Source of the DNA: a virus | Length of the DNA stretch: 47,285 nucleotides | Reading direction: 5' to 3' (one strand) | Virus record (IMG/VR): IMGVR_UViG_3300002053_000036 | Location: 1-47,285 of that record | Part shown: piece after piece, positions 1 to 47,285 of the stretch | Layout of the letters: each line of letters begins with the position of its first letter | How positions within the stretch are numbered: the stretch's first letter is position 1 | Position numbers and translations under genes: made by a program | The notes under the pieces: generated by a model | Seen by the model: only the letters and a program-made list of their open reading frames with translations | What the model was told of the DNA's origin: nothing | Databases searched by the model: none

Positions 1-15
1 AATTATATAAAGAAG

Positions 16-504
16 ATGATGAAAATGGAAAATAAACCAAAAATATTATTTGTTCCAATAACAGCACAACCACCAACATTCGGTATGGTTATGAGCATTA
101 TGTCAATATCGGACCAATTCGACAAAATAATAATATGTGTGAAGGATGAACCAATTGTTCTTAAAACTGAAGTAATTATAAGAATGCTTGATTTTATATT
201 TAAAAAACCTAAATATATGCTAATATCAAATACTTATGATTTTAAAACAATACATGATATGCCTGTTGATTTGCCAAAGTTTAATTATTTCGGTGCATTA
301 GATGATAGGACTTATACTAATTTATCATCGAAAGGATTTGTTTGTTTCTTATTACCTAAAACAATTGGATATGATGAATTATTCCACCGTAGTGCATTCA
401 AACAATCACAAGAGCTTGACCTATTAAGAATGCGTATGACATTACTATCTATGAAAAATATGAAAAAAGCATCCGAAGATGCAGGGGGTGATGATGAAGA
501 ATGA
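16..504 (+). CDS. Nucleotidyltransferase-like protein (degenerate)
   Basis: A 162-residue protein. The N-terminus has a beta strand followed by T-A-Q-P-P-T-F-G-M, which resembles the first motif of cytidylyltransferase/NMN adenylyltransferase-fold proteins (normally PPHxGH), and then alternating beta and alpha segments such as DKIIICVKD and KYMLIS. The histidines of the HxGH motif are missing, so catalysis is doubtful. The C-terminus is an acidic tail. ATG codons at 16, 19 and 25 are all possible starts because the window begins 15 bases upstream. The stop overlaps the next start (ATGA), which implies co-translation. The fold is inferred and the substrate is unknown. Confidence 0.5.
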   Translation: MMKMENKPKILFVPITAQPPTFGMVMSIMSISDQFDKIIICVKDEPIVLKTEVIIRMLDFIFKKPKYMLISNTYDFKTIHDMPVDLPKFNYFGALDDRTYTNLSSKGFVCFLLPKTIGYDELFHRSAFKQSQELDLLRMRMTLLSMKNMKKASEDAGGDDEE

Positions 505-869
505 CCTTCGCAGAACAAAAAGAGGATTTACTCTTTGCTATATTTGGTAAAGACAATTATGATAAACTACCAAAGGACAGAGTGCCATCATCCTATTTAG
601 TCGAACAAAATAAACCAATAGTATTCACAGTTGTTAGTATTCGTGATTCTGAACAGTACAAAAAAATTTATGAAGTCCAAGTTAAGGGCGTTAAAAAGCC
701 AGTTTTAATAACAGGTAAAAGAACATTGATTGAAGCTATGGGACATGGAACAAGAGTTGTTGAGCCAGTTAAGGAAGGAGATTTGGTCCGTTTAACTTAT
801 CTAGGTATGATAAAAACCAGCAAAGGTAAACCAGCATATAACTTTAAAGTTGAAGTAGATAGGGATTAA
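501..869 (+). CDS. Small beta-rich protein, OB-fold-like
   Basis: A 122-residue protein translationally coupled to the preceding gene by ATGA. The C-terminal half (about 75-120) has the strand pattern G-D-L-V-R-L-T-Y-L-G ... K-G-K-P-A-Y-N-F-K-V-E-V, which is typical of small viral OB-fold proteins, including some single-stranded DNA-binding proteins. There is no acidic SSB-type tail. I can support a beta-barrel-like protein but not a definite DNA-binding role. A hairpin lies directly over its stop codon. Confidence 0.6.
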   Translation: MTFAEQKEDLLFAIFGKDNYDKLPKDRVPSSYLVEQNKPIVFTVVSIRDSEQYKKIYEVQVKGVKKPVLITGKRTLIEAMGHGTRVVEPVKEGDLVRLTYLGMIKTSKGKPAYNFKVEVDRD

Positions 870-878
870 ATTCCCTAT
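859..878 (+). terminator. Hairpin at the end of the first two-gene unit
   Basis: ATAGGGA (859-865) pairs with TCCCTAT (872-878) across a 6-base loop, and a T-rich run follows. The stop codon of the upstream gene lies inside the hairpin. This is a likely transcription terminator, inferred from structure and position. Confidence 0.5.
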
Positions 879-1036
879 TCTTATTATTTAAAAAGGAAAC
901 AGGATAGATGGTGCAGAAAGCGACAATTATGGTCAGGCATGATTAATGTTCTTTTACATAAGCAACGCAATCTGCTTTGAGCTATCGCAAATGCTACATC
1001 CCTGACATTTCCAAATGTTTACTTTGGTGTATAAAA
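879..1036 (+). ncRNA. Gene-less leader with possible structured RNA
   Basis: About 160 bases without a convincing gene. Bases 932-941 (GTCAGGCATG) pair with 997-1006 (CATCCCTGAC) except for one C-C mismatch. They enclose about 55 bases that contain a smaller AAGCA/TGCTT hairpin at about 959-978. The composition is richer in G and C than the flanks. It could be a small RNA or a cis-acting leader of the operon that starts at 1037. No known RNA family is recognised and no tRNA signatures are present. Confidence 0.3.
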
Positions 1037-1303
1037 ATGAGAAAGTGGAAAATAATGTATTGGGAATCTGAAGAATTAGGTGCAAAAGAAAATTTGTTAT
1101 TTCTAAAAATGGAAACAATTGATGAAGTTGTAAGATTCTGCAAATTGAAACATATGGTTTCATATTGTATATTTGATGATTTAGGTTTAAATATTTACAC
1201 CTTTGGTAATGGTAGTGGACAATTTAATACTATACCAAAACAATCGAGAAAACATGCATTAGAACAAAAGGAGAAAAAAGAAAATGAAAACACCATTAGT
1301 TGA
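1037..1303 (+). CDS. Hypothetical protein, 88 aa
   Basis: I start this gene at the ATG at 1037 rather than the TTG at 977, because GGTG lies about 8 bases upstream and the TTG region overlaps the structured leader. The protein begins with a basic stretch, followed by mixed helix and strands, with a glycine-rich F-G-N-G-S-G-Q turn near residue 60 and a lysine/glutamate-rich tail. No family is recognised. Its last 20 bases overlap the start of the cysteine synthase-like gene and include that gene's ribosome site. Confidence 0.55.
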   Translation: MRKWKIMYWESEELGAKENLLFLKMETIDEVVRFCKLKHMVSYCIFDDLGLNIYTFGNGSGQFNTIPKQSRKHALEQKEKKENENTIS

Positions 1304-2207
1304 ATTAAAAAATTATCGTAATGGTAATATTAGAGTATTTGCTAAACTTGAAATGATGAATCCTAATGGCTCTATTAAAGATAGAATAGGTGAATGGTTA
1401 GTAAATAATGCTGTTTATGATGGTAAAGTAACTGGTAATACAATAATAATTGAAGCATCATCAGGCAATACTGGAATAGGTATTGCCTATGCATGTCTTA
1501 AACGAAAGATAAAATGTTTATTAATTATTCCAGATTCTACATCTAAAGAAAAAGTACAAATAATGAAATCATTAGGTGCAGAAATATTATTAATCGAAGG
1601 GACAATTGACGATTGTATAAGAACGGCTAATATATTTTCAAAGCGAGATAATTATTTATGGCTTAATCAATTTGACAATTCACAATGTATTGATTGTCAT
1701 TATTATGAAACAGCATATGAAATAGAATATCAATTAAAAAACATCATATGTGAAACAGAACCAGAAAATTATAAACCAGATAGCAATTGGAAATATAACC
1801 CTAAAGAATATAAGAACATTCTTGTTTGTGCTATGGGGACAACTGGAACAATAATGGGATGCAGTAAATACTTAAAAGAAGAAAAAGGATGGGAAATTAT
1901 CGGTGTACAACCAAAACCAAATTGTAAAATTGAGGGATTAAAAAATCTTGATATACAAAGAATACCTAAAATATTTGATAAAAAAGCTGTTGATATGATT
2001 TATCAAGTTGGTGATAAGGAAGCTGTGCAGTATATGAAAGAGCTTTGCAAGAGTGAGGGAATATTCGGTGGACCTTCAACGGGTGCAGCTTTTTTTGTTG
2101 CATTACGGATGGCTTTACAACAATTAGTTGGTTATAGATTTAGAGTTAATATAGTTTTTATCTGTCCAGATACTGGTAGAAACTATATGGATAGTGTATG
2201 GAAATGA
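1284..2207 (+). CDS. cysK-like: PLP-dependent cysteine synthase-like enzyme
   Basis: A 307-residue fold-type II PLP enzyme of the O-acetylserine/O-phosphoserine sulfhydrylase and cystathionine beta-synthase group. The PLP lysine lies in N-P-N-G-S-I-K-D-R (about residues 29-37), the substrate loop is E-A-S-S-G-N-T-G (about 58-65), the phosphate-binding loop is G-T-T-G-T (about 185-189), and the C-terminal loop is G-G-P-S-T-G-A-A. Length and motif order match catalytic cysteine synthases. Start at ATG 1284 with AGGAG upstream. It sits in a viral operon, coupled by ATGA to a mini-gene. It could supply cysteine for the cysteine-rich virion proteins or act in sulfur transfer. The exact acceptor substrate cannot be read from the sequence. 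Confidence 0.9.
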   Translation: MKTPLVELKNYRNGNIRVFAKLEMMNPNGSIKDRIGEWLVNNAVYDGKVTGNTIIIEASSGNTGIGIAYACLKRKIKCLLIIPDSTSKEKVQIMKSLGAEILLIEGTIDDCIRTANIFSKRDNYLWLNQFDNSQCIDCHYYETAYEIEYQLKNIICETEPENYKPDSNWKYNPKEYKNILVCAMGTTGTIMGCSKYLKEEKGWEIIGVQPKPNCKIEGLKNLDIQRIPKIFDKKAVDMIYQVGDKEAVQYMKELCKSEGIFGGPSTGAAFFVALRMALQQLVGYRFRVNIVFICPDTGRNYMDSVWK

Positions 2208-2302
2208 ATAAAGATAAATTATGGTATAAAACGATTAATTACAAATTGTTGAATTATTTATATGATAATAAAAAAATAAAAGTATTAGAGGATTATGAAT
2301 GA
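2204..2302 (+). CDS. Mini-protein, 32 aa, bridging two genes
   Basis: This short ORF starts in an ATGA overlap with the cysteine synthase-like gene and ends in an ATGA overlap with the next membrane-protein gene, exactly filling the gap. The peptide is lysine-, tyrosine- and asparagine-rich with no recognised motif. Double coupling is the main reason to believe it. It may serve mainly to carry ribosomes to the next start. Confidence 0.5.
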   Translation: MNKDKLWYKTINYKLLNYLYDNKKIKVLEDYE

Positions 2303-2592
2303 TAATAGAAGATTTATTATTCGCTGTTGCTAATATAGGATTTGTTCTCGCTGATGGCAAACAAGCACATAAATTATTTACAAAAAATTATGATACTAAA
2401 TCATTTTCAAAAACACATTATCGCCTTAAATTATTCGCATTAACACTTGTTAGTATTGCATATGCGATGTTAGGAACACATTTAGCTTTAGCTGTTGCAT
2501 TAGCACAAATCATATTAAATATTTATATATTTTGGAAAATAGGTGGTATGAAAAATGAAAAAATTTTATCTCGCACATCAATTCAAGTATAG
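2299..2592 (+). CDS. Small membrane protein with three helices
   Basis: A 97-residue protein with three predicted membrane segments at about 4-22, 43-60 and 62-80, and a basic loop containing S-F-S-K-T-H-Y-R-L-K. Size and topology resemble half-transporters of the SemiSWEET/PQ-loop type, but the PQ motif is not present, so this is only a resemblance. The last 38 bases overlap the following gene in another frame, so the hydrophilic C-terminus is read over that gene's start. Confidence 0.65.
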   Translation: MIIEDLLFAVANIGFVLADGKQAHKLFTKNYDTKSFSKTHYRLKLFALTLVSIAYAMLGTHLALAVALAQIILNIYIFWKIGGMKNEKILSRTSIQV

Positions 2593-3037
2593 ATTTTTTG
2601 TTAGAGAAATAGAGCTTCAATTGGAAAAAGATTTTAATATAGAATTAATTAATCCATTTTTTGATTCAAAAAGAAAAGATATTGAACAACTTAATAATGA
2701 AAATATAAAATTAGCTGTTAGATTAAAATATAGTGATAAGGATGCTACAAAAATAGTTAAAGGTGATTTAAGTTTAATAGATAAGAGTGATGGTATTATA
2801 TCAATCATAGTTGATTCAGAATCAATTGGTTCTTATATGGAAATATTTTATTGTGGATTTGTTTTACATAAACCTGTATATATTATAGCACCAAATATTA
2901 AAATAAGAAAACATTTATGGATTAGATGTTGTTCAACTAAACAATTTGCTTCAGTTAATTCATTTAAAAAATGGCTAAAGAAAAAAGGATATTCAAATAA
3001 TACAATAAATAAAACAACATTCGGGGTTAGAATATGA
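2555..3037 (+). CDS. Nucleoside 2-deoxyribosyltransferase-like protein
   Basis: A 160-residue Rossmann-like protein. It begins M-K-K-F-Y-L-A-H-Q-F, like the first strand of the nucleoside deoxyribosyltransferase family. The later part has V-K-G-D-L-S-L-I-D-K-S-D-G-I-I-S-I followed by S-I-G-S-Y-M-E-I-F-Y and K-P-V-Y-I-I, matching the family's D...sDg, S.GT..E and gKPV blocks. Family members swap or hydrolyse bases of deoxynucleosides or nucleotides. In viruses they can serve nucleotide salvage, base modification or signal degradation. The glutamate in Y-M-E-I is the likely catalytic residue. Start ATG 2555 with AGGTGG upstream. The stop overlaps the next ATG. Confidence 0.75.
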   Translation: MKKFYLAHQFKYRFFVREIELQLEKDFNIELINPFFDSKRKDIEQLNNENIKLAVRLKYSDKDATKIVKGDLSLIDKSDGIISIIVDSESIGSYMEIFYCGFVLHKPVYIIAPNIKIRKHLWIRCCSTKQFASVNSFKKWLKKKGYSNNTINKTTFGVRI

Positions 3038-3435
3038 AAGTGTTAATGCCACCAAAACATTTATGTAAAAAAATGCATAAACTATTGAATACTTTTTATG
3101 AGAATGAAAAAAATAATAAAAGAGCATTAAGTATTGATAATTATAAAATGTATAGGGAAGCTTTTACGATATTCTGTAATTGGTATGAGCTTGAAGTACC
3201 AGTAACTAATTTCAAAAAGAAAATTGATAAGACAAAATCATTAGGTGAATGCACAGAATCAGGAAAAATTATTTTATTATATCCATATGTATTTAATAAA
3301 AGAAAACAAAAAGAAAAACTATCATGTACTTATTTAGGACTTGTATTCCACGAATGGGGACATTATTATTTATGGGCTGACGCTGAAACAAAAGCTTTAG
3401 AATTTGAATTAAGAATGATAAAAAGAGGAAAATAA
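3034..3435 (+). CDS. Zincin-like protein with HEWGH motif
   Basis: A 133-residue protein with a clear zinc-peptidase motif H-E-W-G-H at 106-110, preceded by a hydrophobic strand/helix (Y-L-G-L-V-F). A downstream acidic residue in A-D-A-E-T-K-A-L-E could be the third ligand. It is too short for a known secreted peptidase and has no signal peptide. It resembles the core of SprT/WLM-type intracellular zincins, but the exact family is not recognised. It overlaps the previous gene by ATGA and lies one base before the next. Confidence 0.65.
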   Translation: MKVLMPPKHLCKKMHKLLNTFYENEKNNKRALSIDNYKMYREAFTIFCNWYELEVPVTNFKKKIDKTKSLGECTESGKIILLYPYVFNKRKQKEKLSCTYLGLVFHEWGHYYLWADAETKALEFELRMIKRGK

Positions 3436-3436
3436 A

Positions 3437-3703
3437 ATGCCATATATAAAAGAATGGGAAAGAGAATTATTTGATGCAATATTAAAAGCAATCGACCCTG
3501 ACATACAGTTAAATGCAGGTAGATTAAATTATTTGATAACAAAAATTATTGATAAATATTTAGGTAAAAATCCACATTATTCTGATTATAATGAAGTTAT
3601 CGGTGTACTTGAATGTGTAAAACTTGAGTTATATCGTAGACAAGTTGCTAAATATGAAGATAAAAAATGGACAGAAAATGGTGATGTTTATGGGAAGAAT
3701 TAA
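3437..3703 (+). CDS. Conserved phage protein, DUF6899-like
   Basis: An 88-residue protein that begins M-P-Y-I and contains G-R-L-N-Y-L-I-T-K-I-I near 28-37, then G-V-L-E-C-V-K-L-E-L-Y-R-R (about 60-72) and ends with K-Y-E-D-K-K ... E-N-G-D-V-Y-G. This is a widespread small protein of tailed phages, which I recall as DUF6899. Its function is unknown. Its presence inside this operon ties the metabolic and surface genes to the virus rather than to a host chromosome. Confidence 0.8.
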   Translation: MPYIKEWERELFDAILKAIDPDIQLNAGRLNYLITKIIDKYLGKNPHYSDYNEVIGVLECVKLELYRRQVAKYEDKKWTENGDVYGKN

Positions 3704-4463
3704 AAAAGAAATTGATTATATTTCAGATAAGGATTATTCAGATATTTTAAAAAGACTTTATAAAATAGCCAATAAATTACATATACCAATGTGGTTGAGT
3801 TTCGGAACATTACTTGGTTATGCACAACAGCATAAACGATTTGAATGGGATAATGATATAGATATAGGAACAACAACTAAAGGATTTGATAAATTATTAC
3901 AAAATCTGGATTTAATAAAACAAGAGGGGTTTTTCATAAGAGATAAAGTATTGAAACCTAAGTGTTATAGAGGTTTATTTATTTATGATAAAAAAATACA
4001 ACCATTTCATGTAGATATTAGTGAATTTATTATAGATAAACATAATAGATATACATTTAGATGGTTAATAAGAGTTAATATCCCATCAAAATGTTTTGAT
4101 TATTTATATAAAGTATTTCTAACCATATTAGAATTTACAAATAAGAATAAAAAAATTCCATTTTTTGATTCCAAACAATATTCTAACTATAAAAAAAATA
4201 AAATCACTGGAACAATTGCTGATATGTTATATAAAATAGATTTATTTTTTACAACAACTAGAGAGCTTAAAATGAAAGTTGATACATTTAAAAAAGTAAA
4301 ATATTATGGAATAACTGTTTTAGTTCCTTTTCCAATTGATTCATATTGTGAAGTTAATTATGGAAAAAACTGGAGAAATCCTATTAAGAAAAGAAAAACG
4401 CTTGGTGGCTCTGAATGCTTAAAAGAAAAAATTGATGGAATAGAAAGGTGTTATCTTGAATAA
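3690..4463 (+). CDS. LicD/fukutin-family phosphotransferase
   Basis: A 257-residue protein. The N-terminal block W-L-S-F-G-T-L-L-G-Y (about 34-43) and the metal-binding W-D-N-D-I-D-I-G (about 52-59) are hallmarks of LicD/fukutin nucleotidyltransferase-fold enzymes, and the C-terminus has V-P-F-P ... Y-G-K-N-W-R-N-P as in LicD. These enzymes transfer phosphocholine or ribitol/glycerol phosphate from a CDP donor to a glycan. I place the start at ATG 3690 (GGTGAT five bases upstream). A longer reading from 3624 would overlap the previous gene more. Immediate coupling to a cytidylyltransferase suggests that gene makes its CDP donor. Confidence 0.85.
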   Translation: MGRIKKEIDYISDKDYSDILKRLYKIANKLHIPMWLSFGTLLGYAQQHKRFEWDNDIDIGTTTKGFDKLLQNLDLIKQEGFFIRDKVLKPKCYRGLFIYDKKIQPFHVDISEFIIDKHNRYTFRWLIRVNIPSKCFDYLYKVFLTILEFTNKNKKIPFFDSKQYSNYKKNKITGTIADMLYKIDLFFTTTRELKMKVDTFKKVKYYGITVLVPFPIDSYCEVNYGKNWRNPIKKRKTLGGSECLKEKIDGIERCYLE

Positions 4464-5025
4464 ATTTAGCTGTATAATATTAGCAGGTGGTAAAGGTGAA
4501 CGATTCGGTGGAAAAAAACAAAATGTATATTGGAAAGGTAAACCACTTTGGAAACATGTTTATGATACATGCACCGATGTTAGTGATGATGTACTTATAA
4601 TGGGCTATTCAAAACATGGTAGACAGGGTGCTGTTTATAATGGATTAAAAAAAGTAAAATATGATACTGTTGTTATTGTTGAAGCAGCAAGACCACTCGT
4701 AACAGCTAGACAAATACAACTTTTAGCCATGATAGTATCTGAAAGTTTACCATCAGTATCATATGCTAAAAAATGTACTAATACAATTGTTTGGAAAGGT
4801 ACGCATATTGATAGAAAAAATTGTTATGAGTTATTAGTGCCACAAGCATTTAGGACAAAATTATTATTAAAAGCTCATAAACAATTAAAAGGACTTAATC
4901 GAACATCAGATACAGAAATGATGTATGAAATATTTGGTATTGAACCATATTTATTCATAATCAATGGAAGTAATTTATTTAAAATAACTTATAAAGGAGA
5001 TTTAAAATATTTGGATGTGATATAA
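4456..5025 (+). CDS. IspD-like cytidylyltransferase, probable CDP-polyol synthase
   Basis: A 189-residue protein starting at a TTG (4456) with AGGTG six bases upstream and inside the end of the LicD gene. The N-terminal loop I-L-A-G-G-K-G-E-R-F-G-G-K-K-Q is the nucleotide-binding signature of IspD/TarI-type cytidylyltransferases. A-A-R-P-L-V, V-P-Q-A-F-R and D-T-E-M match later family blocks. It is shorter than typical IspD (about 230). Paired here with a LicD transferase and a dehydrogenase, it most resembles the split halves of Bcs1/TarIJ-type CDP-ribitol synthesis. Methylerythritol phosphate as substrate is less likely in this setting. Confidence 0.8.
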   Translation: MNKFSCIILAGGKGERFGGKKQNVYWKGKPLWKHVYDTCTDVSDDVLIMGYSKHGRQGAVYNGLKKVKYDTVVIVEAARPLVTARQIQLLAMIVSESLPSVSYAKKCTNTIVWKGTHIDRKNCYELLVPQAFRTKLLLKAHKQLKGLNRTSDTEMMYEIFGIEPYLFIINGSNLFKITYKGDLKYLDVI

Positions 5026-5861
5026 TGAAAAGAAAACCAATAACCGTAATTATTCCAACATGGAATAGTATGCCAGAATTAGAACAAACTTTAAAATCAC
5101 TTGGTCCTGCATTTGGTAAATCATTAAAAGAAGTAATAATTGTTGATAAACTTTCTACGGATGATACAATAGAAATAGCTTATAAATACGGGTGTACCAT
5201 ATTTTGGGATGATGGAACATTAGGTCATGCTAGATTGTTAGGGTTAAAACATGCAAGAACAAAATGGGTGGCATGGATTGATAGTGATATTGAATTACCT
5301 AAAGATTGGTATAAAGAAATTTGTAAATCGGTCAATGATAAAACTGGATGGGTGTATGGACAAACAAAAGAAGATATACCATTTGTTGAAGCAGACCATG
5401 AATATAAGCGACAATTAAGAAATAATTTACCACGACAATTAAAAAAAGGTGAATTTGAAAGAGCTTATACAAATAACACAATTACTTTAAGAGAACCATT
5501 ACTTAATGCACCAATAGACAATCTTAATGCATGGGAAGATTATGTAATGTGCCAATGGATGATTAAAAAAGGTTATGATGTTATAGAAATCGCACTTCCA
5601 TGTAAACATCTTAAGCATGGTGTTTACAAAAAATTTGGGTTATATACAGAATCATGGGGAATAGCAGGTGAATTAAAAGCAAAGGGATGGAATCCTAGAA
5701 CATTGATGCGACCTTTTTATTTTGTTTATTGGGGAATACGATGTACCACTCATTTTAAAAATTTTGAATATACTCGATATTACACTAAAGTTTGTTTAGG
5801 CATGTTGAAAGCAATATTCAAAACAAGAAAAGAATGTTTTAATTGGAATCGTGATATATGA
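5025..5861 (+). CDS. Family 2 glycosyltransferase
   Basis: A 278-residue GT-A fold enzyme. It begins with I-T-V-I-I-P-T-W-N-S, then V-I-I-V-D-K-L-S-T-D-D-T (UDP-sugar-binding region, about 37-48) and the metal-binding W-I-D-S-D-I (about 83-88). The C-terminal part is aromatic and basic, with no clear membrane helix, so it probably acts in the cytoplasm or at the membrane face. It starts in a TAATG overlap and ends in an ATGA overlap, within the surface-glycan cassette. Donor and acceptor sugars cannot be deduced. Confidence 0.88.
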   Translation: MKRKPITVIIPTWNSMPELEQTLKSLGPAFGKSLKEVIIVDKLSTDDTIEIAYKYGCTIFWDDGTLGHARLLGLKHARTKWVAWIDSDIELPKDWYKEICKSVNDKTGWVYGQTKEDIPFVEADHEYKRQLRNNLPRQLKKGEFERAYTNNTITLREPLLNAPIDNLNAWEDYVMCQWMIKKGYDVIEIALPCKHLKHGVYKKFGLYTESWGIAGELKAKGWNPRTLMRPFYFVYWGIRCTTHFKNFEYTRYYTKVCLGMLKAIFKTRKECFNWNRDI

Positions 5862-6442
5862 TGGGTGAATTGTATCTACATATTGGTACTATAAAAACTG
5901 GCACGAAATTTTTACAAAAAAAGGTTTTTCCAAAATTAGAAGGGATAAGATTTTACTGGAAACCTAGTTTATCTTATGCTTTAACATTTAAATATATTTA
6001 TCCTAATGATAAGATACTCATAAGTGATGAAAGATTATCTGGTTGGTGCGAAACAAAATTACCAGTATCGTGGAGATATGAAACATTAAAAATATTGAAA
6101 ACAATTTTTCCAGATGCTAAAATAATAATTACATTAAGAACGGATGAAGAAGAATTTATTGAATCTAATTATGCACAAATGTGTGTTGAAAAAGAAGGTG
6201 CATTACATAAATTCGATGGAACATATGAAGAATTTTTAGCTGCATATGATAAAAATTGGAACAATCACATAATGATTATTAAAGAAATAAAATCATTATG
6301 GAATGATTGTTTAATATTATATTATTCTGAATTAGTTAAAGATGCTGATGCTTATGTTAAAAAAATTTGTGATTATATGGGTGTTAAAAAACCAAAATTT
6401 GATAATGTTAGATTAAATTCAAGGGAGAGTAGAAAAAAATGA
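5858..6442 (+). CDS. PAPS-dependent sulfotransferase-like protein
   Basis: A 194-residue protein. The N-terminal L-H-I-G-T-I-K-T-G-T-K-F-L-Q (about 6-19) is the 5'-phosphosulfate-binding loop, and I-I-I-T-L-R-T-D-E-E-E-F-I-E-S-N-Y (about 90-106) matches the 3'-phosphate-binding segment with its arginine and serine. It is short for the family (usually over 250), so the acceptor-binding part is reduced. It probably sulfates a glycan, given the glycosyltransferase upstream and dehydrogenase downstream, both overlapped by ATGA. The start could be either of two adjacent ATGs at 5858 and 5861. Confidence 0.8.
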   Translation: MMGELYLHIGTIKTGTKFLQKKVFPKLEGIRFYWKPSLSYALTFKYIYPNDKILISDERLSGWCETKLPVSWRYETLKILKTIFPDAKIIITLRTDEEEFIESNYAQMCVEKEGALHKFDGTYEEFLAAYDKNWNNHIMIIKEIKSLWNDCLILYYSELVKDADAYVKKICDYMGVKKPKFDNVRLNSRESRKK

Positions 6443-7065
6443 AAAAAATTGTAATAACAGGTGGAAGTGGGGATATTGCACAAGCTGTTAGACAATTATT
6501 AGAAAAAGAATTTATTGTTTATACACCAAGTAAGGAAGAATTAGATATCACATCCACATTTGAAATAAAAAAATATATGGAAAAAATTAAGCCAAATATC
6601 TTAATTAACAATGCAGGGTACATATACAGAGAACCTATTATTAAATTAAATGTATTAGAGCTTAAAAGACATATTAATATTAATTTAATTGGTGCAGCCA
6701 TGTGTTCAAAATATGCAATACTTAATGGTGCAGATACAATAATTAACATCGGCTCAACAGCAGGTTGTGATGGTAAAGCTGATTGGTCGGCTTATTGTAT
6801 CTCAAAAGCAGGATTAATCATGTTATCGGATTGTTTAGCTAAAGAAAATATTAAAGCTATTACATTATCAATTGGTAGAACCAATACTAAAATGAGAAAA
6901 AAATTATTTCCAAATGAGGATGAATCAACATTATTAAAACCAGAGGACATCGCTAATTTAATAAAAAAATTACTATTATCAACTGCTTATGATTCTTTTT
7001 GGGATTCCCATAATGGTAAAAATATAATATATAGAAAAGGTGAAGAAATATGTATAGAAGGTTAA
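6439..7065 (+). CDS. Short-chain dehydrogenase/reductase
   Basis: A 208-residue Rossmann oxidoreductase. The coenzyme loop is V-I-T-G-G-S-G-D-I-A (a variant of TGxxxGIG, about 5-14), followed by I-N-N-A-G (about 55-59), the serine block I-G-S-T-A-G, and the catalytic Y-C-I-S-K (YxxxK). The acidic D-I-T after strand 3 is conserved. All catalytic residues are present. In Bcs1/TarJ-type pathways a reductase makes the polyol phosphate that a cytidylyltransferase then activates. This gene may play that part here, although the substrate is inferred only from neighbours. Confidence 0.87.
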   Translation: MKKIVITGGSGDIAQAVRQLLEKEFIVYTPSKEELDITSTFEIKKYMEKIKPNILINNAGYIYREPIIKLNVLELKRHININLIGAAMCSKYAILNGADTIINIGSTAGCDGKADWSAYCISKAGLIMLSDCLAKENIKAITLSIGRTNTKMRKKLFPNEDESTLLKPEDIANLIKKLLLSTAYDSFWDSHNGKNIIYRKGEEICIEG

Positions 7066-7484
7066 TGCATTTAATCGCTGAAAAAGAATTTATTGATATA
7101 ACTGATATAGTCGAAACGGATGTTAAATTAAGTCAAGTTAAAAAAGGAATGTTATTTATTAACTCAATGCATACAACATTTGGGTTAAAAATAATGGAGA
7201 ACGAATTGTTATCATTAAATGATATAGATGATTTCTTGGAAAAACTTGCACCGATGAATGGTGAATATAAACATAATAAAGTTAAATTAAGAGAAGTGCC
7301 ACCGAATGAAAGATTAAATGGTGCTAGTCATATTCGCATGTTATTCTTTAATACGCAAATTGCCATACCAATTGAGAACGGAAAACTTTTATTAGGTAAA
7401 TGGCAACGAATATTTGCAATAGAAACTGATTGCGACCAAAAAGATTTTAGATTAAGAGAATTAATTATCACAATAATAAAATAA
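7050..7484 (+). CDS. YjbQ/UPF0047 family protein
   Basis: A 144-residue protein of the YjbQ (UPF0047) family. M-H-T-T-F-G-L-K-I-M-E-N (about 39-50) matches the family's HTTaGlxinEn, and N-G-A-S-H-I-R followed by P-I-E-N-G-K-L-L-L-G-K-W-Q-R-I-F match the conserved second half. The family has reported thiamine phosphate synthase side activity, but its biological role is uncertain. Start ATG 7050 has a strong GGTGA site upstream and overlaps the dehydrogenase end by 16 bases. It is the last gene before the convergent hairpin. A viral copy is unusual. Confidence 0.85.
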   Translation: MYRRLMHLIAEKEFIDITDIVETDVKLSQVKKGMLFINSMHTTFGLKIMENELLSLNDIDDFLEKLAPMNGEYKHNKVKLREVPPNERLNGASHIRMLFFNTQIAIPIENGKLLLGKWQRIFAIETDCDQKDFRLRELIITIIK

Positions 7485-7493
7485 AGTAGAGAA

Positions 7494-7536
7494 GAGGATA
7501 TGTATGAAGAAAGAGAAAAAAGAAATACATATCCTC
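7494..7536. terminator. Bidirectional hairpin between convergent operons
   Basis: GAGGATATGTAT (7494-7505) and ATACATATCCTC (7525-7536) form a perfect 12-bp inverted repeat with a 19-base purine-rich loop. It lies between the end of the (+) accessory operon and the end of the (-) late operon, where a two-way terminator is expected. Confidence 0.75.
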
Positions 7537-7560
7537 AATTCCCCCTTTTGTTCAAAAAAT

Positions 7561-7737
7561 TTATTCTAATCCTGTTTTTGTTGCTAAACGCAAAGCAAGA
7601 TTCAGTATCGTTATAAAAGCTGCTTGTTCAACAGGGTCTATAACAAAACCATTTATGGATTGAATTAATAATGCACCAAAGGCAATAATATTAACCCATA
7701 GTGTTTTACTTCTCCACCATTCTTTTAATTCTGCCAT
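7561..7737 (-). CDS. Small membrane protein, holin-like
   Basis: A 58-residue protein. It begins M-A-E-L-K-E-W-W-R-S-K-T-L-W-V-N, followed by a membrane helix (about 15-35) and a second hydrophobic helix that includes F-I-T-I-L-N-L-A-L-R-L. Small proteins with a W(x)SKTxW start and one or two helices are common near lysis genes of tailed phages. The ribosome site is a strong GGGGGTGA. It is the last gene of the late operon. Holin function is inferred from size, topology and position only. Confidence 0.7.
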   Translation of the reverse strand: MAELKEWWRSKTLWVNIIAFGALLIQSINGFVIDPVEQAAFITILNLALRLATKTGLE

Positions 7738-7779
7738 TTGTTTTCACCCCCTTTATGTTTTATTAATTCCATCCCCCAT

Positions 7780-8064
7780 TTACTTTTTGTAAATTCTTAA
7801 AAATTCTTTCCATAATTGAATATTATATTTTATTGCGTCATAAACTATCCAATAAAGAAATGCAAAACTTAATAGCATAAAAAATTTTTCATGTAAAACA
7901 TAACTTATTGCAAATAATGATGTGAACATTATTAAAAGAAATGCATATTCCTCTGATTTTTTTATTGAAAGATTTTGTTTTTTAAACCACCAATCTTTAA
8001 ATTTAAATATTAATGGGATTGCCATTACCATAATTATTAAACATTCTATTTCTATTATACTCAT
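7780..8064 (-). CDS. Membrane protein with three to four helices
   Basis: A 94-residue protein. The ATG at 8064 (GGGGTGAT upstream, ATGA overlap with the preceding gene) is preferred over a longer reading from 8139, which would only read through the neighbour. Hydrophobic segments lie at about 4-22, 42-60 and 62-80, separated by a basic F-K-D-W-W-F-K-K loop. It is placed between two other small membrane proteins at the end of the virion operon, so a role in lysis or membrane depolarisation is plausible but unproven. Confidence 0.65.
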   Translation of the reverse strand: MSIIEIECLIIMVMAIPLIFKFKDWWFKKQNLSIKKSEEYAFLLIMFTSLFAISYVLHEKFFMLLSFAFLYWIVYDAIKYNIQLWKEFLRIYKK

Positions 8065-8330
8065 GGTATCACCCCAAATATAGCACCTGCTGATAAAGCA
8101 ACTGCTATTATTGAAATTGAAATACCAAAAAACCAGCATAATAATTTTTGAGTTGTTTCAACTTTGGTTAATCTAGTGTCAATATCCGTTATTTGAGCTA
8201 AAAAGAAAAATAATATATCCTTATTTGATATTTTATTATAATCACCATTATTCTCTTTTCTAGCTTCTTTTGCAAATTTTTTAATTTCACTTAATATATT
8301 TTTTAATTCATCTTTATTTACTTTCTTCAT
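8061..8330 (-). CDS. Coiled coil plus membrane anchor, XhlA-like
   Basis: An 89-residue protein with a charged helical N-terminus (about 1-35), a short amphipathic coiled coil (D-I-D-T-R-L-T-K-V-E-T-T-Q) and one C-terminal membrane helix (about 66-86). This layout matches phage haemolysin XhlA-like or related lysis-associated proteins. No catalytic motif is seen. It follows the last tail gene after four bases and overlaps the next gene by ATGA. Confidence 0.65.
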   Translation of the reverse strand: MKKVNKDELKNILSEIKKFAKEARKENNGDYNKISNKDILFFFLAQITDIDTRLTKVETTQKLLCWFFGISISIIAVALSAGAIFGVIP

Positions 8331-8334
8331 GTTA

Positions 8335-8724
8335 TCAACTCGGTGCTGAATCTTCAGCTTTAGAAAATGTTATACTATATTCCCAAACATCTTCACCATC
8401 TTTTTTACCAATAACACTATATGAAATTGATTCAATTATATATGTGTCATTCCAAGTATCATCCATTACTGAAATAATAACTTGAGAGCCATCATCAGCT
8501 TGGTCGCTTATTGTCATAAGTTTAGAAAGTGCATCATCATAATCACATCCTGTTATTGTAAATGTTTCTTCGGCTATTGAATTTACATATGATTTATAAT
8601 TACCACTTTTAAATTGCATATTACTAAAATTCATATCTAATGGTCCTATCATATTTCCACCAAAATATGGATTTGCTAATGTTACTTCAGATGAATCTTC
8701 AAATGTCATTGTAAAATATTCCAT
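8335..8724 (-). CDS. Tail protein, distal-tail-like module
   Basis: A 129-residue beta-rich protein. Its centre, F-K-S-G-N-Y-K-S-Y followed by T-F-T-I-T-G, and its end, W-E-Y-S-I-T-F, are repeated in the C-terminal domain of the next upstream protein (8733-10697), which has F-Q-S-G-N-R-K-S-Y, T-L-I-L-S-G and W-K-L-E-L-E-F. The two are therefore paralogous modules, one free and one fused to adhesin domains. The pattern is like phage tail proteins that form rings at the tail end, but the exact family is not certain. Confidence 0.6.
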   Translation of the reverse strand: MEYFTMTFEDSSEVTLANPYFGGNMIGPLDMNFSNMQFKSGNYKSYVNSIAEETFTITGCDYDDALSKLMTISDQADDGSQVIISVMDDTWNDTYIIESISYSVIGKKDGEDVWEYSITFSKAEDSAPS

Positions 8725-8732
8725 ATTATCAC

Positions 8733-10697
8733 CTAATCAACAAATTCTAATTCTAATTTCCATTCATATAGATTTGGTCTTTTTGATATTTGCACTGGTG
8801 TAAATGATATTATATTATAATCAGTACATAATGATGGATATATAAAATCATCCAATGTTATTTGTTCCAATCTTTTAGCCATTGTTTTAACATTATTAAT
8901 AATTTCCATACAAGATGCGCTACTATCTACACAACCATCCCATAATAATCCTGATAATATTAATGTTTTTTTACTTCTTTGAATACCATATGATTTACGA
9001 TTTCCAGATTGAAAATTGATTGCATTAGTATTTATATTATGCCTTATTTCAACTTTTGATGGATATGGTAATAATAAATAATCAGATACCTCTGATTGAG
9101 CATTCACTATTGCATACATTTGTGATACTGCAATTTTTGTTGTTATTTCTCTATCATAAACTATGGATAAATCAATATCACAACATCTTGTATCAGCAGG
9201 GTTATCTGGTGAATATAAATCAATACCTATTTCCATATTAGCTATTTCATCCCAAGTCCAATCAGATGTCGTAAAAGGATTTTGTGATAAATTAAAACCA
9301 GTATCTTCATAACCACTTTGCCATGATTTAGTATCATATGTATAAGCAGTGCCATGTGTATATAAAACTATTCTTGCTTGAGCATTATTACTATGGTCTA
9401 TTCTATAAACATGAGCTTGACATATTACTGTTTCTGGATTACCTTGTAATTCTGGATAATCTGGATAATACTCATCACAATTTTGCATAACATATAAATC
9501 TCTTTGCCATGTTGTTGAAGCATTATTACAAACATATGGCTGATTCACACAATGACCACCATCTACACAATCCCAATTTTCTGCTGCACCAACTGGTGTT
9601 AATTGTATTGTGCCACCATCGGCTGATGTTAAACAATCACATACAGCATTAGCATCACTACCAGCTATTGCCGATTTAAGTAAACACCCTATTTGTAAAT
9701 TGTTAATATCATTAATAGTCCATTCACTATTCGTTCTCGGATTTAAATCCCATGCTTCAGCTATTGAATCAAAATCTCCACCTAAATTATTTTCATCGTG
9801 ATTACATCCGAAAATAAAATTTTTTGAATAATATATATTAGTACAATCATTATCAGAAAAAGCTATTTTACAAATCATATCACCATTCCAATAATAATCA
9901 CCTAATACTTTAGCAAATATAACAACTGATTTAATATCATAATCACTTGGAATAGATGGGTCAGAACACTCATACATATCTGATACTTCACTTGGATAAT
10001 CCCACCAGTTATATGTTGAATTATTATCACATGTTTCTTCATCAACATTTGTATAATGGTCGCCTGTTACTGGTTGTGTGTATAAATCTTCAACGCATCC
10101 ATCAGCATTGGGTCTAATAGTATAAGTATGATTTTCATTCCAATATGATATAAGTTTTATTGTGTTAAGTTGAGGACCACATCCACATATCACTGGACCA
10201 TATGTTATTTCTGCATATATTTGTGTACACAATGGTAATTTTTGTGCAGCAGTTATTTTAATTCCAATTTCCATATCACTTATTTCATTCCAAGTCCATT
10301 TTTTACCAGTATGTGGATTTGTTGGATAATCATCATAATGTGTTGCCCACGATGTGTTATTTGTTTGTCCAGAACCATAATAATCATTACCATGTGTATG
10401 TAATTTTGTATATGTGATATTAGAAGGTGAACCACTCGTATATGCTCTACTTCTTTCATAAATACGGACATTGGTTATAGAAAGCCATTCTGTGTTAGTA
10501 ATGGTGCATTCTGACATTTCAAATAATATTTCTTGTACACCACTTGTTTGATGAAAAATATAATCTGTATTATCATTTGCTATTTCTTCATCAACTCTTG
10601 TATAAAGATTTGATGATGTATAACTAAATATAGTGCCACCATTCCAACCACTCGATTTCGTTGAATCAGATATTGGTCGAAGATATATTATTCCCAT
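8733..10697 (-). CDS. Tail adhesin with three beta-sandwich repeats
   Basis: A 654-residue protein. Three related domains (about 1-170, 171-360 and 361-530) each run from a V-D-E-E-like acidic block and a long beta-rich stretch to a W-T-W-N-E-I-S-D-M-E-I-G-type signature and a final I-Y-A-E-I-T-Y strand. The C-terminal domain (about 540-654) is a paralogue of the 129-residue protein encoded next. This suggests surface-exposed binding domains anchored to a tail ring. The second and third repeats are rich in cysteine. The N-terminus of the 637-residue protein (16769-18682) carries a fourth copy of the domain. The ligand is unknown. Confidence 0.7.
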   Translation of the reverse strand: MGIIYLRPISDSTKSSGWNGGTIFSYTSSNLYTRVDEEIANDNTDYIFHQTSGVQEILFEMSECTITNTEWLSITNVRIYERSRAYTSGSPSNITYTKLHTHGNDYYGSGQTNNTSWATHYDDYPTNPHTGKKWTWNEISDMEIGIKITAAQKLPLCTQIYAEITYGPVICGCGPQLNTIKLISYWNENHTYTIRPNADGCVEDLYTQPVTGDHYTNVDEETCDNNSTYNWWDYPSEVSDMYECSDPSIPSDYDIKSVVIFAKVLGDYYWNGDMICKIAFSDNDCTNIYYSKNFIFGCNHDENNLGGDFDSIAEAWDLNPRTNSEWTINDINNLQIGCLLKSAIAGSDANAVCDCLTSADGGTIQLTPVGAAENWDCVDGGHCVNQPYVCNNASTTWQRDLYVMQNCDEYYPDYPELQGNPETVICQAHVYRIDHSNNAQARIVLYTHGTAYTYDTKSWQSGYEDTGFNLSQNPFTTSDWTWDEIANMEIGIDLYSPDNPADTRCCDIDLSIVYDREITTKIAVSQMYAIVNAQSEVSDYLLLPYPSKVEIRHNINTNAINFQSGNRKSYGIQRSKKTLILSGLLWDGCVDSSASCMEIINNVKTMAKRLEQITLDDFIYPSLCTDYNIISFTPVQISKRPNLYEWKLELEFVD

Positions 10698-11272
10698 TAT
10701 AAACCTCTAAACGGTATTTGTATTTTAAAATCTTCCCATGTCGCATCATTACTATGATACAATATTCCATTTGCATCTTTCATTACAATTATTAATTCCA
10801 CAAATAATCTATCATTATTTAACATTTCTTGCTCTGGTGATATTTCAATTTCAAATGGATAAACTATTTCAGTACCAACATTTAAACCACCATCCCATGT
10901 GAAAATAGTATTAACTGGAACAACAACATCTGTTGTACCAAGCTCTGTAACATTTCCAAGATTATCTATTTTCATAAGTCGTATTTCATAATTTGATACT
11001 TCGCTATTTCCACCATCGCAGGATAATGTGAATTGTCCGATAGCTGTTCCTTCAATATAATACTTTCGTTTTATCCAATGTGAAAATAAAAATCTTATCG
11101 TATTGGAATCAGTTACTAATGATGTTGTATCATCTGATTCTACACCCTCACTGTAATATTCTTTTGTTAATGCATAATGCGTATTACTAAAATATCCAGC
11201 GCCATAATCCCAATTCCAATCATCTATTTTAACACCATAGAATGTTTCATAGTATGGTAATTCATCACCCAT
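10697..11272 (-). CDS. Beta-rich tail-tip protein, 191 aa
   Basis: A 191-residue protein without recognised catalytic motifs. It alternates strands with acidic and aromatic residues, with proline-glycine turns, as in viral receptor-binding beta-sandwiches. It ends R-G-L with a stop that overlaps the start of the adhesin gene (TAATG). The position, between the C1q-like protein and the large adhesin, supports a tail-tip component. Confidence 0.55.
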   Translation of the reverse strand: MGDELPYYETFYGVKIDDWNWDYGAGYFSNTHYALTKEYYSEGVESDDTTSLVTDSNTIRFLFSHWIKRKYYIEGTAIGQFTLSCDGGNSEVSNYEIRLMKIDNLGNVTELGTTDVVVPVNTIFTWDGGLNVGTEIVYPFEIEISPEQEMLNNDRLFVELIIVMKDANGILYHSNDATWEDFKIQIPFRGL

Positions 11273-11277
11273 TTACT

Positions 11278-11781
11278 TCACCTTCTAATTCCTCTATTGA
11301 TAATATTACCACCAGCATTATTATTCCAACCACCAGATGGTATATATGAAATTCTAAATCTTGAATAATCATCACCAGTGATAGCTATCCCAGCCGTACT
11401 TTTATAAAATCTAACTGAAATCTCATCACCAGCTTGTAAATAAGCTGTTTTAGATACTACTAATGTATTGACATCAGATGATGATGTTAAATAAGCTTTT
11501 GAATATGAATCAGTTATTTGTCCATCAGCATCATATAATCTTATTATAAAACTACCTGCTGCTGAAGTGCTACAAGTCATTTCTGCTTGAATTAAATATA
11601 AACCAGTTGTATTAACAAGTATAGAACCATCAGATTGATAAGTAAAATCTGCTGTACAAAAATATTCCTCACCCCATGTTGTTTTATACCAATTACTTCC
11701 TAAACTTGTACTTAATGCACAATCACCAAGCTCTATAAATGGCACAGATGGTTTAATATTATTTTCTGCTTCTCTATACAT
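11278..11781 (-). CDS. C1q/TNF-like jelly-roll tail protein
   Basis: A 167-residue protein. The middle has the pattern G-L-Y-L-I-Q-A-E-M-T followed by R-L-Y-D-A-D-G and L-Q-A-G-D-E-I-S-V-R-F, which is the strand order of C1q/TNF-like trimeric jelly rolls found on phage tail fibres. The tail is glycine-, asparagine- and arginine-rich. It probably forms a trimeric receptor-binding head. It overlaps the end of the upstream tape measure gene by one base. Confidence 0.6.
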   Translation of the reverse strand: MYREAENNIKPSVPFIELGDCALSTSLGSNWYKTTWGEEYFCTADFTYQSDGSILVNTTGLYLIQAEMTCSTSAAGSFIIRLYDADGQITDSYSKAYLTSSSDVNTLVVSKTAYLQAGDEISVRFYKSTAGIAITGDDYSRFRISYIPSGGWNNNAGGNIINRGIRR

Positions 11782-14651
11782 TACATCATCCTATATTTAT
11801 TTTTACCTGTTCTTTTATCTTGAAGATTAGCTCTTAAAACATTTTCAAATGCCCTAGCTAATTTTGCAACATCATAATCATCTTTAACAATTGGATTATT
11901 TATATTAACTGTAATATTTCCACCACCAGATGATACTTCTTTTCCTGCTGGTGAAACTGATTCATTTTTATGAAGCATATAAAATCCAGTTTCTGGTACT
12001 GAATGTGTACCACCCTGAAAACCACGACCTGTTCTAAATGGATTAAATACTTTGGCTGGTCCTAATGATTCATCAATAGCATTCATTATCGCACTACTAG
12101 CTGCTTGTGTTGTATCAATTCCAGTTATTTTTTCAAATGTATCTTTTAATTCTGGACTAGCTGCTATTTTAAGAATTATTGCATCATATTGTTTTTCTAA
12201 ATTAGCTAAATCATTTATTTGTGTTGTCAGCATAGTTTTTCTTTCTTCTAATAGTCCTTCTTGTTCACTAATTGTTTCAGCTAAATCTGCAATATCAGCA
12301 TCTCTAGTATCACTAATGAGCCAAAAGTTGTGTCTTTCTGCTGCTACATATTCATCTAAAATTGCTTGAGCTTTTTCTGCTGCTATTTCTTTTTCATCTA
12401 ATAATTCTTTATCATTAGATTCTTGAATATCTATTTCTTGCTTCATCTGGTCAATACGAAGTTTGGTATTTTCTATTTGTAAATTTTTCATCATCCTTTG
12501 TTCTGCTCTTGTGTTACCTCTCCTTCTCATCATACCAGCTAATTGTAATTTAAGCATTTCAAGATTATTTTTTGCCATAGCTATTTGTAAATCATTATTA
12601 GCTTTTTCTAATTCTTTTACAGCTATTTTTTGTTCTCTAGCTGCTTCATTATACTCATATATTGTTTTTATAACATCACTCATATTATTTCCATATTCAT
12701 CGAAAACATTGGTATATTCTGTAATATATTTTTCACCATAATCTGCTGCTAAATTTGCATAATGTTCAAATCTATCCAATTTTGTACCAACTGTTAATTC
12801 AAGTAATTGTTGTTGTAAAGCTGGTATTGATTCTGTTATTTTATTTATTTCAGAATTTAATGTAACAATATTAGATTCATATGCTTCAATCGTATCGGCA
12901 GCATCTTCAAAAGCTGCTGATACATCATTAACAGTTCCCATTAATGAATCTTGTATTGCTTTTAAACTTTCTACATTAGACACAACTTCATTATTTTTTT
13001 CACCAACAGCCATAGCTGCTTTACCCCAATAACTCATACCATGCCATGTTAATTCAACATTAGCATTAGCTTCTTTAGCTGCTTTTGCCACACCTTCAAG
13101 TATATCAGCGCTTACATAATTAGCTAAATCCATTTCTTTATGATTAGATATATCTTTTCTAATTGTATCTTCTTGAGCTTGAAGAGTATGGTCTATTGCG
13201 AGTAACCCTGTTTTTAATTTATCAAGTGCTAAAGCTTCCTTACCTGCTGATTCTATTTGTTCTGTATAATTTAAATATTCTTTTAAATCTGAAAATCTTG
13301 AACCTTCTTTTAATATTGTTCGCATTTCTGTAATATTTTTAGGACCTGATGAAAATAATCGGTCAAATAATGGTTTTGTTTGTTTATTTTTATCCACTTC
13401 AGCATTAGCAGCTTTAAATGCATTTGTATAAATATTAGCTATTGATTGTTCTAAAGTCCTAACAGCTTTACCAGCATCACCACCAGAAAATAAAGTACCC
13501 CACCATATTTGTGTTTTCTTAATCCATAAATCAAATCCAGACCAAGATTCACCAATACCTCTTTCTATTTGTTTCATTGTTTGGTCCATAATATTTGCAA
13601 GTGTTTGTTGGGTTTGCATTATCTGATTAAGAGCTTCATCTGTCCTTCCAGTTGCTGTTTCCATTAATCCCATATCTTCAATAAATCCACCTATACCAGA
13701 TTCTGAAGTTAAAGCCATAGCAACTCTCAAGCTTCTCATGTTTCCTATAAGCTCTGGTAAAATCTGTGAACCATATTTTTTTGTTGCTTCAGATAACTCA
13801 TTTAAGAATCCTTTTAAACCATTAACTCTTAATGCCGTTGCCGTCATATCAATTCCATATTCTTTTGCTGCGTCAGCAGCTTCTTTTGTTGGATTAATAA
13901 TATTCTGAATCATTAATCCTAAACCTCTTGTTACTGAATCAATATGTTGTCCTTGTCTTGTCGCTGTTGTTAATGCCGATGCAACTTCTTCAAATGCAAC
14001 ACCAGCTTCAGCAGCTATTGGAACTACATATCCCAATGCAGATTCTAAATCAGCAAAAGTAAAATTACCTCTCACAACGGCTGTAAATAATTGGTCAGAT
14101 AATTTTTGTGCATGAGCAGCAGATAATCCATAAGCATTTAATACACCAGTAAATGTTCTTACTGCACCTGTAACAGTTGTTAATCCAGCTATTGAAGCTT
14201 TCGTAACAACATTAAGCAAATTCATAGCATCTTTAACATCAAATGCTGCTGAAATAATTTCATATAATCCTTTTGTTAAATCATCAACAGATTGCCCATA
14301 TTTAACTGATAGTGATGTTATTCCAGATTCTAAAGATGGTAAAACTTCTCTGGTTGTATTAGTCAAAATTGAGCTAACCTCTGCTATTCTTGTTTGGAAT
14401 GACCTAAATTCTTTTATACTTTCTCCAACCCATTTTTGTAATTCTTGGAATGCCCTCATACTTAATCCTATTATAGCAGTTATTCCAAAAAATCTAGTCA
14501 TTAATTGTTTACCAACATTCTGCATTGTATTCATTTTCTGACCAGCACCATGTATTGACATTTCAAAATTTTTAATTTCTCTAGTTATTTTTTTAATAGT
14601 GCCTTTGTCATCAAATAATATTGATATTTTTTCTGATACGCCTTCAGCCAT
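11781..14651 (-). CDS. Tail tape measure protein (TP901-like)
   Basis: A 956-residue protein. An N-terminal coiled coil is followed by a hydrophobic segment (about 50-75). Then comes a long TP901-type core, recognisable from S-L-S-V-K-Y-G-Q-S-V-D-D-L, G-V-L-N-A-Y-G-L-S-A and A-L-T-T-A-T-R-Q-G (about 110-260). After this are alanine-rich coiled coils (about 600-830) and a glycine/proline tail. Tape measure length sets tail length. At about 0.15 nm per residue this predicts a tail near 140 nm, fitting a siphovirus. It lies directly after the tail assembly chaperone genes, as is usual. Confidence 0.9.
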   Translation of the reverse strand: MAEGVSEKISILFDDKGTIKKITREIKNFEMSIHGAGQKMNTMQNVGKQLMTRFFGITAIIGLSMRAFQELQKWVGESIKEFRSFQTRIAEVSSILTNTTREVLPSLESGITSLSVKYGQSVDDLTKGLYEIISAAFDVKDAMNLLNVVTKASIAGLTTVTGAVRTFTGVLNAYGLSAAHAQKLSDQLFTAVVRGNFTFADLESALGYVVPIAAEAGVAFEEVASALTTATRQGQHIDSVTRGLGLMIQNIINPTKEAADAAKEYGIDMTATALRVNGLKGFLNELSEATKKYGSQILPELIGNMRSLRVAMALTSESGIGGFIEDMGLMETATGRTDEALNQIMQTQQTLANIMDQTMKQIERGIGESWSGFDLWIKKTQIWWGTLFSGGDAGKAVRTLEQSIANIYTNAFKAANAEVDKNKQTKPLFDRLFSSGPKNITEMRTILKEGSRFSDLKEYLNYTEQIESAGKEALALDKLKTGLLAIDHTLQAQEDTIRKDISNHKEMDLANYVSADILEGVAKAAKEANANVELTWHGMSYWGKAAMAVGEKNNEVVSNVESLKAIQDSLMGTVNDVSAAFEDAADTIEAYESNIVTLNSEINKITESIPALQQQLLELTVGTKLDRFEHYANLAADYGEKYITEYTNVFDEYGNNMSDVIKTIYEYNEAAREQKIAVKELEKANNDLQIAMAKNNLEMLKLQLAGMMRRRGNTRAEQRMMKNLQIENTKLRIDQMKQEIDIQESNDKELLDEKEIAAEKAQAILDEYVAAERHNFWLISDTRDADIADLAETISEQEGLLEERKTMLTTQINDLANLEKQYDAIILKIAASPELKDTFEKITGIDTTQAASSAIMNAIDESLGPAKVFNPFRTGRGFQGGTHSVPETGFYMLHKNESVSPAGKEVSSGGGNITVNINNPIVKDDYDVAKLARAFENVLRANLQDKRTGKNKYRMM

Positions 14652-15234
14652 TATTTCACCTTACCATCTTTTTGAAATTTATTTTTATGATAAGCAATCA
14701 TATTTTTTTGTGAATCGGATAATTCAGATTTGTATCTATTTTCATTTGGTGTTCTACTTCTAATAAGTTGTTCTATTACACATCTAAAATCATCTAATTT
14801 CATTTTTTTAATATCATTCATGTTGCCAGTTTGCAAATACACTATGCACCTATTTTCTATAAGATTTTCAAGTTGTTCTTTTACACTTATTCTAACTTTG
14901 GGGATTGTTCCCCTTCCTGAAAATCCTTATCTTTCACTTTTATTCCTGTTCTACCTGAACGATAAACTGCTACCCACAATTCTATAAAATCATCAGGGTG
15001 CATTTTTTGCAAATCAGATATTTTTATATTCTTGTCTATTTCTATTAATGATAACATTATCATCGTTGTCCTATATTTTTTATCATAATCAGCTTGTGAT
15101 ATTTCACCTAATTTTAATTTCTCATCATACTGTATCATTTCTTCTAATAATGTTTCATGTTTTTCTACGGTCCAATCTGGCATTACAAATTCTTTTCCTT
15201 TATTTACAAACTTTAATTTATATCTTTCATTCAT
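14651..15234 (-). CDS. Tail assembly chaperone, -1 frameshift fusion (gpGT-like)
   Basis: The second reading frame (14651-14896) is open up to the end of the first chaperone gene and lies in its -1 frame. A canonical slippery heptamer C-CCA-AAG at 14902-14896 precedes the first gene's stop by two codons. Slippage there would join residues 1-113 of the first product to 81 residues of the second frame (194 in total). This is the lambda G/GT arrangement, in the usual place between the tube and tape measure genes. No good ribosome site precedes the second frame, which argues against a separate start. A GGGG/CCCC hairpin overlaps the slippery site. Confidence 0.75.
14887..15234 (-). CDS. Tail assembly chaperone, short form (gpG-like)
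   Basis: A 115-residue, mostly helical, charged protein that begins M-N-E-R-Y-K-L-K-F and contains W-T-V-E-K-H-E-T-L-L-E-E-M. Small helical proteins at this position (tube, chaperone, tape measure) bind the tape measure during tail assembly. It ends P-K-L-E just after the slippery heptamer that would produce the longer fusion. The ribosome site is GGAGATG. Sequence identity to known chaperones is not obvious, so the call rests on position and frameshift. Confidence 0.7.
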   Translation of the reverse strand: MNERYKLKFVNKGKEFVMPDWTVEKHETLLEEMIQYDEKLKLGEISQADYDKKYRTTMIMLSLIEIDKNIKISDLQKMHPDDFIELWVAVYRSGRTGIKVKDKDFQEGEQSPKLE

Positions 15235-15288
15235 ATATTCATCTCCAAGAGTTGAGCTTGGTTAATTCCCATAGATAAATAAAATTGT

Positions 15289-15304
15289 GGGGATAAAAAT
15301 CCCC
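15289..15304 (-). terminator. Terminator hairpin after the tube gene
   Basis: GGGGAT and ATCCCC enclose AAAA (on the minus strand the loop is TTTT). It starts 12 bases after the stop of the tail tube gene. An identical 23-base element (15289-15311) lies at 21896-21918, at the same distance behind the capsid gene. It is likely a terminator or a 3'-end stabiliser for abundant messages. Confidence 0.65.
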
Positions 15305-15315
15305 TAAAAATTTTA

Positions 15316-16194
15316 TTATGTTACGGTATCTATTGTAAATGTTACACCAGTAAACGGTGCAGATTCTTTCATTATATCTCCACCATTATCAGCAGGTATT
15401 TCACTACTCTTCCATTTACAGCTTGATAGAGTTATCTTCGGACACCCTGAATCTCCCATGTTCACAACAATATCAAAATCAGCTTGAGCTAAAACATCAG
15501 ATAAGTGTTCTGAACCACCCTCATCGAGTGATATATCACAAGAACCTTCTAATCCAACTTCTCCCTCAATTGAATATTGTTTATCTAATGAATCATGGTC
15601 GTAATGGTCTTTTACCCCATTATCAATTGTAATATCAATTGAATCAAGAATATAAGCCAATGGGTTTGTTCCATCGTTGATTGAACCAGCTATATTGAAT
15701 GCACATAGCTCACCAGATAATGCTGTTGGTTCTGAATAAGCTGAACCATCATCAGTTGGTGCTGATTTTAATGAAAAATCCATAGCTAAAACATATTCTG
15801 TATTATGTGATGCTGAAATTCTTGTAGTTTTACATTTAGCACCTTTACAAAGCCATATTGATTTATCATCAGTAACAGAACTGCATGAATTAGTTTCTAA
15901 ATAAAAACATAATGAATTTAGTAAACAATCCACTCTAGTATTTGCATCATCCAATAAAGTATCTCCACATTGAGGAATATACTCAACATGCAAAGTAAAA
16001 TCATTACACTGTTCAATTAATGTTGCATTTGGTGAATCAAATCCTCTTACTGTTTTGTGCTTATCTGCTAATCCTAATCTGACATTCATTACCCTAACAG
16101 ATACTGGTAATGCAGAACCTGTTGGTCCATCTCCGTAAGAATCTTCTATCCAATACCATAGTTTTCCTTGAAATGGTAATCCTAAACTTGCCAT
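15316..16194 (-). CDS. Major tail tube protein
   Basis: A 292-residue beta-rich protein located just before the chaperone and tape measure genes, the standard place for the tube protein. It begins M-A-S-L-G-L-P-F-Q-G-K-L-W-Y-W and contains D-F-S-L-K-S and a strand-rich C-terminus that ends V-T-F-T-I-D-T-V-T. It has about 11 cysteines, unusual for a cytoplasmically assembled protein. A very strong GGGGGA ribosome site and a dedicated downstream hairpin fit high expression. I do not recognise the sequence family, so the call is from position and composition. Confidence 0.7.
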   Translation of the reverse strand: MASLGLPFQGKLWYWIEDSYGDGPTGSALPVSVRVMNVRLGLADKHKTVRGFDSPNATLIEQCNDFTLHVEYIPQCGDTLLDDANTRVDCLLNSLCFYLETNSCSSVTDDKSIWLCKGAKCKTTRISASHNTEYVLAMDFSLKSAPTDDGSAYSEPTALSGELCAFNIAGSINDGTNPLAYILDSIDITIDNGVKDHYDHDSLDKQYSIEGEVGLEGSCDISLDEGGSEHLSDVLAQADFDIVVNMGDSGCPKITLSSCKWKSSEIPADNGGDIMKESAPFTGVTFTIDTVT

Positions 16195-16287
16195 TATTTT
16201 TCCCCCTTTAATTTTTTAATTTCATTCATAATGATATATTTCATAACGAAATACGCCAATCGTTATTACTCAATATTATTATTCTAA

Positions 16288-16749
16288 TTAACAACTTCCT
16301 ATTGTTACGGTCCATGTTATAACAAGTGTATCAGCAGCAGCTTTATTAACAACACTAAATGTTGCTCTTGAAAACATAGTACCTGCTGAAACATCATTGA
16401 ATATCCCAGCTTCAGTTAATGCGCCTGTTCCAGTACCAGCACCGAAAGTTGCCACATAAACAACATCATTATCATTTGCACCAGCGCCTTGTGTAGTTGA
16501 ATCTAATGCAACTCTGGCTAATTCGCTAATTAATGCAGTTTGACTACAATTAGTTGGTGTTGAATCATCACCGACAGCCATGTGCGACATCGCAGTTTCG
16601 GCATCATCACTTATTTTATCAGCGATATATGCGCATCCTAAAGCCACCACTAAATTATGTATATTTTGTTCTTCTTTTAATTTTCCGTTTTCATCGTATA
16701 GTGCTATATGGACTTTTCCAATAACTGGTATTCCATTATTGATTTTCAT
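16288..16749 (-). CDS. Tail-fibre-like protein, 153 aa
   Basis: A 153-residue protein. The segment H-N-L-V-V-A-L-G-C-A-Y-I-A-D ... M-A-V-G-D-D followed by T-A-L-I-S-E-L-A-R matches a domain common in phage tail-fibre or virion-surface proteins. The middle is alanine- and glycine-rich, and the end is T-W-T-V-T-I-G-S-C. The ribosome site is GGGGGA, so it is probably well expressed. It might be a decoration protein of head or tail. Confidence 0.6.
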   Translation of the reverse strand: MKINNGIPVIGKVHIALYDENGKLKEEQNIHNLVVALGCAYIADKISDDAETAMSHMAVGDDSTPTNCSQTALISELARVALDSTTQGAGANDNDVVYVATFGAGTGTGALTEAGIFNDVSAGTMFSRATFSVVNKAAADTLVITWTVTIGSC

Positions 16750-16768
16750 CTTTTTTCCCCCTTTATTT

Positions 16769-18682
16769 TTATTCTATATTATCATACCATTGTACATATA
16801 ATTCCATATTCTTATGATAAACAACCTGTTTACCATATTTTTCTATAAAAACTCTTCCTGTTTTTAAGAAGTATATAGAATAATCTGTACCAAGTATTCT
16901 ACATTTGTTTCCTCTAATTAAATAATTTAATTCTTCACTAATTTCTTTTCCGAAATTAATGCTATCTATATTATCCATTTTTTGCCAATATATATTTACA
17001 TCAATCATAACTTCATGTTTTCTAACTGTTGCACCAACATTATGTTCTTCCATAGTTTCGAGTAATAATCCTAATTCTATAAATGGTAAAGCTGGTAATG
17101 GACTTAATCCAGCTTTTGTTTCTTCAGTTAAATATATTGGTATATTATGATTTATTCTATGTTCATCTGCTATTGTTATTGTATAAATTTTATCGTTACT
17201 TATATATCGTTCAGTGCCTAAATATTCTCTAATTGTTTCTCTTGGGTCTAATGAATAATAAGCAGCTTCTCCTGATATTAATGATAATGATATTGTATCT
17301 GATATAAAAACAATATCTTGTAATTCCTGTAATCTACATAGTAATAAATCAATATCGTCATTTAATGTTATAATATCTGCTGGGTATAAATATAAAGTTG
17401 TACCAGCGCTAATTAAATTTAAATCTAAATCCTCACTAATCAATATCGTATCTGTTAATTCTTTATACATTTCTTTTACTAATGCATCACCTAATATAAC
17501 ATTTTCAGCTAATGTTTTATTTATATTTTTATTTAATGAATCATCTAATTCTATATTATCAATTATTTTTTTATCTATTTCTTTTATTAATGTATCATCT
17601 AATAAAATCATATCAGATAATGTTTTACCAACATTTTTATATAATACATCATTTAATAATATTGAATCATTTAATATTTTTCCTATGTTTTTATTTATTT
17701 CTTCATTTAATATTATGCCATCATTTAATGATTTATCAATATCTTTTTTAAATGTTTCTGATAATAATATATTTTCTTGAGGATTTATATGATAACTCAC
17801 AACTCTACTTAATACATCACTTACAGTAACATCATCATATAAACTTTTTAATTTAAATATTTGTGTTTGTAGGTTATCATTTAGTGATACCAAATCACTT
17901 AATATTTTATCAAATTCTTTTTCTAATTCATCAACTATTTCAACATTTTCTTGAAATGCTCTATTATAGTTTACAATTCTACTTAATACATCATTCAATG
18001 TTACAACATCGTTTAATGATTTACCAATATCTTTTTTAAATATATCATTCAATAAAATATTATCATTTAATTTTTTACCAACTTCTTTTTCTATATTATC
18101 ATCTAAATTAACACTATCATCTAAATATTTTCCAACTTCCTTTTTGAGTGAATCTGAAACAGCTTCTAAATCTGTTGGATATTCATAATATGTTTCTGCT
18201 GATGCATAAGTTACTCTAACATATAATTGTGTGCAAAAAATATCTCTATTTTGACTTCTTGTAAATGTTGCACCTGCTACTAAATTATCTATATCGGTCC
18301 AATCCCAATCACCACCAGCAGGGTTGGTTGCCCAATCATAATAAACATCAGCATATGATGTTGTAACAGTTTGAGCAGGGCTATCATACTGACTACCATC
18401 TGTATAAACATGCAATACAATATAATCACCATCACCAGTTTCACGATAAACTCTTGCAACAACTCTAACATTTGTTATTGAACCAGTTTCAGTTGTGTGG
18501 TTAGATAAGTTATATAAATCTTTATAATCACCATTAGTGTCAGCCCAAATATAGGTAGAATCTTCATCTGGACTATCCCAAGCATCATCAACTTTATCCC
18601 AATGCGTTGTCGGACTTGTCGGATATACATATTGCATAGCAACGGAATTATCGCTAGTTGGATAAATATATAACTCACTCAT
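16769..18682 (-). CDS. Repeat-rich appendage protein with tail-terminator-like end
   Basis: A 637-residue mosaic. Residues 1-165 are one copy of the adhesin beta-sandwich (W-D-W-T-D-I-D-N-L signature). Residues about 175-465 hold about 15 copies of an 18-20 residue unit of the form K-x-I-G-K-x-L-N-D-x-I-x-L-N-D. Residues about 470-637 are a mixed domain with P-F-I-E-L-G-L, V-N-I-Y-W-Q-K-M-D-N and Y-G-K-Q-V-V-Y-H that is shared with the beta-propeller protein upstream. Placed between the neck adaptor and tube gene, the shared end resembles a tail terminator in position and size. The repeat array suggests an extended stalk. Confidence 0.6.
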   Translation of the reverse strand: MSELYIYPTSDNSVAMQYVYPTSPTTHWDKVDDAWDSPDEDSTYIWADTNGDYKDLYNLSNHTTETGSITNVRVVARVYRETGDGDYIVLHVYTDGSQYDSPAQTVTTSYADVYYDWATNPAGGDWDWTDIDNLVAGATFTRSQNRDIFCTQLYVRVTYASAETYYEYPTDLEAVSDSLKKEVGKYLDDSVNLDDNIEKEVGKKLNDNILLNDIFKKDIGKSLNDVVTLNDVLSRIVNYNRAFQENVEIVDELEKEFDKILSDLVSLNDNLQTQIFKLKSLYDDVTVSDVLSRVVSYHINPQENILLSETFKKDIDKSLNDGIILNEEINKNIGKILNDSILLNDVLYKNVGKTLSDMILLDDTLIKEIDKKIIDNIELDDSLNKNINKTLAENVILGDALVKEMYKELTDTILISEDLDLNLISAGTTLYLYPADIITLNDDIDLLLCRLQELQDIVFISDTISLSLISGEAAYYSLDPRETIREYLGTERYISNDKIYTITIADEHRINHNIPIYLTEETKAGLSPLPALPFIELGLLLETMEEHNVGATVRKHEVMIDVNIYWQKMDNIDSINFGKEISEELNYLIRGNKCRILGTDYSIYFLKTGRVFIEKYGKQVVYHKNMELYVQWYDNIE

Positions 18683-20244
18683 ATTTCAACACTCTCATTA
18701 TCATAACAAGTGAAATCCAATTCCATAACTCTATGAAACACAACTTGATTTCCATATTGCTCAATATATACTCTATTTGACTTAATATTAGCAAATGAAT
18801 TTTTATGATTCCATGTGTTACCAATTGTATTACTTTGATAATTTCTAATTTTTTTATAAAACGCATCAGCAATAGCTTTTCCAAATTTAACTTGGCTCAT
18901 ATTATCCATTTTTGTCCAGTAAATATTAACCATCATTTTTATTCTATTTTTTTGTGTTTCCCCACCTATATCTTGTATTTCATTTAATGCTTCAGTTAAT
19001 TCTATTTCTATAAATGGAAATGAAGGTAGAATATCTGATTTAGTTTCCTCTGAAAGATAAACAGGAATTTGATGTATTATACCATGTTCATCATTGACAT
19101 TAATATAATATGTATCTTTACCATATAACTCTCTTAATTCACACATTACTTCTCTTATTCTTTTTCTTGGGTCAATCCCACAATATTGTATTATTACTTT
19201 TGTGTATTCTAATAAATCTAAAGCAATTGTATTTTCATCAAAATTTTTACCAATATTTTTTGAAACTTCATCTAATATTGGTGTATTTATTTCATTAATA
19301 TTTTTACCTATATCTAATTGTAATGCATCTTCTATAAGAACATTATCACTCACATTTTCATAAAATGTTTCTGGTGCTTGAAGTATTCTTAAATGATAAA
19401 CTGCACCTGCATTTGTTAATGCCACATACCCTAATGAAGTACCAGTTGATTTATTAATTTTATATACCCTACCTTGACCTGTTCCAACATATATTATATC
19501 ACCATCTAATAATAAATTTCTTGGATTATTACTATCAGGAATTGAAATCGTATGGTCCACTGTAAAATCTGACCTTTTGACAACATCTATTCTTTGTCCT
19601 TCATAATCTGATTTATAAATATAATCATCATCGAAATCAACACCATATATTGAACCACCCAAGTCAGCAGATTGACCGACTAATGAACCGTCAAGATTAC
19701 AAAGTTTTACTTTACCATTACTTGCATGTCCACCGAATACAACATAATTCCCATGCACACTTAATTCATATGGGTCATATCCATCATAAGATTGTGTACC
19801 ACCATGTGAACAAGCATCAGGGTCATCACAAATTGATAACTGATTATTATCTTGGTCATTTATATATATGCAACTATTATAATAATAAATATGCCACATA
19901 TATGAACCCCAACTACAATTACTAACAGCACCTAATGTAGATTTATTTCTCCTATATATTCTATTACTGCAAACATAAACATAATCAGGACCGACACATA
20001 TTGAATTTGTGCCACTACCAACCAATAATGGACCAACTTCTATTGATAAATCATCCTTATTTAAAGCATAAGAATAATAACCCTGTCTAACAACATATAT
20101 ATATGGATTATCACTATCATATTTATCGACATCTAATCCCATTATATAATTAGACAGATTAACACTAACATGAGTTTCTGTAAATGTATTAAGATTTACT
20201 CTTGAAATGTAATTGCCATGACCTGCGTATAATATATTAATCAT
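18679..20244 (-). CDS. Beta-propeller neck/appendage protein
   Basis: A 521-residue protein. I use the ATG at 20244, one base after the preceding stop, rather than an upstream TTG. Residues 1-290 form a probable beta-propeller: repeated blades such as I-Y-V-V-R-Q-G, Y-V-Y-V-C-S-N, N-Y-V-V-F-G-G and D-I-I-Y-V-G-T-G-Q. Residues about 295-350 have two or three copies of the IGK/ND repeat. Residues about 350-521 match the C-terminus of the 637-residue protein, including P-F-I-E-I-E-L, V-N-I-Y-W-T-K-M-D-N and Y-G-N-Q-V-V-F-H. It is probably a surface-exposed adhesin on a structural anchor. ATGA coupling links the two paralogues. Confidence 0.65.
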   Translation of the reverse strand: MINILYAGHGNYISRVNLNTFTETHVSVNLSNYIMGLDVDKYDSDNPYIYVVRQGYYSYALNKDDLSIEVGPLLVGSGTNSICVGPDYVYVCSNRIYRRNKSTLGAVSNCSWGSYMWHIYYYNSCIYINDQDNNQLSICDDPDACSHGGTQSYDGYDPYELSVHGNYVVFGGHASNGKVKLCNLDGSLVGQSADLGGSIYGVDFDDDYIYKSDYEGQRIDVVKRSDFTVDHTISIPDSNNPRNLLLDGDIIYVGTGQGRVYKINKSTGTSLGYVALTNAGAVYHLRILQAPETFYENVSDNVLIEDALQLDIGKNINEINTPILDEVSKNIGKNFDENTIALDLLEYTKVIIQYCGIDPRKRIREVMCELRELYGKDTYYINVNDEHGIIHQIPVYLSEETKSDILPSFPFIEIELTEALNEIQDIGGETQKNRIKMMVNIYWTKMDNMSQVKFGKAIADAFYKKIRNYQSNTIGNTWNHKNSFANIKSNRVYIEQYGNQVVFHRVMELDFTCYDNESVEI

Positions 20245-20245
20245 T

Positions 20246-21187
20246 TTATTTTCCACAACCAATAGCGTTAAATCCTATCATTCCAATAAGCTCTTCATAT
20301 TTATCTTTAAATATTTTAGCTTCAAGTTGCCTATTAGTTTGAATATCAGCCATCGTTGCGCTATTTAATGATTTATAAGTCATAGCAACTTTATAAGCTG
20401 TTAAATAAGCAACTGCTTCATGCATTATGGTTTCATCATAATATTCCGACCTAGTATAATATGAAACATAAGCTCTTTGCATCGTATTTGGTACAGCGTC
20501 ATCAGTATCAGTTAATAATTGCACAATGCCATTATCTGCATCAACAACATTAACATGTCCATTATATCTTAATCTATCATTATCTATATAATAAAAACTA
20601 ATATCACTTCCACATGTTATTTCCCCTTCACCAGTTATTTCACCATCTCCATTATAATCAGCAATATATTTAGACCTCAATTGAAATGTTTTATTTGTTC
20701 CATCAAACCACGAGCCATCGGTTGGATTACATTTAGGTCTTTCTTCCCAATGCAAATCATAAATTTCATTAAGTACAGTTTTATAAGAATGCCATGCTAT
20801 TAAAGCTAATTTATAATCTGATATGTCATTCTGTTGATATGCGCTTAAAATTTCTCTAGTCCTTGCGCATATATCAAATGGAAATACGACAATTCTGAAT
20901 TTTTGTGTTTGATTATGTGTAAATGTAATTACATTAACATCATATAATCCAAATGGTATATCATCATCTAAATCAAATTCATAATAATACTCACCAGTTG
21001 CATCCTTACTCATGGCTGTTAAACTAACATAATCATTACCACATGGGTCTATAACTTCTATACTAACTTCAGATGGGTCATCAGGTGTTCCTTCTTCAGC
21101 ATCAGTTATTCTAACTTTAATATAAACAGTATCATTTCTAAAATAAGTACCAGATTCTTTAATTTGAGTAATATTATAATATTTCAT
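20246..21187 (-). CDS. Head-tail connector with N-terminal Ig-like domain
   Basis: A 313-residue protein. Residues 1-105 look like an immunoglobulin-like beta-sandwich (N-D-T-V-Y-I-K-V-R-I-T-D-A ... Y-D-V-N-V-I-T-F). The middle contains a short helical and beta region, and the end is helical with M-H-E-A-V-A-Y-L-T-A-Y-K-V-A-M, as in head-tail adaptors. It lies two genes after the capsid gene, a normal place for a connector. The identification as adaptor comes from order and helical C-terminus; the Ig domain is an addition. Confidence 0.55.
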   Translation of the reverse strand: MKYYNITQIKESGTYFRNDTVYIKVRITDAEEGTPDDPSEVSIEVIDPCGNDYVSLTAMSKDATGEYYYEFDLDDDIPFGLYDVNVITFTHNQTQKFRIVVFPFDICARTREILSAYQQNDISDYKLALIAWHSYKTVLNEIYDLHWEERPKCNPTDGSWFDGTNKTFQLRSKYIADYNGDGEITGEGEITCGSDISFYYIDNDRLRYNGHVNVVDADNGIVQLLTDTDDAVPNTMQRAYVSYYTRSEYYDETIMHEAVAYLTAYKVAMTYKSLNSATMADIQTNRQLEAKIFKDKYEELIGMIGFNAIGCGK

Positions 21188-21843
21188 TATTTATCACCCT
21201 CATATTTCCATTCAAATAATTTTTTAGCTGCTTTGAATACTTCAAACGCATTATATAATTCTTCTTTAGTATAATATTGTTCTTTATATTTACCATCTCT
21301 CATTTGTAATATTACTGCACCATCTAATTCTATTCCAGTTAATTCTTTAAATGCAATAAAATATGCACCGAGTTGAAGTACATATTCTGGATAAATATCT
21401 TTGGATGTTTTCCAATCACAAATATATCTACTACCGTTTATTATTGCAATACAATCACAAGTACCTGCAAAATTATATTTTTCTGACCAAAGCTTTTGTT
21501 CAGTTGCTTCAACTGATATTGCATTATTTTTTTTCCAATCTTCAAATAAATTCATAGTATCTTTAAATTTATCATCATAATTTGTTATATCTAATTTACC
21601 TTCACTTAATAATACTTCAATAAGTTTATGTATTGTTGTCCCGAATCCTGCTCTACTTTTCAATATTTGTTTTGATTTTTTATTACCAGTTTTAGCTAAC
21701 CAATTTCTTAATTCTGGTTTATCAATAATTGATAACACCCTAGTTACCCTAATATATTTTTTACCTTTAATAAGGTAATAATTATCAGTTGCAATAATAT
21801 CCATAGGGACTTTAATATTCCATTCATCATTTAAATTTTTCAT
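21187..21843 (-). CDS. RecB/Cas4-like PD-(D/E)XK nuclease
   Basis: A 218-residue nuclease. G-T-T-I-H-K-L-I-E (about 73-81) supplies the histidine/glutamate motif. F-A-G-T-C-D-C-I-A (about 128-136) holds the acidic residue, I-C-D-W-K-T-S-K (about 143-150) is the DxK motif and L-Q-L-G-A-Y the following glutamine motif, as in RecB-family exonucleases. The iron-sulfur cysteines of Cas4 are not present. Start ATG 21843 is chosen because the longer reading from 21930 runs through the capsid terminator. A nuclease between capsid and connector genes is an unusual location. Confidence 0.8.
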   Translation of the reverse strand: MKNLNDEWNIKVPMDIIATDNYYLIKGKKYIRVTRVLSIIDKPELRNWLAKTGNKKSKQILKSRAGFGTTIHKLIEVLLSEGKLDITNYDDKFKDTMNLFEDWKKNNAISVEATEQKLWSEKYNFAGTCDCIAIINGSRYICDWKTSKDIYPEYVLQLGAYFIAFKELTGIELDGAVILQMRDGKYKEQYYTKEELYNAFEVFKAAKKLFEWKYEGDK

Positions 21844-21895
21844 ATATCCCTTCTCTGAAGTTGAATCAGAAGTATTCCCACGAAAGAATAAGATT

Positions 21896-21911
21896 GGGGA
21901 TAAAAATCCCC
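21896..21911 (-). terminator. Terminator hairpin after the capsid gene
   Basis: This is the same GGGGAT-AAAA-ATCCCC hairpin as the one behind the tail tube gene, again starting 12 bases after the stop. The identity extends to 21918. It would end or protect the abundant capsid transcript. Confidence 0.7.
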
Positions 21912-21922
21912 TAAAAATACGA

Positions 21923-23134
21923 TTATGCACAGGTTGGTGCTGAAATTAGACCAATAGCATTATCGTCAAGCTCGTCAATACCGACATACATGTGAATAGC
22001 AACAGTTGTTGAATCACAATCAATGTTACGGTCCTGCTCTAATTCAGGTCTTTTACCCCAAGCTTCACCGACAGCTTTTGAAGAATCTAGTATAACAGCC
22101 ACAACATAAGATGCTGGACCTTCATCGCAAGAATTAGCGCATGGAAATTCTATTACTTCCATTTCACCTATCTTTGAAAGTTTGTTCCCACTGAATGATA
22201 ATGGATAACCTATCATACTTGCAGCTTCTTTGTATTTGAAATGTGCAGCAACAGTTGGAGATACGATACAGAAATTAGGTCTATATCCAGCTTCTCTCAT
22301 TGAAGCTTCCATATCAATGATACTGTTTACAAGCTCTCTTCCAAAAGCATCTAAACAACATCCATCATCAGAAACTTGGCAACAGTTATCAAGAGTATCA
22401 GTGTAAGTTGTAGTTGCAGTTATTAATTGATTATATATCTCTAAATCAACTTGTTCAGCTAATCCAGATGCCATATCCTCAATTATTCCAGCTTTTATAA
22501 TATCCCCAGCTTCAAATAAGTCCCTCTCACAGATTTCAGCTAAATCACCATATACATCAAGTTGTATGCTGTAAGGTGCTAGAAAACTACTTGAAACACA
22601 TGAAAGACATTCACAGGCAGCTAATGGACCTTGCGCTGACCGTTTACCTCTTGTTCTGATAGTAATTGTATCTCCTTTACCTCTCTCAAAATCTATTCCA
22701 CGAACAGTTACTTTACCAGCAAGAAAACCCTTGCAGTAAAATGCTGACCAGATAAGATTTGCGAATTGTTCTGAAGGTGTCCATGCAGAAACATCGTTCT
22801 CACAACCAGTATCAGAATCAGTAAATTCATAGCCCATGAGCCATGATTCGCTACCATAATCAACTGGTGTATAATTGTGAGCTTTCAAAAATTTCTTTCC
22901 GAAAATTGACATTTTGTCATCTTTTGTTTCTTTCTGTAAATCGCCATCAGTATCTAAACCAGTATCGACAGATTTACTTGTTTCCTCTGCTATCTTTGCT
23001 CTAATTTTAGCTTCGAGTTCCTTTTCGTATTCGACTTTTTCTGCTTCAGCTTTTTCAGCTTTTAGCTTTTCTACTTTCTCATTAAGTAGTTTAGCATATT
23101 CAGCTTCAGCTTCAGCTATTTTGTCATCACTCAT
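21923..23134 (-). CDS. HK97-fold major capsid protein
   Basis: A 403-residue protein. Residues 1-65 are a lysine/glutamate-rich coiled coil, like the scaffolding delta domain that a protease removes. The rest has HK97-like features: an E-loop-like region K-G-D-T-I-T-I-R-T-R-G (about 153-163), an N-arm before it and a C-terminal A-I-H-M-Y-V-G strand. It follows the predicted protease gene, has a strong GGGGG ribosome site and its own terminator hairpin. About 15 cysteines, including C-E-C-L-S-C, N-C-C and G-C-C clusters, suggest disulfide or metal stabilisation. The call rests on composition, length and gene order. Confidence 0.85.
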   Translation of the reverse strand: MSDDKIAEAEAEYAKLLNEKVEKLKAEKAEAEKVEYEKELEAKIRAKIAEETSKSVDTGLDTDGDLQKETKDDKMSIFGKKFLKAHNYTPVDYGSESWLMGYEFTDSDTGCENDVSAWTPSEQFANLIWSAFYCKGFLAGKVTVRGIDFERGKGDTITIRTRGKRSAQGPLAACECLSCVSSSFLAPYSIQLDVYGDLAEICERDLFEAGDIIKAGIIEDMASGLAEQVDLEIYNQLITATTTYTDTLDNCCQVSDDGCCLDAFGRELVNSIIDMEASMREAGYRPNFCIVSPTVAAHFKYKEAASMIGYPLSFSGNKLSKIGEMEVIEFPCANSCDEGPASYVVAVILDSSKAVGEAWGKRPELEQDRNIDCDSTTVAIHMYVGIDELDDNAIGLISAPTCA

Positions 23135-24124
23135 CTATTTTCCCCCTTTAATTTTTTTAATCTTTTCATTAATTTCTGCTAAATATTTTTCATCTTTAAA
23201 TTTTTGCGCTTTATTTTTTAAAGAATCCAAATATTTTGCATCCTCATCGCTAACAACACCGTTATTAGCATTATCAGGTTGTTGAATATCGCAGTTGTCA
23301 TTACAACCACAATCTTCTTTTTCATAATTTGTTGCAAGACCACAACCTTTTTCGGCATTACATTCGCCTTCAATGCAGGTTGTTAATGCTTTAGGAAAAA
23401 TCTCTTCAAGATATTCTATAACATCATCATCTTTGAAACCTTGCAGTTTCGCATAATTTATTTCAGAGTTATCCATATCTCTAACTCTCATTCTCCTAAA
23501 TCTTGCATTTACCGACATACTGACATTGGGAATCTTCCCAGCTTTAGAATTAATATCACAAAATGATTTCCATGCAGCGTATTTTGGTGAATGCTTTAAT
23601 ACATTCACATCCATAGAAATTTCTTTCGTGGTATCATTTGCTTCGGCATTAGATTGATACCCAACGACATATTCTATATTCTGTCGTCTAAACGGATAAT
23701 TTGTATCAGGATAAGATGTACCCATGTGATTAATATCATGGTATGTACCATTCCATTTTTCAATAGATTTTTTCAATGCTCTATATGGCACATAAGCATT
23801 TCTCATCATCCTATCTCCGACAACGGCAACTGCTCTAAATTTTATCCAATCTTTATCCTCAACTTTTTCAGTTTTACCTTCAGTTGTTTTTTCAATTAGA
23901 ACAGATTGCAAAGTAAATTCATTCATAAATTCTGAACATTCAAAAGTATATGTTTTTATATTAGTTTCATTTTCATATTGTGTGCCTTTTTCCTTATGCT
24001 GTTTCCACATCCCATGACATTTAGCAGCAGCTTCTTCAGGACTTGCACCCTCTTTGTTAATAACATAAGGAATACATCGTTTAACATAATCAGCTTCGGA
24101 TTCGCCTTTTTTTACACTTGGCAT
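23135..24124 (-). CDS. Capsid maturation protease-like protein
   Basis: A 329-residue protein. The N-terminus (M-P-S-V-K-K-G-E-S-E-A-D-Y-V-K-R-C) matches a short segment often found on phage head proteins. Residues about 55-220 look like a prohead protease, with Y-H-D-I-N-H as probable histidine motif and V-S-M-S-V-N as probable serine motif. The C-terminus has a cysteine cluster (C-N-A-E-K-G-C-G, D-C-G-C-N-D-N-C) and a charged helix, which may act as a scaffold. It is directly upstream of the capsid gene. Confidence 0.7.
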   Translation of the reverse strand: MPSVKKGESEADYVKRCIPYVINKEGASPEEAAAKCHGMWKQHKEKGTQYENETNIKTYTFECSEFMNEFTLQSVLIEKTTEGKTEKVEDKDWIKFRAVAVVGDRMMRNAYVPYRALKKSIEKWNGTYHDINHMGTSYPDTNYPFRRQNIEYVVGYQSNAEANDTTKEISMDVNVLKHSPKYAAWKSFCDINSKAGKIPNVSMSVNARFRRMRVRDMDNSEINYAKLQGFKDDDVIEYLEEIFPKALTTCIEGECNAEKGCGLATNYEKEDCGCNDNCDIQQPDNANNGVVSDEDAKYLDSLKNKAQKFKDEKYLAEINEKIKKIKGGK

Positions 24125-24174
24125 AATATTTCCCCCTATTATATTTTTAATTAAATAAATAAATTTAAAATTTT

Positions 24175-24675
24175 TTATTTATTTTTATTTAGCTTCATTA
24201 ATCTTTTTGTTTGAATACTTTTTACATGCACCGATTCTGCTAGAGATTTACCAGTGTTTGGTATCTTACCTTCTTGTATTTCTTTATTTGTAAATTCTTT
24301 TGAATCATGCCATACATTAACATGCCATTTTTCTGGTTCTTTAACATATGGCGCTATCATTTCTCTGAATTTATCTGGCTCTTTTAATACTTCATTTAAT
24401 ATATAAAAGAAAATATCACGATATGCTGTATCTTTATAACATATCCAAATTCCTATTTCGCTTAATTGCTCTACAATTCCTTTTTGATATTTTTCTTTTA
24501 TTTTATCGGCTGCATCACTTATTATTGAGCTTAATTCTTTAATTGCATCATTTCCACAATTTACCAAATCATCATGGACAGCTTCCTTACTTGCAGATTC
24601 CCCTAATTTTTTACGAAGTAACCAAAGACCTGCTTTGATTATTCTTTTATCCGATTCAAGAAATCTAACTTCCAT
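24175..24675 (-). CDS. Hypothetical head-module protein, 166 aa
   Basis: A 166-residue, largely helical protein (E-L-S-S-I-I-S-D-A-A-D-K-I-K-E-K-Y) with a central aromatic block W-I-C-Y-K-D-T-A-Y-R-D-I-F-F and a basic C-terminus. No known family is recognised. It lies between portal-associated genes and the protease, and overlaps the coiled-coil gene upstream by 11 bases. It may be a minor head or injected protein. Confidence 0.55.
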   Translation of the reverse strand: MEVRFLESDKRIIKAGLWLLRKKLGESASKEAVHDDLVNCGNDAIKELSSIISDAADKIKEKYQKGIVEQLSEIGIWICYKDTAYRDIFFYILNEVLKEPDKFREMIAPYVKEPEKWHVNVWHDSKEFTNKEIQEGKIPNTGKSLAESVHVKSIQTKRLMKLNKNK

Positions 24676-25300
24676 CTTTCTTCACTTCTTTTTTGTGTTT
24701 ACATTTTCCATTTTCATATGTACAATGTACACATTCTTTTTCAAGCTCTTTATCAAATTCTTTTTCAAGAGCTTCTTTTTCTTTTTCTTTAATTTCTGGT
24801 GTAGTATGTTTATTAAAACCCATCACATTTTCAACTTGTAAGTTGCCAACTTTTAATTTCAATGCACTAATAGTTTTTAATAATGATTCTTTAAATGCAT
24901 CTCTTCTGTATTCAATTGTTCCCTGTAATCCATCCCTAGCTAGAGTAACATTTTTAATATCATCATCAATAAGTTTTAAAACTTTATCCTTATTTGATTC
25001 AGCATATTGCAACCTATCAGTAACTTTTACCATCATTGGAAGTTTTAATTCACCTTTTACTATTTGTTCTCTGCGAATCTTTAACATTATCAATGCTGCA
25101 TCATATTGCGCCTGTTGTTTTAATAATCCACCATATGTGGCACTTAAATTAGCCATATTCTGTATTATTTCCATTTCAGGATTTGATAATGCTGTTAATT
25201 TTATTTTAGGTTTATTTGGTACTAATTCTATTTTTGGCTCTTCTTTTTTCACATTAACTGGCGCAACTTTTGGTATTTTACATGCTCTTTTTCTTGACAT
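24665..25300 (-). CDS. Coiled-coil head-module protein, 211 aa
   Basis: A 211-residue protein. The N-terminus is basic and proline-rich (about 1-35), the centre helical (E-I-I-Q-N-M-A-N-L ... L-K-I-R-R-E-Q-I-V), and the C-terminus strongly charged with C-V-H-C ... C-K-H, a possible zinc site. Between portal and protease genes such coiled-coil proteins often act in head assembly, but no family is recognised. The start overlaps the previous stop (TAATG). Confidence 0.55.
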   Translation of the reverse strand: MSRKRACKIPKVAPVNVKKEEPKIELVPNKPKIKLTALSNPEMEIIQNMANLSATYGGLLKQQAQYDAALIMLKIRREQIVKGELKLPMMVKVTDRLQYAESNKDKVLKLIDDDIKNVTLARDGLQGTIEYRRDAFKESLLKTISALKLKVGNLQVENVMGFNKHTTPEIKEKEKEALEKEFDKELEKECVHCTYENGKCKHKKEVKKDGS

Positions 25301-25473
25301 TATAATCCCAATTCCTTTTGTATAGCACTATATAATATGGTTAATTGTTTTTTTGTAAATGTTACTATTTCCCCAGCATCAGATACATAATATTTTTTTG
25401 TTTTTCCAACTTTATAATCCCCAAATTTGGGACAGCATTTATGAGGTCTATTACATAATACAATTTCTTCCAT
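25300..25473 (-). CDS. Small cysteine-containing protein, 57 aa
   Basis: A 57-residue protein with L-C-N-R-P-H-K-C-C-P (about 6-15) and a beta hairpin Y-Y-V-S-D-A-G-E-I-V-T-F-T, followed by a helix. The spacing C-x5-H-x-C-C could hold zinc. It ends in a TAATG overlap with the next gene and starts about 15 bases after the preceding stop, with GGAGAAAAGAG upstream. Similar tiny proteins occur near phage portal genes, but the role is unknown. Confidence 0.65.
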   Translation of the reverse strand: MEEIVLCNRPHKCCPKFGDYKVGKTKKYYVSDAGEIVTFTKKQLTILYSAIQKELGL

Positions 25474-25487
25474 TTTTCTCTTTTCTC

Positions 25488-25892
25488 CTATTTTACATTA
25501 TTTTTAAACCAATCATCTACTATTTTATTTAACTCATCTAAAGCTCTATATGCTGCTGTTCTTAAAAATGGTCTATAACATGCTTTACCAGATGTACTAA
25601 CATATGGAATCGGATTTGACCCATCCTTTCCTGCTGGTATTTTATATGTTCCAAATTCATTATAATATGCATAAGGTATTGTTCTTCCATCTATAAATAA
25701 TTCCCAGCCACTACTAACTTCCCTTAATTCTATTGCTTCTTCCATAGCACCTGTCATTTCTGGTGAAAATTCCATAGCCATTTCTAAAGCTTTAGCTGCG
25801 AGTAACATCATAACTTGTTTATAACCTGAATCTGACATAAGAAATTTTAATATTGAATCTAATCTACTTAAACCAAGCATTTCAACTCTCAT
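25488..25892 (-). CDS. HK97 gp10-like neck/tail completion protein
   Basis: A 134-residue protein. F-S-P-E-M-T-G-A-M-E-E-A-I (about 43-55) matches the P..TG.L..SI start of the gp10/tail-completion family, Y-A-Y-Y-N-E-F-G-T (about 75-83) its YA.y.E.GT block, and Y-R-P-F-L-R-T-A (about 106-113) its RPF block. Members close the tail or neck. Its place directly after the portal rather than after the connectors is slightly unusual. It overlaps the portal end by 11 bases. Confidence 0.75.
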   Translation of the reverse strand: MRVEMLGLSRLDSILKFLMSDSGYKQVMMLLAAKALEMAMEFSPEMTGAMEEAIELREVSSGWELFIDGRTIPYAYYNEFGTYKIPAGKDGSNPIPYVSTSGKACYRPFLRTAAYRALDELNKIVDDWFKNNVK

Positions 25893-27375
25893 CTTTTTGT
25901 TCCTCTTGCTCTTTTAAAATTTCCTCACCAAGTTTTCGTTCTCTTTTTATTATATCTTTTAAACTATCAATCATTTTTTCTTTATAATTATCCTCTTCTC
26001 GTTTTACTGGTTTTACTATTCGTTCATTTGGCTTTTCTGGTATTTCATTCTTTTTGGGTGGTTCTCCATTTGATGGAACAGGTATTTCTGATTTTGTTTC
26101 TTGCTTTGGTATTTTTTCAGGGTCTAATTCTATATTTCCTTCATTTATTATTCTACGAGCTTCTTTTATTGATATAAGACCAGCGCTTTTTGCATTTGCA
26201 GCAGCAGCAACCCTTTTACCAAGTATTTCAGCTTCAGCTAATTCATCAATATAAGTTGTTTCCCAAACCACTTCATATTTTGAAAAATCTTTATTATTTG
26301 ATTTTCCTAAATAACCATAAAGTTTTTCAATTAATGGTGTATAAACTAAATCTTGGTTATCTCTAATATCTCTATAATAATCAGCCCATCCAACTTCAGC
26401 ACCCGTAACTCTACCAACTACAAGACCTTGTAAAACATGTTTTGGCATAATAAGGGCATCTGCGACAGCTTGAACAACATGCTCATAAAATGGTGTCGGA
26501 TTTATTGCTGTTGGATTTATAACTTCTAATTTATATTTTTCACTGAATGCAAAATAATTTGGATGTTTGGCTAATAGCTCAAGAGCTTTTGTTCTTTCAG
26601 CTTTTTGCATACCAGCTTTTGTTAATACTTGAATACCATGTGAAAACCATTTTAAGATTTCACCAGTTGCCACATCAATATCCTCTGATGCTGCAAGAAT
26701 GTTTCTTAATATTTGTACTTTTGAAATACCAAATGGACTATTGGGCAATTCAAATGTTTTAACATGTAATATTCTATCTGGATGTATTGGAAAATTCTCA
26801 TTCTTTTTTATATTAATATAATGGTAATAAATTTGTTTATTTATACCATTGGTAATCAAATTATGACCTTCATCATCTGGATAATACATTTCTTTAATAT
26901 TTTCAGGGTTTAATAAAATTACATCTAATGGCTCGGCATCTTCAGGTACTTTTCTTTTTAATCTAGTTGATGCTTTTTCTCTTTTATCGAGTTTTTCATT
27001 AAATTTAATTAATAGATAGCCATCACCCCAAATATCAGCACTTATACCAGCTATCTTAAATTTTTGTTTTATTTGTGTTCTTTTTTCAAAATACCTTATC
27101 GTATCAATTTCATCTTGTGGCATTTTTATGCCATCATCTCTTTTAAGTTTGAACCAAGCTCTGAAAGTATCGGAATTTTTCTTAATTGTACCTTTTATGA
27201 ATAAGCTAGAAATTAAAGCATATTCTCTACATTTTTCTGGTGTCAATAATTGATTAGGTTTACCTTCATATTTTGTTGGTAATATTAAATCATCTTCAGA
27301 TGTTTTTGGTATATCTTTTGCTGTTTTACGGATATATTTTCTTGAAATATAATCCAATCTATCCATTAAGGTCAT
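25882..27375 (-). CDS. Portal protein
   Basis: A 497-residue protein directly after the large terminase gene. It has typical portal elements: F-R-A-W-F-K-L-K-R, D-I-W-G-D-G-Y-L-L-I-K (about 110-120), V-I-L-L-N-P-E-N-I-K, H-V-K-T-F-E-L-P-N-S-P-F-G-I-S, and the later P-K-H-V-L-Q-G-L-V-V-G. The C-terminus (about 420-497) is a charged, proline-containing coil, possibly for binding neighbours. ATG 27375 is adjacent to the terminase stop with GAGGATGAG as ribosome site. Confidence 0.9.
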   Translation of the reverse strand: MTLMDRLDYISRKYIRKTAKDIPKTSEDDLILPTKYEGKPNQLLTPEKCREYALISSLFIKGTIKKNSDTFRAWFKLKRDDGIKMPQDEIDTIRYFEKRTQIKQKFKIAGISADIWGDGYLLIKFNEKLDKREKASTRLKRKVPEDAEPLDVILLNPENIKEMYYPDDEGHNLITNGINKQIYYHYINIKKNENFPIHPDRILHVKTFELPNSPFGISKVQILRNILAASEDIDVATGEILKWFSHGIQVLTKAGMQKAERTKALELLAKHPNYFAFSEKYKLEVINPTAINPTPFYEHVVQAVADALIMPKHVLQGLVVGRVTGAEVGWADYYRDIRDNQDLVYTPLIEKLYGYLGKSNNKDFSKYEVVWETTYIDELAEAEILGKRVAAAANAKSAGLISIKEARRIINEGNIELDPEKIPKQETKSEIPVPSNGEPPKKNEIPEKPNERIVKPVKREEDNYKEKMIDSLKDIIKRERKLGEEILKEQEEQKDES

Positions 27376-28731
27376 TTAACTCATCCTCTTATGTTTCCAC
27401 CACCCACATCCAAACATGGGTGTATCAATTTCAGGACTATAATCTGATAAAGCATATCTTAAAGCATCAGCAGCATGGTCATCCTCTTTTGAGGGTGTTT
27501 CACCATCGCCTTTATAACGATATGCTAATAAGCTTCTAATTAAATTAATGCAAGATGAATGTATGAATATTTTATTATTTTTAAAACATGATTGAAGTTT
27601 TGCTATACCTGTACTAACCGTATTATCTGCATATGAATGTGTTTCACCATTTTTCCAGAATGCGCATGAAACACCTAAATCGAATGCCTGATTTCTTAAA
27701 TCAATCGCTGAAGGGTCGATGTAAACTTTACTTAAATTATATTTCTTTTGATATTTTGAAAGCAAATGAGCAATATCATATGATGTTCTTTCACTTTCAT
27801 AAAATTCTTCAATCACATAAATATTATTTGTTTTTGTTAATAATAATATCAATATACAACAGGCATCCCTCACACCCCAATCAACACCTGCAATATATTT
27901 ATCAACTAAATCTTTACGATTTTTAAAATTCTTTTCTATCTCATCATTTGTAACATGCCGTTCAATACTAAATGTTTTATAAATTTGACCTGCAAATGCA
28001 CCCCATTTACCATTTAAATATCTTCGCACCCAATCAGCGTCATAACGAGATTCCATGCTCTTAATGTATTCCTCTTGATTCGGAAGTAGATAATTATCAT
28101 AAGTGTTTGTATCAACAGCGTAGTAACCTTCCTTTTTATCAAGATAAAAATATTTATAAAGCCAATGATTTTCAGCTTCAGGATTTGTTGCTAAAATAGC
28201 AAAATGAAACGGGATTGCAGTACCTCTTAATCTCCCTATTAATTGGGTCATTACCCCCTCTTTCATATCAACTGGTTCATCAAGTCCAAACCAATCAATG
28301 CTTCTTCCAGCTAGATTTCTTTCTTTATCACAAGAACGAAACCATATTTCTGACCCATTATAAAAATTAATATTCATTTTTCCTATTGAAATTGTTTCGG
28401 TAAATAATTTAATCGGAATATTTTTTTCATCCAATATTTTTTGGTATCTTTCTAATTCTTGAATAAATGTTCTAAATACAACATCTCTAATTTGTGGATA
28501 TGTTTGACTACCGACAAGACCCACACTTTTTGGATATTGCAACGCAGCTTTAATACCAACATGAGCAAGTAAAATAGTTTTACCAGCGCCAAATGCACCA
28601 CTATATAAAACATAGTTATTCATTAGTTTGCCATTTTTGCCTATATGTTTTTTAAAAACTAAATCAAAAACTTCAATTTGTTTTGGCAAAAACTGTCTAG
28701 GTCTATTCAAAATTATGTTTTTATTGTTCAA
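27376..28731 (-). CDS. terL: Terminase large subunit
   Basis: A 451-residue packaging ATPase-nuclease. The Walker A loop is S-G-A-F-G-A-G-K-T (about 44-52), and Walker B W-F-G-L-D-E-P. The nuclease domain has G-V-D-W-G-V-R-D (first acidic residue), V-Y-I-D-P-S-A-I-D (second) and D-D-H-A-A-D-A-L-R-Y (third). I place the start at TTG 28731, six bases after AAGGAGAT, which no nearby ATG can use. The mRNA leader contains the palindrome CCTTGCAAGG and flanking CAAGCT/AGCTTG arms. A TATA promoter precedes it at about 28811-28820. Confidence 0.92.
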   Translation of the reverse strand: MNNKNIILNRPRQFLPKQIEVFDLVFKKHIGKNGKLMNNYVLYSGAFGAGKTILLAHVGIKAALQYPKSVGLVGSQTYPQIRDVVFRTFIQELERYQKILDEKNIPIKLFTETISIGKMNINFYNGSEIWFRSCDKERNLAGRSIDWFGLDEPVDMKEGVMTQLIGRLRGTAIPFHFAILATNPEAENHWLYKYFYLDKKEGYYAVDTNTYDNYLLPNQEEYIKSMESRYDADWVRRYLNGKWGAFAGQIYKTFSIERHVTNDEIEKNFKNRKDLVDKYIAGVDWGVRDACCILILLLTKTNNIYVIEEFYESERTSYDIAHLLSKYQKKYNLSKVYIDPSAIDLRNQAFDLGVSCAFWKNGETHSYADNTVSTGIAKLQSCFKNNKIFIHSSCINLIRSLLAYRYKGDGETPSKEDDHAADALRYALSDYSPEIDTPMFGCGWWKHKRMS

Positions 28732-28793
28732 GCTAATATCTCCTTGCAAGGAATCAGCAGCTTGTTATGGATAAATAAATATATCCTCATAAT

Positions 28794-28820
28794 AGTACCC
28801 AAAATAGAAACATTTATATA
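28794..28820 (-). promoter_or_regulatory. Promoter of the terminase/virion operon
   Basis: On the minus strand a TATA box TATATAAATG (28820-28811) is followed four bases later by TATTTTGGGTACT (28806-28794). The same downstream element occurs behind TATA boxes at about 34968 (-) and 44446 (+). The expected start of transcription is close to 28790. This is an archaeal-type promoter with a virus-specific element. Confidence 0.7.
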
Positions 28821-29098
28821 CTACTATTTTTATTTAAATATTTTTTATTTTCTCTTTTTCGTTTTTCTCGGAGAAATTTTAATATTTCTTTATCTTGTTT
28901 TGGATTCCCAAGTTTATTATCTTTTTTCTTATTATTTTTTAATACCTTTTTAGATAAAAATAATATCGCTGCTGTTGCTTCATCCACTGTTATTCCTGCA
29001 TTTCTAGCTATTTCTGCTAATGCTTTCAGCCCACATTCAAAACAATATTCACCAGATTCAATGAAAATTCCACAGCTTTTACAAACTTTCAACTTCAT
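28814..29098 (-). CDS. Zinc-ribbon protein with basic tail
   Basis: A 94-residue protein. Two CxxC knuckles (C-K-S-C-G and C-F-E-C-G, about 6-25) form a zinc ribbon, followed by a helix A-L-A-E-I-A-R-N-A-G-I and a very basic, asparagine-rich tail. It may bind nucleic acid. I favour ATG 29098 although AGGTG is close; a GTG at 29101 is an alternative. The terminase promoter lies inside or right behind its 3' end. Confidence 0.65.
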   Translation of the reverse strand: MKLKVCKSCGIFIESGEYCFECGLKALAEIARNAGITVDEATAAILFLSKKVLKNNKKKDNKLGNPKQDKEILKFLREKRKRENKKYLNKNSSI

Positions 29099-29101
29099 CA
29101 C

Positions 29102-29761
29102 CTATATGCTTCTTGTCGTATCTCTAACATATTCAGATAACATTTTATGTAATTTTTCTAATATCGTGCAATCTTTTTTATTATGGTCAAGAACATACTC
29201 AAGAGCTTCTCTATCGCCAACTTTAGCTCTCATCCAAAAATTACCTTTAATATGATTCTTACCTTTAATACCAACTAATGCACAAGCAGAATCAAGAGAA
29301 TTTTTATGTATTTTTAATTTATTTCTAACCATGTAATAAACATCTTTATGCTGAACAGAACCGAATCCCAAGAATTTTATTTTATGCGATAAAGCTCTAG
29401 CTCTTATAAATGGTATATCATATTTTGTTCCATAATAAGTTATGATTATATCATACTCACTTAATGCTTCGATTAATTCTTTTACTATTCTCCTATCGAA
29501 ATCATAAGAAAGAATTTCACTTTGGTCTATGACACCAAATCTATATTCATCTTTATCTTTAGTTTTAATACACCATGTGAGCATATAATCCCAATTAGCA
29601 TTAAGACCACCTGCTTCAATATCGAAATAACCGATTTTTAATTCTTTATTTTTTTCTCGTTCATAACACTTTGGATGTTGAATATAAGGCATCCTATGTT
29701 TCTTACAATATGTACTCGCCATTTTCAATAATTCTTTTTTAGTATAACCACTCAAATTCAT
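29102..29761 (-). CDS. DnaQ-like 3'-5' exonuclease (RNase H fold)
   Basis: A 219-residue nuclease. The first motif is G-Y-F-D-I-E-A-G-G-L (about 43-52, DxE), the second is T-Y-Y-G-T-K-Y-D-I-P-F (about 109-119), and the C-terminal D-H-N-K-K-D-C-T-I-L-E holds the last aspartates. This matches the RNase_H_2/PolB-exonuclease-like group (YprB-like). No polymerase domain follows, so it is a free exonuclease, perhaps for recombination, repair or degradation of host DNA. An AGGTGAT site precedes the ATG. Confidence 0.8.
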   Translation of the reverse strand: MNLSGYTKKELLKMASTYCKKHRMPYIQHPKCYEREKNKELKIGYFDIEAGGLNANWDYMLTWCIKTKDKDEYRFGVIDQSEILSYDFDRRIVKELIEALSEYDIIITYYGTKYDIPFIRARALSHKIKFLGFGSVQHKDVYYMVRNKLKIHKNSLDSACALVGIKGKNHIKGNFWMRAKVGDREALEYVLDHNKKDCTILEKLHKMLSEYVRDTTRSI

Positions 29762-29769
29762 TTTATCAC

Positions 29770-30063
29770 CTATCCAAACATTTTGTCATCATTATCTTTA
29801 TTTCTATCTTTATATTCACTCGTTCCATTTTTTTCAATGACTTTTTTTATTTCCTCAATAATTTGTCTTTCGGTTGTATAATGCTGCAAATCACTTTCTC
29901 TCATACCCTCAAGAATAATAAGTAATTGATTTTTTAAGTTATTATATTCATATTTAGTAATTGGTCGCCACGCAGTTAGCCAAAACCATATTTTATTGAA
30001 AATAGAAGGTTTAGCATAGATAAACATTCCACTTTCATTTTTCTTTTGTTTCTTTTTTCTCAT
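29770..30063 (-). CDS. Hypothetical protein with basic N-terminus
   Basis: A 97-residue protein. I use the ATG at 30063, about eight bases after AAGGATGA, rather than the ATGs at 30075 and 30072. The N-terminus is a run of lysines and arginines. A hydrophobic aromatic helix (I-W-F-W-L-T-A-W) follows, then a charged coiled coil. No family is recognised. It overlaps the preceding gene by 29 bases and lies in a packaging/replication operon. Confidence 0.5.
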   Translation of the reverse strand: MRKKKQKKNESGMFIYAKPSIFNKIWFWLTAWRPITKYEYNNLKNQLLIILEGMRESDLQHYTTERQIIEEIKKVIEKNGTSEYKDRNKDNDDKMFG

Positions 30064-30568
30064 TTTTTTCATCATCCTTTAAAGCAACATCTGGTCCATC
30101 AAAATAAACCACATATTGAATTTTGTTACTTTTTTCAGCCATCATTTCAGTTTCTTTCAAAATTTTTTTAAGTTTCAATTTAGTTTCTTGTGCTGAATCA
30201 ATTTGACCACTAATTCTGCATCTTTCAGTAACTGAAACAGTTTTATCAAAATCATTTTGAAGTGTTTTAATCCTATTATTAATTTTGATAATTTCGGGAT
30301 GGTTTTCATATTCCATTTCTAATATAGCCACACATGAAACTTCAGAACCTTCAGCATTGTATATATTTTCTGTCAAAATACCATAACCAGTTTGGCTTTT
30401 TTTATATTCATTCACAGTATCAGATACAAAATTTCTTGAAACATTCTTACCATATTCTTCTTTTAATTTTCTTACTATTACCGATGGACTATCAATATTA
30501 TTTTCTGTAATTATTCTAATTATTAAATCTTTTATTATAGAAACTTCTTGAAGTTTCCTTCTCCCCAT
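30035..30568 (-). CDS. Helix-turn-helix protein, possible small terminase
   Basis: A 177-residue protein. Residues 1-60 look like a helix-turn-helix (I-I-K-D-L-I-I-R-I-I-T-E-N-N ... V-S-R-N-F-V-S-D-T-V), residues 85-145 form a long coiled coil, and the end is acidic and basic by turns. This is the layout of small terminase subunits. It lies three genes before the large terminase with no better candidate. A regulator with a coiled coil is the alternative. Confidence 0.55.
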   Translation of the reverse strand: MGRRKLQEVSIIKDLIIRIITENNIDSPSVIVRKLKEEYGKNVSRNFVSDTVNEYKKSQTGYGILTENIYNAEGSEVSCVAILEMEYENHPEIIKINNRIKTLQNDFDKTVSVTERCRISGQIDSAQETKLKLKKILKETEMMAEKSNKIQYVVYFDGPDVALKDDEKNEKKETKEK

Positions 30569-30846
30569 TATGCATCATCTCCTTTAAAATATCTAATATT
30601 ATTAGCTTTACAAATTTTTTGATAAATAGCAAGAAGCTCATGCTTTGGTAAGCGATAAACTGATGCAATTATTATTAATGTATATCTATTATTATCATCA
30701 TCTGGATTCATTGGGTCAAATCCTCTATAATATTTCTCAATATGAACATTTATAGTTGCATATTTTATTTTAGCTTGTTTAAGAAATGAATGTAATATAA
30801 TTGTTATTTCATCTAATTTCAAATCAAAATATACCTGTTCTATCAT
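30568..30846 (-). CDS. Hypothetical protein, 92 aa
   Basis: A 92-residue protein with amphipathic strands and helices (I-T-I-I-L-H-S-F-L-K; Y-T-L-I-I-I-A-S-V-Y-R-L) and a central D-P-M-N-P-D-D-D-N-N-R loop. The ATG at 30846 with GAGGT eight bases upstream is preferred over a TTG at 30852. No family is recognised. It ends in a TAATG overlap with the helix-turn-helix gene. Confidence 0.55.
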   Translation of the reverse strand: MIEQVYFDLKLDEITIILHSFLKQAKIKYATINVHIEKYYRGFDPMNPDDDNNRYTLIIIASVYRLPKHELLAIYQKICKANNIRYFKGDDA

Positions 30847-31064
30847 AAGCAATTACCTCTTTTACATTCGATTAATAATCTTCGTAAACATATTTTTTTA
30901 TCATTAATAGTATAATATGGATATGATTTAACATTTGAAAATTTACTGTCATTAACAACTATTGCTTTTATTCCTTTACTAGCTAATGCCACTAGCATAC
31001 TTTCACCAGATGATAAAGATTTACCATATGGGATAACAACACACACCCTGCGTTTTTTTACCAT
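30843..31064 (-). CDS. Hypothetical Rossmann-like small protein
   Basis: A 73-residue protein. The start V-C-V-V-I-P-Y-G-K-S-L-S-S-G-E-S-M-L-V-A-L-A-S-K-type layout has a strand, glycine/serine loop and helix, then I-K-A-I-V-V-N-D. This resembles half of a small nucleotide-binding fold. The C-terminus has C-L-R-R-L-L-I-E-C-K-R. It overlaps both neighbours by a few bases. The function is unknown. Confidence 0.5.
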   Translation of the reverse strand: MVKKRRVCVVIPYGKSLSSGESMLVALASKGIKAIVVNDSKFSNVKSYPYYTINDKKICLRRLLIECKRGNCL

Positions 31065-31423
31065 GCTAAAAGCACCACCACCGTTATTAAGAAATAAACT
31101 AAATATCTTAACTTACCAATACCACGATATTTACCTTCAAGTATTCCATAAATAAGATTTATCCATCCAAGTGTGAAAAATCCAAATGTAAATGAATTAA
31201 CTGGAAACATTGAACATAAGAACATAAATATACTTGATAATACACCACCACCATACCACGATAAATCACTACTACATTCCGTAATGCAAAATAATTCAGC
31301 TATTCCAACATGAATCGTTCCTTTAGCTTTCAATCCACATGCTTTAATGTGTCCTAATTCATGCATGAGAAACATTGGCACTAATAGTGCAACATATCCG
31401 AGTAAGCTAAATAATCCAATCAT
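31058..31423 (-). CDS. M50-like membrane zinc metallopeptidase
   Basis: A 121-residue membrane protein. The motif H-E-L-G-H (21-25) sits in the first membrane helix, as in the site-2 protease/M50 family. Near the C-terminus G-W-I-N-L-I-Y-G-I-L-E-G-K replaces the family's usual N..P..PLDGG, so the third ligand would be glutamate or is lost. It is much shorter than cellular members. It may cleave a membrane protein of the host during infection; a reduced, inactive relative is possible. Confidence 0.7.
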   Translation of the reverse strand: MIGLFSLLGYVALLVPMFLMHELGHIKACGLKAKGTIHVGIAELFCITECSSDLSWYGGGVLSSIFMFLCSMFPVNSFTFGFFTLGWINLIYGILEGKYRGIGKLRYLVYFLITVVVLLAW

Positions 31424-31588
31424 TTACACACCACCATTCCGATTCACCCATTTTATTTCTTCCTCTCTTGTATTTGGGGAAACTATATCCCATATAATAG
31501 CACTGTCGCAACAGGAACATAATAGAGTATTTTTTATCCATAACATTTTCTTCCCACATAACGGACACAGAAATTTCTCCTTCTTCAT
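31424..31588 (-). CDS. Zinc-ribbon mini-protein, 54 aa
   Basis: A 54-residue protein read from ATG 31588. The sequence has C-P-L-C-G (about 8-12) and C-S-C-C (about 24-27), i.e. two zinc knuckles, and ends with E-E-E-I-K-W-V-N-R-N-G. It fits exactly between neighbours: its start overlaps the stop of the preceding gene, and its stop abuts the M50-like start. A longer ORF in another frame over the same bases gives an unlikely protein and is rejected. Confidence 0.7.
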   Translation of the reverse strand: MKKEKFLCPLCGKKMLWIKNTLLCSCCDSAIIWDIVSPNTREEEIKWVNRNGGV

Positions 31589-31852
31589 TCACTTTCTCAT
31601 CTCCCCTATTTCTTTCATCATTAATTCGTATTCATCTTTATTTGTTTTTACCCATGCGTATCGATATCGTGTTAATTTTAATTTCTCCGATATTTTTAAA
31701 ATAATAAAACACCAGATGCAGCAATATGACCATGTGCCAGTAAACTCAACATCTAGCTCAAATCCATCTTTTGTTTTTTCAATTATTCTATATGGATAAA
31801 TTTCAGCAAATGGTTTATGTTTCTTACATATATCACATTTAAATTCTATCAT
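31589..31852 (-). CDS. Zinc-knuckle protein, 87 aa
   Basis: An 87-residue protein with C-D-I-C-K (6-10) and C-C-I-W-C (about 44-48) as zinc ligands, separated by strands Y-R-I-I-E-K and F-E-L-D-V-E-F, with a helical basic C-terminus. Coupling by ATGA to the preceding zinc-ribbon gene and to the following one suggests a series of related regulators. No exact family is recognised. Confidence 0.65.
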   Translation of the reverse strand: MIEFKCDICKKHKPFAEIYPYRIIEKTKDGFELDVEFTGTWSYCCIWCFIILKISEKLKLTRYRYAWVKTNKDEYELMMKEIGEMRK

Positions 31853-32028
31853 AATATATCATCTTCCTTTTCATTTTTATATTCATTATTTAATTCCTTA
31901 ATCATATTAAGCCGACAGAATTTACATCCTTTATAAAGAACGCCCTTAAACAACCATGTCCGAAAGAATTTTATTGGTCTAAACTTACCACACATTTTAC
32001 ATCTACGGACTTTATTATTATCAGGCAT
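31849..32028 (-). CDS. Zinc-finger mini-protein, 59 aa
   Basis: A 59-residue protein. C-K-M-C-G (10-14) and C-K-F-C-R (about 35-39) flank a basic, aromatic segment, as in small phage zinc-finger proteins that resemble HNH zinc sites without the nuclease residues. It overlaps the helicase end by eight bases and the next gene by ATGA. Confidence 0.7.
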   Translation of the reverse strand: MPDNNKVRRCKMCGKFRPIKFFRTWLFKGVLYKGCKFCRLNMIKELNNEYKNEKEDDIL

Positions 32029-33676
32029 TTATTTCATATCTCCCATCAGGTCTTTTAATGATTAAATTCCTCTGCTCACACATTTCAATGAAATCATTAT
32101 CAAATCCATTATCCTTTAACTCACCAATATCACTCGGATTATTCTCAAGAAAAACCGTTAAGCTTTCAATCTTATCACCAAGAGTAATTTCTTCAGGTTG
32201 TATGTCCACAATTTTAGACGAATCCTCAATTTTTCGTTGAGAACTTGTGCCTTCATTATAAGAATAAGATTTACGATTAGGGTCTTTCCAAGAAAGATTT
32301 TTATAAGTCCAAACTCTATTACCATCTGGTAATGTCATCCTATTAGATGCAACACCATACATTGTTTGGAATAATTTACGACTAAAATGAACCTCATTAA
32401 GAGTTGGTTTCTGATGTTCAACACACCATTTATTATATTCATACAAGACCTCTGATTTATCCAACCATGAACCTATCTTAACTTCTAATGTTTCATTACA
32501 AAAACCAAGAATTGGATTAGCTCTTTCCTCATAAAGCTGCAAATTTTTATCAGTAGATTTATTATAACTAAATTTACGATTCTTTAATAAACGCTTCAAA
32601 CCTTCCAATGCCCAATTAAGAATACCAGAAAGCTCTTCCTCAACTATCATTTTATCAAGAATATGCTCATCTGTTCTTGGGTCGCCCACTGGAAAATAAC
32701 TATTAAACTCAATAAAAGTAAGACGAGTAGCAAATGCAACAGTTTTATCCTTTGGAAAATCAGGTGGATTATTGCAACCCCAAATAAGTTTAGCATGATT
32801 AGTAAAATTAATAAAATCATGGTGAATCCTTCTAGCAGCAATACTATCATTACCTGTAAGAAGTTTTATTACACTTGTATCATTAATTACATCAGAACCA
32901 ATATCACCAGAAACATTAGCAAGTTTACCAAACAGTTTAGCAATAGAAAACTGGCTGGTGGTAAGCTCATGTAAAGTCATGTTTTCAACAGAATCAGAAC
33001 CAACGAATTTACGAATAAGATTAAGTAATGTGGTTTTACCATTACGACCAGAGCCGATAAGCAAAAAGAAATTAGGGTACTCATGTGTTTTATACAAAAT
33101 ATATCCAAACATTTCTTGTATGACTTTAACATCATCACCAGAAAGAATTTCATTAATATACTTATCAAAAACAGGACACTCGGCTTTAGGATTAAAAACA
33201 AGATTCATCTGCTCAAAAAGTGGAAGGTCCTTACTATGAGGAATCATCGTACCATTTTTAACATTAAGAACACCATTCTTTAAACTAATAAAATACTTAT
33301 ATTTTTCCTCAACTTCCTCAACTTTTACCATCAAACTCATAAAATGCTTAACGGCTGTAACTACCTCTGTAACCCTCTGATTAGTAGCTTTAGTGTCCAT
33401 AATAAGCCGAGCAACAGTTTCAATCACACGATGCCCATCAGGTCTATAACAACCATTATCATAAATATAAATATCCCGTTTATCATTATTAAGAACGATA
33501 AAACCACGATTAATACCAGTGCCAGTGGTGGGGTCAAATTTATCAAAAACTATATCACCAGCGAGATTATTAGCGACAAGATGCTTCTTATTAAAATAGA
33601 TATTTTTAGTATCTTTAACAGCTTTAAGAATATCACTAACTATTTTCGGGTTCACCGTTCTTTTTTCTTTTGCCAT
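32021..33676 (-). CDS. SF3/D5-type replicative helicase (P4 primase family)
   Basis: A 551-residue protein. Residues about 120-200 resemble the D5_N region (I-S-L-K-N-G-V-L-N-V and Y-I-N-E-I-L-S-G-D-D). The helicase core has Walker A G-S-G-R-N-G-K-T-T-L (208-217), Walker B-like L-A-N-V-S-G-D-I-G and the sensor L-I-W-G-C-N-N-P-P (motif C). A winged-helix-like C-terminus follows (about 410-480). No primase domain is fused; that activity is at 45152-46024. It is the probable initiator/helicase acting at the repeat cluster near 35.2 kb. Confidence 0.9.
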   Translation of the reverse strand: MAKEKRTVNPKIVSDILKAVKDTKNIYFNKKHLVANNLAGDIVFDKFDPTTGTGINRGFIVLNNDKRDIYIYDNGCYRPDGHRVIETVARLIMDTKATNQRVTEVVTAVKHFMSLMVKVEEVEEKYKYFISLKNGVLNVKNGTMIPHSKDLPLFEQMNLVFNPKAECPVFDKYINEILSGDDVKVIQEMFGYILYKTHEYPNFFLLIGSGRNGKTTLLNLIRKFVGSDSVENMTLHELTTSQFSIAKLFGKLANVSGDIGSDVINDTSVIKLLTGNDSIAARRIHHDFINFTNHAKLIWGCNNPPDFPKDKTVAFATRLTFIEFNSYFPVGDPRTDEHILDKMIVEEELSGILNWALEGLKRLLKNRKFSYNKSTDKNLQLYEERANPILGFCNETLEVKIGSWLDKSEVLYEYNKWCVEHQKPTLNEVHFSRKLFQTMYGVASNRMTLPDGNRVWTYKNLSWKDPNRKSYSYNEGTSSQRKIEDSSKIVDIQPEEITLGDKIESLTVFLENNPSDIGELKDNGFDNDFIEMCEQRNLIIKRPDGRYEINA

Positions 33677-33688
33677 TTAACAAGCATC

Positions 33689-33853
33689 CTATAATTCCAC
33701 AAGATTATGATAAGGTCCAATATAATAAACATGAGTAACCATTTCCTCATCAAGAGTAACAAGTAATAAACAGCCATGCTTATACACCTGCAAAACATAC
33801 TCACCGAAAATCATATTGTCCTCAATACTTCCAGTTTTCCAACTCATACTCAT
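33689..33853 (-). CDS. Hypothetical protein, 54 aa
   Basis: A 54-residue beta-rich protein (Y-V-L-Q-V-Y-K-H-G-C-L-L-L-V-T-L) with no recognised family. It starts at ATG 33853 with GGGATGG upstream, or at ATG 33847. It lies immediately before the helicase gene in the same operon. The pattern of short strands and turns suggests one small barrel or sheet. Confidence 0.55.
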   Translation of the reverse strand: MSMSWKTGSIEDNMIFGEYVLQVYKHGCLLLVTLDEEMVTHVYYIGPYHNLVEL

Positions 33854-33871
33854 TTATACCATCCCTTTCAT

Positions 33872-34150
33872 TTAAAGCACCCCAAATAATTTAAAGATAG
33901 CTAAAGATATGAGAAAAGATGCACTAATCGTAAATATCCATTTAATAACATCCTCAATCAACCGTTTCCTTTTCATCGAAGCTTCATAATCCCACTCATC
34001 CTCATCGTTATCCAAAGAATTATCAGCTAACGGGAAACCCTCTATTTTCCAAACAGCATCATCCAAATCGAGCATACAATCATGGCAAAGAATATATCTG
34101 TATTTACCACCCTTACCCTCTTTTTTACCACATCTCGGACATTCAATCAT
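33872..34150 (-). CDS. Zinc ribbon with membrane anchor
   Basis: A 92-residue protein. C-P-R-C-G-K (4-9) and C-H-D-C (about 22-25) form a zinc ribbon. An acidic linker follows (S-L-D-N-D-E-D-E-W-D), and a C-terminal membrane helix (about 68-89). It may anchor a nucleic-acid or protein complex at the membrane. No family is recognised. Confidence 0.65.
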   Translation of the reverse strand: MIECPRCGKKEGKGGKYRYILCHDCMLDLDDAVWKIEGFPLADNSLDNDEDEWDYEASMKRKRLIEDVIKWIFTISASFLISLAIFKLFGVL

Positions 34151-34151
34151 T

Positions 34152-34244
34152 TTATTTCACCAACGAAAGAAAAATAAAAGTACCAAAAATGATAATTACC
34201 AAAATAGTAATTGCAATAACATCATTATTAAGTTTTAACTTCAT
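34152..34244 (-). CDS. Single-helix membrane peptide, 30 aa
   Basis: A 30-residue peptide with a short charged start and one membrane helix (about 9-27, isoleucine-, valine- and phenylalanine-rich). GGATGG lies just upstream. It falls between two accepted genes with small spacing. The function is unknown; the short length keeps confidence modest. Confidence 0.5.
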   Translation of the reverse strand: MKLKLNNDVIAITILVIIIFGTFIFLSLVK

Positions 34245-34262
34245 TATTCATACCATCCTTCA

Positions 34263-34619
34263 TTAATATGGAAAATTATCATATGAAAAATCAAAAGTTT
34301 TCTGTGTTTTAACATTAAGAATAATACAATCGAAAAGATGATACCAAACTACCTGATTTGGGTCAAAACCCTTACGGGGATGAATACTATTCCAAACATT
34401 AATAAATTCTGCTTCGGAAACACAACCTTCAGATTCATAAAGAAACTTTGCAATAAACCATAAAGGAAGCTTAACAACTAAATCAATTTTAAAAGTATTA
34501 CCATCAACTTTGAAAGTATCACCGACATTACCATACTTTTTAGTTCTCGAAGTTGCACATTTAAGAGCAAGATTCAGCTTACCAATAGACCAAGCATTAA
34601 AAGGTATTTTAACTTCCAT
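34263..34619 (-). CDS. ASCH-domain (PUA-like) protein
   Basis: A 118-residue protein. A-L-K-C-A-T-S-R-T-K-K-Y-G (about 18-30), G-D-T-F, the central strands F-K-I-D-L-V-V-K-L, and E-A-E-F-I-N-V-W-N-S-I-H-P-R-K-G-F (about 78-94) match phage ASCH-domain proteins, which are PUA-like folds thought to bind RNA or modified nucleotides. ATG 34619 is used rather than an upstream GTG. It follows the promoter at 34.95 kb as the third gene of the operon. Confidence 0.75.
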   Translation of the reverse strand: MEVKIPFNAWSIGKLNLALKCATSRTKKYGNVGDTFKVDGNTFKIDLVVKLPLWFIAKFLYESEGCVSEAEFINVWNSIHPRKGFDPNQVVWYHLFDCIILNVKTQKTFDFSYDNFPY

Positions 34620-34627
34620 TTTTATTA

Positions 34628-34792
34628 TCACTCTCTCATTATTAAAACATGCTTATCAATAACCTTAATCGATGTCCAAACACAACCATTAACATCAGCA
34701 GAAACCAAAAGAAAACTATCACAATGAGGAAGTACCATAACGAAAAGGATAAACTCATCATCAAATGATACAAAATCTTTAACTTCGGTCAA
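34628..34792 (-). CDS. Hypothetical protein, 54 aa, TTG start
   Basis: A 54-residue beta-rich protein. I start it at TTG 34792, with GGTGAG five bases upstream, inside the end of the zinc-finger gene. A longer ORF to 34849 would only overlap that gene. Its strands F-I-L-F-V-M-V and F-L-L-V-S-A-D-V resemble the 54-residue protein at 33689 in general form, but homology is not certain. Confidence 0.5.
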   Translation of the reverse strand: MTEVKDFVSFDDEFILFVMVLPHCDSFLLVSADVNGCVWTSIKVIDKHVLIMRE

Positions 34793-34928
34793 TTTTCTCA
34801 CCACAGAACGGACAGTCAGAATCCATCCAAATAATATAATCATTACCAAAATATTTCTTCATCTTATGACAACAGAATTTAATAACAGCTTTCTTATCAT
34901 AACAAACAGTTTCATCAGTTATTCTCAT
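34779..34928 (-). CDS. Zinc-finger mini-protein, first gene of operon
   Basis: A 49-residue protein starting 14 bases behind the promoter element at 34942-34954. It has F-C-C-H-K-M (about 18-23) and C-P-F-C-G (about 39-43), a probable CC-H/CxxC zinc site. A short leader and no strong ribosome site suggest near-leaderless translation. It is absent from simple long-ORF lists because of its length. It may be a regulator at the head of the replication operon. Confidence 0.7.
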   Translation of the reverse strand: MRITDETVCYDKKAVIKFCCHKMKKYFGNDYIIWMDSDCPFCGEKIDRS

Positions 34929-34941
34929 ACACTCTCAATAG

Positions 34942-34968
34942 AGTACCCAAAATAACAAGCTTTAAATA
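34942..34968 (-). promoter_or_regulatory. Promoter of the replication operon
   Basis: On the minus strand the TATA box TATTTAAAG (34968-34960) is followed by TATTTTGGGTACT (34954-34942), then by the dyad ACTCT-ATTG-AGAGT just before the ATG at 34928. It is nearly identical to the (+) promoter at 44446-44472 from TATA box through the dyad. Confidence 0.8.
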
Positions 34969-35090
34969 ACATGACTTCGGAGAACAAACATTCACAAGGA
35001 CATGATAAAGACACCATCGGGACATAAAAATAGAATCATATATAAAACATTCCATAATATTGTAATAATCAAAAATAAGGAGAAAACAAA

Positions 35091-35394
35091 AAGAAAAGAG
35101 CAAAAAATGAAAGAAAAGAGCAATTTTACACTACGGACCAGAAAAATGGGTACTCGGAAAGTTACTATGGCAGCGATTTTTCTCCCGTTAAACCTATATT
35201 CCTGCCATAGTAACCACACTAATTTTATTATATTATATAAAAACACTATTTTTAATCTAGCTTCTATATAGAAATTTACTATGGTTACTATGGTTTTAAC
35301 AGAAGGGCAAGTAACTTTCTCAAACCATAGTAACTTACTATGGATTTTGTACAAAAACAAAGAAAAGAGCAGTTGCTCATAAAGAAAAGAGCAA
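35091..35394. repeat. Iteron cluster, candidate replication origin
   Basis: Six copies of TTACTATGG lie within 182 bases: forward at 35162, 35276, 35285 and 35335, reverse at 35205 and 35325. One pair forms a 13-bp perfect inverted repeat (35161-35173 with 35202-35214). Another forms CCATAGTAA-C-TTACTATGG (35325-35343). Four copies of AAGAAAAGAGCA flank the cluster in pairs (about 35091, 35111, 35360 and 35382). There is no gene here. Helicase and AT-rich repeats lie nearby, so an origin is the best reading; an operator array is the alternative. Confidence 0.6.
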
Positions 35395-35681
35395 TAAATA
35401 CACACACTATCCCCACCGTTTATTTTTATTCTGCGAGTTTTATAATATGGGGTATATATTAACATTTAAATAATAATAATAATATATAATACAGAGTACA
35501 GCGCTTCATTTATATAAAAATCAACATATAATAATCAATATATAATACACATTAAATAATAATCGACATATAAATATAGTATTTTTATTTTTTAAAAAAT
35601 ATATAAATGGTGTTATATGTTTGAAAATAAATAAAAAATAATAAATAAATATCGGCTCTATTTTCAGAGAACATGTATTAC
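35395..35681. other. AT-rich non-coding DNA beside the iterons
   Basis: About 290 bases with no credible gene. It contains short imperfect AT repeats (ATAATAATCAATATATAATAC-like stretches) and several possible TATA boxes (for example near 35450-35475). It may be part of a DNA-unwinding region. A 14-base string ACAGAGTACAGCGC at about 35493 recurs at 41183. Confidence 0.4.
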
Positions 35682-35749
35682 TTAATAATCATTATTAGTT
35701 AATAATCATTATTAGTTAGTAATCATTATTAGTTAGTAATTATTACTAA
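35682..35749. repeat. Four tandem 17-bp palindromic repeats
   Basis: Units at 35682, 35699, 35716 and 35733 have the form TTAATAATCATTATTAG with one or a few changes. Each contains the dyad AATAATCATTATT. Such AT-rich iterons often serve as helicase-loading or unwinding sites next to an origin. Confidence 0.8.
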
Positions 35750-35945
35750 ATTGTAATGATTGTTATTTAGTACATATTTCTATTTTTCTGTGTACATGCA
35801 TTTTTATTTGACCTTTCCATATATTTATTTTAAGCTTGTTGTTTATCACATGATAGATAAATGTATAAACCTATTTTGTTTTTGTATTCTAGCTATATGT
35901 TTATTGTTTTAAATGACTATTTTCAAATATATGGATAAAAAATAT
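35750..35945. other. Non-coding AT-rich stretch
   Basis: About 200 bases between the tandem repeats and the terminator. I see no gene, no strong hairpin and no recognised promoter beyond general AT-richness. Confidence 0.4.
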
Positions 35946-35998
35946 GGTATAAGATAACAGGTGAAAAAAAAATAATGTATTGTTTGTTATCCTATACC
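35946..35998 (-). terminator. Long hairpin ending the left early operon
   Basis: GGTATAAGATAACA (35946-35959) pairs with TGTTATCCTATACC (35985-35998) with a single mismatch. The stop codon of the minus-strand gene lies in the stem, and the loop carries a run of nine T on the minus strand. It would stop early leftward transcripts before the origin region. Confidence 0.75.
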
Positions 35999-36618
35999 TT
36001 TTTGTTAGCTAGGTTGAAGTAATACTCATGCTTTGTTATTTTGTGGTTTAAGTTATTTAATTCCTTTCTGGCATAATACCATAAACATGATTGTGTATTT
36101 GACGGTTTTATTTTTAGCTTTTTACTTATTTTTCTTATTATGTATTTGATATATTTTATATCATTTTTGTTTGCATATTTGTACTTATGTTTAAGGTTAA
36201 ATATTTTTAATATCCATGTATCTATTACTACTTGGTTAAGGTCATTATTAACTAATGCTTTGTAATATGGTTTTATCTTGTTTCCATGTGGTAATTTTCC
36301 CTCTAAAATTCTTTTTATATTGTTTTTTATTGGTTTGTCAGCTATTCCATAATTTAAGATATATGGATTATTAAATTCTTTTATGGTGTTTAAAGCATTG
36401 ATTGTTAATGATTCATTAACTTCTAATGTATTCCTTTGTGATGTTACACTTAATAGACCTAGATATAGCTTGTAATTATCTGGATAATATTTTTTAGCGT
36501 TATTGTATATATCGTTATACCAGTTAAAACCTTCAAGATTACTTATTACTTTATACATAAGTTTATTTTCAAAGTTTTTATCTATTTTGTTTATTTTTTT
36601 CCATTCTTTAAAATTCAT
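35992..36618 (-). CDS. DUF7178-like phage protein
   Basis: A 208-residue basic helical protein. N-W-Y-N-D-I-Y-N-N-A-K (about 33-43), a following L-G-L-L-S-V-T-S-Q-R-N-T (about 54-65), K-I-K-P-Y-Y-K-A-L, V-V-I-D-T-W-I-L-K (about 126-134) and Q-S-C-L-W-Y-Y-A-R match a phage protein family that I recall as DUF7178 (WY..A, ALSP, N, VvDTW, Q..W). It is distantly like helix-hairpin-helix DNA glycosylases in layout. The family's function is not known to me. A GGTGA site precedes the ATG. Confidence 0.65.
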   Translation of the reverse strand: MNFKEWKKINKIDKNFENKLMYKVISNLEGFNWYNDIYNNAKKYYPDNYKLYLGLLSVTSQRNTLEVNESLTINALNTIKEFNNPYILNYGIADKPIKNNIKRILEGKLPHGNKIKPYYKALVNNDLNQVVIDTWILKIFNLKHKYKYANKNDIKYIKYIIRKISKKLKIKPSNTQSCLWYYARKELNNLNHKITKHEYYFNLANKKV

Positions 36619-36630
36619 TTATTCACCTGT

Positions 36631-36690
36631 TTATATCCATTCTATTATTATTATTTCTTTTGGTATATTTTTTTTCTTATTCCTGTACAT
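36631..36690 (-). CDS. Possible mini-protein, 19 aa
   Basis: A 19-codon ORF with a basic start and an isoleucine-rich end, lying between two accepted genes and overlapping the first by 14 bases. The ribosome site GGAGAG lies about 8 bases upstream. It is too short to judge by sequence; it could be only a coupling ORF. Confidence 0.25.
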   Translation of the reverse strand: MYRNKKKNIPKEIIIIEWI

Positions 36691-37075
36691 TTATGCACTC
36701 TCCTTTTATGTTATCGTATATGTATTTTTGTTTAAAGATTTTTCCTGTAATTATAGCATTATTCAATGTTAATTCATAAGTATTTATTTCTATATAATAA
36801 GTGTTATTTGTTTTATCGTAAAAACCACCTATTAAGATTTTATCATTTTTACTATTATCAATATAGTTAAAACTATCTTCATATACTGTTATTATGTATT
36901 TTTCAAGATTAATATATTTTATTTCTATCAGTGTTTTATAGCTTATGATATAGTGATATTTTTTATTTTTTGTTATATCCCGATATAATCCCGTTCTTTT
37001 ATGATACATGAAAGAAAAACCGTTTTTATATGTTTTACTAAATTGGATTAAATCTTTTAAATCTATTTGTTGCAT
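36677..37075 (-). CDS. Hypothetical beta-rich protein, 132 aa
   Basis: A 132-residue protein dominated by short strands and tyrosine/isoleucine (Y-H-Y-I-I-S-Y-K-T-L-I-E-I-K-Y-I; T-Y-Y-I-E-I-N-T-Y-E-L). No family is recognised. It has GAGGT upstream of its ATG, like all genes in this arm, suggesting uniform and efficient translation of an early operon. Confidence 0.6.
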   Translation of the reverse strand: MQQIDLKDLIQFSKTYKNGFSFMYHKRTGLYRDITKNKKYHYIISYKTLIEIKYINLEKYIITVYEDSFNYIDNSKNDKILIGGFYDKTNNTYYIEINTYELTLNNAIITGKIFKQKYIYDNIKGECINVQE

Positions 37076-37096
37076 GTTTTAACCTCTTGGTAATAT

Positions 37097-37189
37097 TTAC
37101 TTTGGATTAACTATTGTTGGTTTATCCCTAAACGGCGCATAACACTTATTGTTTTTTAGGTATATACACTTTTTACTTATTTGGTTCAT
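37097..37189 (-). CDS. Mini-protein with two cysteines, 30 aa
   Basis: A 30-residue peptide of the form M-N-Q-I-S-K-K-C-I-Y-L-K-N-N-K-C-Y, with a proline-containing C-terminus. A GAGGT site precedes it. The C-x7-C spacing might be half a zinc site. The regular spacing and ribosome site support it. Confidence 0.5.
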   Translation of the reverse strand: MNQISKKCIYLKNNKCYAPFRDKPTIVNPK

Positions 37190-37191
37190 GT

Positions 37192-37347
37192 TTAGACCTC
37201 ATCGTTATTTATTAATTCCCTTATTTTTGTTTCTGTTAAGATAGTTTCATGTACTTTATTTTCACTATCTGTATAACCTATCCATATACACCTGTTTGAT
37301 AAACCTATTTCTATATATGTTCCGTTTTTAAGTGTTATTATTTTCAT
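37192..37347 (-). CDS. Hypothetical small beta protein, 51 aa
   Basis: A 51-residue protein from ATG 37347 with GAGGTG upstream; a longer reading to 37374 lies in the next gene. Strands I-I-T-L-K-N-G-T-Y-I-E-I and R-C-I-W-I-G-Y-T-D are followed by a short helix. The pattern is similar in outline to the 67-residue neighbour (37350-37553), so it may be a shorter relative. Confidence 0.55.
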   Translation of the reverse strand: MKIITLKNGTYIEIGLSNRCIWIGYTDSENKVHETILTETKIRELINNDEV

Positions 37348-37349
37348 AT

Positions 37350-37553
37350 TTAAAACACCTCTAAAGCATTCCAAAGTTTTTCAAAGGTTTTTGAATCTAT
37401 ATATTTTATATTTGTATTACCATTAGCTTTTTTGTCTAACAGGTTTAATATTGTATTAGTTATAAATAAAATTCTATCAGAATTTTTAAATCGTATGTCT
37501 ATACCTGTTGGTGTTATAACCACTTTTTTTATATCTGGATTATTATTTTTCAT
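37350..37553 (-). CDS. Small protein with paralogue in the other arm, 67 aa
   Basis: A 67-residue protein starting at ATG 37553. The block G-I-D-I-R-F-K-N-S-D-R-I-L-F-I-T-N-T-I-L resembles G-I-N-V-Y-F-T-N-G-M-K-L-F-I-T-D-T-F-L of the plus-strand protein at 40858-41172, and both end with a short Y-I-D-S/K-x-T-x-x-K segment. The two are therefore paralogues on opposite strands. The function is unknown. Confidence 0.65.
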   Translation of the reverse strand: MKNNNPDIKKVVITPTGIDIRFKNSDRILFITNTILNLLDKKANGNTNIKYIDSKTFEKLWNALEVF

Positions 37554-37555
37554 TT

Positions 37556-37690
37556 TTACCAAACCTCTAATCTATTTTCTTTTAATGTCGGGTGTTTTTG
37601 ATACCATTTTATTTTGTTTATTCTTTTTTGTTTTAGCCACCAGCTTTTATTTATTTCTTTATTTATATTTTTTTCTAACATTTCTTTCAT
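37556..37690 (-). CDS. Basic mini-protein, 44 aa
   Basis: A 44-residue protein rich in lysine, asparagine and tryptophan (K-S-W-W-L-K-Q-K-R-I-N-K-I-K-W-Y), from ATG 37690 with AAAGGAGA upstream. It could contact nucleic acid. It overlaps the next start by one or two bases. No family is recognised. Confidence 0.55.
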   Translation of the reverse strand: MKEMLEKNINKEINKSWWLKQKRINKIKWYQKHPTLKENRLEVW

Positions 37691-37697
37691 TTCTCCT

Positions 37698-38141
37698 TTA
37701 ATTATTTTTTAAATATTCCTTATAAGTGTTATAATTTTCATCGGCTAATAATTTATTATTTGTTAAATTATTAGTATCTAATAGTTCGAATTCCGATATT
37801 TGGTAATATTCAATTATAGCTTTTTTATATCCAAATTTTTTAATATCATCGACATATACGAAATATTTTATACCGTCTATTTTACTTTTATATTTTAAAT
37901 ATTTTTTTTCTATATTGTATGTTTTACTTATTAAATACGATATACCGTCAAATAAAGCACTGGTTGTATGATTAAATAAGTTAAATAATGCTTTGTGTAT
38001 ATGTTCATGCTCTAAAGCATCGACTGTTAATTTTATTATTTCCTGTTCGGTTAAACATTCAGAATGCGTTAAGCTTATTACTATATCGTTATGCATTGGT
38101 CGGAATCTAAAACCGTCATCGTCTATTATGTAGTTAGTCAT
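37698..38141 (-). CDS. HExxH protein (HEHIH), paralogue in the other arm
   Basis: A 147-residue protein with H-E-H-I-H at 45-49 and a further histidine eight residues later (F-N-H-T-T-S-A-L-F-D). The plus-strand protein at 40385 has H-E-Y-L-H and G-H-T-A-T-C-L-F-D at the same spacing, preceded in both by L-T-x-x-x-I-x-x-L. They are paralogous small zincin-like proteins. The long lysine-rich C-terminus is not shared. Substrate and activity are unknown. Confidence 0.7.
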   Translation of the reverse strand: MTNYIIDDDGFRFRPMHNDIVISLTHSECLTEQEIIKLTVDALEHEHIHKALFNLFNHTTSALFDGISYLISKTYNIEKKYLKYKSKIDGIKYFVYVDDIKKFGYKKAIIEYYQISEFELLDTNNLTNNKLLADENYNTYKEYLKNN

Positions 38142-38143
38142 TT

Positions 38144-38257
38144 TTAAACCTCTTTAAATTTATAGCTTATGAATTTATTCTCTTCTATTTCTGTTTCTAT
38201 AAGTTTTATTGTTTTAAATATATTGTATAATTCAATGCTTAAATTTTGGTTTTTCAT
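38144..38257 (-). CDS. Mini-protein, 37 aa
   Basis: A 37-residue amphipathic helix (L-S-I-E-L-Y-N-I-F-K-T-I-K-L-I-E-T-E-I) from ATG 38257, with AAGGTG about 15 bases upstream. It ends three bases before the HExxH gene. It has no recognised family but fits neatly into the operon. Confidence 0.5.
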   Translation of the reverse strand: MKNQNLSIELYNIFKTIKLIETEIEENKFISYKFKEV

Positions 38258-38272
38258 ATTTTTTTTCACCTT

Positions 38273-38440
38273 TTAATCAAATATGTGTATAATGTTTACC
38301 TTTCCATTTTTATCATATAGATAGATTGTTTTTTTATCTTGTGATATAACTGTTTTTTCTATATGGTTTATGGTTTTATATCTATTTCCTAAATTCCTTA
38401 TTTCTATTTTCAAATTTTTTATTGTTTTTTTTCTTTCCAT
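38273..38440 (-). CDS. First gene of the left early operon, 55 aa
   Basis: A 55-residue protein with a basic helical start (M-E-R-K-K-T-I-K-N-L-K-I-E-I-R-N) and two strands (V-I-S-Q-D-K-K-T-I-Y-L-Y-D). AAGGTG precedes the ATG and a TATA-like TATTTAAATG region lies about 40 bases further upstream. It may be a small DNA-binding regulator, but no motif proves this. Confidence 0.55.
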   Translation of the reverse strand: MERKKTIKNLKIEIRNLGNRYKTINHIEKTVISQDKKTIYLYDKNGKVNIIHIFD

Positions 38441-38807
38441 ATTTTTTTCACCTTATATATTATATATGTCAATCATACTATTTAAATGTTTTGTGATAGT
38501 ATGTCAAATTGTAAAAATGTTTATTAGTTATCTGATATAATCCAGATAGTTATTTTTATTTGGCATTAATTTAAAAATCATTTTAATGCGTTTTAATGCG
38601 TTTTAATGCTTATGGCTATATTACCATCTAAATTAAAAGTTTTTTGATTGTGATGTATTTGGTGAATTGGTTTATACTATTTTTCAATAAGCTTTAAATA
38701 TTTTAATTCAAACTAAAAAAGTTTAAATACTTTGACCTCACATAATTAAGAATAAAAGAAAAATTAATGGATTAAAATGTACTTTGTTAAAAATAGGTGT
38801 ATTAAAT
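38441..38807. promoter_or_regulatory. Divergent early promoter region
   Basis: About 370 bases without a gene. For the leftward operon a TATA-like ATTTAAATAG lies near 38480-38490. For the rightward gene, CTTTAAATA (about 38691) and GTTTAAATAC (about 38719) are TATA candidates. Three tandem copies of GTTTTAATGC (about 38582-38611) lie in the middle. TGTCAAATTGTAAAAATGT at 38502-38520 shares words with the repeats at 39199-39262. A short ATCTG/CAGAT dyad occurs near 38530. Confidence 0.65.
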
Positions 38808-39146
38808 ATGCATAAAAAAATTAAAAAGAAGTTATTAAAATTTAATAAAAAACTAGATAAAAAAATAATTAGATTAGGAAAAAAATTGATTAATATTAAT
38901 ACTAGAATAAATAAAAGAATAAAAAAGTTAAAGAAAAATAAGTATATTAAAATATTAATAAATAAAGATAAATCTAGTTATAAATGGGATATAAAATTCA
39001 ATGATAAAAATAATAATAAAAATTTAGAAATGATAATAAATAATTGTAAAAATAGTAAGCTTTATAATAAATACATTATGATACTTATTATTATTATATT
39101 TATTATTGCATTTAAAGATTTTATATTTCAATTATTTGCATATTAA
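38808..39146 (+). CDS. Lysine-rich protein with C-terminal membrane helix
   Basis: A 112-residue protein from ATG 38808 (GGTG upstream); an upstream TTG at 38784 is less likely. Residues 1-85 are extremely rich in lysine, asparagine and isoleucine and predicted helical, followed by one membrane segment (about 90-108). It could bind DNA or negatively charged surfaces from the membrane. It stands alone between two regulatory regions. Confidence 0.6.
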   Translation: MHKKIKKKLLKFNKKLDKKIIRLGKKLININTRINKRIKKLKKNKYIKILINKDKSSYKWDIKFNDKNNNKNLEMIINNCKNSKLYNKYIMILIIIIFIIAFKDFIFQLFAY

Positions 39147-39198
39147 AATTTAAATAATTAAAATAAATTGATTAAAATTAAAATACCAGAGTACGGCA

Positions 39199-39472
39199 TG
39201 TAAAAATGTCAAATTGACAGAATATCAGAATGTAAAAATGTCAAATTGACAGAATGTCAGAATGTAAAAATAGCTGGGATTAGCTCTGGCTCTGGTTAGG
39301 ACAAAATTGACCGACAAAAGCGACAAAATTGGGACAAAATTGACCGACAAAACCAAAAAATATATAAAGTATGACCGACAATATAGATATGGAGATTGTC
39401 ATTTTCATTGGGTGCGTAGACAATCATGTGATTAGATTAGCTATTTAATCACATACTCGCCCACCGACAATA
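39199..39472 (+). promoter_or_regulatory. Operator and promoter array of the right early operon
   Basis: A 32-bp tandem repeat (39199-39230, 39231-39262, partial after) contains the dyad TGTCAAATTGACA. Then a 20-bp repeat with GACAAAATTGACCGACA occurs at 39300 and 39333. ACCGACA occurs at about 39310, 39343, 39374 and 39463, around a TATA box at 39359-39369. ATGTGATTA (39426-39434) and TAATCACAT (39446-39454) form a leader hairpin just before the GGAG ribosome site at 39475. This looks like a strongly regulated early promoter. Confidence 0.7.
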
Positions 39473-39486
39473 AAGGAGATAAAAAT

Positions 39487-39717
39487 ATGGATATGAGTGA
39501 TAAAAGATTAAAAATGTCTATTCCTGAATACATGAGGGAATTGGTAGATAGGCAATCAACCGACAATTTAGACGATATAATAATGCAATCTATTATAAAT
39601 AAGCTTGGTTACAGAGGTAGAGTAACTTGTGGTTTTATTTATATAGAACCATATAATCAGCAACCAATAAGTATTAAACAATTTGCTCAAGCATTAATGA
39701 ATAGAAGGGTGATATAA
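39487..39717 (+). CDS. First gene of right early operon, 76 aa
   Basis: A 76-residue protein with AAAGGAGAT before its ATG. The N-terminal half is helical and charged (M-S-I-P-E-Y-M-R-E-L-V-D-R-Q-S), somewhat like the start of ribbon-helix-helix repressors. The second half has strands (V-T-C-G-F-I-Y-I-E-P-Y). Being the first gene behind a repeat-rich operator, it might be the autoregulator; this is only an inference. Confidence 0.6.
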   Translation: MDMSDKRLKMSIPEYMRELVDRQSTDNLDDIIMQSIINKLGYRGRVTCGFIYIEPYNQQPISIKQFAQALMNRRVI

Positions 39718-39719
39718 AA

Positions 39720-39896
39720 ATGCAGGAAGATATAGATTTAAAAAAACAATTAGAAGCAAGATTAATAATACGATTAGCTTTTTGGAAGTATCAGATGACA
39801 CATGGAGAAAAACCGATATATAGCAAAGAGTTATTAAAAAGCTATGTTAGAGTTATAAAAGATGTTGAAAAATCTATAAAAGATGATGGTGGATAA
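39720..39896 (+). CDS. Helical mini-protein, 58 aa
   Basis: A 58-residue charged helical protein (L-K-K-Q-L-E-A-R-L-I-I-R-L-A-F-W-K-Y; Y-V-R-V-I-K-D-V-E-K-S-I-K) starting three bases after the preceding stop. GGTGAT lies about eight bases upstream. No family is recognised. Confidence 0.6.
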   Translation: MQEDIDLKKQLEARLIIRLAFWKYQMTHGEKPIYSKELLKSYVRVIKDVEKSIKDDGG

Positions 39897-39898
39897 AA

Positions 39899-40105
39899 AT
39901 GAATAAAGTAAATGAAAAAAATTTGGTAAATTTCATCATGGATTTTGAAGGTGGTGAAATAAGCAAAGAAGATGTGCTTGAATTATTTTCCTATCTGATT
40001 AAGACAGGTCAAGCATGGACTTTGCAGGGCAGTTATGGTCGAAGCGCAAAAGCATTAATAGATAATGGTTACATTGACAAAAAAGGAAATATATTAAAGG
40101 TGTAA
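39899..40105 (+). CDS. Conserved phage protein with LQGSYGR motif
   Basis: A 68-residue protein. E-D-V-L-E-L-F-S-Y-L-I-K-T-G (about 25-38) followed by W-T-L-Q-G-S-Y-G-R-S-A-K-A-L-I-D-N-G-Y-I matches a small protein family frequent in tailed phages (which I recall as DUF7417). Its function is unknown. It begins two bases after the preceding stop with GGTGG upstream. Confidence 0.75.
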   Translation: MNKVNEKNLVNFIMDFEGGEISKEDVLELFSYLIKTGQAWTLQGSYGRSAKALIDNGYIDKKGNILKV

Positions 40106-40107
40106 AA

Positions 40108-40365
40108 ATGAAAATATTTAAATTAGATAATGAATATGAAGCTGTTTGTGAATCCGAAGGAACAAGATACGGTTTTAGACATGTTGCAGTTTTACATTGG
40201 AAAGGTTCAGAGGTTTTTAGGACAAAAATATGTTATTATAATAGAACATGGGAAGCATATCAATTTCAAAGCGTATTAGAAAAACTTGTTAATACTTATT
40301 TTAAAGAAGATGCCTATAAAGACTTACGGATAAAATTTAATAAGACAATAGCCGAAAAAAAATGA
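40108..40365 (+). CDS. Hypothetical small protein, 85 aa
   Basis: An 85-residue protein with strands (Y-E-A-V-C-E-S-E; H-V-A-V-L-H-W-K-G) and a long amphipathic C-terminal helix. AAAGGTG lies directly upstream. It resembles other short phage proteins in layout, but no family is named. It is part of the right early operon. Confidence 0.6.
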   Translation: MKIFKLDNEYEAVCESEGTRYGFRHVAVLHWKGSEVFRTKICYYNRTWEAYQFQSVLEKLVNTYFKEDAYKDLRIKFNKTIAEKK

Positions 40366-40384
40366 TAAATATAAGGTGATATAA

Positions 40385-40816
40385 ATGGAACAACCAAAAG
40401 TAACTATTAAAGATTCTAATCCAACAACTAATTTATTATATCGTAATCAAACCTATTATGATGAATCAACAAATGAAATAGTATTGGGTTTAAAAATTAA
40501 TGTTACTGATTTTTTAACTGATAGACAAATTCAAAATTTAAGTGTTGAAATGATTTCACATGAATATTTACATTATTTAATTAAACGAGAATTTGGTCAC
40601 ACAGCAACTTGTTTATTTGACGCTATTGAACATCTTGTCGCTGTGCATAAAGGTCAAGCTTATTTAAGATTTGTTAAAAAATTTCATAATTATTGTTCAA
40701 GAAAGTGGGAAACAGCGATTAAAAAAGATGGTTTAGAATATTTCTATCGAGCAAAGGATATAACAAAAGATGATGTTAGAAGAGCTAATGAAATTTGTAA
40801 TAAAAGGAAAGTTTAA
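40385..40816 (+). CDS. HExxH protein (HEYLH), paralogue of the 37.7 kb gene
   Basis: A 143-residue protein. H-E-Y-L-H at 59-63 is followed eight residues later by G-H-T-A-T-C-L-F-D, as in its paralogue on the minus strand at 37698-38141. The strand before the motif is D-E-S-T-N-E-I-V-L-G-L. The spacing HExxH-x8-H differs from metzincins. A minimal zinc hydrolase is likely by motif. GGTGAT precedes the ATG. Confidence 0.7.
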   Translation: MEQPKVTIKDSNPTTNLLYRNQTYYDESTNEIVLGLKINVTDFLTDRQIQNLSVEMISHEYLHYLIKREFGHTATCLFDAIEHLVAVHKGQAYLRFVKKFHNYCSRKWETAIKKDGLEYFYRAKDITKDDVRRANEICNKRKV

Positions 40817-40857
40817 ATATGAGGAATGATATAATATAATATAAGGAAGTGAAAAAA

Positions 40858-41172
40858 ATGAGAACACAAAAAGTAGAAAAAACTGCTTGTGGGATAAATG
40901 TTTATTTCACAAATGGTATGAAGCTGTTTATTACAGACACATTTTTATCGACAGTATCTGAAAAAGGTAACAGGTTTGGTCCAAGTGTTAGAACAAATCC
41001 AACACCTTTAAAACTTTATGACATATCTGATTATAAAATAAGAACCATAATAGATATGGTAATAAATAGATTAACCTATGAAGGTCGTGGCGAGGACAGG
41101 GTTGCATATATTGATAAAGAAACCGAAGATAAATTAGTTGAATTAATATCAAAAATGATAAATATAGGGTAG
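40858..41172 (+). CDS. Paralogue of the 37.35 kb protein, 104 aa
   Basis: A 104-residue protein from ATG 40858 (AAGGAAG upstream). Residues about 9-32 align with the minus-strand 67-residue protein at 37350-37553 (G-I-N-V-Y-F-T-N ... L-F-I-T-D-T-F-L). It has an extra middle segment and the same Y-I-D-K-E-T-E-D-K-L end. It directly follows the HExxH gene, so the two-gene module is found on both arms in reverse orientation. Confidence 0.65.
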   Translation: MRTQKVEKTACGINVYFTNGMKLFITDTFLSTVSEKGNRFGPSVRTNPTPLKLYDISDYKIRTIIDMVINRLTYEGRGEDRVAYIDKETEDKLVELISKMINIG

Positions 41173-41179
41173 TGATAAA

Positions 41180-41335
41180 ATGACAGAGTACAGCGCAATA
41201 GCTAATATTAAATTAAATGCCGAAACACCTGATGATATGCTTGATATATTGCTTATACTTTTAAGAGATAACGGCTTTAGGGGACACATAACAGTTATTA
41301 AAGATAATGGTGATTCTATTATTGAGGTGCTATAA
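41180..41335 (+). CDS. Small alpha-beta protein, 51 aa
   Basis: A 51-residue protein: strand, helix (D-D-M-L-D-I-L-L-I-L-L-R-D-N-G-F) and two strands, like half of a ferredoxin-like fold. The stop overlaps the next start (TAATG). The first bases include ACAGAGTACAGCGC, which also occurs in the non-coding region near 35493. Confidence 0.6.
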   Translation: MTEYSAIANIKLNAETPDDMLDILLILLRDNGFRGHITVIKDNGDSIIEVL

Positions 41336-41652
41336 TGAAAACTGAAAAATTCGATTTACATATTAAAATAAATTGGATTTCATTCAATAGGACAGCGTGT
41401 GTTGATTATACTGATAAAAATATTTATCTTAACCTTAAAAATTTAAAAAAAGAATTAACAACTATACATAAATTTGGTATTAATAAAACCTTTAGTGAAA
41501 TTATTGCAGGTGCTATTTCGCATGAAGAAATCCATAGAGTATTAAGACAAATAATTAGTCAAGAAGCTTCACACAAATTTGACAACTATGTTAAAAAAAG
41601 ATTATATAATAAGAAAAAACTCATTAGAATGATTGATGAAGGAATGTGGTAA
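41335..41652 (+). CDS. Third small HExxH protein (HEEIH)
   Basis: A 105-residue protein with H-E-E-I-H at 63-67, preceded by a strand (K-N-I-Y-L-N-L-K-N) and by I-I-A-G-A-I-S, and followed by Q-E-A-S-H-K-F-D-N-Y. It resembles the HEYLH and HEHIH proteins in length and layout, but the histidine eight residues on is replaced (next histidine at 80). It is a probable diverged paralogue, and the zinc site needs testing. Confidence 0.65.
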   Translation: MKTEKFDLHIKINWISFNRTACVDYTDKNIYLNLKNLKKELTTIHKFGINKTFSEIIAGAISHEEIHRVLRQIISQEASHKFDNYVKKRLYNKKKLIRMIDEGMW

Positions 41653-41655
41653 TAA

Positions 41656-41952
41656 ATGAGTAAATTAATAACAATTAAAAAAATAAAAAATAAATATGTA
41701 ACATTCTTACGAATGGACCATCTTGAAGAATTTGGTGATTTTGTAAATGCTTATGTACTTATAAATGAAGCTGATACAAAAAAAGATTATCAATTAATAC
41801 CACCATATGTTACTTATCAGAATGGTAAAGTATTAGGTATAGATACTGCACATAGTTGGAATAATAAACAAACATATGAACAAAGATATAAAGATGCAGA
41901 AAATCAAATAATAGATGTGATTAATTATTTTAAAAGAAAAAAGGTGAAATAA
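41656..41952 (+). CDS. Hypothetical protein, 98 aa
   Basis: A 98-residue alpha-beta protein with strands near the start (V-T-F-L-R-M-D-H-L-E-E; A-Y-V-L-I-N) and a charged helix at the end (D-A-E-N-Q-I-I-D-V-I-N-Y-F-K). It begins three bases after the previous stop and is followed immediately by the next gene. No family is recognised. Confidence 0.55.
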   Translation: MSKLITIKKIKNKYVTFLRMDHLEEFGDFVNAYVLINEADTKKDYQLIPPYVTYQNGKVLGIDTAHSWNNKQTYEQRYKDAENQIIDVINYFKRKKVK

Positions 41953-42096
41953 ATGACCGAAGGACCGAGAGAAAACACAAAACAATTAGTTAGAGCTTTA
42001 GATGGATTATATGAAAGAGTACCAGAGCAATTACGAGCTTTAGTATCGTCAATTGTCGAATTAGAAGTAGAGCTTGAAAAGAGGTCGAATATATGA
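41953..42096 (+). CDS. Helical mini-protein, 47 aa
   Basis: A 47-residue protein, helical and charged (Q-L-V-R-A-L-D-G-L-Y-E-R-V-P-E-Q-L-R-A-L-type heptads) from ATG 41953, with AAGGTG upstream. It probably forms a short coiled coil. The stop overlaps the next start in ATGA. Confidence 0.6.
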   Translation: MTEGPRENTKQLVRALDGLYERVPEQLRALVSSIVELEVELEKRSNI

Positions 42097-42389
42097 AGGT
42101 AACAAAAGAAATTAAAGAAGCAATAAAACAGCATATTGAAAACTATGAATATAGAAGTACAGGACAATACTTACATAACGGTGGATATGTTACTTGTAAA
42201 AAATTACATGTTTATATTGAAGCAGGTGTTTATGTTGTAAAAGCTACAATGATTGAAGGTAACGATATGGATGGATGGCACACAACATACGATGATTGTA
42301 ACTATTGGGTGATAGAGGACAATAGCACACCAGATGGTTTAAGATTTATATCGAATGATGAATTTGAAAAGAGGTTACTCAATGATTGA
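42093..42389 (+). CDS. Hypothetical beta-rich protein, 98 aa
   Basis: A 98-residue protein. An N-terminal helix (I-K-E-A-I-K-Q-H-I-E-N-Y) is followed by strands with Y-V-T-C-K-K-L-H-V-Y-I-E-A-G-V-Y-V-V-K-A, then W-H-T-T-Y-D-D-C-N-Y-W-V-I-E-D. This helix-plus-sheet pattern is common in small phage early proteins. No family is named. GAGGT lies upstream. Confidence 0.6.
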   Translation: MKVTKEIKEAIKQHIENYEYRSTGQYLHNGGYVTCKKLHVYIEAGVYVVKATMIEGNDMDGWHTTYDDCNYWVIEDNSTPDGLRFISNDEFEKRLLND

Positions 42390-42648
42390 ATTAACCGAAG
42401 AACAATTAGGCAAAATAATTAAATTAATATCAGATGCTTATACGACAAAAATTATTGAAGTAAATGATGGTAATGATGATAAGAGATACAGAGTGTCGGC
42501 AATACAACAAAATGGTTACAATAGAATCGTTGCTCATCTTGTGCTTGAAGAAGATGGTGAGATTAATTTCTACTTTAATCCAGATGAACATAGTGATTTA
42601 ATACTTCATACTATTTGGGTATTCAAAGATTATAAATGGAAGGTATAA
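42382..42648 (+). CDS. Hypothetical protein, 88 aa
   Basis: An 88-residue protein from ATG 42382 (GAGGTT upstream), overlapping the previous gene by eight bases. It starts E-L-T-E-E-Q-L-G-K-I-I-K-L-I, has a middle sheet (R-I-V-A-H-L-V-L-E-E-D-G-E-I-N-F-Y-F) and ends with W-V-F-K-D-Y-K-W. No family is recognised. Confidence 0.6.
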   Translation: MIELTEEQLGKIIKLISDAYTTKIIEVNDGNDDKRYRVSAIQQNGYNRIVAHLVLEEDGEINFYFNPDEHSDLILHTIWVFKDYKWKV

Positions 42649-42650
42649 AC

Positions 42651-42911
42651 ATGAATAAAAAATATGTAATTGATTGTCCAAAATGTGGAAAAGAAAAAAG
42701 TTTAACAGTAAGTACATGGTATTATCCTGCAACACAATATGAACCAGAAGATAGTGGGTGGGATATTGATAAGCAGGAATGTAATTGTGATATTTACACC
42801 GATGAAAAATACGATGAAAAAATATATGAAGCTATTGATAAAATCAATAAAGAGGAAGCTGAATTTAAAAAGCAGGAAAGAAATATGGAAAATCTTGAAG
42901 GAGATATTTGA
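42651..42911 (+). CDS. Zinc-binding protein with CPKCG and CNC
   Basis: An 86-residue protein from ATG 42651. C-P-K-C-G (8-12) and the later E-C-N-C-D (about 41-45) make a four-cysteine zinc site; the C-terminus is a charged coiled coil. GGAAGGT lies upstream. It may bind nucleic acid or a protein partner. Confidence 0.65.
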   Translation: MNKKYVIDCPKCGKEKSLTVSTWYYPATQYEPEDSGWDIDKQECNCDIYTDEKYDEKIYEAIDKINKEEAEFKKQERNMENLEGDI

Positions 42912-42913
42912 CG

Positions 42914-43123
42914 ATGAGTAAATGTATATTTTGTGGTTTATGGGGATTAAAAGATTTTATGCTTAAGCCATTAGCTGATGACAAAACACAAAGAGTTTGT
43001 TTAAGCTGTTCAACGCTTATTAAAAAATATGGTAAAGCGAAGGCGAGAGAGATAACATCAAATAGCAAAAGATTAGACAATAAAAGAAAAAGGTGGAATA
43101 ATGGTAGAAACTTTAAACATTAG
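42914..43123 (+). CDS. Zinc-ribbon protein, basic tail, 69 aa
   Basis: A 69-residue protein from ATG 42914. C-I-F-C-G (4-8) and C-L-S-C-S (about 30-34) form a zinc ribbon. The tail is very basic (K-R-L-D-N-K-R-K-R-W), indicating nucleic-acid binding. The start lies 3 bases after the preceding stop; GAAGGAGAT is upstream. Confidence 0.65.
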   Translation: MSKCIFCGLWGLKDFMLKPLADDKTQRVCLSCSTLIKKYGKAKAREITSNSKRLDNKRKRWNNGRNFKH

Positions 43124-43253
43124 ATGTCCAATGTGCGAGTATAAAATGCGATACATGGGTAATAGTTATCAATGCATGTCATGTGGCTTTAGAATGACAG
43201 AACAACAGGCGTATGATAGAGCAACAAATCCTTACGGGGATGATTTAGAATGA
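43101..43253 (+). CDS. Zinc-ribbon mini-protein, 50 aa
   Basis: A 50-residue protein with C-P-M-C-E (9-13) and C-M-S-C-G (25-29), like a minimal transcription-factor ribbon. It overlaps the preceding gene by 23 bases in another frame (AAAAAGGTGG upstream of ATG) and the next one by ATGA. The clear CxxC pair supports it despite the overlap. Confidence 0.7.
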   Translation: MVETLNIRCPMCEYKMRYMGNSYQCMSCGFRMTEQQAYDRATNPYGDDLE

Positions 43254-43447
43254 CCGAAGCTATTAGTATAATCTATACGATTAATTATCATATTAATTCA
43301 TTTGAATCAATAAAAATTCATGGAATAGTTACAAATAAATGGTTACAAAAAAATAAACATGTGTTACATGCATGGCGAGTACAACATAATGGAAAAGTTA
43401 TGATTGTACCTCTTGATGTATTTGTTGAAAAAGGTGTGGTGTTATGA
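43250..43447 (+). CDS. Hypothetical small beta protein, 65 aa
   Basis: A 65-residue protein of short strands (I-S-I-I-Y-T-I-N-Y-H-I; K-V-M-I-V-P-L-D-V-F-V) with a central basic helix and loop. It is coupled to both neighbours by overlapping start/stop codons. No family is recognised. Confidence 0.55.
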   Translation: MTEAISIIYTINYHINSFESIKIHGIVTNKWLQKNKHVLHAWRVQHNGKVMIVPLDVFVEKGVVL

Positions 43448-43539
43448 CAACCATATTAAAAATATTAGGCATAGCATCTTTAATAATGAATATAATACTT
43501 GCAATTATGATAGCATTACAATTAATGGGGATGATTTAA
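43444..43539 (+). CDS. Single-helix membrane peptide, 31 aa
   Basis: A 31-residue peptide consisting almost wholly of one membrane helix (I-L-G-I-A-S-L-I-M-N-I-I-L-A-I-M-I-A-L). It starts in an ATGA overlap with GGTGTGG upstream. Small membrane peptides of this kind can regulate host membrane enzymes, but no role is shown. Confidence 0.5.
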   Translation: MTTILKILGIASLIMNIILAIMIALQLMGMI

Positions 43540-43573
43540 TCTAATTGACATGAATTAAAAAGGAATTGATAGA

Positions 43574-43750
43574 ATGAGTATGCTTACAAAATTAGACCAA
43601 TATATAGTATTATCTGTATATAATATATCAACATTTATATTATTATTATACTTGATAGTAAATAGTGAATTAGAATGGTGGTATTTAATAAATTTAATAT
43701 TCCTTTTTAATTTTATATATGGGTTTTATAGGGTGATAAAAAATGATTAA
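43574..43750 (+). CDS. Two-helix membrane protein, 58 aa
   Basis: A 58-residue protein with membrane segments at about 10-29 and 36-52, separated by a short S-E-L-E-W-W loop. AGGAATTGAT precedes the ATG. It overlaps the next gene by eight bases. No family is recognised. Confidence 0.55.
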   Translation: MSMLTKLDQYIVLSVYNISTFILLLYLIVNSELEWWYLINLIFLFNFIYGFYRVIKND

Positions 43751-44063
43751 GATAGAAAATATAATAGGAAAATATATTTACTTTATTGATAAAAACCAAG
43801 CGTTTAGAATCAGTAAAGTGATAGCCGTTCATGGTAATACTATTACCACACAACAATCTAATGGCGAAAAAGAAAGAATACATCCACAACAAAATAAGAT
43901 AATGGGAATAGTGATACACAAAGGAAAATCAAATGATGTGGTTGAGGAAATAAGATTTAAAAAAGAAAGAATAGGCAAAAAGCTTAAACAAAAACAAAGA
44001 TTACATAAAATAAGGCAAGACCAAATTAAACCATTAAATAGAAAAAGGAGAAAGAAAAAATGA
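43743..44063 (+). CDS. Basic protein, 106 aa
   Basis: A 106-residue protein. The first half is strand-rich (K-Y-I-Y-F-I-D-K-N-Q-A-F-R-I-S-K-V-I-A-V) and resembles a small SH3-like or OB-like barrel. The second half is very basic (K-K-L-K-Q-K-Q-R-L-H-K-I-R-Q), suited to nucleic-acid binding. GGTGAT precedes the ATG. The function is unknown. Confidence 0.6.
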   Translation: MIKIENIIGKYIYFIDKNQAFRISKVIAVHGNTITTQQSNGEKERIHPQQNKIMGIVIHKGKSNDVVEEIRFKKERIGKKLKQKQRLHKIRQDQIKPLNRKRRKKK

Positions 44064-44452
44064 TAGGAATAAAATGTGAAAGATGTAAAAAAAGATTTAA
44101 AATAGATATTGTAAATAGAAAAGGTAGATTACCTAAATACTGTCCTTCATGTTCTGAAATAAAACGATACAAACATTTATCAAAAGAAGAAATAAAGATA
44201 GTACCATATAATAAAAGGAAGCTGATAATGATAGATAATACAAAAGTTACTGATAAACTATGGATTGTGGATGATAACAATATACCTAAATGTTATAATT
44301 GTGATGCAAACATTACAGATACTAATGAAAATATAATAGATAACAATGTAACATATGACATAAAGCATGGTGATTTGATTTGTAAGAAATGTGGTTTAAT
44401 AATTGGTAAATTAGAGTTAAGAGGATATATAAAAAATGATATGAGTATTTAA
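44060..44452 (+). CDS. Double zinc-ribbon protein, 130 aa
   Basis: A 130-residue protein with an N-terminal ribbon (C-E-R-C at 6-9, C-P-S-C at about 28-31) and a C-terminal ribbon (C-Y-N-C at about 78-81, C-K-K-C-G at about 108-112). The last, D-L-I-C-K-K-C-G-L-I-I, looks like the second knuckle of TFIIB/RPB9-type ribbons. It could modulate the archaeal-type transcription machinery. It is the last gene before the internal promoter. Confidence 0.65.
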   Translation: MIGIKCERCKKRFKIDIVNRKGRLPKYCPSCSEIKRYKHLSKEEIKIVPYNKRKLIMIDNTKVTDKLWIVDDNNIPKCYNCDANITDTNENIIDNNVTYDIKHGDLICKKCGLIIGKLELRGYIKNDMSI

Positions 44453-44472
44453 AGGTTTTTATTTTGGGTACT
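44446..44472 (+). promoter_or_regulatory. Promoter of the primase/resolvase operon
   Basis: TATA box TATTTAAAG (44446-44454), then TATTTTGGGTACT (44460-44472), then the dyad ACTCT-ATTGAA-AGAGT before the ATG at 44493. It overlaps the end of the zinc-ribbon gene. The same element drives the replication and terminase operons on the other strand. Confidence 0.75.
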
Positions 44473-44492
44473 CTATTGAAAGAGTTGATATT

Positions 44493-44768
44493 ATGACAAT
44501 TGCACTTAAAAAAAATAACATGATTGATGAAAACCAATTAGATAGAAATGAAGCTGTTAAATTTATTTTATTTCTTGAGGAAGAAAAGGAAAGGCATAAA
44601 ATTGCTATTCATTCATGCCAATTTTCTAAAACATTATTCAAAGATTGCCCTGTTCTTAAACAAGCTTATAAATCTAGTATTGAAAGACATTTAGATGATA
44701 TAATTATGACACAAAAAACTATTGACCTATTGAGGAATAAATGGGATATAAAGATTGGTGAGTATTAA
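44493..44768 (+). CDS. Helical protein, 91 aa
   Basis: A 91-residue helical protein (V-K-F-I-L-F-L-E-E-E-K-E-R-H-K-I-A-I; I-I-M-T-Q-K-T-I-D-L-L) with cysteines at about 42 and 52. It begins 20 bases behind the conserved promoter element, with only a weak ribosome site. No family is recognised. It may be a coiled-coil partner of the replication genes. Confidence 0.6.
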   Translation: MTIALKKNNMIDENQLDRNEAVKFILFLEEEKERHKIAIHSCQFSKTLFKDCPVLKQAYKSSIERHLDDIIMTQKTIDLLRNKWDIKIGEY

Positions 44769-44769
44769 C

Positions 44770-45081
44770 ATGGCTAAAGCTAATAGGAAAGCTATGAATA
44801 TAAGAGATATGGAGATTATACTTTTTGGTAATGTTCCACATCCGACAAATAAACAAATTAAAAATGTTGTTAAAAATTTAAAACATATACAACGACAAAA
44901 TACTAAAGCTATAAATACCTCTACATTTGTATCGAAACGCAAGAAAAGAAGGAAGTGTAGGGATAAAATGGTTAAACTAACCAATCAAATATTGAGGGGA
45001 TTTGATATAATAAAAGGGTGGAAGGAAGATTATGAGAAAAATCAACTCAATAAGAACGGAAATACTGATAAAGATAAATGA
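44770..45081 (+). CDS. Basic protein, 103 aa
   Basis: A 103-residue, strongly basic protein from ATG 44770 (GGTGAG upstream) with K-R-K-K-R-R-K-C-R-D-K in the middle (about 59-69), suggesting DNA or RNA binding. The N-terminal half is helical. It overlaps the next small gene by 50 bases in another frame. No family is recognised. Confidence 0.55.
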   Translation: MAKANRKAMNIRDMEIILFGNVPHPTNKQIKNVVKNLKHIQRQNTKAINTSTFVSKRKKRRKCRDKMVKLTNQILRGFDIIKGWKEDYEKNQLNKNGNTDKDK

Positions 45082-45145
45082 AGAATTAATTGAAGTAAAT
45101 AAAAATTTAGAAGCTTTAATATTAATATTAAGTAAAGGAAAATAG
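45032..45145 (+). CDS. Coiled-coil mini-protein, 37 aa
   Basis: A 37-residue amphipathic helix (I-L-I-K-I-N-E-E-L-I-E-V-N-K-N-L-E-A-L) with GGAAGGAAG upstream. It overlaps the preceding gene and ends six bases before the primase gene. Such short coils can pair with partner proteins. The overlap lowers confidence slightly. Confidence 0.5.
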   Translation: MRKINSIRTEILIKINEELIEVNKNLEALILILSKGK

Positions 45146-45151
45146 ATTAAT

Positions 45152-46024
45152 ATGATAATAATACCTAGACAATTAAGAAATAAAGATTTTAGATTCATAA
45201 AAATTCTTTCAAAGAATAAAAAACCAATTGAGAGAGATTGGCAAAATACTAATAATTATACATATGATAATGCAGAGCTTCTTAATTGGTTAAACAATAA
45301 TAACAATTATGGAATAGTGTGTGGTCGTGGAAATTTAGCCGTTGTTGATTGTGATGAACCAGAAATAGCAGAGCTTATTAGTAAAACATTACCAGAAACA
45401 TTTACAGTTAAAACTGGAAGTGGTGGTAAGCATTATTACTACATTGTTTATGATTGGGATAAAACAACAACACTAACAAAAAAGATAAAAGATAAAACAG
45501 GCAATATAAAAGAAGAAATACATTGTGGTGAAATTCGTAGTACAAATTCTCAAATTATAGCACCTAATTCAATACACCCTAATGGAAAGCGATATGTGAT
45601 ATTAAATGATTCACCCATTATTCATATACATAGAACAACATTAGAAACTATACTTTATGATTATATAGATAAACCAAAAACTAAAGTTAATGATACAAAA
45701 AAAGATTATCATAAGTATAGACCAATTGATATTAATAAAATATTAAAATTAGAATCATTAAATCAACATGGTAATGAATATCAAGGTTCACACCCTATAC
45801 ATGGTTCTACAACCAGAATGAATTTTTCTGTTAATGTAGATAAATGTATCTGGCATTGTTTCAGGCATAACACAGGTGGTGGAATAGTGACATTGATTGC
45901 CATGTTAAATGGAATCATAAGGTGTGCTGATTGTCGAGAGGGTTGTGTAACACCAACAATATTTAAAGAAGTTGTTGAATTAGCAAAAACAAAATATGGA
46001 ATAATAATAGATGAAGGTGAATAA
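45152..46024 (+). CDS. Archaeal/viral-type primase-polymerase (PrimPol)
   Basis: A 290-residue AEP-superfamily protein. Y-G-I-V-C-G-R-G-N-L-A-V-V-D-C-D (about 48-63) carries the catalytic DxD. V-K-T-G-S-G-G-K-H-Y-Y (about 84-94) has the histidine motif, and I-I-A-P-N-S-I-H-P-N-G-K-R-Y (about 130-143) the third motif. The C-terminus has G-S-H-P-I-H-G-S-T-T-R-M-N-F and W-H-C-F-R-H-N-T-G-G-G, a CHC2-like zinc site, then a second cysteine pair (C-A-D-C-R-E-G-C). It should lay down primers for replication with the SF3 helicase. Confidence 0.9.
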   Translation: MIIIPRQLRNKDFRFIKILSKNKKPIERDWQNTNNYTYDNAELLNWLNNNNNYGIVCGRGNLAVVDCDEPEIAELISKTLPETFTVKTGSGGKHYYYIVYDWDKTTTLTKKIKDKTGNIKEEIHCGEIRSTNSQIIAPNSIHPNGKRYVILNDSPIIHIHRTTLETILYDYIDKPKTKVNDTKKDYHKYRPIDINKILKLESLNQHGNEYQGSHPIHGSTTRMNFSVNVDKCIWHCFRHNTGGGIVTLIAMLNGIIRCADCREGCVTPTIFKEVVELAKTKYGIIIDEGE

Positions 46025-46306
46025 ATGAATAATGAAGTTAAAAAAATGGCTAAAGAATTAGCTAAAGTAAAAGATGCTTTTATTATGGAAGAATTAAAAC
46101 CATATTATACTATTGAAAATAATAATATTATTTTTCATCAAAAAGTTAGAATAAGATTAGCTGAAATATTAGATTATAAAAAATCATTAGTTAATGATTT
46201 AAATAAATTATTATTAAAATATTATGATTTGGGTGAAGATGATATTATTTATGTCAGCACTATAATAGCAGAATTAAAATCATTAATAAAAAAATATGGT
46301 GAATAA
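46025..46306 (+). CDS. Helical protein, 93 aa
   Basis: A 93-residue protein with heptad-like helices (L-A-E-I-L-D-Y-K-K-S-L-V-N-D-L-N-K-L-L-type) following directly after the primase (GGTGAATAA between). The N-terminus is lysine-rich. It may be a primase partner. No family is recognised. Confidence 0.55.
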   Translation: MNNEVKKMAKELAKVKDAFIMEELKPYYTIENNNIIFHQKVRIRLAEILDYKKSLVNDLNKLLLKYYDLGEDDIIYVSTIIAELKSLIKKYGE

Positions 46307-46504
46307 ATGAAAATAGAAAAAAGAATTGTTATATATCCATACGGACCATTCAAAGCTGTAACATTGGGTGTATCTGATGTTGATACATATGAAGAAGCTG
46401 ATAAACAATTGGCTGATGAGATTAATAAAAAATATTTAATTTTATTGCCTGATGATGATAAAGAAAAATTAAGGCAAACTAATAAATATATAAAGAGGAA
46501 ATAA
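46307..46504 (+). CDS. Small protein, 65 aa
   Basis: A 65-residue protein with a strand (I-V-I-Y-P-Y-G-P-F-K-A-V-T-L) and a charged helical C-terminus. It starts right after the preceding stop, with GGTGA upstream. No family is recognised. Confidence 0.55.
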   Translation: MKIEKRIVIYPYGPFKAVTLGVSDVDTYEEADKQLADEINKKYLILLPDDDKEKLRQTNKYIKRK

Positions 46505-46505
46505 T

Positions 46506-46787
46506 ATGGAAGAAAATAAAAATGATGAAGGAAAAATAATAAGATTGAATATACACGATGATGCTGGGACAAAAGATACTTTAAATAAGCCAACAAAAGC
46601 AGATATAATATTATTACAGAAAAAAATAATAGCATATCTAGTTAGTGCTAAAAAGATTTCAGAACAAGAGCTTAATATTTATTTGAATGCAAAGCTGACA
46701 ATATTAGCTGAAGTACAAAAACTGAAAATAAAAGTAATGGATGAAATAATAAAACAAAATCAAAAAGAGATAGATAATGTCAAATAA
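46506..46787 (+). CDS. Helical protein, 93 aa
   Basis: A 93-residue protein; residues 30-90 form a long helix (I-I-A-Y-L-V-S-A-K-K-I-S-E-Q-E-L; L-T-I-L-A-E-V-Q-K-L-K-I-K-V). Acidic residues dominate the start. It overlaps the resolvase gene by 11 bases. The function is unknown. Confidence 0.55.
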   Translation: MEENKNDEGKIIRLNIHDDAGTKDTLNKPTKADIILLQKKIIAYLVSAKKISEQELNIYLNAKLTILAEVQKLKIKVMDEIIKQNQKEIDNVK

Positions 46788-47100
46788 AAATTATGTAAAA
46801 GGTAGAGCATTTGAGTATAAAACAAAAAAAGAATATGAGAAAAAAGGTTATCTTGTATTTAGAACAGCAGGTTCTCATTCGGTTGCTGATTTAATAGCAG
46901 TACCACCGATAAGTTGGACACATGAATGGAATCCAATATTAATACAATGTAAAACAACGAAAGACAAAAACATAAAGAATTTAACTAAAGTCAGAACAAA
47001 ATACAAAAAAGATGTAAGTGAGTTACAAAAAGTTGCACATGAATATGGATGCAGAGCTATATTTTATGTGCAAAATTTAAAAATAATTGTGGAGAAATAA
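46777..47100 (+). CDS. hjc-like: Hjc-like Holliday junction resolvase
   Basis: A 107-residue PD-(D/E)XK nuclease. K-G-R-A-F-E-Y (8-14) supplies the N-terminal glutamate and R-T-A-G-S-H-S-V-A-D-L-I-A (about 29-41) the serine/aspartate block of archaeal Hjc. I-L-I-Q-C-K-T-T-K (about 54-62) is the last motif, with glutamine in place of the usual glutamate (ExK to QxK). It resolves recombination or replication intermediates before packaging. Archaeal Hjc proteins are about this long. The E-to-Q change needs checking for activity. Confidence 0.85.
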   Translation: MSNKNYVKGRAFEYKTKKEYEKKGYLVFRTAGSHSVADLIAVPPISWTHEWNPILIQCKTTKDKNIKNLTKVRTKYKKDVSELQKVAHEYGCRAIFYVQNLKIIVEK

Positions 47101-47102
47101 AT

Positions 47103-47264
47103 ATGGAAATAAAATTTGATATTTCAGCATTACATCTTATATCAAAAAAACCATATGAAATGATGATACAATTAGGACAATTTTTAGGGGATTGTTGGTG
47201 GTTGAGAGATAACGACTATGTGTTATGTTATGCTGACAAAAAACAATTATTTTTTATAGGATAG
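47103..47264 (+). CDS. Small protein, 53 aa
   Basis: A 53-residue protein from ATG 47103, with strands and a central helix (P-Y-E-M-M-I-Q-L-G-Q-F-L-G-D-C-W-W) and an aromatic end (L-F-F-I-G). It follows the resolvase gene by two bases. No family is recognised. Confidence 0.6.
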   Translation: MEIKFDISALHLISKKPYEMMIQLGQFLGDCWWLRDNDYVLCYADKKQLFFIG

Positions 47265-47275
47265 GTGAAATAAAT

Positions 47276-47285
47276 ATGGAAATAA
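47276..47285 (+). other. Start of an ORF cut by the window end
   Basis: AGGTGA followed by ATG at 47276 begins a further gene that is truncated at the edge. If the two window ends are joined, the frame reads M-E-I-K-L-Y-K-E-D-D-E-N-G-K and stops at 33-35, overlapping the first gene. Otherwise it continues into unseen DNA. Confidence 0.4.

Follow-up and report, generated by a model that had tools for sequence, protein, structure and literature searches.

An uncultured tailed virus carries a compact operon that appears to make a CDP-activated polyol and to transfer its polyol phosphate with a LicD-type enzyme. We analysed the whole 47,285-nucleotide stretch of viral DNA, hereafter the window, and found that genes for LicD, IspD-like, GT2, sulfotransferase, short-chain dehydrogenase/reductase (SDR) and YjbQ proteins form one overlapping six-gene operon at 3690-7484 (Table 1). 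The central idea, CDP-polyol synthesis combined with LicD transfer, is well supported. The whole reading, in which the cassette is a portable viral CDP-polyol module acting on glycans of the host cell surface, we consider probable with moderate confidence.

Table 1 Cassette genes and the backbone genes that bound the insertion.
Feature	Position	Strand	Evidence
DUF6899 backbone gene, upstream insertion boundary	3437..3703	+	PF21840 E 9.5e-27
LicD/fukutin-type nucleotidyltransferase-fold phosphotransferase, 257 aa	3690..4463	+	Pfam LicD PF04991 E 2.5e-7
IspD-type cytidylyltransferase, compact, 189 aa, TTG start	4456..5025	+	Pfam IspD PF01128 E 2.2e-15
GT2 glycosyltransferase, 278 aa, DSD motif	5025..5861	+	Pfam Glycos_transf_2 PF00535 E 1.8e-19
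Sulfotransferase, 194 aa	5858..6442	+	Pfam Sulfotransfer_3 E 5.6e-11
SDR reductase, Bcs1-architecture type, 208 aa	6439..7065	+	Pfam adh_short E 5.4e-19
YjbQ/UPF0047, 139 aa (ATG 7065) or 144 aa (ATG 7050)	7065..7484	+	Pfam UPF0047/YjbQ E 1.7e-28
Small membrane backbone ORF, holin-like by eye, downstream insertion boundary	7561..7737	-	Translation

An earlier note on this DNA had proposed six named proteins in one coupled operon, and all six indeed have significant Pfam matches in tandem. Read from the sequence, the LicD ATG at 3690 lies within a 14-base overlap with the DUF6899 gene. LicD and IspD overlap by 8 bases, with IspD starting at the TTG at 4456; IspD and GT2 meet at TAATG, and the GT2/sulfotransferase and sulfotransferase/SDR junctions are both ATGA. 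The SDR/YjbQ junction is a 16-base overlap if YjbQ starts at ATG 7050, or TAATG if it starts at ATG 7065. The note had placed the start at 3437, which is the start of DUF6899. We rejected this backbone gene as a cassette member because all five near-full-length relatives keep it without the cassette, and the cassette proper begins with LicD. In these relatives the cassette site is empty and the next ORF lies 21-154 bp away, identifying the block as an insertion of ~3.8 kb. Minus-strand ORFs of 60-74 aa that resemble the downstream boundary ORF follow DUF6899 there. Six curated families in tandem, together with an insertion missing from five of five relatives with the same flanks, argue against a chance pattern of ORFs.

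The cassette matches the viral backbone in GC content and codon use (codon-use correlation 0.987) and is thus not a recent import by composition. It occupies the end of a rightward operon shared with replication-type genes and stands outside the late structural operon, which is encoded on the opposite strand. A host search with the terminase across 84,980 bacterial and archaeal species found none, and PADLOC matched the cassette to no family of known anti-phage defence proteins.

The SDR resembles the reductase half of fused IspD-SDR proteins. Its sequence lacks the segment after beta-2, a shortening of the Rossmann region also present in fused IspD-SDR proteins. It further carries a C-terminal RTxTxMR..F..E..LL motif (RTNTKMRKKLFPNEDESTLLKPEDIA), which occurs, by loose match, in 20 of 21 fused proteins and in 0 of 15 generic SDRs. 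In a tree that excludes four very long generic rows, which had pulled the window row in a first tree, 11 generic SDRs split from the 21 fused proteins plus the window row at 100/98; the split stays at 100/97 when phage GN1 is left out. The dehydrogenase therefore groups with Bcs1-architecture reductase domains and not with generic FabG-type SDRs, in keeping with the note's proposal. By shortened segment and motif it belongs with the SDR domain of Bcs1-type CDP-polyol synthases, although IspD and SDR are separate ORFs here rather than fused.

The IspD-like protein is a member of the IspD-type superfamily. Its model (pLDDT 87) has the complete nucleotidyltransferase fold, with fold matches at TMq about 0.83-0.85, and the CTP-loop Arg/Lys and PQxF/KIT motifs are present; R16, K21, P129, F132, K176 and T178 are invariant. 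The HDxARP motif reads VEAARP, making the acidic residue Glu rather than Asp. Foldseek did not discriminate between MEP-pathway IspD, human ISPD and TarI, all of which matched the model, and the protein scores below the MEP-pathway IspD equivalog cut-off (NCBIfam TIGR00453; 95.6 bits vs 181.3). The protein sits in a clade with homologues from another viral contig, L139, and from the Yersinia phages GN1/YerA41 (support 100/99). We set aside the IspD tree alone as proof of CDP-polyol function, since CDP-polyol and MEP enzymes do not separate once GN1 and L139 are removed.

For LicD, the GTLLG motif and D54xD56xD58 are kept, and the acidic triad is invariant in a 14-row alignment. The metal residues singled out by the earlier note are thus kept in relatives, with the acidic triad of FKRP retained. 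The AlphaFold model is confident in its core and poor outside it (overall pLDDT 58.8), and FKRP, which transfers ribitol phosphate from CDP-ribitol to ribitol phosphate, was the only fold matching that core at E<=0.001. Motifs and fold together place the protein in the LicD/FKRP group. Its best NCBIfam match, a cholinephosphotransferase, scored far below cut-off (46.9 bits vs 225), which leaves it outside the Mf1-type LicD choline-phosphate transferases. We conclude that it is probably a CDP-polyol:glycan polyol-phosphate transferase. A tblastn search with LicD against phages and plasmids returned no match.

The sulfotransferase scored 43.6 bits against a Sulfotransfer_3 cut-off of 27 and, by eye, shows the 5'- and 3'-phosphosulfate motifs (P-loop KTGTKF and R...S.Y), pointing to predicted PAPS-dependent sulfation; a search against phages gave no match. 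YjbQ exceeded its NCBIfam cut-off (83.9 bits vs 67.75) and carries an 8-residue insertion when aligned to 2p6c.

The earlier note had also suggested looking for the same gene order in other viral genomes, and the core recurs. Viral contig IMGVR_UViG_3300035698_008958 (L139) encodes GT-GT-LicD-IspD-SDR-YjbQ as separate genes, with its IspD, SDR and YjbQ 38.5%, 42.5% and, at the same position, 44.5% identical to those of the window. L139 shares the LicD-IspD-SDR-YjbQ order, but its genes look T4-like by eye and mark it as another type of virus; it has two upstream GT genes and lacks GT2 and sulfotransferase genes between IspD and SDR. The same core order in an unrelated virus suggests a real, portable viral pathway; GT2 and sulfotransferase are tied to this core by the operon alone. 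In further viral contigs we observed GT2-LicD followed by a fused IspD/SDR (L092), adjacent but separate IspD and SDR genes (L141-L143), and other LicD genes clustered with CTP_transf_like enzymes and sulfotransferases. Single-sequence scans of viral contigs with IspD, LicD and SDR yielded nothing; relatives were reached by alignments only. In cells, a fused IspD-SDR gene is followed directly by LicD in six of eight Marinisomatota genomes, compared with 0 of 35 single-domain loci in the same genome scan. Neighbours of other fused genes included Glyphos_transf (4/31), LicD (1) and GDPD (1). Together, the SDR grouping, the LicD residues and the L139 order partly support the common pathway that the note proposed, minus DUF6899; the IspD model, which matches isoprenoid and CDP-ribitol enzymes equally, speaks neither for nor against it.

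From these comparisons we infer the reactions, their order, the polyol and the surface target. The SDR would act on a ketose phosphate resembling ribulose-5-phosphate, and the IspD-type enzyme would activate the resulting polyol phosphate with CTP to give a CDP-polyol. The LicD/FKRP-type enzyme would then move polyol phosphate onto a glycan made or extended by GT2, and the sulfotransferase may sulfate either the same sugar or an adjacent one. YjbQ might perform an accessory step on a phosphorylated intermediate or help to supply substrate. Given its place at the end of an operon with replication-type genes, the cassette probably acts during infection on host-surface glycans, where it could mask receptors or exclude superinfection. 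Counting against this reading, neither a flippase nor a membrane anchor or lipid carrier was seen in the cassette; the Glu in the HDxARP motif and the poor LicD model outside its core also weigh against it.

A serious rival to the surface target is viral DNA, where polyol phosphate, perhaps with sulfate, would decorate a base-linked glycan and shield the genome from host nucleases. Window IspD and SDR both best match, among phages, one fused gene in GN1/YerA41, and the YerA41 authors assign the gene cluster containing it to sugar-modified nucleotides (PMC7354516). The thymidine of YerA41 is heavier by ~1044 Da, and its mass steps of 184 m/z correspond to no hexose (PMC9023294); the computed weight of a tetritol-phosphate residue is 184.01; this bulky substitution and its unexplained steps give the rival its weight. 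Against it, a Pfam scan of 51 other window ORFs found no thymidylate-synthase, hydroxymethylase or base-kinase family, the YerA41 cluster in our reading of it has no match to LicD, sulfotransferase or YjbQ, and the tie of its fused gene to thymidine modification is putative. We consider a DNA target unlikely. Rather unlikely, too, is a polyol-phosphate and sulfate glycan on capsid or tail proteins: by eye none of the cassette enzymes has an obvious membrane segment, they could modify proteins in the cytosol, and GT2 plus sulfotransferase would be compatible with a protein-linked glycan, but the cassette lies apart from the late structural genes. More speculative still is a virus-evolved polyol-phosphate pathway that modifies the DNA or a glycan of the virus, with YjbQ as a new pathway enzyme and the YerA41 184 Da units being tetritol-phosphate. 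That unrelated enzymes met by chance at a moron-rich operon end (IspD serving isoprenoid synthesis, SDR lipid or cofactor metabolism and LicD the transfer of choline phosphate) is improbable: the IspD structure and tree taken alone allow MEP function and the best LicD match is the sub-threshold cholinephosphotransferase, but the four-gene order is repeated in L139, the SDR has the Bcs1-architecture motif, cellular homologues are fused and LicD-linked, and 0 of 15 terminase relatives encode an IspD match.

If the CDP-polyol module is real, viruses rewrite glycans with polyol phosphate. The small, single-domain viral proteins would also serve as models for ISPD and FKRP, the human dystroglycanopathy enzymes, and the module would place YjbQ in a pathway and suggest a concrete chemical identity for the unexplained YerA41 DNA modification. 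Phage sugar-conversion genes are well known; our literature search turned up no viral pathway that both synthesizes a CDP-activated polyol of its own and brings its own FKRP-like transferase.

Among known systems, the GN1/YerA41 gene is the closest cultured phage homologue of window IspD and SDR. It shares with the window a 2-residue deletion before KQ and the Asp-to-Glu change, but is fused and has no recognised LicD, sulfotransferase or YjbQ beside it. Bcs1 converts ribulose-5-P, NADPH and CTP to CDP-ribitol (PMC10299916). The same two activities are predicted for the window as in this fused IspD-SDR enzyme (Bcs1/Acs1 CDP-ribitol synthase, Haemophilus influenzae), and the Rossmann shortening and C-terminal motif are common to the Bcs1 architecture, H. 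influenzae Bcs1 itself lying outside our alignment. Unlike Bcs1, the window has two genes with GT2 and sulfotransferase between them, and its IspD is shortened, with Glu at the metal-binding position. TarI/TarJ likewise make CDP-ribitol with a separate cytidylyltransferase and reductase, and the IspD model matches TarI structures; TarJ, however, is a medium-chain dehydrogenase whereas the window reductase is short-chain, and the window has no Tar polymerase. CpsC is a LicD protein that uses a CDP-polyol (PMC11666461). In the dystroglycan pathway, FKTN and FKRP use CDP-ribitol from ISPD, whose bacterial homologues include fusions with reductases or with LicD domains (PMC4873967). That pathway has a eukaryotic Golgi setting and no dedicated SDR reductase identified, unlike the window, but in it too an IspD-fold CDP-ribitol synthase supplies LicD-fold transferases, and the viral LicD protein resembles FKRP most closely in structure.

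All six proteins named in the earlier note (LicD, IspD-like, GT2, sulfotransferase, SDR and YjbQ) were found in the window, each matching its family, in genes that overlap by 1 to 16 bases. The start that it gave, position 3437, instead belongs to DUF6899, a backbone gene. The cassette is absent from five near-full-length viral relatives (G001, G010, G011, G012 and G014), where opposite-strand genes begin 21-154 bases after DUF6899 and run on into homologues of window 7780-8139 and 8061-8330. Searches for LicD and IspD returned no match in any of 15 relatives, and control genomes in the same searches did match. Because the site is empty in five relatives and these searches were empty in 15, the cassette is an inserted block, about 3.8 kb long, of the window virus. 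Its GC content and codon use are the same as those of the backbone.

We gathered fused IspD-SDR proteins from Marinisomatota, Campylobacterota and Melainabacteria genomes. Their SDR domains lack one segment that generic SDRs have and carry a C-terminal motif, RTxTxMR...F..E...LL..P..A, whose loose form occurs in 20 of 21 fused proteins and in none of the 15 generic SDRs; the strict form fits the window SDR. It had been asked whether the dehydrogenase falls with lipid enzymes. A maximum-likelihood tree places it with 21 fused SDRs, apart from 11 generic SDRs (support 100/98; 100/97 without the long-branched GN1 row). Judged by sequence, the window SDR is of Bcs1 architecture, the comparison being with fused IspD-SDR proteins rather than H. 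influenzae Bcs1 itself.

The IspD-type protein is short (189 aa), and its complete, confident model (pLDDT 87) fits IspD, TarI and human ISPD equally, so the substrate cannot be named from structure. It scores far under the MEP IspD equivalog cut-off. In a tree that carries the caveat of long branches, it joins the IspD domain of Yersinia phages GN1/YerA41 and the IspD of viral contig L139 (IMGVR_UViG_3300035698_008958) with support 100/99. Alignments reveal that all three have a two-residue deletion before KQ of the CTP loop and Glu for Asp in the HDxARP motif; this Glu also occurs in IspDs of viral contigs L141-L143.

The acidic triad, GTLLG and YGxxW..P of the window LicD are conserved across all 14 aligned sequences, and the intact triad shows that these relatives have not lost the metal residues. 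The LicD model is confident in its core only. At E<=0.001 it has 13 PDB matches, every one of them to FKRP, the human CDP-ribitol:ribitol-phosphate transferase. A LicD gene lies directly 3' of the fused IspD-SDR gene in 6/8 Marinisomatota genomes. Motif searches found none within 6 kb at the 35 single-domain loci of our genome scan, nor within 1.5 kb of nine Campylobacterota fused genes. A Pfam scan around fused genes without linked LicD identified Glyphos_transf, CDP-alcohol phosphatidyltransferase, GDPD and one LicD.

Searching other viral genomes for shared gene order, as the earlier note had proposed, recovered LicD-IspD-SDR-YjbQ in L139, ordered as in the window and preceded by two glycosyltransferase-like genes. 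By eye, L139 is a T4-like virus (sheath-stabiliser-, UvsX- and DnaB-like proteins). Identity to the window is 38.5% for IspD (E 1e-37), 42.5% for SDR (5e-42), 44.5% for YjbQ (2e-36) and 31% for LicD, core only. Among other viral contigs, L092 carries GT2, LicD and fused IspD-SDR, L141-L143 have IspD and SDR genes side by side, and LicD genes of L134, L135 and L138 share clusters with TagD-type cytidylyltransferases, in L134 also with sulfotransferases. Of 18 records from viruses or phages that were checked, L139 alone encodes YjbQ, so only two viruses link this protein to the module. Together, a real, portable module for CDP-polyol synthesis and transfer is well supported; sulfation and glycan building are supported, with operon membership as their one basis.

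The virus of this 47,285-base window is AT-rich and tailed. Its genes for the terminase large subunit, portal and tape measure lie on the minus strand; elsewhere it encodes a Prim-Pol primase and a D5-like helicase, alongside small early-type genes. The terminase is 61-71% identical to relatives from 15 IMG/VR viral contigs and only about 29% identical to those of cultured phages. No provirus turned up when bacterial and archaeal genomes were scanned. A weak Hjc match beside the primase makes an archaeal host possible. Four small HExxH-type proteins (HEWGH, HEHIH, HEYLH, HEEIH) possibly form one family of small metal-dependent proteins within a single virus.

Additional features of the window and compared records
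Feature	Record	Position	Observation
HExxH-type small proteins	window	3034-3435, 37698-38141, 40385-40816, 41335-41652	motifs HEWGH, HEHIH, HEYLH, HEEIH
Cysteine-synthase-like PLP enzyme	window	1284-2207	PALP E 2.9e-56
Cysteine-synthase-like enzyme	G001 (L009)	9908-10858	49% identical; G001 without sulfotransferase cassette
Archaeal Hjc-like ORF	window	46777-47100	E 5e-4, just below cut-off; beside primase
Prim-Pol primase	window	45152-46024	
YjbQ	window	7050-7484	insertion REVPPNERL, shared with L139; here 8 residues longer than closest PDB homologue 2p6c
YjbQ	L139	6566-7000	insertion RDVPSTERI
Sulfotransferase, two LicD, CTP_transf_like enzyme	L134	1822-8947	by eye PEP-mutase/phosphonopyruvate-decarboxylase set; suggests viral phosphonate-glycan cluster
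Gene of Bcs1 architecture, then GDPD-family gene	L008 (LC779065.1)	11272-12651	reductase half hidden by annotation

A host-surface glycan is our first choice of target, since such enzymes most often serve that use in bacteria. The closest cultured relative, YerA41, argues for caution by raising viral DNA as the target: its thymidines bear an additional mass of about 1044 Da, in molecules differing by 184 m/z for which the authors found no hexose match (PMC9023294), and the authors assigned this gene cluster to nucleotide-sugar modification (PMC7354516). The window, however, holds no recognisable base-hypermodification gene. Computed residue masses are 184.01 Da for tetritol phosphate, 214.02 for ribitol phosphate and 154.00 for glycerol phosphate; the agreement of the tetritol-phosphate value with the YerA41 steps is our own inference and does not count as evidence on the window.

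Bcs1 reduces ribulose-5-phosphate with NADPH, then activates the product with CTP to yield CDP-ribitol (PMC10299916). CDP-ribitol made by ISPD is the substrate of FKTN and FKRP, and bacterial ISPD homologues include fusions to reductases or LicD domains (PMC4873967). LicD proteins act on CDP conjugates, and in one capsule system the conjugate is a CDP-polyol (PMC11666461). As the window holds the CDP-polyol synthesis and LicD set of these systems, we conclude that the cassette enzymes would make and transfer polyol phosphate, with the activities of Bcs1 and ISPD-FKTN/FKRP encoded here as three genes, plus GT2, sulfotransferase and YjbQ.

Follow-up and report, generated by a model that had tools for sequence, protein, structure and literature searches.

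Predicted promoters and operons of the window

The DNA analysed here, called the window throughout, is an IMG/VR virus record of 47,285 bases, in which the 13-mer TATTTTGGGTACT has three exact matches, at the sites listed in Table 1, and occurs nowhere else. Site 1 leads into the gene for the terminase large subunit, then the portal gene and, further on, the tape-measure and other virion genes; site 2 heads a gene run with a D5-like primase/helicase, and site 3 a run with a Prim-Pol primase and an Hjc-like resolvase. The gene calls thus bear out the original prediction that one element is common to terminase/virion, helicase and primase/resolvase operons, and the three copies were found where that prediction had placed them.

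Each copy follows a TATA box of the form TATWTAAA. The spacing, first described as 4-6 bases, proved to be exactly 6 bp from TATWTAAA at all three sites, and the six spacer bases differ. Archaeal promoters have their TATA box about 25-31 bp ahead of the start, and the start zones in Table 1 are predictions on that basis; under this geometry the element fills the stretch between TATA box and expected start, the position first proposed for it. The bases just upstream of the TATA box, at the A/purine-rich BRE position, are mixed (AATAGTAG, AGTCATGT and GATATGAG).

Table 1. Coordinates of the promoter sites, genes and leader in the window and of cassettes and leaders in related viruses
Feature	Location	Strand	Remark
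Element TATTTTGGGTACT, site 1	28794..28806	-	terminase/virion operon
Element TATTTTGGGTACT, site 2	34942..34954	-	replication operon
Element TATTTTGGGTACT, site 3	44460..44472	+	primase operon
TATA box TATATAAA, site 1	28813..28820	-	
TATA box TATTTAAA, site 2	34961..34968	-	
TATA box TATTTAAA, site 3	44446..44453	+	
Predicted start zone, site 1	28788..28793	-	27-32 nt after first TATA-box base
Predicted start zone, site 2	34936..34941	-	from TATA geometry
Predicted start zone, site 3	44473..44478	+	from TATA geometry
Terminase large subunit, first gene after site 1	27376..28731	-	start assigned from relatives; mechanical ORF begins 28749
49-residue Cys-rich ORF, first ORF after site 2	34779..34928	-	
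D5-like primase/helicase	32021..33676	-	replication operon
91-residue ORF, first gene after site 3	44493..44768	+	homologues in G001, G005-G008
Prim-Pol primase	45152..46024	+	
Hjc-like resolvase	46777..47100	+	Pfam scores just under cut-off
Class B (family-wide) promoter	40812..40847	+	contrast to private cassette
Covarying terminase leader RNA	28726..28788	-	right after site 1; conserved in relatives
Cassette upstream of helicase	window 34968-, G005 12896-, G006 2999-, G007 28028+, G010 12023-		on helicase strand
Cassette upstream of primase	window 44446+, G005 19386+, G006 9980+, G007 21095-		
Cassette upstream of terminase	window 28820-, G010 12089+		only these two viruses
Further cassette copies	G007 17585-, G010 44923-		G007 copy between primase and resolvase
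G009 repeat	L112:9150-9215, L113:15500-15560		G009 9150-9215, 35500-35560
Terminase leader in relatives	L004:9934-10003, L006:1340-1399, L033:8309-8373, L035:8967-9030, L036:9925-9994		
Terminase leader in relatives	L037:9940-10000, L039:586-646, L040:9939-10000, L007:6525-6618		

Statistics of the three copies

The original prediction turned in part on the motif not being equally frequent inside genes; all three exact copies lie in non-coding DNA, which makes up 5,038 of the 47,285 bases on our gene map, and none lies within any called gene. A genome-wide motif search, also proposed at the outset, found exact copies only at the three operon starts; with up to three mismatches allowed the whole window holds 32 matches against 32.3 expected by chance, so that the signal resides in the exact copies and no larger set is hidden behind them. 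Repetition by itself is not unusual in this genome, since seven of the eight 13-mers with at least four G/C that occur in three or more copies (mean 0.03 in 60 shuffles) derive from repeats other than TATTTTGGGTACT. A 13-mer found three times at one fixed distance from TATWTAAA is represented by a single word in the window and was obtained in 0 of 300 dinucleotide shuffles.

Of the 26 bases that follow the TATA box, sites 2 and 3 have 24 in common. Across all three copies 19 of 26 cassette columns are identical, including 13 of 13 within the element, against 6 of 50 columns in the upstream and 2 of 26 in the downstream flank.

The ACTCT/AGAGT dyad reported at two of the three sites is present in its letters at sites 2 and 3, with loops of 4 and 6, but its folding is matched by shuffled sequence (z -1.3 and -1.0; 17/200 and 29/200 shuffles as good). 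Site 1 lacks the dyad, inspection by eye shows none in the relatives' cassettes described below, and with hairpins at chance level it finds no support as a meaningful structure.

Conservation of the element in related viruses

Relatives were collected by terminase and primase searches and are largely collinear with the window; a scan of IMG/VR with the helicase found none. We compared eight large records, namely the window and G001, G005, G006, G007, G008, G009 and G010, whose terminases are 61-70% (G001, G005-G008), 43% (G009) and 38% (G010) identical to the window's. The operon proteins of the near group are 33-70% identical to those of the window.

The 13-mer is absent from the orthologous terminase position in the relatives, and no such promoter stands in front of the three inspected orthologues (G001, G005 and G006) of the first gene after site 3. 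When six relatives' records were searched for TTTTGGGTAC with a tolerance of one mismatch, only G006 gave matches, two occurrences of TTTTGGATAC; the other five gave none. Seven further relatives' records contain the 13-mer only as matches with two mismatches, 9 in number against 14 for a reversed control pattern. Scanning IMG/VR for TATTTTGGGTACTNTATT, which is the form of sites 2 and 3 and would not match site 1, returned 10 contigs, none of which, by reading, has a TATA box 6 bp upstream. Near matches being absent or at background in 13 records, we rejected sequence conservation of the 13-mer. Lack of conservation in relatives' promoters had been named as a finding that would count against the original prediction; the sequence is indeed not conserved in these 13 records, yet four relatives own a repeated cassette at the corresponding operons, which speaks in favour of a shared factor.

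Cassettes private to single viruses

The relatives' cassettes were found by searching for TATA-anchored segments that are repeated within one genome. Five of the eight large genomes (the window, G005, G006, G007 and G010) have a TATA-to-start cassette of their own in two to three copies, with four sequences in all: G005 and G006 carry two copies each of ATATAAAGGGGTGTAATTATGATGTTATTGA, G007 three of TAAAGGGGTCGAACATTATGTTTATGAG, and G010 three built on GGCGAYATACTATTGGCGA. As G005 and G006 are near duplicates in this respect, these amount to four independent cassettes among eight large genomes. The interval behind the G006 copy at 2999- was read across the contig ends, which repeat, and in G010 the primase and helicase lie behind one promoter. 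Distances from promoter to named gene reach up to 3.3 kb, no opposite-strand ORF of at least 100 aa interrupts the seven promoter-to-gene intervals checked in the window, G005, G007 and G010, and the cassettes would drive the named genes as operons.

Agreement between the copies begins at the TATA box and ends about 33 nt past the first base of that box. Column agreement is 25/26 in G005, G006 and G007 and for two of the G010 copies, whose upstream flanks agree at 16 of 50 positions; the third G010 copy is less alike (5/32 mismatches). Identity within a virus is 19-26 of 26 (15 pairs, 6 of them in the G005/G006 group, which was counted as one) and between viruses on average 11.5 of 26 with a maximum of 16 (63 pairs), the between-virus figure alone being unselected, since the cassettes were picked for their similarity within a virus. 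Random TATA-anchored pairs have a mean of 9.8/26 and a 95th percentile of 13; the between-virus identity lies somewhat above this, so the cassettes may share a distant common frame, and its maximum comes from G005/G006 against G007. No pair reached 22/26 in shuffled genomes (25 each), and the window's own pairs at or above 22 include one coding repeat (17752/18040), which leaves one promoter pair. When IMG/VR was scanned for exact matches, the three hits of the G007 cassette all fell in the G007 contig, and the G010 pattern, which fits two of that virus's three copies, was likewise confined to the contig it came from. The private part of these promoters is thus alike within a genome and near random between viruses with plainly homologous genes.

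G001 and G008 yielded no cassette set by this method, and their repeated promoters belong to the class B described below. G009 has a repeat of about 30 bp, GGGGCGAAAAAGAAG.CTTTAAATAGGATGA, at 35552+ and 9183+; the copy at 35552+ faces the exonuclease, primase and helicase genes, and read on the other strand the two copies agree at 20/26. Most of this repeat is upstream of the TATA box, so the private part does not occupy one position in all these viruses; G009 may follow a similar scheme in which the private part precedes the TATA box, or the repeat may be of a different nature. Five shorter records (L033, L034, L035, L007 and L031) gave no cassette set, and one AT-rich local repeat in L035 reached 22/26.

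A second promoter type with a stable sequence

A family-wide promoter, class B, has the form TATATAA..GAAYGAYATAATA..AAGGA, with its own TATA box and a Shine-Dalgarno-like AAGGA, and is present in six of the eight large genomes (the window, G001, G005, G006, G007 and G008). Its identity between viruses averages 18.3/26 over 39 pairs, or 19.6/26 over 31 pairs once a doubtful window site is dropped, both means being biased upward because the set was gathered by likeness to known copies. The doubtful site, at 38486 (-), was not retained as class B, having just 12-16 of 26 positions in common with the other members. Some promoters of these viruses are sequence-stable, and the replication/virion set is not.

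Terminase leader RNA

Immediately after site 1 lies a leader whose structure pairs both a Shine-Dalgarno-like AAGGAG and the likely TTG start of the terminase (28729-28731). Of 13 leaders located, nine were aligned; the near duplicates L034 and L038 and the longer, divergent leaders of L007 and L009 were set aside. The structure has 15 pairs with 96% of cells paired in the 9 sequences and 7 pairs changed on both sides, structure and counts coming from the same alignment; none of 500 shuffles paired as highly, and slid controls pair at 24-41%. The 80-nt piece of the window folds at -18.2 kcal/mol (z -3.2). No Rfam family matched at the gathering score, and a relaxed search gave only hits with E 3-8, taken as chance. 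A 20-codon ORF (28728-28790) lies within the window's leader, and its stop codon overlaps the likely TTG start. We considered the leader as the cause of the repeat at site 1 and rejected this, the leader being conserved in relatives and the 13-mer before it not. Judged from these sequences, terminase expression may be under two controls, the private promoter and a translational leader common to the family.

Search for a factor reading the cassette

The proteins scanned, a subset of the ORFs, include no recognisable DNA-binding regulator or cognate repressor, and no viral TFB or TBP was recognised among them. A factor shared by the three operons, as originally proposed, is compatible with the arrangement, which recurs in four relatives; the two zinc proteins put forward for the part are poor candidates without support. 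A search of seven relatives' records with the 49-residue protein gave nothing below E = 0.11. The 130-residue protein (44060-44452) was found by tblastn in G002 and G006 and not in G005, which carries the cassette of G006.

The second, C-terminal zinc ribbon of the 130-residue protein is weakly TFIIB-like, and relatives of the protein lie at L006:764-1306 and L030:1070-1639. In G002 and G006 the TFIIB-like zinc-ribbon protein is joined to a VRR-NUC-like nuclease domain right before the terminase.

Two further proteins drew attention. The one at 39487-39717 is present in the cassette-bearing G005, G006 and G007 and not in G001 or G008, is missing from G010, has a non-conserved N-terminus and shares its presence pattern with two other ORFs; it is a lead only. 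The protein at 43743-44063 is present in all eight large genomes and is modelled as a small beta-barrel (mean pLDDT 79.9), with SH3/Tudor-like matches in the PDB, none of them at E <= 0.001. In G001, G005 and G007 it has a GRP-containing tail, which we take to be AT-hook-like.

Other repeats in the window and its relatives

About 1 kb of the window without convincing genes (35090-35400 and 35686-35736) contains four copies of AAAGAAAAGAGCA, several of GTTACTATGG/CCATAGTAAC, a 17-bp tandem repeat TAATCATTATTAGTTA and also GGGTACTC at 35148, and looks like an origin region. Two repeat pairs spaced 32-33 bp (ATGTAAAAATGTCAAATTGACAGA; GGACAAAATTGACCGACAAAA) lie at 39198-39350 between divergent gene blocks. 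Palindromes of GGGGATAAAAATCCCC at 15289-15310 and 21896-21917, just beyond the ends of minus-strand ORFs (stops 15316 and 21923), are terminator-like, and the palindrome is also found in G004. Two tail-region proteins (16769-20262) have related C-terminal parts, and both match one same place in G001, G004, G005 and G006. In G005, L025:18267-18792 holds 23 overlapping copies with a 15-bp step and is probably a repetitive coding stretch.

Interpretation of the cassette

We think it probable that the cassette is a virus-private core promoter or operator, most likely read by a fast-evolving virus-encoded factor between TBP/TFB and the start. It would consist of an archaeal-type TATA box, 6 bp and a 13-bp element that takes up the remaining distance to the start, and the virion-packaging, replication-helicase and primase/resolvase operons would be transcribed from its three copies as a group. 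The virus-encoded factor would bind this DNA and influence the initiation complex from a position between TBP/TFB and the start. A TATA-to-start stretch that is alike within a virus, different between viruses and set in unrelated flanks is what is expected of the site of a fast-changing factor. The repeats, their fixed distance to the TATA box, their sharp boundaries, the operons behind them and the recurrence of the layout with other sequences in four relatives are observed; promoter activity, a factor and its sign, and an archaeal host are inferred. Judged by promoter anatomy only, the host would be archaeal; scans of genome contigs found no provirus or close relative and one 29% terminase in an uncultured bacterium, and a phage collection gave no match of at least 60% identity.

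The factor could be a timing or immunity repressor that blocks loading of RNA polymerase. We lean slightly to a repressor over an activator or alternative initiation factor, because the cassette overlaps the polymerase footprint and most characterised archaeal regulators repress by occluding the promoter (PMC5569661); the rigid TATA distance is almost as compatible with an activator or an added initiation factor. Taken by itself within the favoured reading, an activator or alternative initiation factor that joins TBP/TFB and turns the operons on after the early genes is possible, if on the unlikely side. The TATA distance is rigid at all three window sites, the operons hold replication and virion genes, and GGGTAC lies where the DNA must melt, which we would expect to be unfavourable for the basal machinery alone, a feature not seen in the other viruses' cassettes. 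Besides the footprint overlap, what weighs against an activator is that no viral TFB or TBP was recognised and that the TFIIB-like zinc-ribbon protein was undetected in G005.

The main rival to a virus-encoded factor is copying within each genome: a good core promoter would have been multiplied by recombination or gene conversion and read by host TBP, TFB and RNA polymerase, with no dedicated factor. The near identity of the whole TATA-to-start stretch in G005, G006, G007 and two of the G010 copies looks like a recent copy, and the lack of a regulator among the proteins scanned agrees with it. Against copying, the similarity ends at the TATA box and the start zone, in unrelated flanks; in the window the 6-bp spacer has diverged with the 13-mer unchanged, which points to selection on the 13-mer; and class B shows that promoters of these viruses can keep one sequence across viruses. 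On this balance we consider copying rather unlikely.

We regard it as very improbable that TATTTT is the -10 box of a bacterial-type promoter in a phage of bacteria: among the matches listed the best annotated terminases are those of bacterial phages, at 29.4% identity and less, but reading of the three sites found no sigma-70 -35 hexamer 16-18 bp before the -10 box and no common hexamer about 17 bp upstream of TATTTT, and all copies, like the relatives' cassettes, have the TATA box. Least probable of all is an RNA-level element, in which the repeat would be transcribed and the ACTCT/AGAGT hairpin would control translation, since the dyad adjoins start codons at two sites but behaves as chance and is missing from site 1 and, by eye, from the cassettes of the relatives, and the TATA geometry places the 13-mer ahead of the start, outside the transcript.

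Comparison with known systems

SIRV1 and SIRV2 add a virus-specific GTC element to TATA promoters (PMC5569661), and crenarchaeal viruses have per-genome regulatory sequences at early genes, read as a sign of different viral regulators (PMC11065993). The cassette resembles both in being a virus-specific sequence next to the TATA box, repeated at several genes and different between viruses (PMC5569661, PMC11065993). The SIRV-type trait of a same-genome sequence shared next to the TATA box at several genes is present here; a SIRV-type GTC downstream of the TATA box is absent from the three spacers and from TATTTTGGGTACT. Unlike those rudiviruses and other crenarchaeal viruses, in which early, anti-defence genes are concerned, the genes here are the replication, primase and terminase operons of tailed viruses, and the private part is confined to the TATA-to-start stretch. 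The same review describes SvtR of SIRV1 as binding a structural-gene promoter, and its viral regulators come mainly from viruses of Sulfolobales (PMC5569661).

In halovirus HF2 short intergenic repeats carry promoters, the conserved block reaches the start, and mutation in the start-site block abolished activity (PMC8707807). The cassette shares the repeated block reaching the start, as a predicted promoter. HF2 repeats keep sequence and place across the genus, whereas here the sequence differs as a set between relatives (PMC8707807); conservation of the HF2 type is absent for the cassette, and class B fits HF2 better.

Cluster A mycobacteriophages have 13-bp, asymmetric, lineage-specific operators or stoperators that change along with the repressor (PMC6550527), and the element is likewise 13 bp long, asymmetric and lineage-specific. 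In those phages a genome may carry as many as about 30 sites, mostly away from promoters, the repressor is known and the host is bacterial (PMC6550527); here there are three sites, all before operons, and no repressor was recognised among the proteins scanned. The late genes of beta- and gamma-herpesviruses, eukaryotic viruses with a known six-member viral pre-initiation complex, likewise have host-type promoters that are read in a virus-specific way (PMC6541308). A tailed-virus family whose replication and packaging promoters differ as a set was not found in the open-licence literature. The kind of arrangement has precedents in SIRV and HF2.

Implications

We tentatively propose, as something that may well prove otherwise, that in a family of tailed archaeal viruses each virus owns a private promoter code, a TATA-to-start cassette that is replaced as a set between relatives and read only by its own factor. 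Little is known of gene timing in tailed viruses of unstudied archaea, and one virus's repeat here becomes a family pattern that can be checked in metatranscriptomes. The per-virus cassettes are short baits of known sequence with which to fish for factors, and with them one can ask whether promoter codes keep related viruses apart. If the proposal is true, the private code would set the timing of the replication and packaging genes, and co-infecting relatives could be mutually blind or immune, as with phage immunity types.

Follow-up and report, generated by a model that had tools for sequence, protein, structure and literature searches.

A candidate iteron-type replication origin beside a conserved 39-bp element in an uncultivated tailed virus

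Do six copies of a 9-base box, TTACTATGG, packed into 182 bases upstream of a helicase gene mark the place where a virus starts to replicate its DNA, or do they serve the control of neighbouring genes? The boxes lie in the window, the whole 47,285-base stretch analysed here (IMG/VR virus record IMGVR_UViG_3300002053_000036), which encodes a tape-measure protein, a portal protein, a large terminase, an SF3 helicase and a Prim-Pol primase and, judged by these genes, is an uncultivated tailed virus. An earlier note on this DNA had proposed an origin while allowing for an operator. Our preferred reading, which we consider probable, places a replication origin between about 34980 and 35770, with iterons bound by the winged helix of the SF3 helicase. 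The origin is supported by a conserved 39-bp element, a weak duplex, a change of GC skew within a gene block, a domain match of the helicase and box sets in related viruses.

Boxes 1, 3, 4 and 6 stand on the plus strand (35162..35170, 35276..35284, 35285..35293 and 35335..35343) and boxes 2 and 5 on the minus strand (35205..35213 and 35325..35333), all as exact matches within 35162-35343 and in both orientations, as the earlier note had described. Boxes 3 and 4 are arranged head-to-tail at 9-bp spacing, an arrangement also present in the relatives G008 and G010, and boxes 5 and 6 form the reported 19-base palindrome (35325-35343), with two 9-base arms and one central base. The single 13-bp perfect inverted repeat of that description proved to be two: dyad 1 at 35161..35214 (arms 35161-35173/35202-35214, 28-nt loop) and dyad 2 at 35284..35334 (arms 35284-35296/35322-35334, 25-nt loop). 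The region folds well as a single strand (z -5.8), as would be expected from inverted boxes. The boxes are indeed framed by AAGAAAAGAGCA pairs on the plus strand, at 35091..35122 (copies at 35091 and 35111) and 35360..35393 (copies at 35360 and 35382), and these are the only four copies in the whole record; among 58 loci compared, relatives included, only L001 and L002, which are the window itself, contain these flanks. One isolated further copy of TTACTATGG occurs at 9388. The six copies make up the record's largest 9-mer cluster, and in 200 second-order Markov simulations the maximum cluster was 2 (20 runs), 3 (179 runs) or 4 (one run) and never reached 6. The box cluster is well beyond chance.

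Calling the region gene-free is fair: ORFs exist at 34992-35465 (-) and 35002-35271 (+) but have no tblastn match (E ≤ 1e-4) in the DNA of G001, G004, G005, G007 and G008. The helicase gene is close by (32021..33676, minus strand), and AT-rich tandem repeats adjoin the boxes at 35512..35772 in two tracts (35512-35578 and 35676-35772), both as previously stated. Three small ORFs between the boxes and the helicase gene (33872-34849) have no match in the relatives searched, and the gene on the other side of the origin region (35992-36618), which matches DUF7178 and phrog_3842, is kept in G001, G007 and G008.

The helicase as sole query returned no confirmed viral relative, and a large-terminase query then yielded G001 (42,972 bases) together with smaller records. 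From there relatives were gathered stepwise, with the pattern of the 39-bp element and finally with a helicase alignment, which added G009 and G010. The alignment comprised 26 loci, of which 20 distant helicase relatives (L033-L052) were left out; 11 of these 20 were used in structure alignment. All five element-bearing relatives (G001, G007, G008, G009 and G010) encode the SF3 helicase, at 35-45% identity to that of the window, and gene order agrees with the window in the three for which it was compared (G001, G007 and G008). G008 and G009, at about 15 kb each, are fragments; the window, G001, G007 and G010 are long records. A further record with the helicase, G004 (L016), begins 1.8 kb before the helicase gene and was not counted among the six viruses; the 39-bp element was not found in this truncated stretch (best 23/39). 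The gene order of G001 is largely that of the window, circularly permuted; genes from either end of the window lie side by side in G001, which makes it probable that the window represents nearly all of a circularly permuted genome. Elsewhere in it, cargo-like genes for a PLP-dependent enzyme (PALP), LicD, a glycosyltransferase 2, a sulfotransferase and a short-chain dehydrogenase occupy 1284-7065, and tandem 54/108-bp repeats lie at 17455-18145 in a leftward ORF (16769-18682) near the tape-measure gene. The origin region has no DNA similarity to known phages, and an Rfam scan of the window gave no match at gathering scores.

Comparison with these relatives brought out a 39-bp element at 35423..35461 (consensus TTTTTATYYTGCGGGTTTTATAATATGGGGTATATATTA), which the earlier note did not mention and which lies outside the interval it described. 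The element is found upstream of the SF3 helicase gene in all five relatives. It agrees with the consensus at 38/39 positions in the window, 39/39 in G001, G007 and G008, 38/39 in G009 and 32/39 in G010, and at no more than 26/39 in other loci; the consensus was built from the window, G001, G007 and G008, so that the match of these four is by construction, which the rarity of the core is not. A relaxed 21-base core, TGCGNGTTTWWWAATATGGGG, matched five viral contigs, namely the five relatives, all with this helicase. The window and G001 share 26 bases, GTTTTATAATATGGGGTATATATTAA, in this noncoding DNA, and a 20-base piece of that word matched only G001, G007 and G008 among viral contigs. The length of the shared word alone is little proof: words equally long are shared at other places too, mostly within conserved genes, shared words of 23-32 bases elsewhere equal or exceed the element in G001, G007, G009 and G010, and for G010 no exact word of at least 18 bases in the element was among the five longest listed. 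The element was retained while the helicase diverged to the extent given above. That it is 39 bp long and stays fixed next to boxes that drift suggests a role beyond simple spacing, and it may be the place of first melting, the site of a second protein or a promoter.

If the boxes belong to an origin, they might be expected to recur in viruses with the same replication genes, and the earlier note had named their conservation as a check. This held in part. Exact TTACTATGG occurs in none of six records examined for it (G001 and five short terminase relatives), and members of the box family stand in the same place in G007 and G008. Boxes were counted over 700 bp to the left of the element, in window orientation, with words picked post hoc and expectations taken from the rest of each record. 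The pattern TAC[CT][AC]TGG occurs there six times in the window (0.03 expected), six times in G008 (0.10; five TACTATGG and one TACCCTGG) and six times in G007 (0.09; two TACTATGG and four TACCCTGG), and is absent from the corresponding 700 bp of G001, G009 and G010. In G010 the same place holds another word, with CCCTGCACA in seven copies and ACCCTGC in six (0.11 expected for ACC[CT][AT]GC). Repeat clusters were also sought irrespective of any chosen word, against 30 shuffles per record. By this measure the top cluster of the record falls at this place in the window (one 9-mer six times, at most 3 in shuffles), in G010 (CCCTGCACA seven times, at most 3) and in G008 (the 8-mer CCATAGTA five times, at most 4). 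The best single 8-mer of G007, at four copies, equals both the shuffle maximum (4) and other clusters in the record, and the best repeat of G001, ACCCAGCCA at three copies, likewise equals its shuffle maximum (3), with several such clusters in the record. G009 has the 9-mer GTTCTAGTA four times (at most 3 in shuffles), as part of TATA-like repeats and not of boxes; GTCCA occurs there seven times, three per orientation at 9-10-bp steps plus one, and GT[CT]CA eight times against 2.4 expected, about threefold. In our reading of these counts, the place of the boxes appears to be kept while the word drifts, clearly for the window, G008, G007 and G010 and weakly for G001 and G009; the helicase, the element and a weak duplex are kept in five of five relatives. 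Two short words were seen besides the boxes: ACAGTATAAC in five of the six origin regions (e.g. L014, 10650-11700), the window being the exception, and GTTCTCCGA in five of six, at -465 to -663, with G009 as the exception. A hairpin, GTTACTATGG...CCATAGTAAC, matched in two viral contigs was dropped, each having a single hairpin and no further boxes within about 1 kb.

Duplex stability was predicted by a nearest-neighbour scan in 100-bp windows, the two weakest places of each record being picked more than 300 bp apart. The second weakest duplex of the window, at 35508..35607, is a predicted DNA unwinding region that starts at +66 relative to the element; the weakest starts at +3563. In the relatives the weakest duplex starts at +11 (G007), +145 (G008), +11 (G009), -24 (G001) and +329 (G010), so that all six records, the two 15-kb fragments included, have their weakest or second-weakest duplex no more than about 430 bp from the element. 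Two box sets on either side of an inner stretch, with hand-chosen limits, can be drawn for the window and four relatives; in AT content this stretch ranks among the richest 5-8% in the window, G009 and G010 and is unremarkable for G007 and G008.

The earlier note had looked to a GC-skew minimum at the boxes. The plain cumulative minimum does not fall there: in the window it lies 3.0 kb to the right of the element, at 38478, in G010 at +3.76 kb and in G007 at the record end, while in G001 it is at the box region (26865). The outer minima of the window and G010 coincide with a switch of the coding strand. Genes, called greedily by the longest ORF, run mostly leftward from 8 kb left to 3-4 kb right of the element, with some rightward ORFs inside (in G001 near -2000). 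Change points were sought within these mostly leftward-coding blocks, with hand-set limits and p values from block permutation. The maximum-likelihood change point of the window is at 34979, or -463 relative to the element, and those of G001, G007 and G010 are at -463, -582 and -625 (p 0.006, 0.002, 0.014 and 0.002, in the order window, G001, G007, G010). Across the element the skew steps from -0.285 to -0.043 in the window, from -0.172 to +0.076 in G001, from -0.147 to -0.029 in G007 and from -0.172 to -0.020 in G010. We read the skew on a constant strand, which is not read depth, as a better test than the plain cumulative minimum.

The main rival site is another noncoding region rich in repeats, located where the gene strand switches (38.1-39.5 kb; 38130-39560). 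An origin could lie in this divergent-promoter region, the boxes then serving regulation or partition, and the cumulative minima of the window and G010, the weakest duplex of the window and the repeats AATGTCAAATTGACAG and ACCGACAA, to which relatives have related words, would fit such a placement. We hold it to be quite improbable: a coding-strand switch alone can give a skew minimum, the box region has the block change point at its left edge in four of four records, the cumulative minimum of G001 is itself at the box region, and the five copies of ACCGACAA are all on one strand, suggesting a transcript leader. The region perhaps holds divergent early promoters and such a leader. Its AATGTCAAATTGACAG repeats span 39198-39271, a 20-base word within this tract is common to the window and G007, and the strand-switch region of relatives carries TGACATAATGTCA-like dyads with TATA motifs.

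Polarity was also seen in an octamer, CGGAGAAC, that is enriched in G001 (18 copies, 1.3 expected) and G010 (14 copies, 1.0 expected). Reckoned on a circle, it points away from the element in 18/18 copies in G001 and 12/14 in G010; judged by position in the record, it does so in 6/7 in G007, 4/4 in G009, 2/3 in G008 and 0/1 in the window, an orientation that is mostly confounded by gene direction. In the leftward-gene stretch of 3-4 kb right of the element, all seven copies (in G001, G007, G009 and G010) point rightward, four of them inside leftward ORFs. For the relatives, though not for the window itself, the polarity of the octamer supports forks that diverge near the element. The octamer (G001, L013-L015; G010, L053-L055) could be a Chi-like, primase or segregation motif.

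The proposed initiator is the D5-like SF3 helicase, assigned by PHROG, Pfam, PDB profile and Foldseek matches. Its predicted structure (pLDDT 83.7) has the SF3 fold, with the SaPI5 primase-helicase as best PDB match. About residues 388-463 (32288..32515, minus strand) form a C-terminal winged helix of the RFX/P4 type, the proposed box-binding domain. Modelled alone from 17 sequences (residues 372-470, pLDDT 90), it superimposes on RFX1, its closest solved structure, with Z 12.8 and rmsd 1.6 over 76 residues, on RFX5 with Z 12.5 and on the phage P4 origin-binding domain (1KA8) with Z 9.3 and rmsd 2.6 over 78. RFX1 and RFX5 are the top two Foldseek matches, and the sequence profile of the domain matched RFX5 (E 5.7e-7), SaPI5 primase (1e-4) and RFX1 (9.6e-4). 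The P4 domain was seen only on structural re-alignment, being absent from the 50 Foldseek matches listed and from the sequence profile. A shared winged-helix fold does not show function. That RFX1 and the P4 origin-binding domain resemble each other and the tail of a further SF3 helicase has been published (PMC10516667). Among the other replication-related genes, the zinc-ribbon Prim-Pol primase is a separate protein (45152..46024, plus strand), matched in three of the five relatives searched, namely the long ones, and an RNase H-like/PolB-type 3'-5' exonuclease is encoded in the leftward gene block (29102..29761, minus strand).

RFX1 reads an X-box. Against an X-box consensus string, TTACTATGG agrees at 8/9 positions (0.1% of random words) and the G007 word TACCCTGGTA at 9/10 (0.04%); the words of G010, G001 and G009 agree at 6/10, 6/9 and 3/5. 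The likeness is suggestive only, because the boxes of these last three relatives do not match. Unlike the RFX proteins, the viral protein is no transcription factor. One full-site form of the X-box is printed in PMC4168999.

Set beside known replicons, the locus seems to work like the P4 and SaPI origins with different parts. With phage P4 alpha and its iteron origin (ori/crr) it shares an SF3 helicase with a P4-fold C-terminal winged helix, and short repeats; here the primase is a separate Prim-Pol about 11.5 kb away, neither fused nor of the Toprim type. To our knowledge the 39-bp element has no counterpart in the P4 system. The P4 protein binds its origin repeats through a winged helix, as described in PMC4234260. 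The best structural match of the whole helicase comes from the SaPI/PICI pri-rep-ori replicons of staphylococci and Gram-negatives. Here, however, the putative origin is 1.5 kb 5' of the helicase gene, separated from it by small ORFs, and not directly 3' of rep; the primase is neither adjacent to nor fused with the helicase; and G007 and G008 show no unusual AT-richness in the inner stretch. A SaPI/PICI replicon proper (PMC6092414) is ruled out by this layout, with the boxes 5' of the helicase and the primase apart. Prim-Pol, SF3 helicase and winged helix also meet in one replicon in the archaeal plasmid pRN1, where they are fused into a single protein and the required origin is a stem-loop of 100 nt that lacks iterons (PMC4234260). 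The iterons and the separate helicase and primase of the virus rule out a pRN1-type replicon. Among the proteins scanned, which covered part of the genes, none was assigned to Orc1/Cdc6, the family associated with archaeal chromosome origins.

The host is hinted at weakly by promoter-like motifs. A host scan of genome contigs gave a single match, at 23%. Archaeal-type BRE+TATA promoters number three in G009, one in G010 and none in the other records, against 0.0 expected; in 123 upstream regions, BRE+TATA occurs twice at -90..-31 (0.15 shuffled) and once at -30..-1 (0.0). TTTATATA as such shows no enrichment in most records; between -90 and -31, TTGACA is slightly above shuffles and TATAAT below them. 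The archaeal-type motifs are a weak hint of an archaeal host.

The question posed at the outset, origin or control, turns on how much each reading accounts for. Were the boxes operators, a viral regulator, or the helicase as repressor only, would control a leftward promoter of the helicase operon, with the origin elsewhere or nearby. The boxes do stand at the head of the leftward gene block, a TATA-like sequence lies between the box sets of the window and G008, archaeal-like TATA motifs fall among the boxes of some relatives in an operator-like arrangement, and inverted box pairs suit dimeric regulators. Such control leaves the skew change, the near-weakest duplex and an element kept over large divergence unexplained, and of the possible regulator genes nearby, the small ORFs at 33872-34849 are unmatched in the relatives searched, although that at 35992-36618 could still be one. 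On balance a purely regulatory role is unlikely. Short-repeat clusters in both orientations are also known at partition sites, and the boxes could be a centromere-like partition or a packaging site of a plasmid-like or headful-packaging virus; this is highly improbable, with no ParA or ParB named among the subset of proteins scanned and with the skew and duplex evidence again unaccounted for.

Under the origin reading, we infer that the helicase binds the boxes. Encoded 1.5 kb to the left, it would use its C-terminal winged helix to bind the TTACTATGG iterons, and the opposed boxes would place two helicase rings or a double ring. The ring would then melt the weak duplex beside the 39-bp element, the separate Prim-Pol primase would prime, and forks would depart both ways. 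At iteron plasmid origins, binding at the iterons also represses the operon. Binding to the boxes may likewise repress the leftward operon by autoregulation, in which case the operator reading would be partly true and an operator role may exist alongside the origin role.

Among the open-literature matches listed for the terms searched, none described an iteron origin in a tailed virus that is archaeal or uncultivated, and in our judgement origins of uncultivated viruses are seldom located. The six related genomes offer a defined origin core, a proposed initiator with relatives of solved structure and differing box words, which makes origin recognition by an SF3 helicase open to direct tests on short DNAs with small purified domains; two short sequence tags, the 21-base core pattern and the box family, can serve to find more members. 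A wider reading, which we regard as speculative and rather unlikely, is that these loci represent a viral origin family, perhaps of archaeal tailed viruses, in which a fixed 39-bp core of a new type stands beside fast-drifting iterons that an SF3 helicase reads through a fused RFX-like winged helix, this domain sharing with eukaryotic RFX domains both ancestry and part of its DNA specificity (TACC..GGTA half sites). If this is true, the drift of boxes and domain across the six viruses would amount to a natural experiment in the joint change of an initiator and its origin.
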